In this document: piece after piece, positions 1 to 64,000 of the stretch | How the letters are laid out: each line of letters begins with the position of its first letter | Position numbering within the stretch: the stretch's first letter is position 1 | Source: Polytrichum commune | Taxonomy: Eukaryota > Streptophyta > Polytrichopsida > Polytrichales > Polytrichaceae | NCBI GenBank assembly: GCA_950295325.1 | Contig: OX485805.1 | Location: 38,923,501-38,987,500, forward strand | DNA: 64,000 bases | Direction: 5' to 3' | Translations under genes and position numbers: made by a program | The notes under the pieces: generated by a model | What the model was told of the DNA's origin: nothing | What the model saw: the letters and a program-made list of their open reading frames with translations, nothing else | Database searches by the model: none

Positions 1-436
1 GGGGGCATCGTACTTAAAACGGCTTAGAGGACGGCTTTTGTAAAACTTATATCAAATTATATCAAATTAAAATGATCAAAAAGTTGGGTGAAGACCAAAT
101 TAAATAAAATGAGATGAAAAAAAAGTTGGGTTGCATATTTATTAATCCTCCCATTAAAATTATAAGCCACGAATAGTTGCCTCCCATTAAAATTATAATT
201 CACTCACAATGTTAAAATTTTATTAAAAAGTCCAAAAAGTTGGGTAGTTTGACCTATGGTACCTGTATTAAAAAAATCATATAATTAGGTTTTTAATGCA
301 ATTATATGCTTCAAAATATATTCATTTCCTATATACAATTACATTTTTGGATTCCTTGTTAGAAGGGCTACAAGGGTTTCCTACATTAAAACAAATTGTA
401 TTACTCAATTGATATTGGACTAAAACGCATTATAAG

Positions 437-1454
437 CAGGGTTGTCTATCCTGCCGTTGTGACGGTGTCGTGCCGTCATGTCGTGTCGTGTCGTGACGGA
501 CCCCTCCGTCACGACACAATAGGGTCCACGTAGGGTCAACATAGGGGGAACGGACTAGGGTGGGTAAAATACTTACCTTCTTGCCAAGGTGGCGTCCTAT
601 GTGGCAGAAAACGCCGACGTGGTCGTGGATATGCCTAGCGCCAGGTAAATCATTTTGCCATTTTGTTTACCATTTTGTTAAAATCAAAGTAGTAAAAAAC
701 GACTAAGGAGGGTGTGGGGCGGACGGGGGACGAGGGTGGGGCGGATGGGGGTGGGGGGGGGGGGGGGAACGGAGCGGACGGGGTCGGGAACGGGGGCGGA
801 CGGGGGGAACGGGAGCGGACGGGGGGGAACGGGGCGTACGGGGTTGGGAATGGAGCGGACGGGGTCGGGGTCGGGAACGGAGCGGACGGGGTCGGGAACG
901 GGGGCGGACGGAGGGGGGGGGGGAATTTTTTTTTTTTAAATGGGGCGGACGGGGAAGGGGGGGGGGGGGGGAAAAACAAAAAAACTGGGGCGGACGGAAG
1001 GGCAGACGGGGGGGGGGGGGGGAACGGGGCGTACGGGGTTGGGAACGGAGCGGACGGAGGGGGGGGGGGAATTTTTTTTTTTTTAAAATGGGGCGGACGG
1101 GGAAGGGGGGGGGGGGGGAAACTGGGGCGGACGGTGGAGCGGACGGAGGGGCGGACGGGGGGGAACGGGGCGTACGGGGTTGGGAACGGAGCGGACGGGG
1201 TCGGGAACAGGGGCGGACGGGTGCTAGTAATTTTTTCCCCACTTTACCTCTACTTTGCTGACATGTCATCACACGTGGACATCTTACATCCTACGTGTCC
1301 GAAATGGGGTAATGTAATTACACATAAAATTCGGTAAAATTCAAGTCCGTCAGGATAAAGACAGCATCCGGCATAATGTCGTGACGGATATGTGTTGTGA
1401 CGGCACGACATTATGCCGGGATTAGCCTCCGTCACGACACAATAGACAACCCTG
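437..1454. mobile_element. Non-autonomous hAT-like element, 1,018 bp, with G-rich core
   Basis: The ends are perfect inverted repeats, CAGGGTTGTCTAT at 437 and its complement ending at 1454. They are flanked by the 8-bp duplication ATTATAAG (429-436 and 1455-1462). An 8-bp duplication and a CAGGG start are typical of hAT transposons. Inside the ends are further inverted copies of a GTCGTGACGG motif (about 482-520 and 1380-1438), as expected for subterminal transposase sites. The related element at 14735-15208 has uninterrupted sequence here (around 14780), which gives an empty-site control. No transposase is present, so it must have moved in trans. Confidence 0.88.
715..1225. repeat. G-rich minisatellite inside the hAT-like element
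   Basis: Imperfect tandem copies of units such as GGGGCGGACGG, GGGAACGGAGCGGACGG and GGGGCGTACGGGGTTGGGAA are mixed with runs of 8-13 G and two short T-runs (about 927-937, 1072-1084). The plus strand has many closely spaced G-runs able to form G-quadruplexes. Long glycine-rich and proline-rich frames here follow from base composition and are not called as genes. Confidence 0.85.
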
Positions 1455-1506
1455 ATTATAAGTGATTATAATCAGGACCATATAATACGGGAGTTGCGTA
1501 CCTGGG

Positions 1507-1954
1507 GGGAACGATAGCATCCAACCGTAAACTTCTCATCCATCCAACACCAAAAATGTTGGGCTAGGGATTCATGGTGTCTACATAAACTCATCCATTG
1601 CGAAGGTGAAAACATAGTCAGTTGTTTCATCATGGTTTGTCAATTGTTACTATTTTCACTACACCATCCGACTTTGGAAATAGCAGCAACAAAAATCACA
1701 AACATCTCTAATGAAGAAGTCGAGTTGGAATGGATTAGCCCTCAACCTTGTAAGGAGCTCGTTTCCAGTTTCCACTACAACTCCTCCACCCATGGATGGC
1801 TGAGTTTACACAAACACCATGAACCCCACCCCTATAAAAACCTGAACCTTAAACCCTAAAACCAGCTCGTGGCCGTTTCACCTCAAACCACATGAACTAA
1901 ACTAATTTCTAGGGTCTTTGAAGCTAATTCCGATACCAAATCAACTAAAAGAAT
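1507..1954. other. Unassigned spacer
   Basis: I see no supported gene. A TATA-like TATAAAA lies at 1833-1839, closely followed by 'accctaaa' telo-box sequence, which is a common plant promoter arrangement, but no reading frame of note follows it. Confidence 0.35.
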
Positions 1955-3440
1955 AGCAACATACGAGTCGCACCACACTATTTCAAGACCTTTGACATTG
2001 GATGAATGAGAAGAGGCGTGCTCATATACAATAACTCCTCCCTCGTCTCTCTCCGTCACTTTCAATCTCCCAAACGGTGAAGAAAGATAAACATGAAACA
2101 CCCCGACAAGACAACATACGAGTCGCAACACACTATTTCTACCATCTTTTACGTTGGATGAATGAGAAGAGGCGTGCTCGCTCGTGTGCGATAACTCTTC
2201 CCTCCTCTCTCTCCATCAACTTTCAACCTCCCAAACGGTGAAGGAAGATAAACAAACACGAAACACCCCCGACAAGACAACACATGAGTCGCACCACACT
2301 ATTTCTCAACATCTTTGACGTTGGATGAATGAGAAGAGGCATGCTCATATACGATAACTCCTCCCTCCTCTCTCTCCATCAACTTTCAACCTCTCAAACG
2401 GTGAAGAAAGATAAACATGAAACACCCCGACAAGACAACATACAAGTCGTACCACACTATTTTTACCATCTTTGACGTTGGATGAATGAGAAGAGGCGTG
2501 CTCATATACGATAACTCCTCCCTCGTCTCTCTCCATCAACTTTCAACCTCCCAAATGGTGAAGGAAGATAAACAAACACGAAACACCCCCGACAAGACAA
2601 CATACGAGTCGCAACACACTATTTCTACCATCTTTTACGATGGATGAATGAATGAGAAGAGGCGTGCTCATATACGATAACTCCTCCCTCATCTCTCTCC
2701 ATCAACTTTCAACCTCCCAAACGGTGAAGGAAGATAAACAAACACGAAACACCCCCGACAAGACAACATCCGAGCCGCAACACACGACTTCTCAACATCT
2801 TTTTACGTTGGATGAATGAATGAGAAGAGGCGTGCTCATATACGATAACTCCTCCCTCATCTCTCTCCATCAACTTTCAACCTCTCAAACGATGAAGGAA
2901 GATAAACAAACACGAATCACCCCCGACAAGACAACATACGAGTCGCACCACACGATTTCTCAACATCTTTTTACGTTGGATGAATGAATGAGAAGAGGCG
3001 TGCTCATATACGATAACTCCTCCCTCATCTCTCTCCATCAACTTTCAACCTCCCAAACGGTGAAGAAAGATAAACATGAAACACCCCGACAAGACAACAT
3101 ACGAATCACACCACACTATTTCTACCATCTTTTACATTGGATGAATGAGAAGAGGCGTGCTCATGTACGATAACTCCTCCCTCGTCTCTCTTCATCAACT
3201 TTCAACCTCCCAAATGGTGAAGGAAGATAAACAAACACGAAACACCCCCGACAAGACAACATCCGAGTCGCACCACACGATTTCTCAAGATCTTTTTACA
3301 TTGGATGAATGAATGAGAACTTGAGAAGAGGCATGGACGTCGCTCGTGTGCGAGATAATTCCTCTCTCCGTCACCTTAATTTGAATCTCCTCCCGAGCGG
3401 TGAAGATGGATAAACATGAAACACCCCGACAAGACAACGA
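1955..3440. repeat. Tandem satellite, about 165-bp unit, nine copies
   Basis: The phrase 'ttggatgaatgag..agaggcgtgctc' recurs near 1998, 2154, 2326, 2479, 2640, 2808, 2972, 3137 and 3300, so the period is about 150-175 bp. Each unit runs through 'gataactcctccctc', 'ctccatcaactttcaacc', 'aacggtgaag' and 'cgacaagacaaca'. Units differ by small indels, and the last one (from about 3300) is the most diverged. The core also occurs singly and inverted near 8285-8320 and 15455-15490, next to GA microsatellites, so the array probably grew from a dispersed repeat. Short frames in the array are not conserved between units. Confidence 0.9.
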
Positions 3441-3528
3441 AGGGCAATGAACGGTTCCCGGGTGGTGGTACTTTACAAGTTGCTTAAACCCCACGCCAAT
3501 GCACAGGTGCCGACCGTTTGTGGCCTGC

Positions 3529-3575
3529 CTCTCTCTCTTTCTCTCCCTCTCTCTTTCTCTCTCTCTCAAGAGGGG
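3529..3575. repeat. CT-rich microsatellite
   Basis: Interrupted (CT)n/(CTTT)n tract immediately downstream of the satellite array. Such tracts occur in plant 5' untranslated regions, but no gene can be assigned after it. Confidence 0.7.
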
Positions 3576-3884
3576 CTTCAATCACATCGACCTGATCAGT
3601 TTGTCTGTGTGTCTGTCTGTGGCCACGTTCGTTCTCTTCCCTTTTACGAGCGGTCACCTTCACGTCGCTGGGGGTTAATTAATTCACGCGCTGTTGCAAC
3701 TTGAAATCGTCCATTCCAACGTCCACGTTCATAAATTTAGTTATTAATTACAGGCCGTAGGTTTGTCATACCCGGAGGGAGTCCTGGTGGTTTCGCTTCC
3801 TGTAGTTTCTCATCATGGTTTTTAGTTACGCGGTGTGAATCTGGGGAGATTTTTATGCATGTTGCGAGTGAGCGATCGATCGAT

Positions 3885-4480
3885 CTGTCGGGTGCTTCTT
3901 TATTAGATTGGAGGTATATTCTGTAGATTCCTCTGAGACTGGTCGGTAATTTTCCCGAAAAATCTTGAACTTCAACCGGTTTAATAATCCGCAAACTCAA
4001 TCTGTGATGGGTGTTTCTTTATTGTATTGGAGGTATATTCCGTAGATTCCTTGAAACTGGTCGGTAAATTTCCTGAAAAATCCTTGAACTTCAACTGGTT
4101 TAATCCTCAAACTCAATCTGTGTCGGGTGTTTCTTTATTGTATTGGAGGTATATTCTGTAGATTCCCTCTGAAACTGGTCGGTATTTTTCCACAAAAATC
4201 TTGAACTTCAACCGGTTTAATCCTCAAACTCGATCTGTGTCGGGTGTTTCTTTATTGTATTGAAGGTATATTCCGTAGATTCTCTCTGAGACTGGTTGGT
4301 AATTTTCCTGAAAAATCTTGACCTTCAACCGGTTTAATCCTCAAACTCAATCTGTGTCGGGTGTTTCTTTATTTTATTGAAGGTGTATTCTGTAGATTCC
4401 CTCTGAGACCGGTCGGTAAATTTTCCACAAAAATCTTGAACTTCATGCAACCGGATTAATCCTCCTCAAACTCATCGATC
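3885..4480. repeat. Tandem array, about 117-bp unit, five copies
   Basis: The phrase 'tcgggtgtttctttatt..attggaggtatattc' recurs near 3888, 4007, 4122, 4240 and 4357, each followed by 'gtagattc', 'actggtcggtaa', 'cttgaacttcaaccgg' and 'ctcaaactc'. Single diverged copies of the same sequence, within a longer conserved context, occur near 5160-5270, 5880-6075, 17850-18020 and 19975-20165. The array therefore looks like local amplification of the middle of a dispersed repeat. Confidence 0.88.
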
Positions 4481-5257
4481 CGTGCATCTGTAACCAGCGG
4501 TCGAATTCTCCCATTATTGTACTCGCGCGCGCGGCCCTGCCAAGGGCCGCGCCAACTTGCAGTTTCATCTCGACTACTTGCAGGCGTTGATGTAATCCGC
4601 CTGCCAAAAAATCGCTGGGTGTAGATACGATAACACCAAAACCATGATCAAGGCTCTTCGGGGTCAGGAAGAAAAAATCAACAATCGACCGCTACTGCTG
4701 CTGCTGCAACAGAGATACTAGACTGTTGTAATCGCGACCTCCATCAAAAACATTTCCTCCCGTCCGTGACTGACTCACCTCCCGATTTTTCCCTCTTTCA
4801 AAGAGTGAGCGCGAGCCACGTCTCCTCCCTTCTGCATGAGTTTCGATTCGATTGGGACCTTGTTCAGGCTTTAAGTCTCGTCGCCTGAACCAAGTGGTGG
4901 AAGAGAACACATCAACCAGGTACCAAAATTGTGTAATATCTTCTGAAAGGCGGTGGAAAAGACGTCTCGAATTCGAGCACGTGGAGTAGATTGGGAGGAG
5001 GAGTAGTTCGTGGTAGTCAGTCGTCGAGCGAGATTTGCGGGCAAAAAATCAGTCGAGATGATCTAATCCCATGCTTCCAATCCTGACCGGTGTTATATAT
5101 ACATGTACATATTATACACATGTATACATGTGTTGATGTCTTTTGGTTTTTCGCTATTAAAATGTAGGTATATTCTGTTTAGATTCCTCCTACAACAGTT
5201 GGTGATTTTGAGCTTGCATCGGCTGATATTCTTTACACTCAATCGGCCCGTCTGTAA
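4481..5257. other. Unassigned spacer
   Basis: I see no supported gene. A short CTG run (4691-4706) and an alternating ATACATGTAT-type tract (5095-5130) are present. A diverged single copy of the 117-bp repeat begins near 5160. Confidence 0.3.
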
Positions 5258-5592
5258 CTACACTAAATATGATATTTAGTGTTTGATTGTATTTGGTGTT
5301 GTTACCATCCTACCCTGCTCAACACCAATTTTCACTTCTTTGATAATTAGTGTTAGACATAAATGCATCGCCACTTTCCCTACTGCCACCTCCCTTCTCC
5401 TTTTATCATTGTTGATTTTTTTTCATATCCTTACTAACACTAAATTCGTGCATGTAACTTGCACATATTACCATAGTTGATATTTAGTGTTTGATTTTAC
5501 ATTTAATGTTACTTACTTTCATAGGGTTAGTGATATTTAGTGTATGCGTTCGTATTTAGTGTATCAAACACTAAATATCATATTTAGTGTAG
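5258..5592. mobile_element. MITE with 30-bp perfect terminal inverted repeats
   Basis: The first 30 bases (5258-5287, beginning CTACACTAAATATGATATTT) are the exact reverse complement of 5563-5592. The outer part of each repeat is itself nearly palindromic (CACTAAATAT..ATATTTAGTG), so each end can form its own hairpin as well as pairing with the other. The interior is AT-rich and non-coding. I could not assign a clear target duplication, so the superfamily is left open. Confidence 0.8.
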
Positions 5593-8250
5593 TGGTTGGA
5601 TCTTCCCGTTTGTTTTTAGGAGCGAATTCATGGGCTAGTAGTGGTACCTATTTTACACGAGTCTGTAATTGCTTTCTAAGCCTCCAGTGAGTGTAGATCG
5701 ACCTATTGTTATTTTAGCGGCGTGGGCCTTCATAATATATTAAGAGTGGGATGTTGGGAGCTCGGTCTGCATCGGAGTCTCCTTGCACAGCTTTTGGAGC
5801 ATCCGACTGTTGTATTTCGAGAGTCCATAGAACGAGAGTTGAATGCGGAGTGTTATGGGAGGATTTTTTAGTATTATAATCGGTCAAAATCCTAGTGTTT
5901 CCAAGTCCAACCAGGTACACACTTGTTTTGATTTTTTGGCCGTTCTTTGTTAATTTGAGATATTATTATATTCCATGGATTCCTCTAAAACGATGGGTAA
6001 TTTTTATTGAAGTCTTGAACCTCAATGGGCTACTACTTGAACTCAACCGGATCGCATGTAACTAGTGGTCGGTTCTCCCCATTCATTGGCATAGATAGTT
6101 AATACTATTACTTGGTTGAGTTTTAGATGGTGTGGTAAATACACCTAGAATCGTTCTTGTGAGCATTTGGGCACATTTCTCATTAATATTAAACTCATAA
6201 TAAGGAATTTGTTGGGGATTAGTTGGTAACTGAAAGAGGCATTCAACACGACCTATAATGTAGTTTGTGGATAACATGGTGTTAATAAGCTATGAGTTTT
6301 TGAAATGTTGATTTTTGGGTATGTCTAAAACCAGCCATGGGTTCTTATTTTTCAAACTATCATGTTTATATTAGACAAGAAAGTCTAAGAGTCGGTTTTA
6401 GGTGAGGGGCATGATTGGGTATGGTGACTGTTCAAGTCCACCTTATTGTGGCTCAATTTAGATATGAAGGGTCATTTGATTGAAACAAATAACAAATTTT
6501 CTGGTCATAAGGTTTAAACTTCCCTCGTCTTTCAAAACTCGAAGATATACTATGATTTAACCCCTAAGGGTCACTATATGTTTTTTGGGGATGAGATGAC
6601 TTAAAAAGAAGAAAATTCAATGCTCAAAAGCTCACAAAACTAAGACTTTTTGGTTACAAAGCACAAATAGATTACATTCATACAATTGAGAACTTCAATT
6701 TAACAATCTCCCGTGCCATAAACATTTAGATCTTGTAGCCATTCATAAACAGTTTGCAATAAGGTAATATTAGATGGAGTTGTCTCCCAAGGCTCAAACT
6801 ACCCTCCATGCACAACACAATTTGAGCTTTCAAGGTCTTAAGAAATACAAAGTTTGTGTGTAGAAAATGGTGGCTGAAAGTACTAGTTGTTGCATAGAAT
6901 TGTACATTGTATTCCATCACATACTTTTATTATATTTGTACAGTCCTAATTTCAACACAATAATAACTAGAAAATCTCATTAGTAAGATAAAGCTGTTTC
7001 AATAAAAAATTGTTTCATTTGAAGAAACAACTATAAACAAAAATAACATGAGTGAAATACAAATAAAAAATCATTTTTTCGATGTCAAAAGCCCTGTCAA
7101 AGCCTTGGTGACATTTAAGGGTTAAGTTACTATCCCAATCCATGCTACCTAATGTTCCATTAATTTTGTAGCACTAACATATAAACCCAAGTTTGCATGA
7201 TCAGTGTGCCACCATTTAGTATCATTTCTTCCTTAGATCTCAAAAAACATTTAAACCTAGAGAGTAGTGGATTTAAATGATGGTATGGCTACATACACAT
7301 GAGCACATTATTTGAGATTTGGAACGGTGCATTGCCATGCAAGTTTGCCCTTAATGTGCCAAAATGAAACTCTCAATTTCAAACGATCCTCCATCTTGCA
7401 CAAAAGTGGTTATTGTACGGTTTTCTTTTCCATCGCAATTTTCTATGACATCCAAAAGTTCGATCACAAAAAACTATGAAAGGTGATTCTCTCTACCTTA
7501 TGACGTACTTGCATCATACACATACTAGCAGTTTTTATCTCCTATTGATCACTTCAAGTTCCTATTATCATTCATACCTCGCAAACTTCCCACGAACATG
7601 TAGTAGTATTTGTAATTTTAACCGATTTTGTCTCGAGTTCCTCATCAAAACAACACATGGGATTTTACGGTTGTGGTGAGTTTTGGAAGTTCTTAAATTA
7701 CTTCTTAAATCATTATAGTATGAACACAAACATTACATGTAGATTTATACATAGTGTTTCTATGCATAAAGGTGTGATCCTTTTATGATGCCTCACAACC
7801 TCTCTTTGATAGTTCTTGTGAAACCATTTGCAAACGTCATTAAAGCACATCTTCTATTGCATGTACTCTCTTGTCTTTAAGGTATGTGGGTATCATTCAG
7901 TTCATCTTTCAACTTCTACAAATAAGATTCACACTAAAGAAAAGTTTGGTTTACACTAGCAAGTCTACAAATCTGATTGAAACCGGACCTCCCCTTATTT
8001 AGTCAAGGGGATCAGAAGTGCATGTTTGTTGATCTCTTAATTAAATACGTAGGCCAAGACTCCCAACCATGTTCATTGTTGAGTGTGGACTAGTTAATAA
8101 GAAGATTTGGAGACATTGTCCAACCTCTTTTAAACACGTCGGGTCTTTGTGGTGTTTGTTCTTTGATCCTCACCAAAACTACACACCAATCAAATATAAC
8201 TTAGTTTCCAAATAAAAAAGGTAATTGAATGACACCCACATACCTAAAAG

Positions 8251-8253
<3 letters not shown>
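5593..8253. other. Gene-free AT-rich spacer
   Basis: No reading frame here looks like a recognised protein. The stretch 5840-6075 is a copy of the dispersed repeat also seen at 17790-18020 and 19945-20165 (shared phrases 'tccaagtccaaccag', 'tcttgaac.tcaa', 'tcggttctcc'). The rest is anonymous. Confidence 0.35.

Positions 8254-8288
<35 letters not shown>
8254..8288. repeat. (GA)n microsatellite
   Basis: About 17 GA dinucleotides. The following bases (8289-8322) match, inverted, the core of the 165-bp satellite at 1955-3440. The same arrangement recurs at 15428-15490. Confidence 0.9.
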
Positions 8289-8291
<3 letters not shown>

Positions 8292-8455
8292 ATGAGCGTA
8301 CCTCTCATTCATCCAACATAAAAACCTTGAGAAAATATACAACCCCTAAACTACTCTTAGAAAAGCTGACTGGACGTCATGATTAGTTTTAAAAAAACCT
8401 TGAATTAGTCTAGTCCAAGTCATGTCAGACGAATCAACCACAAAACCCATAGGGA

Positions 8456-8490
8456 TTATTATTACTATTATTATTATTATTATTATTTTA
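8456..8490. repeat. (ATT)n microsatellite
   Basis: About eleven ATT trinucleotides with one interruption. Confidence 0.9.
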
Positions 8491-9916
8491 AAAATGATGG
8501 ATGGATGTCATATGAGAGGTAGGCTCGTGTGGGATAAATTCCGTTCTCTCTCCGGTCAAGGGTTAAAATGGGACATGTGGATGAAGTCTTGCAAAGCAAT
8601 GCAGTGCTAGTTTGTTATCTGTCAAATCAGCATTACTACCCCACAAAGTACTCTTACAAACGCTTTAAATATTCACCTTGGAATGATGCTTCAAGCGATA
8701 AGAAGATACACCAGATTTTTTTGGAGTTATTAAGCGAAAGATTACTTCTGCAATAATTTTTTGATGCAAATCTGCACAAGCCGTGACGTTGTGATCTTTC
8801 CTTATCTCCAAAGATTGGGTATTCATTTTGCTTTGGAATTTGGAGTACGATTTCGGAGTGTCATGGACAAATTTTTGCACTTTGAAACAACACGTAACTT
8901 AGCTTCAATTAGTGTGGGTTTTGGAGTATTGTGGATGATAAATAGAGTGGTCCACTTTGGTTTTCAAGTGTATTAGAATGGGGTTGGAGTTTTAAAGTGG
9001 AGCATGTATGATTTAGGTACGTATTAGGCCTGATTATGTGATCGTTTTTTCTCAATTGGACACCAATCTGTATTTGAGCGGTATATGGCAAGGTTTGTTG
9101 TTGAGAATGGACACCAAAAGATACTTTTCAGGATGATATTGGACTAATATGTATTTATGATTTATGGGCTATTTACAGTTAATACAACTAGGAGGATCTA
9201 CATGATCCAGAGTGTGCAAATAATAATCAAGGTTTAAACCTCTTGTATATATATATATCTTATATATATATGCAAATAATAGGAGGGGGGGGGGGGACTA
9301 CCTTGTCATATGGAAACACAGTGCACTAAAAGATAGAGGCCCAAGGAAAAACCATAAAAATTTAGACAAATTTAGGGTACAAGAAATTCATTATTCGATT
9401 GCATTAATTATATTTCAAGATTATTCATCAAATGCATGGAATATGCCATAAACATGTACCTTCCTTCATAGTCCCCCTGAAAACATCCCCTTATCGCATG
9501 TGCTTCAAATCTCTACAAGGGAGTCACAACCCCCTTGCCCACCAATGACATCATTAAGTAAACATTGCACTTGTACTGTAAATTACTCTTTTAGTTATCT
9601 TAAATTTTGGATTTTTGGATTTTGGATTTTGGATTTTTCATTATGTAAAATCATAAAATAAAACCTCTAAATGCAAGACAATGTTTTATTTATATCTATG
9701 TAATTGATTTGTGAGTCTTATTAATATTATGAGTTATTTATAACTATTTGAGGAAAGAAAAAAGTGGATAGACACATCTAATTATATAATATTCAAGTAT
9801 AAAATTAACTTCACAATCTCTAGCTAAAGAATTATACATAGCTAGTAAAAATGGTGTGTTCCCAACAACACATACTATTATGTATGTCTATATATAAATT
9901 AGTAAATAAAAATACC
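8491..9916. other. Gene-free spacer
   Basis: No supported gene. A short TA-rich tract (9247-9272) is followed by a 10-base G run (about 9287-9297). Confidence 0.3.
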
Positions 9917-10184
9917 CTCGGGGGGTTCACTCCCTCTTATATTTTGCATACACGTGCATTCGGGACCTATTTATTGGGGGGCTATTTACCTTGCAGAAAA
10001 GATTATAAGGTATGGTATTTTTCAAAATAAAGGTGTGATGGTATTTTACATGTAATCCTTTTCATTATTTTAAAACCCCTTATATTATATGTAAGTTTTT
10101 TAAAAAATTTATCTACAATGAATATATTAGACCCTATTTTTTATCACACGTTGTTCTACAATTTTCGCCAGTGAACCCCCCGAG
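9917..10184. mobile_element. 268-bp MITE, ends CTCGGGGGGTTCACT, 8-bp TSD
   Basis: The terminal inverted repeats CTCGGGGGGTTCACT (9917) and AGTGAACCCCCCGAG (ending 10184) are flanked by AAAATACC on both sides (9909-9916 and 10185-10192). The next about 120 bp at each end resemble the ends of the larger element at 26137-27442 (shared phrases 'atattttgcatacac', 'gggctatttacct', 'agaccctat', 'ttcgccagtg'). It is best explained as an internally deleted member of that family. Confidence 0.88.
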
Positions 10185-12186
10185 AAAATACCACATTGAT
10201 GAATACAAAGCATTTAGTGCACCTCTTTTCAGTAACAAGAGCATTGGTTCTTACAAATCACATGTTTTGAAAACATGCTTAAAACGTTGGTTGCAAAGTA
10301 GTTCCTCGTGATTGAATCTGGGTACCAAAAACGAAGCATCTCCCAAAACATAAAAAATCTTAGGATGTATATCTATGTGGTTGTGGGTACCTATGTGCTA
10401 TTGGTGTAGAGTGTTTTGAGGGTCAAAAAACTAACAATAATGAGAAACAATGTGGATGTGTGGAACTCTTTGAGGATGCGTTGGCATGACTTAGTATGTA
10501 TTTGAAATGTGGCCTTTTGTGCAAGAGTGGGATTTTGGGTAAGAGGGTCACAATACAGAGCATCAAATTGAGCCTTGTGTGAGGAAAATTGTGTGACTTG
10601 TACACTTTATTATAACGAGGGTAGAAGAAGAAAACAAACAAAAGTGTACACATACTAATCAAAGTGGCCCATTGTGAGGGTATTAGTGAGGGGCTATTCA
10701 TTGGGAAACAACCACAAATGAATGCCAAGTTTTTATCAGACTTTGCTACATATGTACGCACATGAAAGTTCTACACAATTTTGATTACTTTTAGACACAC
10801 TGACTAGGCCAAATGATAAATCCAAGGTCGTGACTTACTATAAGTCTAATAATTGATTTTTTTTAATTACAATAAATTCTATTCACATGCTATTGGTGGT
10901 GAGTTAAATGGAATGTGCCACTTCGAAATAGCCCTCAAAGGCCTAGCCTAAGTGATTTAAAGCTTGCCGATAAGAACGGAGCTACATATATAGCCCAAAG
11001 GTAGATGTGCCTAATATTGCTTCCACTAGAAGCCAAACTTGTTTATTACAACCATGTGTTGTGATTCGGCCATTGCAATTCATGGCAACAAAATGCATAA
11101 ATAAATCACTCTGGTTGTCACCAGTGGATTATGGCTGTGGTTTCTGAATAATGTGTAACCAAAACCTCCAGTTGCTAACCAAAATAATTCACCCATGCGT
11201 TTTCTTGCCATGAGTCACAATGGATGATTGTAATGGACAAGTTTTCTTCTAGTGTTCTTGTCCTAAATGGACACATATATCTGATAGTGAATGGTGAATG
11301 ATTGGGTGTGGATCTAAGAATGGACGCCAAAAAGACATGTGTTGAAAAGAGATTGGACTAGGTGCTCCAAATGTATTAAACATTTGAGTAATTTGTAAAG
11401 CAAAGCAGATGAAACCACGGGTTTAATTCGAAACCCAAAGTTTAGGAGAATCAACACAAAGTCACCTCGCAAGTTTTTTTTCTTCTGAATACTTTAACTA
11501 TCATGCACAAAGAGGGGTGTCCGGCTATTAAAAACCGGCTTTTGATGAGCTTGTCCTACTTTGGAGGGGTGGGCCAAGTTGGCCTTGCATAGGCCAATTT
11601 GGGATTTAGAAGGGGGGGGGTCCCATGTGCAAACCTTTTTTTAGATTCTAAAATTCTCTGAATTTTTTTGAGGTGGAAAGAGGAGGTCACCCAACTTTCA
11701 AATATTAGGTTCCATTACACAACATGTACATGACAAGCTAACGAGCTCTTAATAAAAACAATAGTCAAAGAAGGATCAAACCCATGGTTTCATGCAACAA
11801 GGGACTTTACGGACAACTCTATTCTAATTGCATTGATCAACAAACTTTGGGGAATATGAGTTTTTGTTTCAAAACTCAAGGAATCTTCAAAATGAAAATG
11901 AATAGAATATTATGAGTATATAGCACTCTAGTCTGATACATTACTCAGTTCTTTGGTTGTGTTCCGTGGGACCAAATATTGGGCGAGCATCGTTCTCCTT
12001 TGAATCCGTGATTCCCCATTTATGGGGAGCACTTAGGCTGTCTATTGTAGAGTTTTTGACAAGAAACTATAATTTATCATAGGTTTTTAATTGCAACCTC
12101 TTTCTTTGGAAAGAGACCATCATATAGTTGCTGAATTAACATCCATTCTTAAATCCTTCAGTTCACGACTCCATGAATAAATCTAC
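10185..12186. other. Gene-free spacer
   Basis: No supported gene. A small hairpin with stems CCGGCT/AGCCGG-type pairing is visible near 11522-11545. Phrases near 11290-11380 resemble 9060-9150, 18540-18640 and 21405-21500 ('agattggacta', 'acaccaaaa'), marking another old dispersed repeat. Confidence 0.3.
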
Positions 12187-13050
12187 AACATGCCTATTCT
12201 AGCATGATGTAAATAATGTGTTTTGTTGACATATTCTCATAATTTGAGCCTCTTGTTGACGAATATGGAATGCACCATGAATGCACTCTTGCTTGAATAA
12301 AAGAAGGTTGCCCAATTTACCATATGATTCATATTCCATGAATCACCTCTCATGCATGACTCACCCTTTAATTAATTTCTAATCCACGTGCTCCAAGATT
12401 TGTCTACAAAACGTCTATCCCAGGGTTGCAAGTGTCCTCTTTCAAACAATTGGTTTTGAAATCACTTCTAATACTTCTATTGGGTTGACGATTTATTCTT
12501 TCACAAAGAAGAGTGACTTGCTTGGAAAGAGAGCATTGACATGAACCCATTGATGTATGATGTTGTGTCTAGACTTGCACATTCAAATGTCAATTTCAGT
12601 ATTGATTATAAGCACAATTTTTTCTAAAACATGGTTCACCATCCAAAACCCCCTAGGTGTTGAATTTCACCTCTACAAAACTTGATTAAACTCTCTAAAT
12701 ATCCAAAGTCTTAAACATGCTCCTGAAACAAAAACAACTCCTGTGTAAATGTTTCTCAGAAAATTATGGTTTAACAACTCCAAATCAAGTTCTAAACATG
12801 GTGACCTTTGCAAGTGCTTGTCATGTTGGTAGTTGCCAACCCAGGGGTGTCTATTATACACTTGGCATGTAAATAATGTGCTTTGTTGACCGATTCTCCA
12901 TTTGCACATATTGAGCCTCTTGTTGACGTATTTGAATCACACCACGTCGAATGCACTCTTGCTCGAATGAAAAGATGTGTCAAATTAAGGTTGCCAATTG
13001 CCATGTGTTTCTTAATCCGTGAACCACCCCCTCACCCGTGGTTGTGTATT
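12187..13050. repeat. Diverged direct repeat pair around a degraded element
   Basis: Sequence 12205-12370 and sequence 12866-13030 are diverged direct repeats (shared phrases 'gtaaataatgtg', 'gagcctcttgttgacg', 'gaatgcactcttgct', 'aaggttgcc'). Between them, 12419-12847 begins CCAGGGTTGCAAG and ends GTTGCCAACCCAGGG, near-matching inverted ends. Its interior resembles 19376-19812 ('aatcacttctaatacttc', 'cttggaaagag', 'gtgttgaatttcac'). This looks like an eroded hAT-like element with an imperfect duplication around GTCTAT. Confidence 0.55.
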
Positions 13051-13535
13051 TCTACTTCCATTTTCTAATTGTCACTTTGCTCATCTCTCGCCCACTTACT
13101 TTTTGACATGCTTGCACACTTGCACTCGTCGACATTAACTTGATGGAGAGGACGACATTACCAAAAGGGTGGAAAGGATGTGTTATCTTGGCGTAGAAAA
13201 AGCAACATTCTTCGTGATACAATATTCCACTCCAAATATCATTGGACAAAACCCAAACACCAAATCCATGATTTATAAGAAGGAAAAAAGAGGTTGGCGA
13301 TCCTATCTTCCGAAAGAAGTGTAGTATCATATTTGTAGCACTCTCACAAGGGTTAGCATTTAGAACTTGGTTTTTAATGGAGGAGCTGCTAAACCATTTC
13401 CTAAGAAGCAAGTTTTTAGGAGTCAATTTTGCATTTACAACCAACTCTTCTAAGACTATATATCCTAAAACACGATGATAATGAATTTTCTTCGGTTTAG
13501 TGAAACTCAACACCTCCGAGGTCCGGATGGTGATC

Positions 13536-14065
13536 CCTGGGGTGGCAACTCAAACAAATACTTACAAGGGGCTTGTCCAAAAATTTCACAAAGGCATAGA
13601 TTATGTACACATAATCGTACATATAATTTAGATCATGTTTCAAGTAATCTAGAATATGTTTCAAATTATCTGGATTCAAGAGTTTCAAAAGAGAAGCGGG
13701 AGAGAAGCCACCGAGAGAAGTTGGGAAGAGAGTTAGGGGTAGGGCTTACAAACAATAAGAATCTAGATTATCTTCAAATAATTTTTATAGATTATCTAAA
13801 TGATAATTAGGTTTGATGGAGACTAGATTATGGACGAGCCCCCCTTGTCCAAGAGAAAGTCCACATTATTTTCAAATTTAGTTGATGTATTATAATACAT
13901 AGACATGTTCAAATCAAAAAATTATTACGTATTATGGGCAATCTCAATGTGCACTACAGCACTCCATTCTAAATTCGTTTAAAATTGTTCTTTAGTCTGA
14001 ATGTACATTAATAATATGGATGGATTATTTGTTAAAAAATATTTTGCACTAGTTGCCACCCTGGG
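13536..14065. mobile_element. 530-bp non-autonomous hAT-like element, TSD TGGTGATC
   Basis: The ends CCTGGGGTGGCAACT (13536) and AGTTGCCACCCTGGG (ending 14065) are imperfect inverted repeats, flanked by the perfect 8-bp duplication TGGTGATC (13528-13535 and 14066-14073). The ends resemble those of the eroded elements at 12419-12847 and 19376-19812. No transposase is present. Confidence 0.82.
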
Positions 14066-14164
14066 TGGTGATCCATGTCTCTTTGGAAAAATTGCTTCTA
14101 ATCAACTCTTAAAACTGACATAATTTTGAGACATTTTTTTTGTTTTTTGATCGTGACACAGACC

Positions 14165-14660
14165 TTATCAAATGGGTTCTCTCACTCTCATTGGTGGAAA
14201 AGGCGGAGCCGTTGGTCCAAGTTCGCCACTTCACACTACGCTTGAGGGACCAATGGAGGGCTAAGTGAATGCAAGATGGATGTAAAGTCTACATGGATTC
14301 CTACATGGCATCGAACGGATCATGTTTCATGGTCACTTGGACTCTTTTGAATGAAAAACCACCTCTTGGGGGTAGGCCTAACACAAAACCAGGAGACCAT
14401 GGCACTCCGAACGCTCACAACCGTTGGTTTATTCTATTTTATCATGTGTGAGGACCCGCATGAATAGAAATTCGTTGGAATATCATTTGGTTGAGGGCCC
14501 GGTCACATATGACTTCACACTACACTTGAGGGTCCGTGACCACCACTACATGATTTAGGAGGTGCGTCGGGACGGCCTTTGGACACTTTCGTTTGGGCTC
14601 TCACAATTCCATGGTCACGGCTCTTGGCCCGTGTGTGGAGTGGCCCTGAGTGTGCCTTTC
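14165..14660 (+). repeat. Direct repeat copy A (second copy at 15630-16110)
   Basis: Shared features in order are 'ctcattggtggaaa', 'ccgttggtccaagttcgcc', 'gtgaatgcaagatggatgt', 'tacatggcatcgaacggatc', 'gtgaggacccgcatgaatag', and 'cacaattccatggtcacggc'. Copy A continues into the 474-bp element at 14735 and copy B does not. Reading frames differ between copies by indels, so no gene is called. Confidence 0.85.
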
Positions 14661-14734
14661 TAAAACCACCAGAGATTCAGCACTGCAACATAGTTTACGG
14701 GCATGAAGGTTGACTGCTTTTACGAATTCCATTG

Positions 14735-15208
14735 CCCGGGTACGCAACTCGCGTATTATATGGTCCTGATTATAATCACTTATAATGCATTTTAGTCCAA
14801 TATTGAGTGATACAATTTGTTTTGATGTAGGAAACCCTTGTAGCCCTTCTAACAAGGAATCCAAAAATGTAATTATATATAGGAAATGAATATATTTTGA
14901 AGCATATAATTGCATTAAAAACCTAATTATATGATTTTTTTAAATACATGTACCATAGGTCAAACTACCCAACTTTTTGGACTTTTTAATAAAATTTTAA
15001 CATTGCGAATGAATTATAATTTTAATGGGAGGCTTAATAAATATGCAACCCAACTTTTTTTTCATCGCATTTTATTTAATTTGGTCTTCACCCAACTTTT
15101 TGATCATTTTAATTTGATATAATTTGATATAATTTTTACAAAAGCCGTCCTCTAAGCCGTTTTTAGTACGATGCCCCTTGCGTATAATATGGGAGTTGCG
15201 TACCCGGG
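14735..15208. mobile_element. Complete 474-bp MITE, ends CCCGGGTACGCAACTC, TSD TTCCATTG
   Basis: The ends CCCGGGTACGCAACTC (14735) and GAGTTGCGTACCCGGG (ending 15208) form inverted repeats that extend imperfectly into 'gtattata'. The 8-bp duplication TTCCATTG lies at 14727-14734 and 15209-15216. This is the intact relative of the interrupted copy at 1-1506. At 14773-14790 it shows the undisturbed form of the site where the 437-1454 element landed. A possible fragment of a third copy (CCCGGGTACGC) lies at 16162. Confidence 0.88.
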
Positions 15209-15427
15209 TTCCATTGAATCATGCGACGGTGTTGTTATTTTTCTTCACGAAATTAAAGCAGGTTTTTTGGGGGTCATTTAAGTCGATTGAACGATGATGG
15301 TGAAGAGATGAGACCATTGTCATGAAACACGGGCACGAGTCAAGATTGTATCTCACAAGCTTGCATCTGAGTCAGCTAATGCCACAGTTATAATGACGCC
15401 CACCAACATAAAATTGAATTCAATCGG

Positions 15428-16110
15428 GAGAGAGAGAGAGAGAGATTCATCGTAATATACGAGCATCCCTCACACTCATCCAACATAAAAAGCCCTGAAA
15501 GGAGGTTACTTTATTAACTTGCTGTGACACCGGAATTAGTTTAAAAAAAAAACCCCCAAATTAGTGTATTTGAGCGAGGTCATTTGAGGGCCACTTCACA
15601 CATGGGACTGAAGGCCCATGACGACTACACGTCAAGCACTCTCTCATTGGTGGAAACGGCTCCGCCGTTGGTCCAAGTTCGCCGCGTCACACTATGCTTG
15701 AGGGACCGATCGAGGACGAAGTGAATGCAAGATGGATGTGAAGTCTACATGGATCCCTACATGGCATCGAACGGATCATGTCTCATGGTCACTTGGACTA
15801 CTTTCAATAGACCACCTCGTGGGGTAGGCCTAACACCAAACCGGGAGACCATGGCACTCCGAACGCTCACAACCGTCGATTTATTCTATTTTATCATGCG
15901 TGAGGACCCGCATGAATAGAAATTAATTGAAATAGCATTTGGTTGAGGGCCCGGGCACATATGACTTCACACTACACTTGAGGGTCCGTGACCACCACTA
16001 CATGATGTTGGAGGTGCGTCGGGACGGCCTTTGGACACTTTCGTTTGGGCTCTCACAATTCCATGGTCACGGCTCTTGGCCCGTGTGTGAAGTGGCCCTG
16101 AGAGGAATCG
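15428..16110 (+). repeat. GA microsatellite, satellite-like core and direct repeat copy B
   Basis: 15428-15445 is (GA)n, 15446-15490 resembles the inverted core of the 165-bp satellite, and 15630-16110 is the second copy of the direct repeat at 14165-14660. No supported gene. Confidence 0.7.
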
Positions 16111-18214
16111 GCAACAAACTTATAGATCAGGGTCCGCGTTTTTTATATGTGAAATGGATGAGCCCGGGTACGCTCGTATTACGAGATCATGATTCCCTCT
16201 CTCGCACAAAAATTGATGGGAGCCGCTCAAACCTTAGAGCCTACATTCGCAGTTTGTGTTTTTCTTGGGTGTTTTTTTGAACGATGTCAAAGGAGCATTC
16301 CTGCTCGACTGGTGAACTACCGGAGCCGTTTTCGTTCTCGGTTTGCATGAAGAGTATGATGGAAGAACAGGTCGATGAACCGTGCGTTGTTTCTGCAACA
16401 AAATTCCATCAATCACTCGACGTCACTGCCCTCACTAGGATGCTTCGATCGACGAAGCACGAGGGAAGATCAGGAGAACAATAAACTTGACACGTGAATC
16501 TAGCTAGTCCAATTCCGGGCCGTATGTCTCAAGCAGAACATCAGGGCATGCGAATACGGCTGAACTCGCGCGCGATATCAATTGCGCACAGCGGGATGTG
16601 AGTCCAATCAATCCACCATGCCTTCTTTTTCCATCTTGAACCCTAAATTCACAAAAACAGAATCCTAAACCACTATCGCACAATCATATTCTTCTCTCAA
16701 ACCATTATCGCACTTGCAAACGCACAACAAAATCAATCCCAACGAAATACCACACTTCACATCTGCTAATGCTGCGCCTTTCGATCAGGCTTTATTACAT
16801 TATAGCAATATCGACCAATCTGTTTACTCCTCCCTACCATGTGGCATTCTATACAGGAATAGCCTGAAAATCAGGCATTCATGCAAGCATCTAACCCTTT
16901 AGGAGATAAAAAATCCGTGATGATGAAAGCTGGGGAAATAGCTCCTCCTCCAGGGAGAATTCAGAGATCCCGTAGTAAGAATGCATAGTTTTAGCTATGA
17001 AGGGGATCAACCTAAGACTGTTTCGAAATCTTTCTGAGGTCTCAGACTACATATGCGGCTTTGAACGAACAAAAAAAAAAACAAAAAACAACTGCTGGAG
17101 GAGGCGAGTGCGCAAGCTTGGGTTCCACGCTCAAAGATGAGAGTTGTGAGGCGAGTGCCCAAGAAACTCTTTGTGGTCACTCTGGTGGCTTTGTGTTTGT
17201 TGGAAACGGAATAAAATTGATTGTCTCACTTGTCTCATCTCTATGTATATATATGTATGTAATGTTGAGGAAATGTGTGCGAAAAACTCGACATTTTTTT
17301 TAATCGGTCATGCACTGTTAGGGGTTGCATGCATGGTGCTGTCATCAATTCATGACCACTAGATTGAATCAATGCTATACCACCTGAAGAATGTAGATTC
17401 CATGTTTTCCATAGACTCAAGTAATTATCTACTCTATTTTTTATTTTTTTGTCTAATTAGTGTGTGTTTACCATTTAGAGCTAATACGTGTTGCTATGAC
17501 TTTTTTTTTTTTTTTAACTGACATTGATGTTTTTGAGCGACTAACGAAGTTATATCCTAATATTCTTCGGTGTGCAAACTGACTACTTATGTTATTTGGG
17601 TGAAAAATGAGAGACTCCGTAAGACGCTATTCTAGCAATGTGTAACTCCAAATAGTAACCCACACTGATTAGACAAAATGGTGGAGCACGCGAGCACTTG
17701 AGGCATTTTCTTATAAGGTGAGTGGGTCTTAAAATGGACACTTTTTCACTCAGCACCCACTTCTCATGGGATTCGAAACACATGATGAGTGCGAGATGAT
17801 TAGCAAATCCAGTGTCGGGAGAGGATTTTTGGGCATAATCGGTCGAGATCCCAGTGTTGTCAACACCAACCGGCTTACATGTTGACATCAAGTCTTGGTT
17901 TTCCATTACTATATTCGAAGAATATTCTGCAAAAACACTCTACACGGATCCGTAGTTTCCCTGGGGTCTTGAACTTCAACTGGCTATTTCTCAAGCTCAA
18001 CCGGTTCATATGTACTTACCAGTCGCTTCACCCTGTTCGTTGAACAAAACAGATCCAAATCGTGCCTGTAGCCACTTTCTGGGTCATGAATTTTGGAGCT
18101 TGTATGAATATCCGACTCATCCTCAACGACTTGAAGATTTTTGGAGTTATTGAATTAATGGTCATATAGATTTCCCCCAATGATGCTGACTAGTGCGTTT
18201 AGAATGGTTACATC
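16111..18214. other. Gene-free spacer with dispersed repeat
   Basis: No reading frame is convincing. A poly-A-like tract at 17069-17088 and a T-run at 17502-17515 stand out. The stretch 17790-18020 is a copy of the dispersed repeat shared with 5840-6075 and 19945-20165. Confidence 0.35.
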
Positions 18215-18519
18215 AGTAGAAAACTATGCCAAAAAGAACCGCGGCTGAAATCGGCAGCCTGATTTGGAGCCGTTAAATGACTACAGATTTTTTTTGTTTT
18301 AATGCCTAAAGTTGCGGGAATTTGGAGGCGTGTATTATACCGTTGGAAAGGACTTGGAAATACCTTTCCAACGATATATTACATGCACCAAAAAGTTGAG
18401 AATTTCAGTCCTAAAAGAAAAAACTAAAATCTGTAGTCGTTTGGGGACTGCAGATCAGGCTGGTCAAAAGAACCACGGCTGATTTTGGCTGCGGTTTTTT
18501 TTTAGCATAGTTTTCTACT
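18215..18519. mobile_element. 305-bp fold-back MITE
   Basis: The ends are inverted repeats (AGTAGAAAACTATGCCAAAA at 18215; complement ending 18519), continuing imperfectly through 'aaccgcggctgaaatc' and 'gattttggctgcggtt'. A second internal stem, CGTTGGAAAGG..CCTTTCCAACG, lies at 18341-18376. The flanking sequence (18187-18214 and 18520-18560) resembles 21366-21420, which has no insertion, so a related empty site is present in the same window. The target duplication is too eroded to read confidently. Confidence 0.75.
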
Positions 18520-19375
18520 AGCGTTAATAAAATTTGAGCACATAGTCCAATCCTCTTTCCAAACACATGTATTTTTGGTGTCTGTTCTTAGATCCACTCC
18601 CAACCACTCACCAATCAAATATATATTACGTGTCCGTTTAAGATGAGGGCACCAAATTAGGCACATCTACCTTAAAAAATAAATTGCAAATCTATCTCGG
18701 AATCAGTGGACACTAAACCCCCCCTACAAACTTTTGGGGGGATTTGTCAATCGTCAATTTATCACGAAATTTAGTGCCAACAAGGCTCAACAATACTAGT
18801 TTCTTAGGACAATAATGAAACACTAGAATTGTTTAGTCAAACAATGACCAGCCTTTATGGCACAGAAAAAGCGTAGCAGCTTAAAAACACGTTCTAGGTC
18901 TAGTCACTCGGTTCAACTCTTTCTTGACTAATAATTGTATGAAGTTTCCGAATTCCATCAAACCACTCATCAATTGAATCTCCATAATACCGGTGACGAG
19001 GTTCCAATGCTTCATTATATGACTTATTGTTGGAAGCGTAACTCGTTCTCAATTTAATCAATCCTCTGCAATATTCGCAGATTTGTTCATCGTCGGTTGT
19101 AATGGAGTTTCAATAGTACTAAGGAGGATGATCGTTTCTGGCCACATGATAGTTTGGACTTGTTTGTGAGGACTCCAATTCTCTTCAGCCACATGTAAAT
19201 TTCAAGTGTGTATAGTGTGGTACCAAGAATATGAATCTGGAATGGGAATCAATGACATTCCTGCATTCGAGTTTCACAAAATACGACTAGAATTCATCCT
19301 CAGTACTACGTACCAAAACTCCATGACAAAGTGATGATGTATAGAAGTCTACTATTTATTGCCGAGGATTGATCC

Positions 19376-19812
19376 CGGGGTGGCCACTCTTTCCTTTTGA
19401 AACGATTGCTTCTGAATCACTTCTAATACTTCCAATGGTTTCGTGAACTGTTTTTCTACACGGCGGAAGAAACATGCAGCTTGGAAAGAGGGCATTGGAA
19501 GGAATCCGTTAATCTGATGTGTGTTTGAATCAGAGAAGGTTTACACTGTCATAATGTCAACTTTTAATAGCAATCTGTAGCAATTGTTCTAAAACTAGGG
19601 GTCACCATCCAAGCCCCCTGGGTGTTGAATTTCACTTGATCTAAGAACACTGCTAAAATTTGTTAAGAAATTTTTGAACCTTAAAAATACTTATACAGAT
19701 TAAAATAGCTCCCAAGTTCGGCTTCTTAGAAATGGTTTAGTAGCCCGAAACGAAGTTCTGAAGACGGTGACCGCCGCCGCCAGTGCTGCAGATAGTCGCC
19801 ACTCCGGATACC
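19376..19812. repeat. Eroded relative of the 12419-12847 element
   Basis: It begins near CCCGGGGTGGCCACTC and ends near TCGCCACTCCGGATAC. Internal phrases match 12419-12847. There is no clear target duplication and no coding potential. Confidence 0.5.
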
Positions 19813-21594
19813 AATCTGAAAACTCCATAAAAAATTTACAACTGACGATAAAAATGTGCTATTGCAGAGGCTTGATTTGAGATCTTAAGCTTCTGACTTG
19901 AATCCCTTTTAACAATCTCGAGCATTCTAACCAGGTGAACTAAACCAATGTCTGGGGAGGTTTTTGGGCATATTCGGTCTGAGATCCGCGTGTTTCCAAG
20001 TCCAACCAGTTACTACATGCTGACATCTTTCGGTTTTTCTTTATGATTTTGGAGGTATGTGCTCTAAATTCCTCTAAACTGATCTGTAATTTTCCTGAAG
20101 TCTTGAACTTCAACCTGTTAGTTCTCAAACTCAACCGGTTCATCTGCAACTAGCAGTCGGTTCTCCACTTTCGTTTGAAACTAAACAAAAAAACAAATTC
20201 AGGCTGAGTTGAAACTAAACGGAGGTGGAGCTCTCAAGCTACCCGAAATGACCTTCACCCAAAATTAATTTGCAAGAGCTTCTTCGTCCTTCACTCCAAA
20301 CCTCTCAACAAATTTGTTGCACTTAGATGCACTCAGCACAAATCAGGATATAGTTCTGAGTTGTGAATTGTAAATCTGATAAGGAACATAGGGACCGAGG
20401 AGCCCTCCCACTCGGTCTCCCGAAAATTTGCGAATCTGCAGGTGATAAATGTCGTCATGTAAATCAATTCATCCTGAAAGTTTCAATTTCCTTTGCAATA
20501 CCTCCCATTTCATTCGTTCTGGGTTCGTGTAATGCTTCGTGACAATTAATTTAGCTCCATCCTCCCTCACGCGTACTAAATAAAAGAGATGTCCATGCTC
20601 CATGGGGACCTTGTTGCGTCACTAAGACCGAAGCCATCGGTTTCCGAGAATCATCTTTCACATGTTTATTCGTGACCCTTGGCCGAATTATTCTCCTGCC
20701 TACAGTGAGCGGCAAGTGAGACTTATCAATGACATGATGTTGAGTGTTGCACTTGTAATTTTTGATTTGATTTTCAAGGATGAATTCAATGCAATTCAAC
20801 CAGACTTTTTGGTCGGGAGTTTGTTATCTTGCATACTTGAATACCTGCCATGTTGGGTAAGTTTTCGGTGCATGCTTAGAGTCGGTGTGGAGGTTTGAAC
20901 GAATAACATTCTACGTCGGTTCATGGAGGGCCAAAACTCATTTCAAGCCGCAAGCTTGAGTGAGTATCACACGTTGAAGCTAATCTCACTATCCTTTCAA
21001 CATTTGGGGCATCATGCGTCAAGTGTACCGAAAAAAATGCTTGGAAAGTTGCATCAACTTCAAGATCACTGAAAGAGAATTTCAGCATATCTTGGAAAAT
21101 TTCAACAAGCCTTTGTGGCGGCCCTGTTCTGCAACTTCGAATTCTCTCACTCCAAGACAACGAAATGTTTTAAAGGTAACCGGATCTTGAACGGACACTT
21201 TTCTCTCTGCACCCACTTCTCGTAGGATACAAACACACAATTAGTGCAAGATGATCAGCAAGTCCAAATCGTGCACGTAGCCAGTTTCTTCATGGTTTTA
21301 CGACACAGCTAGTATGAATGTCTTGTGCATTGTCAAAGTAGAGATTCCCTGAGTCATTAACTTATGTCGACTATTGCGTCTAGCAAAATGGTTAACAAAT
21401 TTTCTGCACGTAGTCCAATCTCTGTTCAATCACATATTATTTGCTTGGTGGTCTGTTCTTAGATTCAAACCCAATCATACACCACTCAAATAAGTGTCCG
21501 TGCAAGATCAGAAAAACCGAATTTGGCACATCTACATGAGCCTGGAATCTATCTTGGAAAATTTCTTGCATGACTTCAACTTTTAAGGTGGCAA
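19813..21594. other. Gene-free spacer
   Basis: No supported gene. 19945-20165 is a copy of the dispersed repeat family related to the 117-bp tandem array. 21366-21420 is the uninterrupted relative of the 18215-18519 insertion site. Confidence 0.35.
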
Positions 21595-22110
21595 CAATCT
21601 TGTTTGCGACGATAAATTCCAAGTTTGAGCCCGTCAAGCTCTTTTCAAACGTGGAATTCATCGTCGCAAACAGATTGTGGCAGAATTCCAAAGTTTGAGC
21701 CTTCAAGTTCTTTACAAACTTGGATTCATCGTCGCAAACAGGGTGTGGCGGAATTCCAAGTTTGAGCCTTGCATCACTTCAGATTCTCAAACTTGGAATT
21801 CATCAACACAATCAGGGTGTGGCAGAATTCCAAGTTTGAGCCTTGCATTACTTCACATTCTCAAACTTGGAATTCACCAACACAATCAGATTGTGACAGA
21901 ATACCAAGTTTGAGCCCTCAAGTTCTTTTCAAACTTGGATTTCATTGTCGCAAACAGGTTTGGGCAGAATTCCAAATTTGAGCCTTGAATTACTTCAGAT
22001 TTTTCAAACTTGGAATTCACCGACACAAACAGGTTGTGGCAGAATCCCAAGTTCGAGCCTTCAATCTTCTTTTCAAACTCAGAACTCATCGTCGCAAACA
22101 AATTGTTGCC
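21595..22110. repeat. Tandem array, about 72-bp unit, seven copies, each with a hairpin
   Basis: 'gaattccaagtttgagcc' or a close variant recurs near 21612, 21687, 21756, 21828, 21900, 21967 and 22043. It alternates with 'ttctcaaacttggaattc', so each unit holds CCAAGTTTGAG and its inverted complement CTCAAACTTGG. The frames across it differ between units, and I do not call a gene. Confidence 0.88.
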
Positions 22111-22384
22111 ACTTGAAGTCGCGAACGAAACGTACTTGTGTCTGTATATTCCTTCAAGCCTTAACGCGAGTCGCCTCAATTCAAAATGATTTTCTCCACC
22201 TCATCGACAACAACTCGTACGCAGGGGCAATTTATTCCCTCAAACCTTGGGCATTTTCACATGAGGAGTTGTCATTGATCTCAGTGTCAACACGAACTAC
22301 ATTTCCTGAGCAATTTTTCCCGAGTCATTCTGGGATTGTGGGCCTCAACACACTGTCCAAAGGTGTCGATTTTAAGCTTGGAAA

Positions 22385-23821
22385 CAGTGTATATGTTTGA
22401 CAAAGTTTTTGCAAGTTTTTCTCTTTTGACACGCAAAAACTTGCACAAAAAAAAAATGCACGTCAATTGACACGCACAACCTAGAAATTGACACGTACTG
22501 TGACTTGTGAAGAAAAAAACCACACGTCAATTGACACACTAGAAATTGAAATGACACGTATTACTTGAGTACTATAAAGTGCAGCTCAAGTATCCGGAAA
22601 ACATAACTCATAACAGTAGGAGAACTTCCTACACTCACTCACATTCTTAAGTTCAACTTTGCTCTTGCAATTTCCTTCGTAACCGGGAGCTAAGACAGTG
22701 ATCGGAGAGCGAGACTAACTAGGAACATGGCGAGGCAAATGTTTGTATCACCGTGGTGCTTGCACATCCTCCACTCCATATGAGTTTTTTCTTGCTTCCA
22801 ACCAATGTGAGTTTTTCTTGCTTTCAACCAAAGTTGTTTTGAGCAATTCCCTTTGAATCGCAAAGCTCCCTTGTTGAAAGCATCTGAATCCCTTTGAGCT
22901 TTCTTGGAGCTGGAGAGGCTTCTTATTGCAAAAATGACGCAGAAGTGGCACAAAGATCAGCGCCTGCTTTCGGTTAGGATTGATTGTAGCGCACTTTGTT
23001 CCAGAGTGAATTGTTCTGTTGGGATAATTAACCTATAATTATGAAGTTGTGATTGTGTGGTTGCTTTCCACTTCCCATGCCTCTTTGGAAACATCTGGAA
23101 CCAATTAATTCCCAATGATAATCAATATTCCTTCTTGTAACAACCTTTTGTTGGCCAACGCACTAGAAGTGTTTCTATATTTTATAATTCCAGTTCAAAG
23201 ACCTAGATCATACCTCACCAATTGAACAACTTTTTATTCTTTTTCTTTACCACTAAAGGATATAATATGCTTCAAGAGGATATTGGTTGATATTGATTGT
23301 TCAGTAGATAGGTAGATAGATAAATAGATACATTCAACTAGAATCAAGCCAAGGATGGAGCATACATAATTGTGAGCCTTAGAGCCTCCACACTGAAGTG
23401 CAAGAGAGTCACCCATGTTGATCACCTTTGAGAGTTTTTGTCCGTTGCTTTTGGCGGAGAGATAGCAGAGTCTGGCTGTAGATTCAGAAGCAAAAAGTGG
23501 AGAAAGACGCCTAAATTCAAGGCTCTTGACTTCTTTTCTGTATGTCGTGCATTTCTCTCTAATCGTATTGCATAAGTGGAGAAACATGCGAGACCGAAGG
23601 ATACTTATGCTCGATTGATAGTTTTTTTTTTGTTACAAATCAAGTTTGTTTTTTATTATTCAAAATATTAGTTTTTTTTATTGTGTAAGCCAAAAATTGA
23701 GGTGACATTTTGGAATAAAATGTAAATGTCAATTGACATTCATTTTTGTTTAAAAAAACATCACGTGACACTTTGGATTTGAGGTTGAACGTCACATGAA
23801 ATTTGTCAAACATACACACTG
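22385..23821. mobile_element. 1,437-bp non-autonomous hAT-like element, TSD CTTGGAAA
   Basis: The terminal inverted repeats CAGTGTATATGTTTGACAAA (22385) and the near-perfect complement ending at 23821 are flanked by CTTGGAAA on both sides (22377-22384 and 23822-23829). Subterminal 'TTGACAC' and 'GTCAATTGACA' motifs are clustered at 22425-22560 and 23725-23800. No transposase frame is visible. A TATA-like ACTATAAAG at 22570-22578 lies in the interior. Short minus-strand frames at 22690-22953 and 23234-23587 resemble nothing I know. Confidence 0.85.
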
Positions 23822-23985
23822 CTTGGAAATGTTAATAAGTTAAGCCTAGTACCTAGATTTTCTCATTTATCTAAAATTTTGTACTCTTCCAATCTGAGCA
23901 TACATACTAGACGTAAACCTTGAAATCTGGAAATATTTGGGCTTGTATAAATGACCTACATTCAAATATTACATATAACATATAT

Positions 23986-23988
<3 letters not shown>

Positions 23989-24020
<32 letters not shown>
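23989..24020. repeat. (AT)n microsatellite
   Basis: About 16 AT dinucleotides. Confidence 0.9.
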
Positions 24021-24024
<4 letters not shown>

Positions 24025-24110
24025 ATCATCATTCTTACATGTGAATGTATTTGCATATTCTTTTTATAGTAGGTTGTGTTGAAAATAATTTCAGTGAAGT
24101 ACTAGACCAT

Positions 24111-25947
24111 GACGGACGCTAAACACCCCCCCCACGAACTTTTCGGGGGGGGAATATTCTGTCAGGGGCAGCCCCCGACATTTTTTCTGCACCCGACCGA
24201 AAACTGCTGCCCGCCCGCCCGATTTCAAAAAAACTAGTGTACTTGCATTTTTGAAGGCTACTTGTCCACAAATCCCATATTGAGTGCACTTCATTTTCAA
24301 GGTCTCAAATCCAATATATATGTTCACTTCCATGATTGAGTAAATAAGCAATTGACTAGATTTCATTTTCAAAGTGAAACCGCCAATAAAGCATGTAATT
24401 AACTTGGAAGTCAAAAATATTACAAAATCCTCATTACCACTGAGGTTATAATTTTTGTCACTTACAATTGAAAGGGACTTTGTCATTCTAAAATGAAACT
24501 AAAATTTATGATTTTTCTATTTTTCATATAATATAATGTATTCTAATATATAATAATATATACTACATTATAATATATCTAATATCTAATATATATTTAA
24601 TACCTTCTACAATCACAAAGTTTTCATACGCATTTAAACTAGTTAAGTAAGATTGAATGCAACTAAGTCTAATAATTTCTGATTAATCCTAATTAATCCT
24701 ATTCAAGCCCAATTAAATCAGAAAATATGTGTACCAAATTAATTGACCCAAATTAATTATAAAATGTACTTACTGTAATTAGTCATTATTTAAATGGAAT
24801 TAACCCAGTAAATATAATTTATGATTAATTAGGCTTAATTATTTTGGTAAGCATAATTTCTGATTTAATTGGGCTTAATTAGGATTAATCAGAATATATT
24901 AGACTTAGTTGCATTCAATCTTACTTGACTAGTTTAAATGTATATGAAAACTTTGTGATAGAAGGTATTAACTATATTATATTAAAATATGAAAATATGA
25001 AAAATCATAAATTTTAGTTTCATTTTAGAATGACAAAGTCCCTTTCAATTGTAAGTGACAAAAATTATAACCTCAGTGGTAATGAGGATTTTGTAATATT
25101 TTTGACTTCCAAGTTAATTACATGCTTTATTGGCGGTTTTACTTTGAAAATGAAATCTAGTCAATTGCTTATTTACTCAATGGAAGCACGGGTAGATCAC
25201 TTAGTGCATTTTAAAAACAACGTGCGGCATAATATAGAGAGGATTAAAATCATTTGAAATAAAAATTATAAAGGAATTCCAAATAATGAAGGGGCCATTA
25301 AATGTAGACAATCCCATTATAAGTAAGTTAGATGGACATAAAACGTATGCCATTATTTTTTTGTAAAATTAATATAGGGGCTGAAGATAAGGATCCTAGA
25401 AGGTATGTTTAGTATGGTATGTAAATGGGTTTAGGACTCACGGGGATGTTTGCACCCTTCTTTGTTTCCATGCTTTCCCTCAACACTCGTCAATTGCGTT
25501 AGGAAGTAGATTAGCTTTTATTACTTAAAAGGAATATAGAGTACAAAAAATTGCAGTGACTTGGACAATATAAGTAATGAAAGGGTGCAAACAAATGGGC
25601 CATTTTTGAAATTTAAGTAATTATAGGGAGGCTTTAATTCAACCCTTGAAGGTAAATAGCCCCAAAACAAAAAAAACCCAGCCGCACGTGGTGCACAAAA
25701 ATGCCTTAGAGTGATCTACCCGTGAATGGAAGTGAACATATATATTGGATTTGAGACCTTGAAAATGAAGTGCACTCAATATGGGATTTGTGGACAAGTA
25801 GCCTTCAAAAATGCAAGTACACTAGTTTTTTTGAAATCGGGCGGGCGGGCAGCAGTTTTCGGTCGGGTGCAGAAAAAATGTCGGGGGCTGCCCCTGACAG
25901 AATATTCCCCCCCCGAAAAGTTCGTGGGGGGGTGTTTAGCGTCCGCC
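24111..25947. mobile_element. Mutator-like fold-back element with arms of about 650 bp, TSD CTAGACCAT
   Basis: The two halves are inverted copies of each other almost to the middle, with about 70 bp of spacer near 24757-24826. The outer ends read GACGGACGCTAAACACC and its near-complement, then a C/G-run hairpin flanking AACTTTTCG. The 9-bp duplication CTAGACCAT is at 24102-24110 and 25948-25956. Long TIRs plus a 9-bp duplication are typical of Mutator-like elements. The right arm is interrupted at 25187-25724. The same peptide-like frame appears in both arms (minus 24486 downward, plus 25030 upward) only because the arms are copies, so it is not called as a gene. Confidence 0.87.
25187..25724. 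mobile_element. 538-bp non-autonomous hAT-like element nested in the fold-back
   Basis: The ends CACGGGTAGATCACT (25187) and AGTGATCTACCCGTG (ending 25724) are inverted repeats, with AATGGAAG duplicated at 25179-25186 and 25725-25732. The opposite arm of the host element (near 24328-24340) preserves the uninterrupted sequence, apart from a 3-base difference, which confirms the insertion. No coding capacity. Confidence 0.88.
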
Positions 25948-25956
25948 CTAGACCAT

Positions 25957-26128
25957 GGGAAGGGCACCTTTCTTTGAGAGTGAGGGGCTGATCACACCGG
26001 TCATTCATACACCAGCCATCAACATCTCCAGCTGTAATAGTGTGAAAGTGGTGGACCAACATCTATTTTTTAATATAATCCCCAATAATTTTATGGTTGG
26101 AACCGGACGGAAAGTTTGATGTGATTGG
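25957..26128. other. Spacer between two elements
   Basis: Short stretch between the fold-back element and the next element. Nothing recognised. Confidence 0.3.
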
Positions 26129-26136
26129 GGCATGAG

Positions 26137-27442
26137 CTCGGGGGGGGCACTCCCTTGTATATTTTGCATACACCTGCGATAATGACCTATTAAAATGGGG
26201 GCTATTTACCTATGAGAAAGGATTATAAGGGATGCTAATTTTTGAAATAATGGTAAATTGTTGTGATTATTTGCACCCTATTGGTAATTATAAATTCTTG
26301 GATGGTTGATTTTATGGTACCCTATATTACTTATATGTATTTTTTTCCTCTGATTGCCCCCATTCCTTAAAGTGTATGATACAGTAGAATTCTCGTTAGA
26401 AGCACATGTACAGAGTAAGAGAAACAAACATTTACTAGGGTTTAGGGTTCAGGGTCACAGTGAAGTCCGGGCAAAGCAAAACACTAAACAATAACAACAA
26501 AAGATTGCAACTACATGTCATTAAGCAACACGAGCCAACGAATAAAAATTGTGTTGGATAACACAGTTAGAAACCTTGAGGTCTTAGGGAACAGGCCAAC
26601 CACATGTGTCTCAAAGTCACATTTACGAGGTTTGCAGAATTCCTACAATTGATGCCTTGATCTTCCAATCCTACACATTGGAGGAAAATCCCACACCATG
26701 CAAGCAAAATCCACCTAAACTAGCTAGGCTACCATTTACACATGTGGGAGATATGACGGTACTCGAACTGAAATGACTACTACAGATTTCTAGGTATACT
26801 AATGATCATTCAGCCCTTTTTCCAAATTATATCTCCACATGTGTGAGATAGTACAAATTTAGCAGGTTTTATTTTTTACTTGAAATGAACTCACTCAATG
26901 AGTTTGCATCTACCTCATCTAATGTGTAGATTTTGCTGTTGATTCATACAGTAGAGACATAGTTGAGATAATAGCATCCACATCAACCCACACACAGTCA
27001 CTCTCAACATACTTATATTTGTTGAGACCCGGCTGTTTTTTGAACCAATGGAGGTAAGCCATAGCAGTTGGGAAGAGCGTTTCTCTATTTATGTTCTGGA
27101 CTGCGCGTTTCATCAACTCAATGGGTTGCCAACAATTGCCCCACTTAGTACCAACCTTCACCCTTATCTTTTGAACCCTTCCTATATAGAACATGCCATA
27201 TTTTGGTGGTAAAGTATTTAATTTTTGAAACTATCGTTTTTTCTCCATGCTATTTTATATGTACCACTTAGGTAATTTAATCATGTTTTGTCAAATGCTA
27301 TATTACATATAATCATGTTTCACAATCCCAAAACACCCTATACTACATCTAATAATTTACAAATTTTACGCCAAATTTTTATACAAGACCCTATATTTTA
27401 TCGCACGTAGTTCCTACGTTTTTCGCCAGTGCCCCCCCCGAG
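26137..27442. mobile_element. 1,306-bp element, ends CTCGGGGGGGGCACT, TSD GGCATGAG
   Basis: The ends CTCGGGGGGGGCACT and AGTGCCCCCCCCGAG are perfect inverted repeats. GGCATGAG is duplicated at 26129-26136 and 27443-27450. The terminal about 120-190 bp match the 268-bp element at 9917-10184, so this is the longer member of the family. The interior is AT-rich and contains one minus-strand frame (26919-27194). No transposase is recognised. Confidence 0.88.
26919..27194 (-). CDS. Unrecognised reading frame inside the 1,306-bp element
   Basis: A 91-residue frame beginning MFYIGRVQKIRVKVGTKWG. It has a basic N-terminal part, then a segment with aromatic residues (AYLHWFKKQPGLNKYKYVES). I do not recognise a family. 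It could be the remnant of a captured exon or of a lost transposase. Its location inside a transposon with intact ends is the only contextual clue. Confidence 0.25.
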   Translation of the reverse strand: MFYIGRVQKIRVKVGTKWGNCWQPIELMKRAVQNINRETLFPTAMAYLHWFKKQPGLNKYKYVESDCVWVDVDAIISTMSLLYESTAKSTH

Positions 27443-27450
27443 GGCATGAG

Positions 27451-28529
27451 AGCCACGTGTATGTGGGATCCCTTACTAGAACCCCCTTCATACAAAAATT
27501 TCATGATGGAATCTAAAGAGAAGACTACGCATACAAATCAATGAATCACAAACTACATAATGGTCTCATGTATGCACACGGGACATCTAAAAAGCTAGAG
27601 TAAATCCCCTCAAACATGTATACAAATTAAATATAATTGAAAAATATATTGTAAAAAACAACAACAATCCTTGTATATATGCTCATAAATCACCTTTAGT
27701 AGATGAAGTTGACATTGCAATTTGACACAAGGGATGACAAATATTTCCTCACATGGATGAATGTATATGTGAACTAATTTGGGGGGGGGGGAGGGGATGT
27801 ACAAAATTTATTTGGATGAAATACACTCCTCTTGCAAGCAACCTTGGGGGGTGGGGGAGAGGGCATTTAGGGTATACTTACCTCTCCCTCATGTTTTAAC
27901 AACTTAATGCATGCTACAAGTCTATGTATTTCTACTAAACTAGATGGAACCATACCCATCCCACATGTATACTTTGTGAGCTGGTTTCTCATTAAATACC
28001 CTTAATTGTATACCTCCCTCAAATCTTCTTCCCTTTGCACCAAACAACTTTCTACCTTGTAGATCTTAGACACTAATTATCACATTCTACCTAGGCTTAG
28101 CCATTGGGCGCAATGACCATTCAAAAGATGAGATGCTCTTCATGTCGGATTTTTAATGTTTTCTCCCTGGATTCTTGGACTTAGGGTTTAGGGTTCATGC
28201 TCTACGAATTGATGTACTTTACCCACATCTAGAGTGGAAAGAGAGAACATATTGTAGTAAGTGGCCGCAAATCCAAGTGTCACTAGCGTTGCATGCTATT
28301 TCCATGCATGATTGTGTATATTGTGGGCCACACTCCTCGGTTGCAATAGGTAAGTCACACCAAGTAATCATATTCCTGTTTAATTCCATATTCATGTTGT
28401 AGTTTTTGAGATTCAAAGTCACCTTATTTCGTTCCAACCAAAATGAGAATAAAAAACGGCTGGCAATTCACAAAGTCAAAAATTTGACGGAGCCACCTTG
28501 GCCATAAGTAGGAAAAAAGAAGAACAGAA
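27451..28529. other. Gene-free spacer
   Basis: No supported gene. G-rich runs lie at 27780-27797 and 27846-27863. A short TTTAGGGTTTAGGG-like stretch lies at 28183-28196. Confidence 0.3.
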
Positions 28530-28830
28530 CACTATATTCGTTAATTGGAGACTTTGGAAAGTCTCAAAATAAAATACGCCCATAGTTTGGGATGCCAATA
28601 TTGTGAACATATGGAACATTGGGAACATGACGGTTTACAAATTCGCACGCGAAGAATATTCATATTTCTAAATATAGTAATCCTTCATATCATAATATAA
28701 ACATGAACTACACGTGGAAAAAAAAATCGAATCCCAAAATCAAATAGATTTATATCATTATAAAGTTTAGGTTGTGCATCCCATATATAAGGGCCTTATG
28801 GAATTGGGTGGCACATCCCAAACGTATTTA
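28530..28830 (+). mobile_element. CACTA-like transposon end with subterminal motifs
   Basis: CACTATATTCGTTAATT at 28530 matches CACTATATTCGTTAAATT at 31361 and the related GGTATATTCGTTAATTT at 41836. A CACTA start is the hallmark of En/Spm elements. Just inside are GTTTGGGATGCC (about 28577), GTTTAGGTTGTGCATCCC (about 28765) and GGCACATCCCAAAC (about 28808), which look like diverged half-sites of the GTTTGGG..CCCAAAC palindrome found further right. The opposite end was not identified. Confidence 0.5.
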
Positions 28831-28923
28831 TAAGTTTGAATATTATAAACTTATTATATAGTAATTGCAATAATACCAAGTCTATAAAGTGGCCCTATGT
28901 TTAGCCATTATTTCCAACTTATG

Positions 28924-30850
28924 TTATGTTTCCCCGTCTCCATATTCAGCTTCATATCCATTCTCAGCTTCATTTTCCGCTGCTACAATACGTGCTAAGT
29001 TGTTTTTGGCAAAATCTATGTGTTTTTGGGGGATGGTCATTGTTTCCGATTTAGAACCCTTACGCGGCTTCCAAGCACAAAGTATGGTATATGTGTTTAT
29101 CCAAACCGGTCCATATGTTGAGTCCACTGTCCACTTGAAATTCTTTTTGGTGTCCCAACCTAAATAGGTCCGGAGAACATTATGGTCTTTGGTGCTTGGA
29201 CGACAATATTCCACCTCTATTTGACGAAAGTTGGGGCTAGTTCGAACAAAATTGGATGAAGACAATGCTTTTACCAACCAAATTGGCTTGGGGTGCTCCT
29301 CATCTCCTGCTCGTACGAGGACCATATAACCTTCATGGCAATCAACACCCACACGAAACGACAGTGCCGGCCGATTGCGCGCCGGACCAACGTAATGCTC
29401 GTCCATTGCGAACTCTTCACGGACCTCTCCATTGTTGAAGAACATGGTGTCGGACTCGACAACCGTCAAATGACTTTGTGGCCAAAATCCTTGTGTCAAA
29501 GTCATACGCGTGTCGCCACCAAGTGTCATCAAGGCGGAGCGAATGCGATCCCAATACTCGATCAACGGTTCATAAGTATCCATAACACGTTTAATTTGGC
29601 GATGTCTTCCCTACACAACTCTTTCCAATATTCAATGAATCCGGAGATGCCTTTGATGATTTCCGGCCCATTCTTCATAGGGTCGGGTTTACAAGGCTTT
29701 GGATCCCCATCCGGGAGCAAACATTTTCCATCCTTGTTCTGACGCCACACGAGTATCCCATCCTCAGGACACCAATTAGGAGATGTGCACAAAAGCTTGA
29801 ACTGCATGGCGGGGATACCATCATCCCTCATATAGAAGCGGAATTGTTGTGCTTTTGTGTGTCCCACCAAACGGTCATCTCCCTTCAACATGTATGGCTT
29901 GATGAAGGCCTTGAAATTTGGTACTTCCTCAATCATGTGCGGGATCACGAGCACATTGTCCAAATTCATGTATGATTTCATGAGAAGCGGTATGGTCGGA
30001 AAATCCTCTTCATGCAACTTCATGCTTCAACGTCCGAATGATGCATCAATGTCGTCATGTGTGTGCCCCACCATCAAGAAAGATACAAACACCTCTTTGA
30101 ATATGGCTTTTGCCACAAGCAATGACCAAAAACAAAACACGTATCGGCATTTGTTGTCTTTAGCGCAATTATCAAGTTGAACATGGAGAGTTGGAAGCAA
30201 TGGTTTTGCACAAATGGGTTCTCTAGGTGGTTCCGGCAATGCCGACATACAAACCTCATTTCCTTGAAGCACTACCTCATAAAGGGGTGTTGTTCCACAA
30301 CCATCAAAAAGGGCACGGGAAGAGTGAATCGGCGGCTTCTCAAGATCGCGCAAGAGTTTTGCAAATGAGCCAACCGTGTGGTTGGCATCGCCAGGGTAAA
30401 AATCCAAACCATAATGGGTATATTTAACGTCCCCATGGCCGTGGGCGATCATACCTGGAAAAAAAAACGATGGGTCAACAACATGAATATGAGATCACCA
30501 CTAAACGGATGGATGAAGTTGGACATTTCGCAAACAAACCCAAAAAACTAAAAATCCTTTCAACACACATTTGTGATTCCACATGAACCTGTGACAGCTA
30601 CGGGCAACTTGAAGAGACCATCTGTGGCCTTTATTTTGCGTGCATAACAAGGGCCTGCGGTTTTGGCATGGTCCATTTTATCATGGATGACAGTTAGGAC
30701 CTCAGCGGGCCTCATTATGGATAGTGCACGATTCTTGTAGTAATCTTGACGGTGCGCCTCCTGGTTGTTGACATGCTCAATGTATTTTCTCTGGTGTCTA
30801 GAATGGGACTCAGTGCCTATAGGATGGGTGTCTCGAAGACCTTTGTATTT
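28924..30850 (-). pseudogene. DUF7869-type (transposon-associated) protein, broken
   Basis: At least two exons are visible on the minus strand. Exon 30850-30589 encodes a segment with the phrase VLTVIHDKMDHAKTAGP. Its donor ACAG|GT and the acceptor ttccag| at 30454 join in phase to the next exon, which contains LHVQLDNCAKDNK and ends GHTHDDIDASFGR. These phrases are, from memory of the family, typical of plant DUF7869 proteins, which are abundant in non-seed plants and distributed like mobile genes. The frame is then broken: a TGA (30027-30029) stands where the family usually has Trp, after which the same frame continues (30023-29562). A shift near 29583-29600 moves to another frame that runs to the end at 28924 (C-terminus rich in Glu and Ala). 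The N-terminal exons are missing or unrecognised, and a GC-rich repeat abuts the gene at 30852. Confidence 0.7.
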
Positions 30851-30851
30851 C

Positions 30852-31345
30852 TGTGGGAGCCCAAAAATCCACGGAAGTCCGGATTGACTTCCTAACCGGA
30901 TTAATATCCGGATAATACCTTGGTATTGGTCTCAAAGTAGGGATTTCTAGGGTAGGTTAGTTGTCTTATGGAATAAGGTTCTAAGCATCCACTTTACGTG
31001 TAAAAATGGTAAGAACGGACACTTTGGCCGGACCGGAACTTAGTCCAGGGAGACCGTTTTTAAACGGTCCGGTCCGGGGCGTCCGGACCGGAAGGCGGTT
31101 ATACCCGAAGGCAGTTATACCGGAAGACGGTTACAACGGAAGACGGTTACACCGGAACCCGGACGGTTGTAACGGACTCGGAGCGGTTACAACGGAAACG
31201 GTTGAGGACCCAAGCCCGTTGGAGGAAGAGGGAGAGGGTACTTAAAGGAATTTCTCTCCCTCTCTGAGCCATTTGCGCGAGCGGCATTGTCGAGAGAACG
31301 AATGGTGAGCTGTTTTTCGAGTCGCCAACAGTTGGATTGCTGGGA
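30852..31345 (+). repeat. GC-rich repeat, possibly a degenerate LTR
   Basis: It starts TGTGGGAGCCCAAAAATCC directly against an exon edge. It contains dyads such as CCGGACCGG/CCGGTCCGG (31060-31095) and short tandem units of the type GGAAGACGGTTACA (31095-31205). A CTTAAAGG TATA-like box at 31240-31247 is followed by CT-rich sequence, as in an LTR promoter. I found no convincing CA end with target duplication, so the LTR reading is tentative. Confidence 0.35.
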
Positions 31346-31360
31346 TTCCTTAGTAATTAA

Positions 31361-31765
31361 CACTATATTCGTTAAATTGAGACTTTTTGGGCATTTTGAG
31401 ACATTCACATAAATAAGAACAAGGATAAATGGAACACATATTGGAGAAAGTTGTAAGATGTGAACACTTTGAAGCGGGTGTTTAGAACAAGAACCCCATT
31501 AATAACTCAATATTTGGGATTGTTTAGGGTGGGCAATCCAAACCTTAGGCCAAGTTGAAGGGGAAATCTTTAAACATTCATATTATCGCACAAAAACTTG
31601 TATGAATATGGTTTAGGTAGGGCAATCCAAACCATAGATCATATTGAAGGGGAAATATGTGAACCAATATAATATAACATACAAAATATTCCAAACTCAT
31701 ATTTGTGATGGTTTAGGTAGGGCAATCCAAACCTTAGACCATATGGAAGGGGAAATCATGTGACA
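31361..31765 (+). mobile_element. CACTA-like transposon end with three subterminal repeats
   Basis: CACTATATTCGTTAAATTGAG at 31361 is followed by sequence homologous to 41836-41990 ('ataagaac', 'attggaga', 'gttgtaagatg', 'ctttgaagcgggtgtt'). Three copies of a roughly 98-bp repeat then follow (about 31515, 31609, 31707), each with GGTTTAGGTAGGGCAATCC and 'aaac', a degenerate version of the GTTTGGGTCG..CGACCCAAAC palindrome. Multiple subterminal motif copies are a known CACTA feature, where the transposase accessory protein binds. The gene block to the right may be cargo of this element. The matching right end is not certain. Confidence 0.5.
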
Positions 31766-31899
31766 CTTATATTATTGCAAAAAAAAAACATACAAAGTGT
31801 GGCATGTAAAATGCATAGCATGCTAACACAACACATCCATTGGATAGTGCGACCCAAAATGTTCTTGCCTATGGCCCAAAACCCTACGCCTACTATGGC

Positions 31900-32712
31900 C
31901 TATCTAGCCTCGGAGACTACCTCTTTTTCTTTTGCTTCATTTTCTTTTGCTTTTTTTTCTTTTGCCTCTTTTTCTTTTGCCTCTTTTTCTTTTGCTGCGG
32001 CTTCTTTTGCTCGCATTGCTTCAACATTCCTTAAAATCTCCGCCCCGCGACTATAGCCATTCTTGGGGTGACCGCCATCAATAACACATTTTGGATTCCG
32101 TCGGCCACCCGAATTATACGACGAAGAATTCGAATACGATGAAGTGGACTGTCTTGCATTTCTGGTCATGGAGTAGAAACGCTCCAACTCGACGGACGCA
32201 CTAGCCCGCATAGGTCTACGGGTGGGAGCAACCTGCAACGCGTCAATGCAAGACCACATGTGTTAGTTTAGGGAGGAAGACCCAAACGTGTCACACGTTC
32301 ATTTTTTTGGGGGCAAAATGATTGTAATGCGCGGTTTAACCATGTGTGGGGGGGTTCACCTTGTCACCGGGGCCATTCGCATCGGAGTTGGCGAGGAGGG
32401 GCAAGGCGTCCCGCAAAGGAATAGGAAGGGTGCCACTCTTCGTAGGCCGAGCGTCCATCCGCAGCCGCCGTTGAGGTGTACTATTGCCGCCGGGCCGAGA
32501 GGGGGACGTCCGGACGCATTTGCGATTTATGCCCTTGAGCGGCGACGGGGACGGAGATCGCCGGAAGATTTGCTTGGGTGGGGGGCTATCGACGACGCCG
32601 GCGTCAAGAGGCTCCTTGGAGTAGTCGATGGTGGACGCGGCATCGTAGACGGTCTCGTAGAAGAAGCTCCCCAAGTTTGATTCGCTGACGATCTCAATCG
32701 AGGGCTCCAAAC
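31900..32712 (-). CDS. Two-exon gene for a charged, coiled-coil-like protein of unknown function
   Basis: Exon 32712-32360 ends at donor GACAAG|GTGAAC. The second exon begins at 32232 after ttgcag and runs to a stop at 31900, and the join keeps phase 0. The 5' edge at 32712 looks like an acceptor (pyrimidine-rich tract then gcgctag), so a further upstream exon is likely. The protein has a Pro/Ser-rich segment (SPPPKQIFRRSPSPSPLKG), then a basic Ser/Tyr/Asn-rich stretch. It ends with repeated KEKEAKE-type units predicted to form a highly charged helix. I recognise no family. It is co-oriented with the phosphatase-like gene upstream and could be a later part of the same transcription unit. Confidence 0.5.
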
Positions 32713-32840
32713 GCTAGCGCAAAAAAGGAAACAAAACAAAACCCAAGGGGAGGGGGGGAGGGGGGGAGGGGGGAGCATGTGAAAATCGATATACAATTGA
32801 GGCATAATATATCACACACAATGGCACACCATGTAGTATC

Positions 32841-33653
32841 TCAAATGAGTTTATTATATTTCGCGTGAGCGTACAACTCTCTATACATATAGTCCTTCGG
32901 ATCCATGTATCTTTCGCCTATCGGATTACAACTAAAGAACCGGGGCACGGGTAGTCCACTCCCCACGAGCGTTTGAATGTACTTAAGTAGGTCTAACAAA
33001 AAGCGGTCTCGGACCTTCTCGACCGTCCACGTGGGGCAAACTATGAAGTTGGAGGTCGGGTTCAAAATGTTTTTGGAAGCGCTGTCGTCCACCATCAACG
33101 TGTTGTCACGGGTGGGGCGAACGTCGTAGGGACAGCCGACCATGGTCGGACGCTGGTCCCATACGATTGGCTTCAAGACCTTAAGAAATTGGTTTACGGC
33201 GGGGTTGTTGGGCTTCTTCACAACCCTGCCCTCGGGGGTGTACAATGTTTTACAAGAATCCTGTCCTAGGACCAAGCACGGGGGTTGGAGTCCCTTGAAG
33301 ATGAACTCCACGACGGCCTGGGTATTCTCGGACTTCATGGAGCTCCAAATGATCACCCACCATTTGGATAGGGCGACCTGTAGGAAGCGCCGAAGGGACG
33401 GGCGGAGGTACACTAGCTTGCTTTTGATGTACGCGGGGGGTCCATCGTAGTTGGCGTCCTCGGGCTTGCAGAAAGGCACCGTGGGGACCCTCGGACAATG
33501 CACGCACTGGACAAGGACCCCGTTGAGGTCTAGCACCAGGAACCGGGTCTTGGGAGGCGAAGGTGGCGAGGGCAAAATCGGGGGGACCACCGCGTTGTCC
33601 TCCACACTCCTCGGAGAGGATCGGTGGGGAGCTGCGACGCTATGCTCCGAACC
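32841..33653 (-). CDS. FCP1/SCP-like HAD phosphatase-fold protein (DLNG variant)
   Basis: The exon starts after a pyrimidine-rich acceptor (cgccgcag|GGT at 33653) with no in-frame ATG, so a short first exon is missing. The frame ends at a TGA at 32841. Visible HAD/FCP1 motifs in order are motif I FLVLDLNGVLVQ, motif II-like WWVIIWSSMKSEN, a Lys-rich connecting region (GRVVKKPNNP) and motif IV-like LMVDDSASKNILNP. The family acts on phosphoserine, for example in the RNA polymerase II tail, through a DxDx(T/V) motif. Here the second Asp of motif I is Asn. From memory, the DLNG form is also seen in a plant-specific FCP1-like group, so it may be a lineage trait and not decay. Activity is doubtful or altered. 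The domain is complete, and the frame is intact. Confidence 0.75.
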   Translation of the reverse strand, partial: GSEHSVAAPHRSSPRSVEDNAVVPPILPSPPSPPKTRFLVLDLNGVLVQCVHCPRVPTVPFCKPEDANYDGPPAYIKSKLVYLRPSLRRFLQVALSKWWVIIWSSMKSENTQAVVEFIFKGLQPPCLVLGQDSCKTLYTPEGRVVKKPNNPAVNQFLKVLKPIVWDQRPTMVGCPYDVRPTRDNTLMVDDSASKNILNPTSNFIVCPTWTVEKVRDRFLLDLLKYIQTLVGSGLPVPRFFSCNPIGERYMDPKDYMYRELYAHAKYNKLI

Positions 33654-34092
33654 CTGCGGCGACGAGCGAGAGAAGGCGGCGAGGACTATGTTATGCTATG
33701 TCCATCTCAAGCAGAACGGAAATTTTGTGCAAACACAAGAAGAATTGGACCATTGGTGGCAACAAAAACATACAAGGGAACAACATACATTGGGACACGG
33801 ATGCAAACATATGGGCGCCAAAAATAATAATTTTATTATTACAAATCTCTATGTACAATTTGATGGGGGGACCGCGGTGAACGAGGGCATTCACACTATC
33901 CTAATTCTACATCTACAAAATTGGTTGCGCGCCGCCAAGGTCGAGCGTAGTCGAGTGCAGGTGAGACGAAGGGGATCGCGGGGGGGGCACGTTGGGGGGA
34001 GGGGGAGCAAGTGTAGAGCAGGGGGGCAGGGGGTGTGCATTTCCTCCTAGCAAAGGGGAAACGACCACGCCAACAAGACAGTGACCCAGGAA
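33654..34092. other. Intergenic stretch or 5' intron of the phosphatase-like gene
   Basis: On the minus strand this ends in a good pyrimidine tract and acceptor at 33654, so part of it is probably an intron. No first exon could be identified. G-runs lie at 33980-34035. Confidence 0.4.
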
Positions 34093-34505
34093 GTTTGGGT
34101 CGGTCGACCCAAACTGGGAGGGCTCAGTGTATTACCTCGCCCTGGTCATGTCTCGACGATGTGGAAGCCTCCACCGTCCCCGCTGCCCCGCCTCTCTCGC
34201 CACCGCCTTCTCCGACGATGTCAGGAACCTTCTCCTGCAAACGATCGGCATCAGGCCCTTGTCCTAAACCAATCTCCGCATGTGCATCATGCATGGGTTC
34301 ATCGATTTGGTTAGGAGTAGAGGTATCACCAGGCCCTTGCAGGCCTTCAACATCTAGCATGGCCGTGTCTAGTTGACACCCATGTTGGTCAAGGGAGGAC
34401 TGCGCTGCAACGGGGTTTGGGTCGCCCGACCCAAACTGTCCTGCATCTGGAGAGGGCCCTTTGGACACTACAGTGGATGGTGGGTTTGGGTCGGTCGACC
34501 CAAAC
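34093..34505. repeat. Three near-palindromes at and inside the methylase-gene 3' end
   Basis: Copies with arms GTTTGGGTCG and CGACCCAAAC lie at 34093-34114 (central GT), 34415-34436 (central CC) and 34484-34505 (central GT). The first lies just past the stop codon. The other two lie inside the reading frame, where on the minus strand they encode FGSGDPN and FGSTDPN. Confidence 0.93.
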
Positions 34506-35623
34506 ATCCTGGGGTCGTCCGATTGGTGGGGTGGCGCCATGACTATGGGGGGCCGAAGTGGTGGAGGGCCCAAAGGGGAGGAGGCTCCAGAGACGCGCCA
34601 GATGTTGGGGTCATCCACTTGCTGGACCGGCGCGTACGGAACTTGGTGGGGCCGCATCAAGTGCTGGAAGCTAAAAGACGATTGCGGCACAGGCTGCTGA
34701 GGGATGCTCTGCGGAGGGAAGCCGGGGGGCAAGTGCGGGAAGGAGCTGGAGGGAGCCACCACCAAACCTTGCGCCCACATTCCTTGTATCACTTGTGATA
34801 TCAAGTCGGCGTGGGACGGAGGTTGGGCCATCGCCCTTTGACGCTCCTGCTCCAACAGAAGAGCCCTCAGCTGTGCGACCTCGTTCCGCATTGAGGGTTC
34901 TTCCGCGGCAGCCTTCTGCAGACGGACGCGTTGCTCCTCGTCCCTCCTCATCTTCTCGTTCGCCTCCTCCACAGTCAGGACCTCGGGCTTCACCCTAACC
35001 ATGCCAGTGAACGCTGTCGGGGACGGGGGATCTGATCTTAGCCGTTTGGCGAGCTCAATGTCATCGTCGTCCTCGCTGCTTATGGCAATGGTCTCCTCCA
35101 CGGAGTAGTCGCCATACAGCTTCTTCCCCTTTAACTTCCTCCTCTCCCTGAACGTCGCGGTGGCGTCCCTGGAGTACATGTCCCGTGCATCGTCCACAGT
35201 CAGGACGGGCACGAGCTTACTCTGCGGGGTTGCCGCCCGCATCGCCTTCTTCCGTTGAGGGGCTTCGGATTGTTGCGTGAAGCCCGTTGCCCCTTCATCG
35301 ACGTCGCCTTCCTTCTCCGCCTCCTCGTGTTCCTCTTCTTCCTCCTCCTCCTCCTCAACCTCGCCACCTTCTGTGCGGGACGGATTGCCCGGATGCAACC
35401 CGACCAGAGGTTCGGGAACTTGGGTCGTGGCCCTCATGGCCATTTCCTCCGGGTTGATGCGCCTCACCCTATCAAGAGGGTTTTCGCCACCCTGAACAAC
35501 CTCGTCGACGTAGCTACCCGGGATCCAATCGAGGATGTCCATCTTCTTCGCCAGCGATTTCTGCACCCTATAAAATGGCAGATCGCCATCCTCTATGTAG
35601 GAGTATATATTCAGCCCCGACAT
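34124..35623 (-). CDS. ParB-like/DNA-methylase gene, exon 3 (C-terminal disordered region)
   Basis: The exon follows acceptor tgtgtag at 35624-35625 and joins exon 2 in phase 0. The first about 35 residues (SGLNIYSYIEDGDLPFYRVQ) complete the methyltransferase fold: after motif I in exon 2 they match the usual 'GR..iGiE.d..Y...a' pattern of beta-class DNA methylases. The remaining about 460 residues are low-complexity. They include a Glu-rich block, a basic patch QRKKAMR that could be a nuclear signal, an SEDDDD acidic motif, a heptad-like stretch (EKMRRDEEQRVRLQKAAAEE), then Pro/Gln/Ser-rich sequence. Two near-palindromes are embedded in the coding sequence. The frame is open to a stop at 34124. 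A plain C-terminal fusion to a DNA-binding or partner-binding tail is possible. Confidence 0.72.
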   Translation of the reverse strand: MSGLNIYSYIEDGDLPFYRVQKSLAKKMDILDWIPGSYVDEVVQGGENPLDRVRRINPEEMAMRATTQVPEPLVGLHPGNPSRTEGGEVEEEEEEEEEHEEAEKEGDVDEGATGFTQQSEAPQRKKAMRAATPQSKLVPVLTVDDARDMYSRDATATFRERRKLKGKKLYGDYSVEETIAISSEDDDDIELAKRLRSDPPSPTAFTGMVRVKPEVLTVEEANEKMRRDEEQRVRLQKAAAEEPSMRNEVAQLRALLLEQERQRAMAQPPSHADLISQVIQGMWAQGLVVAPSSSFPHLPPGFPPQSIPQQPVPQSSFSFQHLMRPHQVPYAPVQQVDDPNIWRVSGASSPLGPPPLRPPIVMAPPHQSDDPRMFGSTDPNPPSTVVSKGPSPDAGQFGSGDPNPVAAQSSLDQHGCQLDTAMLDVEGLQGPGDTSTPNQIDEPMHDAHAEIGLGQGPDADRLQEKVPDIVGEGGGERGGAAGTVEASTSSRHDQGEVIH

Positions 35624-35697
35624 CTACACAATCCAAGTTATAGGGAAATTAGAATTTGTCGAGGCAGTCACATAAACAAGACTAAGTGAAATGTGTA

Positions 35698-35755
35698 GTT
35701 TGGGCCGGTCGACCCAAACCTGCAAAGAGCCTAGTTTGGGTCGATCGACCCAAAC
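35698..35755. repeat. Two near-palindromes in intron 2
   Basis: Copies at 35698-35719 (arm variant GTTTGGGCCG, central GT) and 35734-35755 (central AT, a perfect palindrome) lie inside the 160-bp intron 35624-35783. Confidence 0.93.
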
Positions 35756-35783
35756 TGCTTACGAGCTATAGAAAGTCATTTAC

Positions 35784-37115
35784 CATAGCAGCATAGACAG
35801 GTTTTGAGCCTCCGAAGATGTTGAAGATGTAGTCCCCTCTCCTCGTCAGCGTCCTCATCATTCTCATGTAAAATTCCATCCGCAGCTCATCTGCAAGATA
35901 GTTCGCGTATTTAGCCTCGTCGTAGAGGCACTTGTTCGCACCCAACCCTTCTGGAACTTGGAAGAGTTTGTCCATCCGGGATATAGGGTGGTTTGGCACC
36001 TTCAGCAACTCCGCTTTGTACACGAAGTACAAACACAAGACGTTGACGAACTTGGTCTTCTTGTCCTTCAACGTCGTGTAAGCCCCCTCCGCCGGTGCGG
36101 CGATGTAGTGAGACTTGGACACTGCATACTCCGGCTGCAATTTCCGGACAAGCTCGTACACCTGCTCCGCCCTTCTATCCTCGACTATCCAAAGCCAGAT
36201 ATCTACCTCCCTGAACTTAGGGCTTGCATAATCGACGAACTTAGTTAAGAAGGGATCGTAGAAGAGGGTGCTCATCGTGCCCTCAAATGAGCTTCCAGGA
36301 ATATTTCTAAAATCAATCATCCCAAAAGGAAAGCGGTCCCTTGCTTTCGTCCTTATTGCCATTATGGAGTCTTGACCTGGCCAGCCCTGAATTTTCAAAG
36401 GCTCGAAGGTGACAAGGTTGAAGTAAGCGTCCCCTTCAAACTGGATAATCTTCTTCTCCTTGATGAAGTTCGAGAACGCACGCGCTGTGTGATCCGGAAG
36501 CGCCCGGTTCTTCCCACCCTTCACCATCTTGGCCCGCAAGAAGTCGTCCCCCGTTTCCCTTATTAGAGCCGCCATGGAGGCACTGGTGAATTTATATTCA
36601 TCTTTGAATGCTCTCCAGTTAGCCCCATGAACCTCGCCGTCCACGACAATATTCCTCTCTGGCACCAATTTATGCAGCTCCTGCACGATAGTCGTCTTCT
36701 TTTTCCTGTTCTCCGTCCATTCCTTCATGGTGTAGCATGAAGGAACGAAGGATTTGGGCTTTACGAAGACAATCTTCGGGTGCACCCAGCACCTCTTGGC
36801 CGTGGGTGCCACGTGCAGGATGTGCGATGCCGCCTTCTCCACCTCCATCTCTGACAGCCCTTGAAGAGTTCTAAAGAACTCTCTCACGAGAGGCTTCATC
36901 TGCTTGAAGCGCGAGGCCAGGCTGAAGAAAGCGCCAGTGTCGGGGTCGATCAAATCCCCCGTCTCGTGCTTTTCAAACACGGTTTTCCACTTCCTCCAAA
37001 CTGAGTCCGATGCTGTAATCAAGTAAATCTCCCCCTTCAGGTCGTTGTATTTCTTCTGCTTGTGGCTCGAATTATCAATGGAGGAGAATTTGTTGATCAT
37101 TTGGTATTTGAAATC
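35784..37115 (-). CDS. ParB-like/DNA-methylase gene, exon 2 (beta-class-like methyltransferase core)
   Basis: The boundaries are acceptor cacgtgcag|GAT at 37115 and donor GCTATG|GTAAAT at 35784, both phase 0. The exon encodes about 444 residues. Near the C-terminal end is GDYIFNIFGGSKPVYAAM, matching methyltransferase motif I (usual 'GD.VlDpFaGSGTTl.AA'), preceded by a Leu/Met-rich helix as in beta-class enzymes, whose motif order is IV..VIII..TRD..I. The SAM-binding 'GSGTT' is changed to GGSKP. Where the catalytic DPPY/DPPW (motif IV) should lie, upstream near FGMIDFRNIPG or LFYDPFLTKFVDY, no clean DPPY is present. The protein may therefore bind DNA or SAM without methylating, or use an altered motif. 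A lysine-rich N-terminal segment joins the ParB-like exon. I infer DNA-directed nuclear function. The family call rests on motif pattern only. Confidence 0.68.
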
Positions 37116-37205
37116 CTGCACGTGAACAAAACAGAACATTTGAATGCGTGTTAGTTAAGTACATGTGATTTCCAAACCATATCATGACCAACATCTACAA
37201 CAAGA

Positions 37206-37375
37206 GTTTGGGTCGGTCGACCCAAACTGAAAAAAAACACAAGACTGCAACAGTTGTTTGGGTCGATCGACCCAAACTAAAAAAAACACAAGACTGCAAC
37301 AGTTGTTTGGGTCGATCGACCCAAACTAAAAAAAACACAAAACTGCACCAAGAGTTTGGGTCGGTCGACCCAAAC
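37206..37375. repeat. Four near-palindromes in tandem in intron 1
   Basis: Copies at 37206-37227 (central GT), 37256-37277 (AT), 37305-37326 (AT) and 37354-37375 (GT) are spaced 49-50 bp apart. They are joined by a repeated linker 'aaaaaacacaagactgcaac'. They fill most of the 269-bp intron 37116-37384. Confidence 0.94.
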
Positions 37376-37384
37376 AATACTCAC

Positions 37385-38663
37385 CTCCCACTTGGGATTC
37401 TTGTCCTTCGCATTCTCCCTCTCCTTGGGAGGCCTACGATAGAACTCCCACACCTCCCGCGAGGCCATGATATTCCTTATCCGGGAAGCTTGGTAGGCCC
37501 TCTTTTTGTTTCCCATATTGAAGTACCGGGAGATGTCGCTGAGCTTGGTCTCGTCGTCAGACCACACCACCAGTGCCTTCCAAACCTTCAACTTTTCCTT
37601 CTGATTGTTGGGATCGTCCCACTCATTCATGAGTTGGATTTTCTTGGATGCCTCCACGCTGTGTTGGCCGTCTATCAGCCAAAAATCACCCTTCTGAATT
37701 GTTGGCCACATTTCAGGTGTAGGCATTTTCTTGAGACCCTGTGGCATCACTACAATCGTTTGCTTGTCGTCTTTAAACTGCTCGCAAATGATCTGCGCGA
37801 TTATCCAGTCAACGTAGGCGTCCTCCTTTGCCCGGACACACTTCTCCGGTGGCGCTAGATGGCACTGGCTGATGTTCACGTCGAACTTGAAATCCCTGCC
37901 CATGAAAAAACAGTGGGAGCATTTCGTCGTGAAATTGTTCATGATTTTTTGCAGCTCCCCTGCATCCACCTCTTCGCCGGGCTTCAGCATGCGCAATTCC
38001 GGTGAGACTGGCTCGTCAGTCATCACAGATGACTCTCTCGCCCTCTTGGATGGAGTTGTTTGACGGCTCCCAGAAGGTGTAGGGGTCTCACTATTCGTAG
38101 GTGTTTGGGAGGGAGTGGTCCTACGCGAGTCAGCCGGTACTGGTAGCGGCATCCTCACCGATTGAGGTCTTGACGACCCTGCTCCTTCCTCTGTGGGAGC
38201 TTTCCGCCTCACAGGTTGCTGTGATTTGGTTTTGCTTTGCAGGCCCCTGTTCAGCACGGTTATTGCATGTTTTAGTTTTGTGAACCGGCTTGAGACCTTG
38301 GTATTCGATGTACTCCCATCGATAAATATTGTCTCCGGCTTGATAACTTCCGGTTCGACACAGGACTCTCTTGCATAGAGTGCGTCGAAAGGCTCGGAGA
38401 ACTGGTGCATGAACATATGCGCGTTCTGCACAACCGAGTTCTCGAGGATGACGTCGGTATAGTCTCCAAGAGACTGTACCGATGCGACCTCCCATCCCGT
38501 AAGAGTCGCCCAGGTGTGTTTCTCCACGGTTCCCACCTTGACAACAAAAATCATTTTGTATGTTGAGGCTTTGACTACTTGAATAGACCAAGCGAGGACA
38601 AGCCCGTCCTTAGGGGAATAGGAGTCATCCTGCGGGGTTTCGTGCTCCTGCCACAACATGTCC
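37385..38663 (-). CDS. ParB-like/DNA-methylase gene, exon 1, main part (ParB-like DGQH region)
   Basis: This part runs from the solo-LTR insertion (38663) to donor TGGGAG|GTGAGT at 37385. After a region of mixed sequence and a Ser/Thr/Pro-rich linker with a basic cluster (SKRARESS) comes a segment with Cys and His (FTTKCSHCFFMGRDF) and then GDFWLIDGQHSVEASKKIQ. The core DGQHxxxA is the signature of ParB-type N-terminal domains and DGQHR proteins, and is followed, as in ParB, by a beta-strand then a helix with 'ISRYFN'. In bacteria and phages, ParB-like domains are often fused to DNA adenine methylases, the same order as here. The role is inferred as DNA-site recognition. Cellular site and substrate are unknown. 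The reading frame continues into the LTR by chance. Confidence 0.68.
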
Positions 38664-39618
38664 TGTCGCGCACCTCTCCATGAGGAGTGCCCAAAACACC
38701 ATGGGCACAAGGGGGACCCCGGAGTGACACCCGGGACTTGTGGCGCCGTTGGTGAGAGGGCCCAAGTGATCCTAGTGTGGGTGAGGGCCCCGGGCGTTGG
38801 GAACGCCTCCCACCCACGGAGACTAGGAGGCACAAGGGTAAGGCCATGAGCTATGCGTAGCTCATGGCGTGGTGATTCTAGAGAGCTCAAGAACACCTCA
38901 ATCGGAGGTGTGAGCTAGGAGTTATGGCCATTTGAGTGGGGCGCTGTCCCAGTGCCTGGGAGTGATTCCCGGGACTGTCAAGGTTCAAACAGGCATAACT
39001 TCGTCAATACTTGCCCAAATGGGGCAAGTGAGGAGTCCATCGGCATCTACGTGAAGCGTAGATGAAGATGGAGTGGTTGGTTGTTAAGATCAGACATCAA
39101 ACAAGGAAGTTATGATGGTCTGAAGCTGCTAGGGACTTCTAGGCCCAGCGGCTAAGGGATAATGTCCACTTGGCCCCAACTCTTGGTAGAGAGACAAGAG
39201 GTCTCTTGACGGTGGGGTAGGGGTCCCGCGTAGAACCCTAGAGGCTTATATGGGTGAGGTAGTGTGGCCTCACCCACCCGAGGCCGAACGGCACGGCCTC
39301 CATTGGCATTGGCCTAATGTGAGGCCATAGTTGCCTAGTATGGTTCGGGTTGTTGTAGTGTTGCTCCGGCAACGCGATGATCAACATAAGATTGGACTTC
39401 CATGGATGGAAGTCCACATCTAAGGATTGGTTACCGATTGAAGGGGTGAGTCCTGAAAGCAAAGTAGGAAGGTTGGTTCCCCTCCTATGAACTATAAGGT
39501 CCGGGGTGAGAGGAGCTAACCATTAGCATGGCGGTATGCGAAGGGTTAGCGCTCGTAACCTTTGCTAGGAAATGAAAATTGGCAAGATGGTCAAGGGGGG
39601 CTAGCAAGGGTTGCGACA
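38664..39618 (+). mobile_element. Solo LTR (955 bp) of the 7-kb chromovirus family, TSD TGTCC
   Basis: It begins TGTCGCGCAC and ends GGGTTGCGACA, and is closely similar to the LTRs at 53057-54029 and 59137-60109. TGTCC is duplicated at 38659-38663 and 39619-39623. It lacks the 18-bp part of the LTR containing one arm of the GGGCGCTGTCCC palindrome, which accounts for its length. It lies in the opposite orientation to the gene it interrupts. No internal retroelement sequence remains, so it arose by LTR-LTR recombination. Confidence 0.93.
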
Positions 39619-39670
39619 TGTCCGGCGCAGGCATGAACCACCTTTCGCCGGGTCTTTTCTTTGGAGCCAT
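39619..39670 (-). CDS. ParB-like/DNA-methylase gene, exon 1, 5' part cut off by the solo LTR
   Basis: An ATG at 39670-39668 starts a basic peptide MAPKKRPGERWFMPAPDM. If the LTR and one TGTCC copy are removed, the codon phase is unchanged and the frame continues into 38658 downward, so this is the displaced beginning of the gene. The ATG directly follows tttcttacag, a good splice acceptor, so a non-coding or further coding exon may lie upstream, near the palindromes at 39697-40131. Confidence 0.72.
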
Positions 39671-39696
39671 CTGTAAGAAAATAATGCGCAAAGTTA

Positions 39697-40131
39697 GTTT
39701 CGGTCGTTCAACCCAAACATCTACGACATGAATAGGTTTAGGTGGATTGTGTATTTATATATTTCAGCATCATTTGTAATGATAATAAGAATGTTGTGAT
39801 TATTGGGTGGATTTGCATTTTATATTGTTTGTGACATGCAAGATTCCTTGATACTTTTCCTTGATACATTCCTTGATTATTATTTTGGGTTGATGTGAAT
39901 TTTATATTGATGCAAAAATCATGGATTTCTTTATGAGTTTATAATTAGAAGACTTAGTTTGGGTCGTTCGACCCAAACATGATGCTTTGTGTTATATTTT
40001 GGTCGTTCGGCCCAAACATGATGCTTTGTTTTGTGTTTGGGTCGAGCCCCCCAAACAAGGGGCTGTGTTTGGGGCCGTTTTTGGGTCGGTCGACCCAAAC
40101 AAGAGGCTGTGTTTGGGTCGTCTTCCCAAAC
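39697..40131. repeat. Near-palindrome cluster upstream of the methylase gene
   Basis: A diverged copy is at 39697-39718. Better copies lie at 39957-39978 (central TT), about 39997-40017, about 40034-40054, about 40079-40100 and about 40111-40131. Several have arm changes (GGCCCAAAC, CCCCCCAAAC), so this cluster is more decayed than the intron copies. It sits 5' of the gene start. Confidence 0.85.
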
Positions 40132-40380
40132 AATATTATTTTAATATTTTTTTTAAACTTGGCATCTAGCATATACAATGCTTATGCATTGTGTATGCTA
40201 CAAAACCGTGAATATACAAACACATATTGGTTAAAATAAAACACAATACCTTTCAAAGATGTTGTGCAGACAATTTGGAGTAGAGCAGGTTGTTCTTCCA
40301 ATAATTCTCAATATCAAACAAACTGTGAGAAAGTTCAATGAGAAACTTTCAAACAAGTATCAACTCTCACAAATAGCTCT

Positions 40381-40680
40381 TGGATCTCTCAACCAACTCC
40401 TAAATCTCACACAGAACTACTGAATCTCTCAAAAGACTTCGAAATGTCTAAACCAACTCCTGAATCTCACACACAACTACTAAACCTCTCAAAAGCCTTC
40501 GAAATGTCCAAACCAACTCCTGAATCTCACACACAACTACTAAACCTTTGAAAAGACTTCGAAATGTCTAAACCCACTCCTGAATCCCTCACAAAACTAC
40601 CGAATCTCTTAAACGACTTTGAAAACTCTCAAACAACTCTTGATACTCTTAAAGAACTCTTGAATTTCACAAGCACTCCT
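40381..40680. repeat. Tandem array, exact 60-bp period, five copies
   Basis: Units read 'gaaatgtctaaaccaactcctgaatctcacacacaactactaaacctctcaaaagacttc' with small changes (phrase given as family description; key parts 'ccaactcctgaatc', 'cacaactact', 'aaaagacttc'). The first and last units are the most diverged. It lies between the palindrome cluster and a GC-rich stretch at 40975-41045. Confidence 0.88.
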
Positions 40681-41420
40681 AAAACTTCCAGTACAAACAC
40701 CTGGACCTCCCAAACCGAAGCTTTATCTACTACACAATGTTCTACTAACTTCCTTCAGCACTTTCCAATACTCTTCAACACTCTTTTGCTAACTTCCTTC
40801 ACTCTCACACTTTAAAACCTTCCTCCGTATGTTTCTGTTTCTTTCAAAACTCTTCCTAACTTCTAAGATTGCACAAGGGCTATTCTATTGAAGAGCAAAA
40901 GAAAGGAGGGAAAAGAAGATGCAGAAGAAAGCAATGAACGCGGGAGAATGAAGGGTTAACCTACACCAAGCCTGATTCGCCGCGGCGCTTTGCGAAAGCG
41001 GCGCTTCAGGAGAGGCGGCGCTTCCAAGCGAGGCGCGGAGAGAGAGAGAGAGAAAGAAATGAGAAATGCGACGGTTGGGGTTTTGTTTACCTCGGGCATT
41101 GGCCCCCAACCGCATGAATAGGGTGCCCACAGGATTAGGGCACCCACGGAAACAGGGTTACAGGGAACCCTAAAACCTAAATCATAACGCTTGACTCTAA
41201 ACCCTTAGCGGGCCTACCTCTTTAAGAGTACATAGGCTATTTGCCTCATAGCATAGGTTGCATTCTACAATATCAACTTTTTGTAAGTTGAAAACCTTTT
41301 GAGTTTGTAAGTTCCTCGCCAATTGCCTCAAAACTAATTTTTAATAGGTTAAAATCCTTCATATCTTTTAAAGTTGTAGGTTTTAAAATCAAAATTTGAG
41401 TATTAAAAGTTGTAGGTTTT
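40681..41420. other. Spacer upstream of the methylase gene
   Basis: No supported gene. A GC-rich segment with GGCGCTT/AAGCGGCGC repeats lies at 40978-41040 and is followed by a short GA tract. Confidence 0.35.
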
Positions 41421-41422
41421 AA

Positions 41423-41497
41423 AATCAAAAGTGGGATCCTTGGCAGGAATTGAACCTGGCTAAGCCTTTCACCACGTTTGAAGGCCAAGGATTAACC
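41423..41497 (-). other. tRNA-like fold, possibly a SINE head
   Basis: On the minus strand, TCCTTGG and CCAAGGA could pair as a 7-bp acceptor-like stem. Between them is GGTTCAATTCC, a perfect RNA polymerase III B-box, inside a short T-arm-like hairpin (CAGG..CCTG). The intervening part is too short for a complete cloverleaf (about 55 nt between stem ends), and a D-arm and anticodon arm cannot be drawn, so this is not a functional tRNA gene. Two tandem copies of 'gattttaaaacctacaactt' follow on the same strand, as a SINE body might. Confidence 0.4.
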
Positions 41498-41835
41498 AAG
41501 TCTTTTTTAAAGAGTTGATTATAAGTTATGAAAGGTTGCTAAAATTCAAATGAGTTTAAGGGTGAAAGTTCTCACCATGTTCTCATTCAACCTCTACTCT
41601 TCCTGCAAGATATAGCCTAAAGATATGTACTTAGGCCAACTAATTTCCCAATTTGAAGAAGGATGAATGGCTAAAATCCTTTCTTTTAAAAAAAATTTAG
41701 GCAAAATTTCCTAAATGTTTTTTATCACATAGGTTGATATCCTATGTTTTAAAATTGTCCATAGGCTCTTTGTCCTACACTTTCAAAATTTTATAGGCTA
41801 AGTCACTAATTTTGTAGGCTGCATTTGTTTTAATC

Positions 41836-42088
41836 GGTATATTCGTTAATTTGGGATTTTTTCGGCATTTTGAGAAAGTTACAAATATAAGAACATGGAT
41901 AAAATCGCACGTACATTGGAGAATGTTGTAAGATGCAAATACTTTGAAGCGGGTGTTCATATCAAGAACGCAATTAAGATCTCATATGAAGATGGTTTAG
42001 GTAGGACGACCCAAACATTACACTATGTTGTTGTGGTCCATATATTAATTTGAGAGAAGAGAAAATCTCAAATTAGCGAATTTTAGGG
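41836..42088. mobile_element. About 250-bp MITE related to the CACTA-like ends
   Basis: The left end GGTATATTCGTTAATTTGGG and the right end, whose complement reads AATTCGCTAATTTGAGATTT, are imperfect inverted repeats. The left 150 bp are homologous to 31361-31500. At 41996-42016 it contains GTTTAGGTAGGACGACCCAAAC-like sequence (arms GTTTAGG and CCCAAAC), intermediate between the degenerate subterminal repeats and the palindromes of the gene block. It could be a deletion derivative of a larger element or the fused right end of one. Confidence 0.6.
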
Positions 42089-42600
42089 TTTAGGTTCTTT
42101 TGGACCCTGCTCTAAACCCTTATTAGTTTTTTCAAAAGAACTATGGAGTACCCTAAGGTGCTACATAAAATGTGTTATTCTACAAAACTAACCATTTATA
42201 TAGCCAGCGCATTCTTACAACAAAACTTTATGCTAAACTAATACTTATCCCCTACTTACATGACACCATACCCTAAATTTTCCAAAATCATTGAAGGCAT
42301 TGGTTTCTCTTTTGCTTGAGCATGTTATAAAAACCATATAATTGCGTTATATTTAACGATGTAACCATTCACATTTAGTCTTTACCAATGATGCCAACAA
42401 TTCACACGATATTGAATGAAAAAAAAAAGATTACCCACACCCCCCAACATGTGGAACAATTTAGAATAATTGAGTGTGGAGCCTAATAAATGAATACCTT
42501 CCCCAACTGCATTTTGCAAGGGTTTTGAAATGCACGATCCTTATTTGAAAATGCGAACATGCTCAAGTTTTAAGTACATCCCTTAGATCGTGACTTTCAC
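42089..42600. other. Gene-free spacer
   Basis: Nothing recognised. Confidence 0.3.
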
Positions 42601-43430
42601 GAATCACATAGTCGCCAATAAATCATGGTTCATGATATATTTAATATATAGATTGTGATATAAGAGTAAATGGGATAAGCACAACATCAAATGAAGCCAT
42701 TCAAGCAATCATGTTGTTATTCCCTGTTCCTTCCATGTATATTAGATGATGGCGCAAGATAAAATAGATGTTGTTTGTATATGGGGGCATCAGTGAACCA
42801 CAACTACATTTGGTGTTTAGGGTTTAGGGTTTAGGGTTTAGGAGATAGGGTTATAACATATTAATCTATCCAATGTCAATGTATAACATTGTCTTACTCG
42901 TGAGAAGAGTCTTATAGGAAGGTTATAGTGAAGACGATGTTGATTATGTTAATTTGTTATTTGAGACGTTTAAACGCGATATATTGATTGGTCGTGTGTT
43001 TATTCAAATAACATGAAATATTGTGGATGTTAATAGGGGCTAGGGGTCCAACTTTGGATGTTTCGCTCACTTTAGGGAATCACATATTAGTCGCTAATAA
43101 ACCATCGTTCATGATGTATTTAATATATGGAATGTCATGTAAAAGTAAATCGGAGAAGCACAACATCATGTTGTTATTCATTGTTCTCTCCACGTGTATT
43201 AGATAATGGAGGAAGATATAACAGATATTGTTTGCATAATATGAAGAAGAGTCTAATCGGAAGGTCATAGTAAATACAATCTTGATCATGTTAATATGTT
43301 ATATGGGACGTTTAAACATGATATCCTAATTGGTTTTGTATTTAGTCAATGCGTATTTCATGTTGTGGATGTTATAAGGGTTTAGGGTCCAATCTTGGAT
43401 GTTTTGCTCTCACACATTAGTAAACTTGAA
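42600..43430. repeat. Tandem duplication, two diverged units of about 350-450 bp, with telomere-type repeats
   Basis: 42600-43075 and 43077-43425 share, in order, 'gaatcacatag/tattagtcgc', 'gttcatgat.tatttaatatat', 'aagcacaacatca', 'gagacgtttaaac' and 'gtggatgtta..aggg'. The first unit carries (TTTAGGG)4 at about 42817-42842. Another TTTAGGG pair lies at about 43566-43583. These are internal and short, so they are not a chromosome end. Confidence 0.75.
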
Positions 43431-43589
43431 GTGAACTTGAGGATGGATTCAAGTAACATTAAAAGATTGAACTAGAAAGGGACATTGGTAGTTAGTATCC
43501 CCTTAACAACGTCCACATACGTTCGTCATTGCCACTCTTGCATGCGAGATAATAGAGCAAGGTTCTAGGGTTTAGGGTTTAGGGGGGAC

Positions 43590-44000
43590 AAATAAATAAT
43601 TCTATTCATCATGACAATGGCCTCAAGCCTTGGAAACTCTCTCATAATTGCAGCCTCCAAATGGCCCAAACCCCACCTAAATAGGTTTACACTTGAAAGC
43701 ATTGAATGGAGTTGTGTTTGGGTCTACATATTGGTTAAAATATACCTTGATGATACTTGAAAAAATTAATGTGGCCGCCACCCTTCCTCCCAATGGCGTA
43801 TGTCATATCCACACAAAATAAAACAAATAGATTAAATAACATAGACTAAGTCATATGACAGCTGGGGTATCAGAGGGGCATTGATAGATGCGCATTTTTC
43901 TACTATAAACAGAAAACGGGGAATTTTGTCAGGAGGTTTGAAATAACCTCTGCAAGAGAAGAAGGCGGGGAAGGCATCCAATGACTAAGTCTGGGAAGCG
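43590..44000. other. Gene-free spacer
   Basis: Nothing recognised before the promoter-like sequence at 44012. Confidence 0.3.
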
Positions 44001-44011
44001 GAGGTGGATAG

Positions 44012-44017
44012 TATAAA
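44012..44017 (+). promoter_or_regulatory. TATA box-like TATAAA upstream of the palindrome array
   Basis: GGATAGTATAAAGGGGCG is followed about 30 bp later by a T/C-rich stretch (44040-44060), a plausible plant core promoter on the plus strand. No coding frame follows. What follows is a 30-bp direct repeat ('ttcatgagcac.tatcca', 44127-44185) and the palindrome array. Confidence 0.45.
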
Positions 44018-44322
44018 GGGGCGCACCCCCCAAAAGTCGGTCCCTTTTTTTCTCTTCTCCCGCTGTCGAATTCGTAGAGAGAACTCTTAGTAGGAGCTGT
44101 ACTTCAAGGTTCGTGCATGCTGCCGTTCATGAGCACTTATCCATAGCATGCAAGTTCATGAGCACCTATCCACACCATGCAAGCCCACCGTGAACTTTGC
44201 AATGAGCTCAAATTCAACACACCACGCAATATCCGCCGCATTATACGCCGGATTTTGTGGTGTACTTGGGCGAACCTTCACCTTTACACTAGTGTTGGCG
44301 GGTTTTGAGTCTGACCCTATGA

Positions 44323-44965
44323 GGTTTGGGTCGACCGACCCAAACCTGTCCACTAGTGTGTTAGGGTTTATGTATGACCCTTAACAGGTTTGGGTCGGTC
44401 GGCCCAAACCCCAACCCCAGTGTGTTAGGGTTTTTGTCTGACCCTTAACAGGTTTGGGTCGACCGACCCAAACCTGTCCACTAGTGTGTTAGGGTTTATG
44501 TCTGACCCTTGTGAGGTTTGGGTCGGTCGACCCAAACCCCTACCCCAGTGTCTTAGGGTTTTTTTCCTGACCTTTATCAGGTTTGGGTCGACCAACCCAA
44601 ACCACTACATGGTGTGGGTGGATGTACTCTTGTGAGGTTTGGGTCGGTCGACCCAAACCCCTACCCCCACTGTGTTAGGGTTTTTTCCTGACCCTTATCA
44701 AGTTTGGGTCGACCGACCCAAACCCCTACGTGGTGTGGGTGGATGCACCCTTGTGAGGTTTGGGTCGGTCGACCCAAACCCCTACCCCAGTGTGTTAGGG
44801 TTTTTTCCTGACCCTTATCAAGTTTGGGTCGACCGACCCAAACCCCTACCTGGTGTGGGTGGATGTACCCTTGTGAGGTTTGGGTCGGTCGACCCAAACC
44901 CCTACCCCAGTGTGTTAGGGTTTTTTTTTTCTGACCCTTGTCAGGTTTGGGTTGACCGAGGACGA
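44323..44965. repeat. Array of ten near-palindromes in strictly alternating orientation
   Basis: Copies start near 44323, 44390, 44450, 44515, 44580, 44637, 44701, 44758, 44821 and 44878, and a truncated one near 44944. Most have 11-bp arms GGTTTGGGTCG and CGACCCAAACC around a two-base centre. The centre alternates AC, GT, AC, GT throughout, so the true unit is a dimer of about 120 bp. Linkers repeat 'tgtgttagggtttt' and 'ctgacccttatca'. One copy has GGCCC in place of GACCC (44404) and one has CAACCC (44591). Confidence 0.95.
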
Positions 44966-45527
44966 GACTTGTATGTGAGCGGTGAGCGGAGAGCGGAGAG
45001 CGGAGAGTGGCGATTTGGAGAGCGGAGAGCAGAAATGGTGTAAAAATAGGAAGATTCTATATTAAATTTAGAATTTCCTAAAAATAGTACAAGAATATAC
45101 TTAGAATATTCCAGATTATGCCAGAAATAGAAACAATTTGGGACCTATTTCCGTGGAATGTGTAGGCACTAAATAAAATAAATGCCTTGAATTTGAAATG
45201 GTCTGATTTAGTTTGGGAACCGTGAAGTGCAAAAATGATAGTAAAATTGTGATATAATAAATAAGTAGATGATGAAAACCAAGGATGATCCCAAGATGTA
45301 TAGAGACACATGATACAGTTGAGTATTGTAATCCAACATTTTGAGTTGAATAAAAATAATCCATGCGATTGTATTTATTATATTATTGAGCTGACAATCT
45401 TAAATTATTCAATGAAAATCTTAGATCACTTAGTCTATGTCGTACTCGATTAGAAACATGGATGAATAGGCACTACTTCATCGATCTATCATGTTGATGG
45501 GAGAAAGGGACACTCCTAGAGTAAATC
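44966..45527. other. Spacer 3' of the Mutator-like gene
   Basis: Short GGAGAGC tandem repeats at 44986-45030. Otherwise nothing recognised. It may contain the gene's polyadenylation region and the element end. Confidence 0.35.
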
Positions 45528-47012
45528 CTAGGTCCGATCTAAAGAGTGAGTTAAAATTCCACTCTCGAGAATTACTTTGACCTCGTTGAAGCTGAAGGTT
45601 GGCGCGTGGATGAAAAGGTCTACATCAGGATTGCGATGGCAGACCTTTAAAAGAATATAGTAAACATGCTTGTAATACGAGAATTGACTCCGCCCTCGAA
45701 AGTTGGTCATTGTCTTCTTGAACGCAGGGCATGTGCAACCCGGGAGGGAACTGATGGTGATATGGTATTGTGTCACATCGGGTGGCATCATCGAGTCTAG
45801 CGCAATGATGCAGCCATGGCCAGGGTGAGGAATCATCGTGACCAAGCGGAGTTGAGTTTTGAGGGAGTCCGAAAAGCCCATGGATAGCCGCTGCTGAGGG
45901 TTTGGACGGGTTGCGGTGCGCTTAACGAGCTTCCCTTCTCTCTTCCCAGGATACCTGTCTGCATCTGCTGGCACCGGCACGGAGTCTAGATTTGCCGGAG
46001 ACGGTGCAGTGGAAAAGAGCCTTCTGGGTGAGACTGGCACTTTCTGCGGCAGTTGGAATCCGGCCGCCTCGAGGGCCAGGATCTCACATTGCTTGAGGTT
46101 AGTGCCAAGTTTCACTGGCCAAACATCCGGAATGCTTGGTCTCTCCTGTTCCGCAGAGTATTGAACAACCCATTTGCGCTTGCTACCCTTAACGCACCTA
46201 TGGATATCATCTTAGCAGAAGAAAAACTCTGTGGTCTCTTTCACATTCCTCCTAGTGCTGTGCCATAGACCGGTGTACGTAGGGGCAGGGGTTGATTTTG
46301 CACCCCTTACGATTCTCTCAGTACACTTCTTTTTGGTGACAGCTCTCTGTGCCCAACAACATTTGGCAGAAGTCTTTGGCAACCGAGCGATGTGCCACTC
46401 CTTCACGTTCACCCTAGTCTCCTCGACGGCAGTGATGTGGCTGATCCGTCCCTCGGGGATGTGGGACGGGACGACATTGTCGGCATATGGCGCCATGGGT
46501 GCAACTTCCGGGACATTGGAATCATCCTCTTCAATAATTATGGGCATGTTAGTGGAACGAGTCCGGACAGCCCTACCAGAGCCACGGGGATGTGAGAAGT
46601 TGACCTTATCAGGTCTGTGCGACTCCTCTTCTGCTCCAAGAGGTAGATCTGCTTTCCGTTTCGTGCACCCGAATACCTCTTCCCCAGCCATGCAAGGCAC
46701 CCGGGTACAGAACTCTTCTGCTCCAAGCATGTCCATCATGGGGTCTTCGAGGACTAAAGGATTACCCGTTTGCTTCGCCCTGCGCTCTGCCAACCTTAGC
46801 TTGAGCTCTTTCTTTGTAGGGCCTGTACCGCCGACATCACCTTTCAGGAACTGGTAGTAATTGACAACCTGTAGGAAGCCTCGAACGAAGTCGTCCACGG
46901 TAGCAACATAGAGGTCGCCGCCGCTATTTCCAGACGCTTGAAGCCACTTGTTGTGTATTGATTCGGCGAGATTACATGAAGGCATTTCTGTTAGTTCTCC
47001 TTCTGTAAATTT
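45528..47012 (-). CDS. Mutator-like transposase, exon 3 (end of DDE domain and SWIM-like region), one in-frame stop
   Basis: Acceptor gtgcacgcag|AAA at 47012 joins exon 2 in phase 0 across a 95-bp intron. The exon starts KFTEGELTEMPSCNLAESIHNKW, in which NLAES matches the Mutator-like 'N..aE' block that carries the catalytic Glu. The frame runs to a TAA at 46212-46214, then continues in the same frame to 45528, so a single nonsense change separates the two parts. Near the end is GCTCPAFKKTM..SYYKHVYYILL, which fits the SWIM zinc finger (CxC..CxH) except that the third Cys is Tyr. The element is probably no longer autonomous. The region between carries a Pro/Ser-rich tail with an acidic patch (IIIEEDDSN). 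Confidence 0.75.
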
Positions 47013-47107
47013 CTGCGTGCACATAGTGGAAGCAATTATAAATTGGAGAAGAGTTGTGAAAATTACAGTGAAAGAAAAAAAAAACAACAAGTTTTGGGAC
47101 AACATAC

Positions 47108-48592
47108 CCCGGTCATGAAGCCTCCCCATTGGCGATAACGGAAATGCCAGAATGCAAGCCAGAGCTCCAGTTTGTCAAGTGCCTTCTCTGTCACTGCCCC
47201 AGCGGATACCCACCATGCACGTAGCCCGTGGTACAGGTTTTCCGCTTCGTCCATGGTCCTCGCGGTCCTATATTGGTGGCACATCTTCTTGTGCTGCTCC
47301 CAGAGTTCCTCGGGAATGTATTTCTCGGTATACTTAACCATAGATTGGGTCCAGTGAAACTGACAGGTTCTCTCCCGGTCATCCATGCGGTCCTCCTTCT
47401 TCCCGTTGCCATATATGACCCGAACTGCATTCCAATTGGCCTGGGCGCTGTCGGCCATGAAACCCTTGAAGTTGGTATCGACAACACCATTCCTCTCCAT
47501 CACAGCATTGAGATTCTTCCAAAAAACGATCTGGGCATCACAGTCCTCCGATTGCATGTCACAACTTGCAATGGTCATGACACGACAATACGTGGAGTCA
47601 TACACGTGGCATGCCATTGTGGTCCATTGTCTAACCCGTTTCACATGGTCGAACATCATCCAAGCATTCTCCAGATCTTCGCCGGGCTGCATACGCTTCA
47701 CCAAGTCTACCCCACTACCAGGCCCGACTTCCGACATCTTGAAGACAAAAACCTTGTCAAGATTAGCCCCTTGACCAGGGAATTTGTTCTCCTGAACAAA
47801 GGCCCATAAACTGATTCCACGGAGTTTGGTGATAGAGTCCATGACACCATACCTTCTGAGGTATCGGAAGCTCATGACCTTGTTGCGGATGTTCGGGGAA
47901 GCCATGTCCTTGCACCGGTCGAATACAGGAACAAGTTCCTCCAGAGTGAGCTTCTTTGGTGGCGCGTCATCGGATTGAAGAAGATAGTTGCCAATTAGAA
48001 CTTTGCTAGCCTCCAACACAAGTGCACTCTTGGTAGCCTGAGGAGTCTTCTCGATCTGTTCTTCAATTAGGCCACTGATCTCAGCCTTAGTGTCTCTGTA
48101 GTCGCCCACCTTGACAGGGTGATCGTGAGTTCCAATGTGAATGCACGCTCTTGTGTGGTTGTTTTTGCCAGCAACATAATAAATTTTCGCTCCACATGTA
48201 GCAATACATGTTGGGGGTTCTTTACATACCTTGCAAACAAGCGTAGAGTCAGATGGGGGCGCTTGATCCACTACAAAGGCTTGGAGGGTACAACCTTCAA
48301 ACTCTGTCTCGTTGACTTCGAAAATACGAGGTCGGCGGATCAAATATTCGCACTCCTTGTTGTTGCAACGCAGGTGTCCAACGCAGGCGGAAGAACGGAA
48401 GGACAAACCAAAGTCGTTTGTGATGTTGGTGGTGATGGTCTTCGTCCACACATGGCCGTCGTAACGCTTGTCCATTCCCTGCATTGACTTGGCCTGTGAC
48501 CGTGCGGCCGTATCACCAGCGGGTGGCAACTCAAATATGACGACACCATCGAACACAGCAGGAAGGTACTCTACTCTCTCGTGTCTAATCAC
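47108..48592 (-). CDS. Mutator-like transposase, exon 2 (zinc-binding N-terminus and DDE core)
   Basis: The exon ends at donor ATGACCGGG|GTATGT (47108). It starts near 48592, where ttactcag at 48594 is a candidate acceptor. An N-terminal Cys/His region (HLRCNNKECEYLI; CKVCKEPPTC; ACIHIGTHDHPV) looks like a WRKY/FLYWCH-type zinc finger, common at the start of Mutator-like transposases. The DDE core follows: VYDSTYCRVMTIAS (first Asp), FMADSAQANWNAV (second Asp), then RTCQFHWTQSM (the conserved C..H block). The third acidic residue is in exon 3. The protein would excise and reinsert elements with 9-bp target duplications. No frame damage is seen in this exon. Confidence 0.82.
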
Positions 48593-48609
48593 TGAGTAAT
48601 CTAATTTTT

Positions 48610-49212
48610 TTAGAATATTTTTTTTCCCGGCCTTCCTGCAAGTTGTTTTAGCAATGGAAATATTCTAACAGTCTCTTGGGACAAAGGATATACTTTAGGA
48701 GCATTCCCACTAACTATAACCTGAGGCGGGGGCTTGGTGGGACTGCCCTCTTCATCTGAAGAAAGTGTAATTATAGACTGAACTCTAACGTTTTCTACAA
48801 TTGGCGTGTCGAGACCGGGCTCGAGCTTGACCTTCACATCACGTGGCAGAGGAGTTTGAATGGTGCACGTAGAGGAATTACGAGGAGTGAGGATCTCAGT
48901 AGACGCAGCCATCTGAGAATCAGTGAGGCCATAAACTCGGTAACTACCTGGAGGAAGACTCCAAAACAAGTTATTGTTCTCATCTCGCTGCGATACCCGA
49001 CCAAGGGTGTATGTAAGTTCTAACGTGACAACATCAAAAATATCCTCGTCAACAATAATAGTATCCTCTCTGAAGCCGAACCGAATACTCAGACGTTGGG
49101 ACGTCACGTAAGCTAGACCGTCCTCTTGCATCCGAAAGGTAACTGGGACTCTCACACCATCTGCATAGAGGACAGCCAACCCCAAGTCTCCAATAGCAGG
49201 AATATGAGCCAT
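48610..49212 (-). CDS. Mutator-like transposase, exon 1 (N-terminal region)
   Basis: An ATG at 49212-49210 (MAHIPAIGDLGLAVLYADG) starts a frame open to 48610. The first about 100 residues look like a compact beta-rich domain (PB1-like or ubiquitin-like sequences often open these proteins, which I infer only from pattern). It is followed by a Ser/Pro-rich linker with an acidic motif (ITLSSDEEG). The donor could be CCTCAG|GTTATA at 48721 or a site further on. The join to exon 2 is not resolved because the phases of the best sites disagree. It may be a separate upstream gene, but spacing and orientation favour one gene. Confidence 0.55.
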   Translation of the reverse strand: MAHIPAIGDLGLAVLYADGVRVPVTFRMQEDGLAYVTSQRLSIRFGFREDTIIVDEDIFDVVTLELTYTLGRVSQRDENNNLFWSLPPGSYRVYGLTDSQMAASTEILTPRNSSTCTIQTPLPRDVKVKLEPGLDTPIVENVRVQSIITLSSDEEGSPTKPPPQVIVSGNAPKVYPLSQETVRIFPLLKQLAGRPGKKIF

Positions 49213-49740
49213 GATGAGGGGAATGAGCCCTTGCAGCAAGATGGAAATATGAAAGAGGATTCTAAACATTGTGGGCCATCTATATATTACAAATGGGCTG
49301 CCAACGACAACGACATGATCCACATGATGGATGAACTCTGAACGAAAGCTTCACTAATATTTTCAATATGGAAACAGCCGCCCTTGGGTCTAAAAGTGAT
49401 GGGTAACGCTGTCACGATATATATAAGTACAGCGTGCAAGTCATGGTAGACATTCTACTCGACAAGCAATTAAATTTGATTATTTGGCGCCGACTTAAAG
49501 CATGATTCATAACTAGGTCTAGAGATAGACTTGACGTTTCAAGACAGGAATAGAACGAATGACAAAGACCCAATTGGGCATTAAATATAGGACCGTCCCT
49601 CTTATGAACACTTGTATAAGATCTCGTGATACTCAGCTCCTTTGTTTTAGAATCATAAGTTATGGACTCTCGAGTGCCGTAAGATGTGTTCGGTTCAAGG
49701 GAGGATTTTGGGAATGTTGGAGTAGACATGCTCTGGAAGG
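49213..49740. other. Upstream region of the Mutator-like gene
   Basis: A TATATATAAG run at 49417-49428 could be a minus-strand promoter element or simple sequence. No terminal inverted repeat could be identified. Confidence 0.3.
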
Positions 49741-49950
49741 GTGATACCTGACATGCAAAATCATATCAAGAGAAGGAAAAAGAAAGGGAAGTTGTATTTC
49801 AGTAGCACTAAGGCATTGAAGACAAGTAGAATGGGAAGGAAGAAGGCACAACACGAAAGATACGAGACAAATGGAATTAACAAAGTTTCCCTCCCAAACG
49901 TAGAACATCTTGCCAGAAAGGTGTGTAAGGTAAGGGTTAATTTGAATTAA
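49741..49950 (+). CDS. Short basic reading frame, copy 1
   Basis: The peptide contains KRRKKKGKLYFSSTKALKT then SRMGRKK..ERYE. The second frame at 50567 has the same order of features (KRRRKALFSS, SRMRQPKQRYD). Conservation at the protein level between two diverged copies argues for a real ancestral exon. The basic N-terminus suggests a nuclear or nucleic-acid-binding peptide. The family is not recognised. Confidence 0.35.
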   Translation: MIPDMQNHIKRRKKKGKLYFSSTKALKTSRMGRKKAQHERYETNGINKVSLPNVEHLARKVCKVRVNLN

Positions 49951-50566
49951 AATTGAAAATGCAGTGGAGCAGTTACTTAAGTTAGTCATGATCATATGCC
50001 AATCCAAATTAGATATATTAATAACAAACATGAGGCTGGATGCCGAGTGACGTACTTATAAATACACCAGAGACCACGTGAACCATTTAGTGGATATAAG
50101 GGACACCCTAAAGTAAAGTGTTTCTTTTGGAGTGGAGGATTGAAATGGGCAAGGGAAGAGCATTAACCTTTAAGGAGAAGCTAGAATAAGTTAGTTTAGT
50201 TGGAAGAATATCGTCAAGGTATGGCTATACAGAATATTTCTTCCAATTAGTTTAGTTTGAATTATGTATTATCATTTGTACTATCATTTTTATTTTTATA
50301 AAACATGATATTCTTCATTTTTAGATTACTTCTGGATTATTTCTATAAATGTCATTAGACATCCGTGTCCATTCTTTTAATGTTCATTTTTATGATTCCT
50401 TATATGTTTATAGCAACTTGACTGTAATAAAAACATATCGACATTATGTGAAAAAGATTATGGGATGGAATATTAGTGTGGATGTAATACAGGCGAGACA
50501 CATACATTGATAGAGTGATGTTCACATAGGAGGGAAGTGTAGAATTTGTGAAGCCGGTTCAGTTAC

Positions 50567-50872
50567 ATGACAGGGTCCTCGCCGATAGAGTTAGTGAAAC
50601 CAAAGGCGAAGAGGAGGAGGAAGGCACTTTTCTCAAGCAGGAAGCAATTAAGGGCATCTAGGATGAGACAACCGAAACAACGATATGATAGCTTAAACAA
50701 CACAGTCAAGGCATTGGAATTCTCCCCAGACCGCACACGGTCAAGGTCTCGTATACGGAGAAGCCAGACTCACAGTGGTGAAGACATTGCTAGCAAGGAA
50801 GCTGGAGTGGGTACGACCAGACAAGTGGAGATATCACATGATCTATCGAGAATTTGCGAGACCCAGGTATGA
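50567..50872 (+). CDS. Short basic reading frame, copy 2
   Basis: This is a diverged copy of the 49741 frame with a longer C-terminal part, including an Arg/Ser segment (SPDRTRSRSRIRRS) that resembles SR-type or nuclear-targeting sequence. The alternative frame at 50775-50978 overlaps it. An exon junction between the two is possible but not shown. No family is recognised. Confidence 0.35.
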   Translation: MTGSSPIELVKPKAKRRRKALFSSRKQLRASRMRQPKQRYDSLNNTVKALEFSPDRTRSRSRIRRSQTHSGEDIASKEAGVGTTRQVEISHDLSRICETQV

Positions 50873-50979
50873 ACCTCAAGTCGATGTTAACATATATGCA
50901 CTAGAAATTAGGGGTTGTATTCGTGAGCTAGAGAAGGCAACAAGTGTGGGCCCGTTGAAGCACTCGACATCACAATGAG

Positions 50980-51600
50980 ACCGTCACAAGTGGAAGGGAG
51001 AAAGACTGCCGCGGCAGTAGACTACCATCGTTCCCCGCATTACAACGGACCTCTGAACTAGGCTTGAAGGGTTGCAGCCACGATTTAGAGCGGGGGAATG
51101 ACTCAAGGGAAGGGCAGTGGTCGCCCCGTGGAGAGGTTTGAGGTGAGAGCCCTGGGGGATGAAATTTGAACCTCGCAAATGACTTTAGATGGCTGGTTTA
51201 GGGTTGGCAAAGGGCTCCTTAGTGAGGTATGAGGTGAGAGCTGGATGATCCTTAGTAAGGTTCAAGGTGAGAGCTGGGGCGGCAGAAATTTTGGTGGCTT
51301 TGAAGGGTGGCTGGATGCTCTTAGTGTGGTTCGATGTGATAGCTTAGGGGCCAGAGATGAGAGGTGATCATATGAATTTCGGTGGCTGGATGGTCATAGT
51401 GAGGTTCGAAGTGGAAGTTGAAGCGGGCGGTGCGGTGCGGTTCGGTTCGGTTCCTTCGTTCGTTCGTTTCGTTCGTTTCTTTCTTTCTTCAGCTTTCTTT
51501 TTCAGCATCCTTAGTGAGGTTAGAGGTTAGAGCTGGGGGCAGAAATGTGAGGTTATTCTCTGATTTTTGGTGGCTTCCTAGGGTGGTTGGATGGTCCTTA
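50980..51600. repeat. Degenerate leading edge of the 170-bp satellite
   Basis: From about 51210, phrases such as 'gtgaggt.tgaggtgagagctgg' and 'ggtggctttgaagggtggctggatg' recur with irregular spacing and without the central palindrome. A short TTCGTTCG-type simple repeat lies at 51452-51490. Confidence 0.65.
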
Positions 51601-53056
51601 GTGAGGTTAGAAGTTAGAGCTAGGGGCACTGTCGGATCCGACAGACCCCTAGGGGCAGATATGGACACCTCGCTTTTGATTTTCGGGAGGTTCAAGGTGA
51701 GAGCTGGGGCAGAAATGTAAGGTTATTATCTGATTTTTGGTGGCAGCCTACTATGGCTAGATGGTCCTTAGTGAGGTTAGAAGTTAGAGCTAGGGGCACT
51801 GTCGGATCCGACAGACCCCTAGGGGCAGATATGGACACCTCGCTTTTGATTTTCGGGAGGTTAGAGGTGAGAGCTAGGGGCAGAAATGCGAGGTTATTAT
51901 CTGATTTTTGATGGCTTTCTAGGGTGGTTGGATGGTCCTTAGTGAGGTTAGAAGTTAGAACTAGGGGCACTGTCGGATCCGACAGACCCCTAGGGGCAGA
52001 TATGGACACCTCGCTTTTGATTTTCGGGAGGTTAGAGGTGAGAGCTAGGGGCAGAAATGCGAGGTTATTATCTGATTTTTGATGGCTTTCTAGGGTGGTT
52101 GGATGGTCCTTAGTGAGGTTAGAAGTTAGAACTAGGGGCACTGTCGGATCCGACAGACCCCTAGGGGCAGATATGGACACCTCGCTTTTGATTTTCGGGA
52201 GGTTAGAGGTGAGAGCTAGGGGCAGAAATGCGAGGTTATTATCTGATTTTTGATGGCTTTCTAGGGTGGTTGGATGGTCCTTAGTGAGGTTAGAAGTTAG
52301 AGCTAGGGGCACTGTCGGATCCGACAGACCCCTAGGGGCAGATATGGACACCTCGCTTTTGATTTTCGGGAGGTTCAAGGTGAGAGCTGGGCAGAAATGC
52401 GAGGTTATTATCTGATTTTTGGTGGTTTCCTAGTGTGGCTGCGTAGTCTTTAGTGAGGTTAGAAGTTAGAGCTAGGGCACTGTTGGATCCGACAGACCCC
52501 TAGGGGTAGATACGGGCACATCGTTTTTATTTTTCGGGAGGTTAGAGGTGAGAGCTAGGGGCAGAAATGCGAGGTTATTATCTGATTTTTGATGGCTTCC
52601 TAGGGTGGTTGGATAGTCCTTAGTGAGGTTAGAAGTTAGAGCTAGGGGCACTGTCGGATCCGACAGACCCCTAGGGGCAGATATGGGCACCTCGCTTTTA
52701 ATTTTCGGGAGGTTCAAGGTGAGAGCTGGGGGCAGAAATGTGAGGTTATTCTCTGATTTTTGGTGGCTTCCTAGTGGCTAGATGGTCCTTAGTGAGGTTA
52801 GAAGTTAGAGCTAGGGGCACTGTCGGATCCGACAGACCCCTAGGGGCAGATATGGGCACCTCGCTTTTGATTTTCGGGAGGTTCAAGGTGAGAGCTGGGG
52901 GCAGAAATGCAAGGTTACTATCTGATTTTGGGTGGCTTCCTAGGGTGGTGGATGGTCCTTAGTGAGGTTAGAAGTTAGAGCTAGGGGCACTGTCGGATCC
53001 GACAGACCCCTAGGGGCAGATATGGGCACCTCGCTTTTGATTTTCGGGAGGTTCAA
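51600..53056 (+). repeat. 170-bp satellite, block 1 (nine units with a hairpin each)
   Basis: 'gtcggatccgacag' or a close variant is at 51631, 51801, 51972, 52143, 52314, 52482, 52653, 52822 and 52992, spacing 168-171 bp. Each unit includes the dyad CTAGGGG..CCCCTAG around the 16-bp palindrome CTGTCGGATCCGACAG. Where successive units are 171 bp, a minus-strand frame with a 57-residue repeat stays open (52378-51692). The frame is lost wherever unit length changes, so it is not called a gene. The last five bases of the block (53052-53056, TTCAA) are the target duplication of the next element. Confidence 0.95.
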
Positions 53057-54029
53057 TGTCGCGCACCCCTCCATGAGGAGTGCCCGAAACACCATGGGCA
53101 CAAGGGGGACCCCGGAGTGACACCCGGGACTTGTGGCGCCGTTGGCGAGAGGGCCCAAGTGATCCTAGTGTGGGTGAGGGCCCCGGGCGTTGGGAACGCC
53201 TCCCAGCCACGGAGACTAGGAGGCACTAGGGTAAGGCCATGAGCTATGCGTAGCTCATGGCGTGGTGATTCTAGAATGCTCAAGAACACCTCAATCTGAC
53301 GTGTGAGCTAGGAGTTATGGCCATTTGAGTGGGGCGCTGTCCCGGGACAGCGCCCTGGTACTGCAGTGCCTGGGAGTGATTCCCGGGACTGCCAAGGTTC
53401 AAACAGGCATAACTTCCTCAGCACTTGCCCGAATGGGGCAAGTGAGGAGTCCATCGGCATCTACGTGAAGCGTAGATGAGGATGGAGTGGTTGGTTGTTA
53501 AGATCAGACACCAAACAAGGAAGTTATGATGGTCTGAAGCTGCTAGGGGCTTCTAGGCCCAGCAGCTAAGGGAAAATGTCCACTTGGCCCCAACTCTTGG
53601 TAGAGAGACAAGAGGTCTCTTGACGGTGGGGTAGGGGTCCCGCGTAGAGTCCTAGAGGCGTATATGGGTGAGGTGGTGTGGCCTCACCCACCCGAGGCCG
53701 AACGGCAAGGCTTCCATGGGCATTGGCCCATTGTGAGGCCATAGTTGCCTAGTATGGTTCGGGTTGTTGTAGTGTTGCTCCGGCAATGCGATGATCAACA
53801 TGGGATTGGACTTCCATGGATGGAAGTCCACATCTAGGAATGGGTTACCGATTAAGGGGTGAGTCCCGAAAGCAAAGTAGGAGGGTTGGTTCCCTCCTAT
53901 GAACTATAAGGTCCGGGGTAGGAGGAGCTAATCATTAGCATGGCGGAATGCGAATGGTTAGCGCTCGTAACCTTTGCTAGAATTGAAAATTGGCAAGATT
54001 GTGAAGGGGGGCTAGCAAGGGTTGCGACA
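53057..54029 (+). repeat. 5' LTR
   Basis: TG..CA boundaries (TGTCGC..GCGACA), 973 bp. It contains the perfect palindrome GGGCGCTGTCCC plus its complement at about 53333-53356. It has a TATA-like GTATATGGG near 53660. Other copies in this window are a solo LTR (38664-39618) and a partial inverted copy (63877-64000). Confidence 0.95.
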
Positions 54030-54031
54030 CG

Positions 54032-54043
54032 TGGTATCAGAGC
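54032..54043 (+). promoter_or_regulatory. Primer-binding site
   Basis: TGGTATCAGAGC, two bases after the 5' LTR, complementary to the 3' end of plant initiator methionine tRNA. Confidence 0.92.
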
Positions 54044-55145
54044 AGGGTTCCAAGTTTTGAGCTCGCACTTTGAGGGAAACATGGCTATCAAAAATGCGGG
54101 TTATGATGGTGAGCCCGGGGTTTCCAAAAGGTTGTGAGGCTCAAATTGGAACAAGGATCATGTGCAAGTGGAATTTGACCATACCATTGGTTCTAATGAC
54201 AATGGTGGGCATGAGGGTGGATTTGGTAAGGAAAATGGAGGAGTGCTTTGAAAGGGCTCCATCAAACCTCAAAAAACATTTGGGGCCTAGAATACCGAAA
54301 GCACCCAAAACCTTGGAGGGCATTAATGTTGGATTGAAATTCCAATTCGAAATGCTTGGAAGGTATTGATGTTGGAATGAATTTGGTGCTAATGAGGCAC
54401 CCGGGGCCTCTTAAGGCCTATGTGCGCTATTCAAATGCACAAATGAAGGATACACCTAAAACGGACGAGCTTTCTAAGAAATGCATCGTTTTAGGTGGGA
54501 TTTTAAAAGCGGGTGGTGGATGCCTTGTTTAAGTCCCTAAGGCTTCTTGAGGACATGGTGGGGACCATCAAGTTTGCAAGAGCATTGAAGCCGATGGTCC
54601 CAAAGAGAAGTTTGGCGGCGCATCACCACAAGTGGCTTTAGCCAAAGTAGGTCCCAAAGAAATGAGTGCAAATTGTTTGGTCCATTTTACTTAGGCAAAA
54701 CATGTTGGTGCCGCGGACGGAATGTTGAAAGGTGGCTTTATGCTTCGAAAGCAAATCATACTTGTGCCACGGACGGAATGTTGGGAGGTGGGTTTGTCCT
54801 ACCAAGGCAATTCATGTTCGTGCCGCGGATGGAGTGTGGGAAGGTGGCTTTGTGCTACCAAGGCAAAACATGTTTGTTTTGCGGACAAGCTATTAGAAAT
54901 TGGTTTTGTGGCACCAACCCAATTTGTCCCGCGGACGAAATGTTTAAAGTTGGCTTTGCGGACCAAGCCAAGCCAAGTTGCCGAGGACCGAATGTAAGAC
55001 GATGGCATTGTGGCCAAGGCTAGTAGCCTTAAGCCAAGGCCAAATCTTTTGTACCTTGAGGCTCAATGAATGGGAGAAATGTCTCATGTGTTGCCAAAGA
55101 GGCTACCATTCCTTCTTGAGCCCAAAATTCACAAGGGAGTTGGGG
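54044..55145 (+). pseudogene. Gag region remnant with a 55-bp tandem repeat
   Basis: No long open frame. From 54660 to 54975 a unit of about 55 bp with 'cgcggacggaatgtt' recurs near 54712, 54768, 54823, 54879 and 54930. Translations include paired Cys and His-poor segments (TCLFCGQ) that may be relics of a zinc-knuckle region. It is a gag derivative by position only. Confidence 0.55.
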
Positions 55146-55146
55146 C

Positions 55147-55536
55147 TTGCCGATTGATAGAGAAAGCAAGCCCACCAAGGTGCGGTTTGGAAAGGGCGAA
55201 CCGCATGAGACAAAGGAGGCCGCGATGCATGTAACCTTTCAATGTGGGACATTGGATTTTTGTCAAAATTTCACACCATGTGAAATAGATGAAATGCATG
55301 TCATTGTGAAGGCCGCCTACTTTGAAACTCACATGATAGATGTGAGATGCAAGCCGGTGAGCTTGCGGTGCATTATGATGTGTCATAATGGCAAAGAATT
55401 GAAGTTCAAATTGACAAGGACTCCTATGGTAGGAGGACCCAAGTTGAATTTGGTCTTAATGGACCAAATGAAAAATAGAAAACATAATGGTCGTGGTTCA
55501 ATTGGAGCAACTCCAAGGAATGTATGGGGAGGCTAG
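55147..55536 (+). CDS. Protease-to-RT linker fragment of the chromovirus
   Basis: An open stretch whose pattern (VRFGKGEPHETKEAAMHVTF; FTPCEIDEMHVIVKAAYFE; LRCIMMCHNGKELKFKL) matches the region after the aspartic protease active site in Ty3/gypsy pol. The usual DSGAS active site is not visible upstream. It is incomplete and not expected to work. Confidence 0.55.
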   Translation: MPIDRESKPTKVRFGKGEPHETKEAAMHVTFQCGTLDFCQNFTPCEIDEMHVIVKAAYFETHMIDVRCKPVSLRCIMMCHNGKELKFKLTRTPMVGGPKLNLVLMDQMKNRKHNGRGSIGATPRNVWGG

Positions 55537-55549
55537 GAAAGATGGGCCT

Positions 55550-56830
55550 CCTCCAAACCACATTGGTGGGATGTTGGTGAGATACAAGGATGTATTCACC
55601 AATGTGTTGCCCAAAAAGTTACCGCCAAGAAGTGAAAAATAACTTTGCTCAACGAGAGATTGAGTTCTTGAGGTATGTGGTGACAAAGGAAGTTGGTGGA
55701 CGAACATGAAGAATGTCAAGGCAATCCAAGAAGAGAATTGGCCCTTGATTCAAGAAAAGGGCTAAGGTCATTTGTTGGCCTAGACAACTACTACCACCAC
55801 TTCATTCATGGTTTTTCTAAGGTTGCTAGAACCTTAGTCAACATGTTGGAAAAAATGGCTATCCCAAGAGTGGGATGAGCCTTGTCACCAAGCCTTTGGG
55901 GAGCTCAAGAGTAAGTTCTCTTCACAACATGTGGTTAAGTTTCCGGGTTTTCATGAGCATGTTGAGGTGCACATGAAGGCGAAGGACTTTACCATTGGCG
56001 GATGTTGATCCAAGATGGATGACCATTGCTTATAGGAGCATTAAGCTCCATGGTTGTAGAAGCTTGTCCAACTTGTGCAAGAAATGGCTATCCCAAGAGT
56101 GGGATGAGCCTTGCCACCAAGTCTTTGAGTAGCTTAAGACCAAGTTCCTCTTTGCCACCCGTGTTCAAGTTCGCGGAGCTTGAAAAACCTTTTGAGGTGC
56201 ATACGGGGGGCGAGTGACTTTACCATTGGCGGATGTTGATGCAAGATGGATGGCCATTGCATATGAGAGCATAAAGCTCGATGGTTCTCCCACCTTGTCC
56301 GACTTGTGGAAGAAATGGCTATCCCAAGAGTGGGATGATGTTTGTCACGAGTCTTTGGGGAGCTTAAGAGCAAGTTCTCTTCGCCGCCCGTGCTCAAGTT
56401 CGCGGAGCTTGACAAGCCTTTTGAGGTGCATAAGGGGGTGAGTGCCTTTGCCAATGGTGGATTATGTGTACGATGGATGGCCATTGCATTTGGGAGCATG
56501 AAGCTCGATGGTTGTCAAAGAAGACAACCAACTGATGACAAAGAACTTCTTTGCCGTAGTGCATTGCTTGAAGACGTGGCGACACTATTTGGGGTCGCAC
56601 AAAGCAAAGGTCTACATGGACAATGTGTCCTAAAAGTATTTTAACATACAAGCGCAAGTGAGCGCCAAGTCATTGCAGTGGCATGATAGTTGGGCGCTTA
56701 TGGAGGTGGATTTGATCCACAAACCGGACCATGGAAATGTGGTGCCGGATGCGCGAAGTAGACCGGAAGAGTTCCAAGCAATGAGAACCATCCAAACCTT
56801 GTGGCTAATGTGTGTCGGCGAAGAAAACTT
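55550..56830 (+). pseudogene. RT/RNase H remnant: RT core deleted, RNase H segment triplicated
   Basis: 55570-55620 encodes the start of the RT domain (KDVFTNVLPKKLPPRSE). After a few dozen bases it passes to the end of RT (REIEFLRYVVT; LRSFVGLDNYYHHFIHGFSK), so about 500 bp with the YxDD box are missing. A segment of about 230 bp covering the RT-RNase H junction then occurs three times in tandem, starting near 55854, 56082 and 56314. Each copy has different small indels and stops. The third leads into the RNase H end (KELL..HCLKTWRHYL-type pattern, with stops). The region ends at 56830. Confidence 0.75.
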
Positions 56831-56879
56831 GTGATGCAAGATACGGGAGGGGTAAATTAACTACCCCGAGGCACAAAGG

Positions 56880-57893
56880 CTTTTAGGTGAGCTTCGCAAG
56901 AGCAAGGTGCTTAAAGAGGTTAAGTTGGTGGACGGATTGTTCAAGTGCAAGCAAAGTTGGGTGTATGTGCCACAAGGCAAGTTGAGGCTATCGGTTTTGA
57001 AGGAGGAATATGATAGTCCTATTGCCGGCCATAGAGGAGAAAAAGAAAACCACCATAGAATGGTGTCAAAGAGGTACCATTGGCGGTGCATAAAGTAGGA
57101 TATAACCCACTTTGTGAAGGCGTGAATAAAGTGCCAAGTGAACCGAGCCTCTTACCAAAAGCAAGGCGGTTTCTCGCAACCGTTGCCTATCCCGTCGGCG
57201 CCAGGGCATAGTATGTGCATGGACTTGATCACAAGTTTGCCGGAGTCACATGGGTATGATGCCATCTTGTTGATGGTTGAGCGGTTTGCCAAGTTGGCAC
57301 ACATGGTGCCGATTGTGGGAACCGCCACCGCGTTGGAGACCGCATAGCCTTTTCTCAAAGGATGGTTGAGGCACCACGGGTTGCCAAGAGTGATTGTGTG
57401 GGATCAAGATCCAAAGTTCACAAGTGCATTTTCAATGCATTTCTCTAAGGAGGTCGGAATGAAACTAAGGTTTAGCACGGCCTTGCATTCCCAAGTGGAT
57501 GGGAAAGCGGAGGATGTGAATGGAGTCTTGAAGCAATACTTGAGGAACTTGGTGGGGGCGGACCAAGGAGATTTGGCGGACTATGTGGGTCGAGCGGAGT
57601 GTAATTGCAATGTAGCCACGCACTTGGCTACCAAGGGGTGGTCTTTGGTGGTGGCTTATGGAGTGGATGCGCTCCAACCTATTAACCTAGCTCTCGAGGG
57701 GGCACATTCAACACTAGAGTTCAACCAAGATGGTGAGGACTTGGCCAAGAAGCGTGAACAAGTCTTGGAGATGACCAAGTTGTTGGTGGAGAAAGCCCGA
57801 AGGTGCTACGGAGTGCAAATCAATGCCGGAAGACGCGAAGTGGAGAATGAGGTGGGCCAAAAGGTGTTGTTGAATGTGAACAACTTCACTTAG
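56880..57893 (+). pseudogene. Chromovirus integrase remnant
   Basis: It starts near 56880 with the linker before the zinc finger. The zinc-binding HHCC region spans 57030-57150 with stops at 57096 and 57123. The longest open parts are 57138-57347 and 57366-57893. The catalytic D,D-35-E residues are recognisable (MDLITSLPES; VIVWDQDPKF; GKAEDVNGVL). One stop at about 57345 separates the first Asp from the second. The GPY/F-like motif reads APFPIVEQV near 57930. The role would have been insertion of the retroelement cDNA. Confidence 0.78.
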
Positions 57894-58324
57894 CCGGAAG
57901 GCCTCACTCCAAAGTTCATGTCCAAAATTGGAGCTCCGTTTCCCATTGTGGAACAAGTGGTCAAGGACATATATAAGTTGGAATTACCGCCGGAGATCAA
58001 AGTGCATCCGACATTTCATGTCTCATTACGAAAGTCATTTTAGGACGACACCTTGTGGCCCGATCACAAGCAAGTGATTAGGCCACCTCCCGACCTTGTG
58101 GAGGTCATTTGGAACATGAGGTAAGAGGGCATCCTCAAGTGTAGGAAGCCCAAGTGAAAAGGAAAGAAAAAGTACAAAGGAATACTTGGTGAAATGGTGA
58201 GGATACCATGAGAAAGAAGCCGTTTGGGTAGCGGCAAGAGACATGGTCAACACCAATGAATTGGTGAAGCACTTTGAAGAAACTAAGGCTAGACATTCCA
58301 ATAAAATGAAGCGTAGGCATTGAT
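57894..58324 (+). pseudogene. Integrase C-terminus and chromodomain remnant
   Basis: A frame with stops gives HPTFHVSLRKSF (58008-58043), then YLVKW, a stop, and GYHEKEAVWVAARDM with NELVKHFEE (about 58180-58290). This is the pattern of the chromodomain at the end of chromovirus integrases, which guides insertion towards particular chromatin. Confidence 0.7.
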
Positions 58325-59136
58325 GAGGACATCAATCTCCTTTAGTGGGGGAGAGACTCTAGTAGCAAACATAGCTTCGAGGTTAATTGCTCCACAACAT
58401 GCACTTGTTCTTTGGCTTGAGGGAATAAAGTCCAAACTTTAGTGGTGCAAAGAGAAAAGTATGAGATGAGGTCCTAGTCTTGTACTTGTGCTTGGTTAAT
58501 GGAAGAGGGGGAATAGACATGCCAAACTAGGTTGGGTAAGCCGAGTAATTGGGGTCATGGCTTGGAGGGGCCTTGGATAAAACCAAGAAACTTCTTAGTT
58601 GTGGGCTTGTCCGGGCGGGGACAAGGTGATGGCGCGTGCTCATAAAAGTGCTACCCGCGAGCTAACGAGAGTTGGCGCATGGGAGTCATGAACCCATGTC
58701 TCGAAAGAGCAAAGTGGGAACCAAGTCGGGCGGGACTTGGCATCACCCCCGTGCGATCGAGGCGTGGCTTAACAATGGAAAGCCATCTCGGAGTTGCAAC
58801 CGAGACAACTTAGTGGAAGCGTTGAGGTCTCGCCTAGATGTGTCACGTTAGGCTAGTGGAGCCTAACGGGGGAGGCCCCAAAGGAGGGGCAACCCAAGTG
58901 AGTCCCAAAGTAGGTGGGTCTAGTATAGGTTAGGTCCTTGGATGAGAGATCCAAGGTCGCTAACGGACCACCTAGGAACGACACCTTTGGGACTATGCCA
59001 AATTTGAAGATGCATTGTGGGGGTCGCGCCCTAAGGTAAACACAATGCCGCACCATAGAGGATGGCAACTTGAGAATTGGTGTGCCGACTACGAGTATAG
59101 TCGATGAGGGCATCGACTCCATTTGGTGGGGGTGAG
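58325..59136 (+). other. 3' internal region with duplicated polypurine-tract context
   Basis: 'gatgaggacatcaa..tttagtgggggagag' (about 58321-58356) and 'gatgagggcatcga..ttggtgggggtgag' (59103-59136) are diverged copies. The second is next to the 3' LTR and serves as the polypurine tract. The roughly 780 bp in between has no coding signal and seems to have been gained by a duplication or template switch. Confidence 0.6.
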
Positions 59137-60109
59137 TGTCGCGCACCCCTCCATGAGGAGTGCCCGAAACACCATGGGCACAAGGGGGACCCCGGAGTGA
59201 CACCCGGGACTTGTGGCGCCGTTGGTGAGAGGGCCCAAGTGATCCTAGTGTGGGTGAGGGCCCCGGGCGTTGGGAACGCCTCCCAGCCACGGAGACTAGG
59301 AGGCACTAGGGTAAGGCCATGAGCTATGCGTAGCTCATGGCGTGGTGATTCTAGAATGCTCAAGAACACCTGAATCTGACGTGTGAGCTAGGAGTTATGG
59401 CCATTTGAGTGGGGCGCTGTCCCGGGACAGCGCCCTGGTACTGCAGTGCCTGGGAGTGATTCCCGGGACTGCCAAGGTTCAAACAGGCATAACTTCCTCA
59501 GCACTTGCCCGAATGGGGCAAGTGAGGAGTCCATCGGCATCTACGTGAAGCGTAGATGAGGATGGAGTGGTTGGTTGTTAAGATCAGACACCAAACAAGG
59601 AAGTTATGATGGTCTGAAGCTGCTAGGGGCTTCTAGGCCCAGCAGCTAAGGGAAAATGTCCACTTGGCCCCAACTCTTGGTAGAGAGACAAGAGGTCTCT
59701 TGACGGTGGGGTAGGGGTCCCGCGTAGAGTCCTAGAGGCGTATATGGGTGAGGTGGTGTGGCCTCACCCACCCGAGGCCGAACGGCAAGGCTTCCATGGG
59801 CATTGGCCCATTGTGAGGCCATAGTTGCCTAGTATGGTTCGGGTTGTTGTAGTGTTGCTCCGGCAATGCGATGATCAACATGGGATTGGACTTCCATGGA
59901 TGGAAGTCCACATCTAGGAATGGGTTACCGATTAAGGGGTGAGTCCCGAAAGCAAAGTAGGAGGGTTGGTTCCCTCCTATGAACTATAAGGTCCGGGGTA
60001 GGAGGAGCTAATCATTAGCATGGCGGAATGCGAATGGTTAGCGCTCGTAACCTTTGCTAGAATTGAAAATTGGCAAGATTGTGAAGGGGGGCTAGCAAGG
60101 GTTGCGACA
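59137..60109 (+). repeat. 3' LTR
   Basis: 973 bp. It differs from the 5' LTR at two positions that I can see, near 59226 (ggtgaga versus ggcgaga) and near 59372 (ctgaatc versus ctcaatc). Confidence 0.95.
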
Positions 60110-60630
60110 TTCAAGGTGAGAGCTGGGGGCAGAAATGCAAGGTTACTATCTGATTTTGAGTGGCTTCCTAGGGTGGTGGATGGTCCTTAGTGAGGTTAGA
60201 AGTTAGAGCTAGGGGCACTGTCGGATCTGACAGACCCCTAGGGGCAGATATGGGCACCTAACTTTTGATTTTCAGGAGGTTGGAGGTGAGAGTTGGGGCA
60301 GAAATGCGAGGTTATTATCTGATTTTTGGTTGTTTCCTAGTGTGGCTAGATGGTCCTTAGTGAGGTTAGAAGTTAGAACTAGGGGCACTGTCGGATCCGA
60401 CAGACCCCTAGGGGCAGATATGGGCACCTCGCTTTTGATTTTCGGGAGGTTCAAGGTGAAAGCTGGGGGCAGAAATGTGAGGTTATTCTCTGATTTTTGG
60501 TGGCTTCCTAGTGGCTAGATGGTCCTTAGTGAGGTTAGAAGTTAGAGCTAGGGGCACTGTCGGATCCGACAGACCCCTAGGGGCAGATATGAGCACCTCG
60601 CTTTTGATTTTCAGGAAGGTCAAGGTGAGA
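60110..60630 (+). repeat. 170-bp satellite, block 2 (three units)
   Basis: Hairpin centres lie at 60220, 60390 and 60559. Subtracting the retrotransposon and one 5-bp duplication (7,058 bp) puts the first of these 170 bp after the last one of block 1, so the element landed in a pre-existing array. Confidence 0.95.
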
Positions 60631-63469
60631 TGTGAACCCTTTGAGTGGTCCACCACTCTGCGGGATCACTTTTAGTTAGAATGTTAGCATTAAAAGTTAG
60701 AATTGATAGGGAATTTAGGAAAAATTAGTTCATTTAGCATTTAGCCTAGAAGAAGGAAGGTCAAAATGAAACTAAGTAGTGCTAGAAGATAGCAAAGTAG
60801 AAAAAATGTGCTAGCTAGTAAAAACAACTAGCTAAGCAAATATTAGTAGATGCTAGTTATTAAGCAAATGTTAGTAGATGCTAGCTAAGCAAGTGTTAGT
60901 TTATTAGTTAGTGTGAGGCACACAAGACTATTGGAGGTGTTTTACGTAAGAAGATAAAATCGGCGTGAAGAATTTTGAAGACAAAAAAGAGAGAGAGCAA
61001 GGGGGATACTTGCCCACTTGCCCCCTTGCCAACTCGATGGCGGAAAAATTAGAAAGATTTCTAAAGGTTTTTTGTCGGAGCCACCTCGGCGAGAGGGTGG
61101 CAACCTCAACCGGGAAAACCCCCGAGCCAAAATTTCGGGAAAGGGTTTGAAAAATGGATCCGGTGGAGGAGGGGTCCAACCCTTTTGTGAGAGGGTTTAA
61201 AAACCCCTCCTTCCACCTTGTAGCTGCTTCTCTTTCTCTAGTTTTTGGGCGAAGCCCTGCTTCAATGTAGTTAGGAAAAAATCCTTTAGCATGTATTCTC
61301 AATGGTCTAAAAGAAAGGCTTGAGAACCTCCTCTACTCTCTCTCTCCTAGTTAGGTTGTGTGTTTATTAACACACCAACAAAATTATTCCTTCTTTTGTA
61401 GAGGTAGGTTGGATGGTAGAGTTTTGAGTAGAGGCATTATAGACCTCATCTGCCAATGCCCTGAAGGCTTAGTTCAAAAGCTAGAACAAGATACTTATCA
61501 TTTTTCTCTTAGAGAGATTTCATATAGCTATCCATAGCCGTTTCCCATTTGTGATTTGGTTGAGATGACAATTAGTTATGGATTTTCAAAGATGGAATAG
61601 AAAAACTGGGTGGTCTTGTGGGTAGCGGCTGCTGGATCAGACCTGCGAGCCCAATAGGAATTTTAATTCCAAGAAATTATATTTTTCCCAAGTAGAACTT
61701 TTGTGTAGCTTTCCAAAATGGCTTAGAACATTTGATTTGAGCATGATTTGAATTAGATATGAATTGTGCAAGATGGGACACATAGTTTGAGAACTTTTGG
61801 TTGACTGCTGCATTACAGAGGACCTGCTGGGTTCACTTCGGCTTACCTTTCTAATCACATATTTTTATCAAATACATCTTTTTAATATCTCTCCAGGGTC
61901 ATATAGAACGTTTGATTTGACTAAGATTTGAATTAGATATGAATTGTTGAAGGCGAGATACATAGTTCAAGCCTTCTTGATTGACTGCTGTGTTACAAGG
62001 AGTCCGCTGAATTTCTATTAGCTTAACCTGCTGATGTCATAATTTTTCTAGTTAGAGCTTGTTCATAGCTTTCCAATGGTATAAGGAAAGCCTAGATCCA
62101 AGTAGTAAGGAATGTGCTATGAATTTTTGAAGTTAGAAGGTAGATAGGTGGGTTGGAAGGGTCGGTTGAATCGACCTCACATTTCCAACCCTCATAACTT
62201 TTGCATTTCTTATCCGATTAGAGTGATTTTTAGATCATTGGAAAGATAATTTGGTGCACTAAGTATAAATATTATGCTTAGGATTAAATTACAGGGCAGA
62301 ATAACACTTTATATTTTAATTGTTAACTAAGGTACGCTTACTACCAAACTAGTTACAAAGAAGGAGGCAAGGTCGACGCTCGGAAAGTGGAGCAAGGAAG
62401 GAGGTAGCGGCTCGGCCTACATCAAGCCCAAATCAACCGAGGAAAATTGAGGTAAATTAACTAACCTTAAGCCTTCCATTTAGGATTGGAGGGAGCACGG
62501 CTAAGGTACGCATCTCTAAACCCACTCACCTATCTCGTAAGGTCAAGTGGCTTGACCACTTGACCGCCAAGGGAGTACCCAATTCCATTGTTTTCGGGGC
62601 CCTTGGTATGTTTTGTGGTAGTAGCTTCATTTATTAGCAAGTTTCGTGTGTGGTAAGTCGGATTAATCACCGACACGACCACTCTGAATGTTGTTGGTGG
62701 AAAGGTGGGGTTAATGACCCGCGAATCCACTATTATGTTGTTGGCCCCATAGATTGGGAGTAATGGCCCCAATTTATGAAGATTGCGCAACAGGTTGAAC
62801 CTACAGGTCGCCCGTCACCCTGGTCCCATTGAGTTGCATTTCGTGGTCTATCCAGTGTAAACACATTTAACAATCAAAACATACAAAATAAATCGTAAAT
62901 CCTTGTTGGCAAGAGACCCGAGGTAAGGGGTGATGCCTAATATGTTAATGTAGTAAGTTAGGACGTGCAAACAAAAGTAAGTAATTAAGAAGGAATTTAT
63001 GTGAAGGGTGGGACTTAGGCCAAGTTCCCCCGCTTAGAAAACTAAATAGAACTAAATAAAGAAATAGGAAGAATTGAATGGTCCATCAAATTGTCGTTAT
63101 TCCGTTCGTTGAATTAGGGTGGTATGAGTCACACCCGGTTGGGTGTATCAGAACCATCCCAATTCACAAATTAGGATTGCCTTGGTTTCAAGGCTGGTGC
63201 GTCTGCGCGTAGAATAGGTTGTAGGTTAAAGTTAGAACTAGATATGAAATTGGTTAGTGGAGTTTAAAGCCACACTAGTAAAAAACTAAGGCCTAACCTC
63301 CGGAGGTACTACGACGCATATTTAATCTCCCTTAAAAATCTAACTACTCACGTTATACACCTATCATCCGGGTTCGGCTTGGGCGCCTGCAAATGCAGGC
63401 CACCTTCACCGAAGGCCTTGTGTGATACTTTTAGGCTCCCTCGAAAGGGGGTGGCCCAAAAGTACCACA
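60631..63469. mobile_element. 2,839-bp TG..CA element, probably a large solo LTR, TSD TGAGA
   Basis: It starts TGTGAACCC and ends AGTACCACA. TGAGA is duplicated at 60626-60630 and 63470-63474. Removing it (2,844 bp with one duplication) restores the satellite period (171 bp between hairpin centres 60559 and 63574). I see no pol motifs, no primer site and no repeat of the start near the end, so it is not a complete retrotransposon. A solo LTR of a large-LTR family or a LARD-like non-coding element fits. Its interior has diverged repeats of 'gaattagatatgaattgt' (61750, 61931) with similar surroundings. Confidence 0.7.
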
Positions 63470-63876
63470 TGAGAGCTGGGAGAAGAAATGTAAGGTTATT
63501 ATCTGATTTTTGGTGGCAGCCTAGTGTGGCTGGATGGTCCTTAGTGAGGTTAGAAGTTAGAGCTAGGGGCACTGTCGGATCTGACAGACCCCTAGGGACT
63601 GATATGAGCACCTCGGTTTTGATTTTCGTGAGGGTCAAGGTGAGAGCTAGGCCAGAAATCTAAGGTTATTATCTGATTTTTGGTGGCAGCCTAGTGTGGT
63701 TGGATGGTCCTTAGTGAGGTTAGAAGTTAGAGCTAGGGGCGCTGTCGGATCCGACAGACCCCTAGGGGCAGATATGGGCACCTCGTTTTTTATTTTCGGG
63801 AGGTTAGAAGTGAGAGCTGGGGGCAGAAATGCAAGGTTATTATCTGATTTTTGGTGGCTTCCTAAGGTGGCTAGAT
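63470..63876 (+). repeat. 170-bp satellite, block 3
   Basis: Hairpin centres at 63574 and 63744, spacing 170. The array is then cut by another LTR of the chromovirus family. Confidence 0.95.
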
Positions 63877-64000
63877 TGTCGCAACCCTTGCTAGTCCCCT
63901 TAAAAGTCTTGCCAATTCGCTTTCTAGCATAGGTTACGAGTACTAACCCTTCGCATACCGCCAAGCTAATGGTTAGTTCCTCCTACCCCGGACCATATAG
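63877..64000 (-). mobile_element. Partial LTR of the chromovirus family, inverted, runs off the window
   Basis: TGTCGCAACCCTTGCTAG onwards is the reverse complement of the LTR end (compare 53900-54029), with several mismatches, so it is an older or different copy. Whether it is solo or part of a full element lies beyond the window. Confidence 0.88.

Follow-up and report, generated by a model that had tools for sequence, protein, structure and literature searches.

The ParB/methyltransferase (MTase)-like gene described here is best explained as belonging to a DNA transposon of a land plant, about 15.65 kb long, in which it serves as an accessory gene and lies divergent to a gene for a DUF7869 protein. 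It is a repeated and selected gene of a multi-copy transposon, and its exons are real. The copy analysed lies on the minus strand of a 64-kb window (the whole stretch of DNA under study) from a genome of 407.8 Mb in 64 contigs. A 22-bp palindrome, GTTTGGGTCG-NN-CGACCCAAAC, composed of two 10-bp half-sites and a 2-bp spacer, co-occurs with the gene, in introns, in flanks and in a central array.

Gene structure, copies and element

The gene consists of three open frames joined by phase-0 GT..AG junctions at 37385/37115 and 35784/35623, with intron 1 at 37384-37116 and intron 2 at 35783-35624. The start of exon 1 (39619..39670; MAPKKRPGERWFMPAPDM) was recognized by its match to the N-terminus of the relative P0001. 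The main part of exon 1 (37385..38663) is predicted to encode a PH/PTB-like N-terminal domain, a linker and a ParB-CTPase-like domain with DGQH, and exon 2 (35784..37115) a helical region and an MTase-like fold without motif IV. Exon 3 (34124..35623) begins with MSGLNIYSY and encodes a putative post-motif I strand and helix, followed by an acidic, proline-rich tail containing two in-frame palindromes, which are translated FGSTDPNP and FGSGDPNP. Both sequence marks given in the initial annotation were present, GDFWLIDGQHSVEASKKI within exon 1 and GDYIFNIFGGSKPVYAAM at the end of exon 2. The three-exon model of that annotation held for the frames and the junctions, but not for the continuity of exon 1 from the ATG at 39670, as a solo LTR lies inside this exon (38664..39618; 955 bp, TGTCGC..GCGACA, 5-bp duplication TGTCC), beginning after its first 52 bases. 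The LTR, the palindromes and the element borders had all been overlooked.

In P0001, the protein starts with MAQKKRPGERWF and continues to LWSEHET, and MAQKKRPGERWFQLAPEVLWSEHET is uninterrupted. The exon 1 frame also crosses the insertion site in 18 of 20 other copies fetched from the same genome, the remaining two (L012 and L014) having no coverage there. Since the solo LTR splits exon 1, the window copy is probably not functional. LTR copies of the same family occur elsewhere in the window (53057-54029 and about 59129-60113), and also in L012 and L023, at different positions, as judged from blast comparisons confined to pieces above a minimum length of 150-200 bp. A splice acceptor (..ttacag) immediately precedes the ATG at 39670, so that the gene likely has an additional exon upstream.

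A search of the genome with P0003 gave at least 81 matches, a lower bound because 47 of 2,434 candidates were scored. All three exons were fully open, with identical splice borders, in eight of the 20 other copies fetched (L009-L028); the other twelve were not fully open, including L012 and L014, where exon 1 was partly uncovered or missing. The splice borders recur in relatives, as judged from open frames running into the intron, and the frame of P0006 is continuous over the first junction. Between subgroups (L024 against L022), dN was 0.112 and dS about 1.56, a ratio of 0.07, with dS saturated and not computable in exon 1. For L024 and L016 the values were 0.047 and 0.485 (ratio 0.10), and for L024 and the window copy dN/dS was 0.17. 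Some pairs of copies are 99.3-99.7% identical in coding DNA, and the spread was therefore recent; their dN/dS values of 0.13-0.61 come from few changes. These copies agree with the mobile-element setting proposed initially. The proposed plant host also fits, as one MIR166 locus was found above the cut-off in the genome and none in 14 control genomes; MIR166 is a land-plant family.

Homology of the window with the single copy fetched past that point (L024/L029) ends at about 31361, and the element extends beyond the gene as initially annotated, to about this position. Here lies a terminal inverted repeat (31361..31386, plus strand; CACTATATTCGTTAAATTGAGAC...), which marks the end of the element on the 3′ side of the gene and whose partner is known from another copy. 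This copy (C5:49301473-49317124; 15,652 bp), the one from which the borders at both ends are known, is bounded on either side by a perfect inverted repeat of 26 bp. Between these ends lie, in this order, the NIF/FCP1-like phosphatase region and the ParB/MTase gene, which both point leftward, the central palindrome array and the rightward DUF7869 gene. We infer that the DUF7869 gene is probably the transposase gene of the element. In the two long C5 frames that were scanned, DUF7869 alone matched, and Transposase_21 was not among the matches. In the window, DUF7869 frames at 28927-30931 lie beyond the element end and thus probably belong to a neighbour. In a comparison of the window with L030, nothing matched past 44921; therefore, the upstream part of the element is seemingly missing from the window.

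The second element gene of the window is a NIF/FCP1-like (HAD) phosphatase-like ORF (32841..33695, minus strand; PF03031, E 2.5e-13). An ORF of this type of at least 276 aa with the motif was found in 15 of the 20 other copies and was shorter or absent in five. The C5 frame is short (104 aa) and so may be damaged.

CACTA (En/Spm) transposons start with CACTA, end with TAGTG and have a Transposase_21-type transposase. The 26-bp repeat starts with CACTA, and the AA/TT outside it is also common to both ends. No CACTA-type 3-bp target duplication was found at the C5 copy, whose flanks are TAA and TTG. If the ends are taken as AACACTA, a possible 4-bp duplication (GTTT) can be seen by eye at this one copy. 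Sola transposons have a Sola transposase and a 4-bp target duplication. The similarity of 31364-31547 to 41838-42020 was considered as a second element end and rejected, because the repeat is direct, not inverted.

Predicted ParB-like and methyltransferase-like folds

Exon 1 is predicted to hold a ParB-CTPase-like fold of the ParB N-terminal alpha/beta type, in line with the ParB-like DGQH domain proposed initially. In a structural comparison of low-confidence models, ranks 1 to 11 were all ParB, Noc, KorB or PadC. In Foldseek with exon 1, flavin oxidases and other proteins, most of them matching over a short length, ranked above KorB (ranks 15, 23 and 35), and Foldseek by itself gave no match at E<=0.001. 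Members for motif comparison were chosen by motif patterns from 68 proteins and the window copy (23 for exon 1 and 25 for exon 2), and members without those patterns are thus not in the sets. DGQH was present in 22 of the 23 and GGQH in one. A Pfam search of the window exons at E<=1 returned no family, including no ParB_N (PF02195), and no useful family emerged when the exon sequences were searched against Pfam and PDB. Weak DUF6551 matches were found in 12 of the 23 members (best E 0.012), lying on the DGQH stretch in the six single-scanned members with a match.

The MTase-like region is predicted to adopt a beta-class/MT-A70-like SAM-MTase fold, with motif I on its C-terminal side. Its models, again of low confidence, resembled N6-adenine MTases, and all 50 of the 50 structural matches listed were MTases. 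The fold class and the order of ParB followed by MTase, both part of the initial annotation, are therefore supported at the level of predicted folds. That the protein is an active DNA methylase, as the modification module proposed there would imply, is not supported, because motif IV ([DNS]PP[YWF]) was missing from each of the 25 members examined, whereas all 11 phage ParB-MTases have it. P0010 has a single EPPH, at a different position from motif IV. Because of this absence, the MTase-like domain is probably catalytically dead. An active N6A/N4C methylase that marks element DNA, as suggested for the ParB-MTases of algal transposons in the available text of PMC12477816, would agree with the equal domain order of the algal proteins and with nearest folds that include active 6mA methylases. 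However, besides the lack of motif IV, motif I is NVFGGSK-like rather than DPFGGSG-like, and we regard this alternative as the least probable of those considered here.

Phage and prophage ParB-N6_N4_Mtase fusions, such as the Wolbachia WO methylase, have the same ParB-then-MTase order. The 11 phage proteins, of about 400 aa, keep DPPY, whereas motif IV is absent in the plant members examined, and their length suggests that they lack counterparts of the N-terminal domain and the acidic tail. In a profile comparison with these proteins, the best local pairings were weak and fell on the expected motifs; the probabilities, 5.5% and 1.5%, are not counted as proof. Column-shuffled profiles did equally well in 0 of 60 and 1 of 60 cases, and reversed profiles scored lower. 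A phage tblastn search with exon 2 uncovered no relative, and searches of viral contigs (queries P0006 and A5) and GTDB contigs (A5) gave pattern matches in which no relatives were confirmed. A2 aligned poorly (mean identity 15%) and was kept out of the conclusions. Given these searches, the prokaryotic origin proposed initially for the ParB/MTase module is no more than inferred.

The 22-bp palindromes

Allowing up to three mismatches, 25 palindromes occur in the 64-kb window, all within 34093-44899, and none in 20 shuffles; the C5 copy has 44 at the same threshold. Exact palindromes number 9,231 genome-wide, against none for the reversed pattern, and are clustered among the first 100 places listed. 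In the nine exon-mapped copies (the eight open ones and the window copy), exons 1 and 2 have no palindrome and exon 3 always has two, the rest lying in introns and flanks. In the window, intron 1 contains four with a 49-bp period (37206..37375) and intron 2 contains two (35698..35755). One palindrome lies right past the stop codon (34093..34114), four (0 to 3 mismatches) lie upstream of the start codon (39957..40100), and further imperfect ones are at 39697 and 41995. An array of ten with a 121-bp double unit (44324..44899) corresponds to the central array that separates the divergent genes of C5. In intron 1, the tandem units differ between L022 and L024, while the palindrome is common to both.

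Open frames of relatives entering the introns contain signatures of the palindromes TTACGGACG-NN-CGTCCGTAA, TTACGAACG-NN-CGTTCGTAA and variants, which are back-deduced here from protein, not read from DNA. A signature was found in 43 of 68 proteins (six of type A, that of the window, one of A2 and 36 others, some ambiguous) and in none of the 68 reversed sequences. P0046 fits two signature patterns, as does P0060, which is outside the trees, and seven proteins have the ambiguous LRTxVR alone. In the exon 1 and exon 2 trees, the main types (A with A2; C; B with D) track clades, as read by eye. Some tree members have no signature or an ambiguous one; P0005, which sits close to the A clade, is without a signature. 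Palindromes of a like design but different sequence thus seem to be present in relatives, in line with the protein tree.

The palindromes could instead have entered the introns as a satellite or MITE-like repeat with no relation to the protein, which would then serve another role, for example as an NTP-dependent switch or a chromatin reader. Tandem amplification with shared spacers within introns would suit such a repeat, as would the genomic palindrome count, which perhaps exceeds the expectation from gene copies, itself based on a lower bound. However, the rest of the window has no palindrome and relatives seemingly have different palindromes along the gene tree, which makes this explanation improbable, only slightly less so than active methylation.

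Candidate role and related systems

A long, symmetric, spaced site that recurs in noncoding DNA and co-varies with a protein is the trace expected of a dimer that binds its own element sequence-specifically. We favour, at about even chances, a self-recognition factor that acts on the palindromes of its own element for anti-silencing or activation, comparable to VANC or En/Spm TnpA, with a catalytically dead MTase-like domain. The protein would dock on the palindromes, read as by a symmetric dimer, through its ParB-like and/or MTase-like region, the dead MTase-like domain serving as a DNA-binding or dimerisation module. Once docked, it may protect or activate the chromatin of the element and/or organise its DNA for transposition.

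En/Spm TnpA binds the end repeats of its element. It is likewise an accessory factor encoded by a transposon, whose activation correlates with demethylation according to the available text of PMC10398659, and is likened to the present protein by role, not by sequence. A TnpA-like accessory without an epigenetic role, gathering DNA by palindrome binding and aiding the DUF7869 transposase, is the nearest rival. It has this precedent, and palindromes do lie in the flanks and between the two divergent genes. However, those of C5 are mainly internal, about 3 to 11.8 kb into the 15.65-kb element, not subterminal, and we consider this alternative unlikely. Anti-silencing or activation is preferred because the layout matches that of VANC proteins of Arabidopsis VANDAL elements, for which binding and loss of methylation are demonstrated in the available text of PMC5735166, TnpA being a further precedent; active methylation ranks below both. 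In VANDAL elements, a protein encoded by the element likewise accompanies arrays of a short motif in introns and noncoding DNA, and motif and protein change together (PMC5735166 and PMC10398659, in the parts available). Such arrays in noncoding DNA are what we found in the present element. The VANC21 motif is of 9 bases in the same orientation (YAGTATTAY), whereas the sites here are 22-bp palindromes, and the two systems are likened by layout, not protein sequence. A more specific version is tentative and less probable than the general reading: the ParB clamp and dead MTase of each clade would load on its own parS-like palindrome and, by NTP-dependent spreading, keep the element unsilenced, protein and palindrome co-evolving as a self/non-self system.

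The initial annotation knew of no described plant system of this kind. The kind is already known, because ParB+MTase accessory genes were published from transposons of brown, green and red algae; in the available text of PMC12477816, it is suggested that their proteins bind the element that encodes them and mark it, with no target named. The algal elements described there are likewise giant DNA transposons in which the gene and the transposase lie on different strands, and ParB-like and MTase-like domains are combined in a protein of 1104 aa. Compared by description, not by sequence, the present family differs in its land-plant host, DUF7869 partner, loss of motif IV and identified palindromic repeats. 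According to a survey of ParB proteins (PMC12704722), the member found most often in eukaryotes is sulfiredoxin, and the main text of this survey, as available, has the word "plant" at no word start. A literature search found no land-plant case of ParB+MTase, loss of motif IV or palindromic candidate site in print. New here is thus a land-plant variant of the ParB+MTase transposon genes with a candidate target site. The family supplies a strong candidate site, apparent clade-specific variants and dozens of copies, and so makes the idea of self-binding directly testable. If this idea is true, the ParB fold would have been re-used by plants as a selfish anti-silencing device.

N-terminal domain and phosphatase ORF

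Structure prediction for the frame at 37277-38914 (minus strand) suggests that residues 96-233 of the modelled part of the ParB/MTase-like protein form a PH/PTB-like N-terminal domain. The structural matches to this predicted domain included the SANTA domain of M18BP1, and two relatives matched YEATS weakly. A NIF/FCP1-like phosphatase ORF (32841-33695, minus strand) is carried along with the transposon, and is at least 276 aa long in 15 of the 20 other copies fetched from the same genome.

Other coding frames and tandem repeats

Long frames at 45531-49350 (minus strand), one with a SWIM-like CxCPAF pattern recognized by eye, had no match in a Pfam search and perhaps represent a MULE-type transposase. 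The frame at 57348-57890 (plus strand) resembled by eye a retrotransposon integrase core, and its Pfam search returned only a weak unrelated match. A tandem repeat of about 170 bp forms arrays at 51516-53056, 60110-60630 and 63470-63880, the first two of which adjoin LTR copies of the same family as the solo LTR in exon 1.

Element termini and the neighbouring DUF7869 frames

Positions 31364-31547 and 41838-42020 form a direct repeat (79%). The latter, an end-like sequence within the element, may duplicate its terminus, either internally or as a nested copy. Frames of a DUF7869 gene, the inferred transposase gene in another copy, lie outside the ParB/MTase-carrying element at 28927-30931 (minus strand). 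Accompanied at 28527 by a related terminal sequence, they are likely part of an adjacent related transposon.
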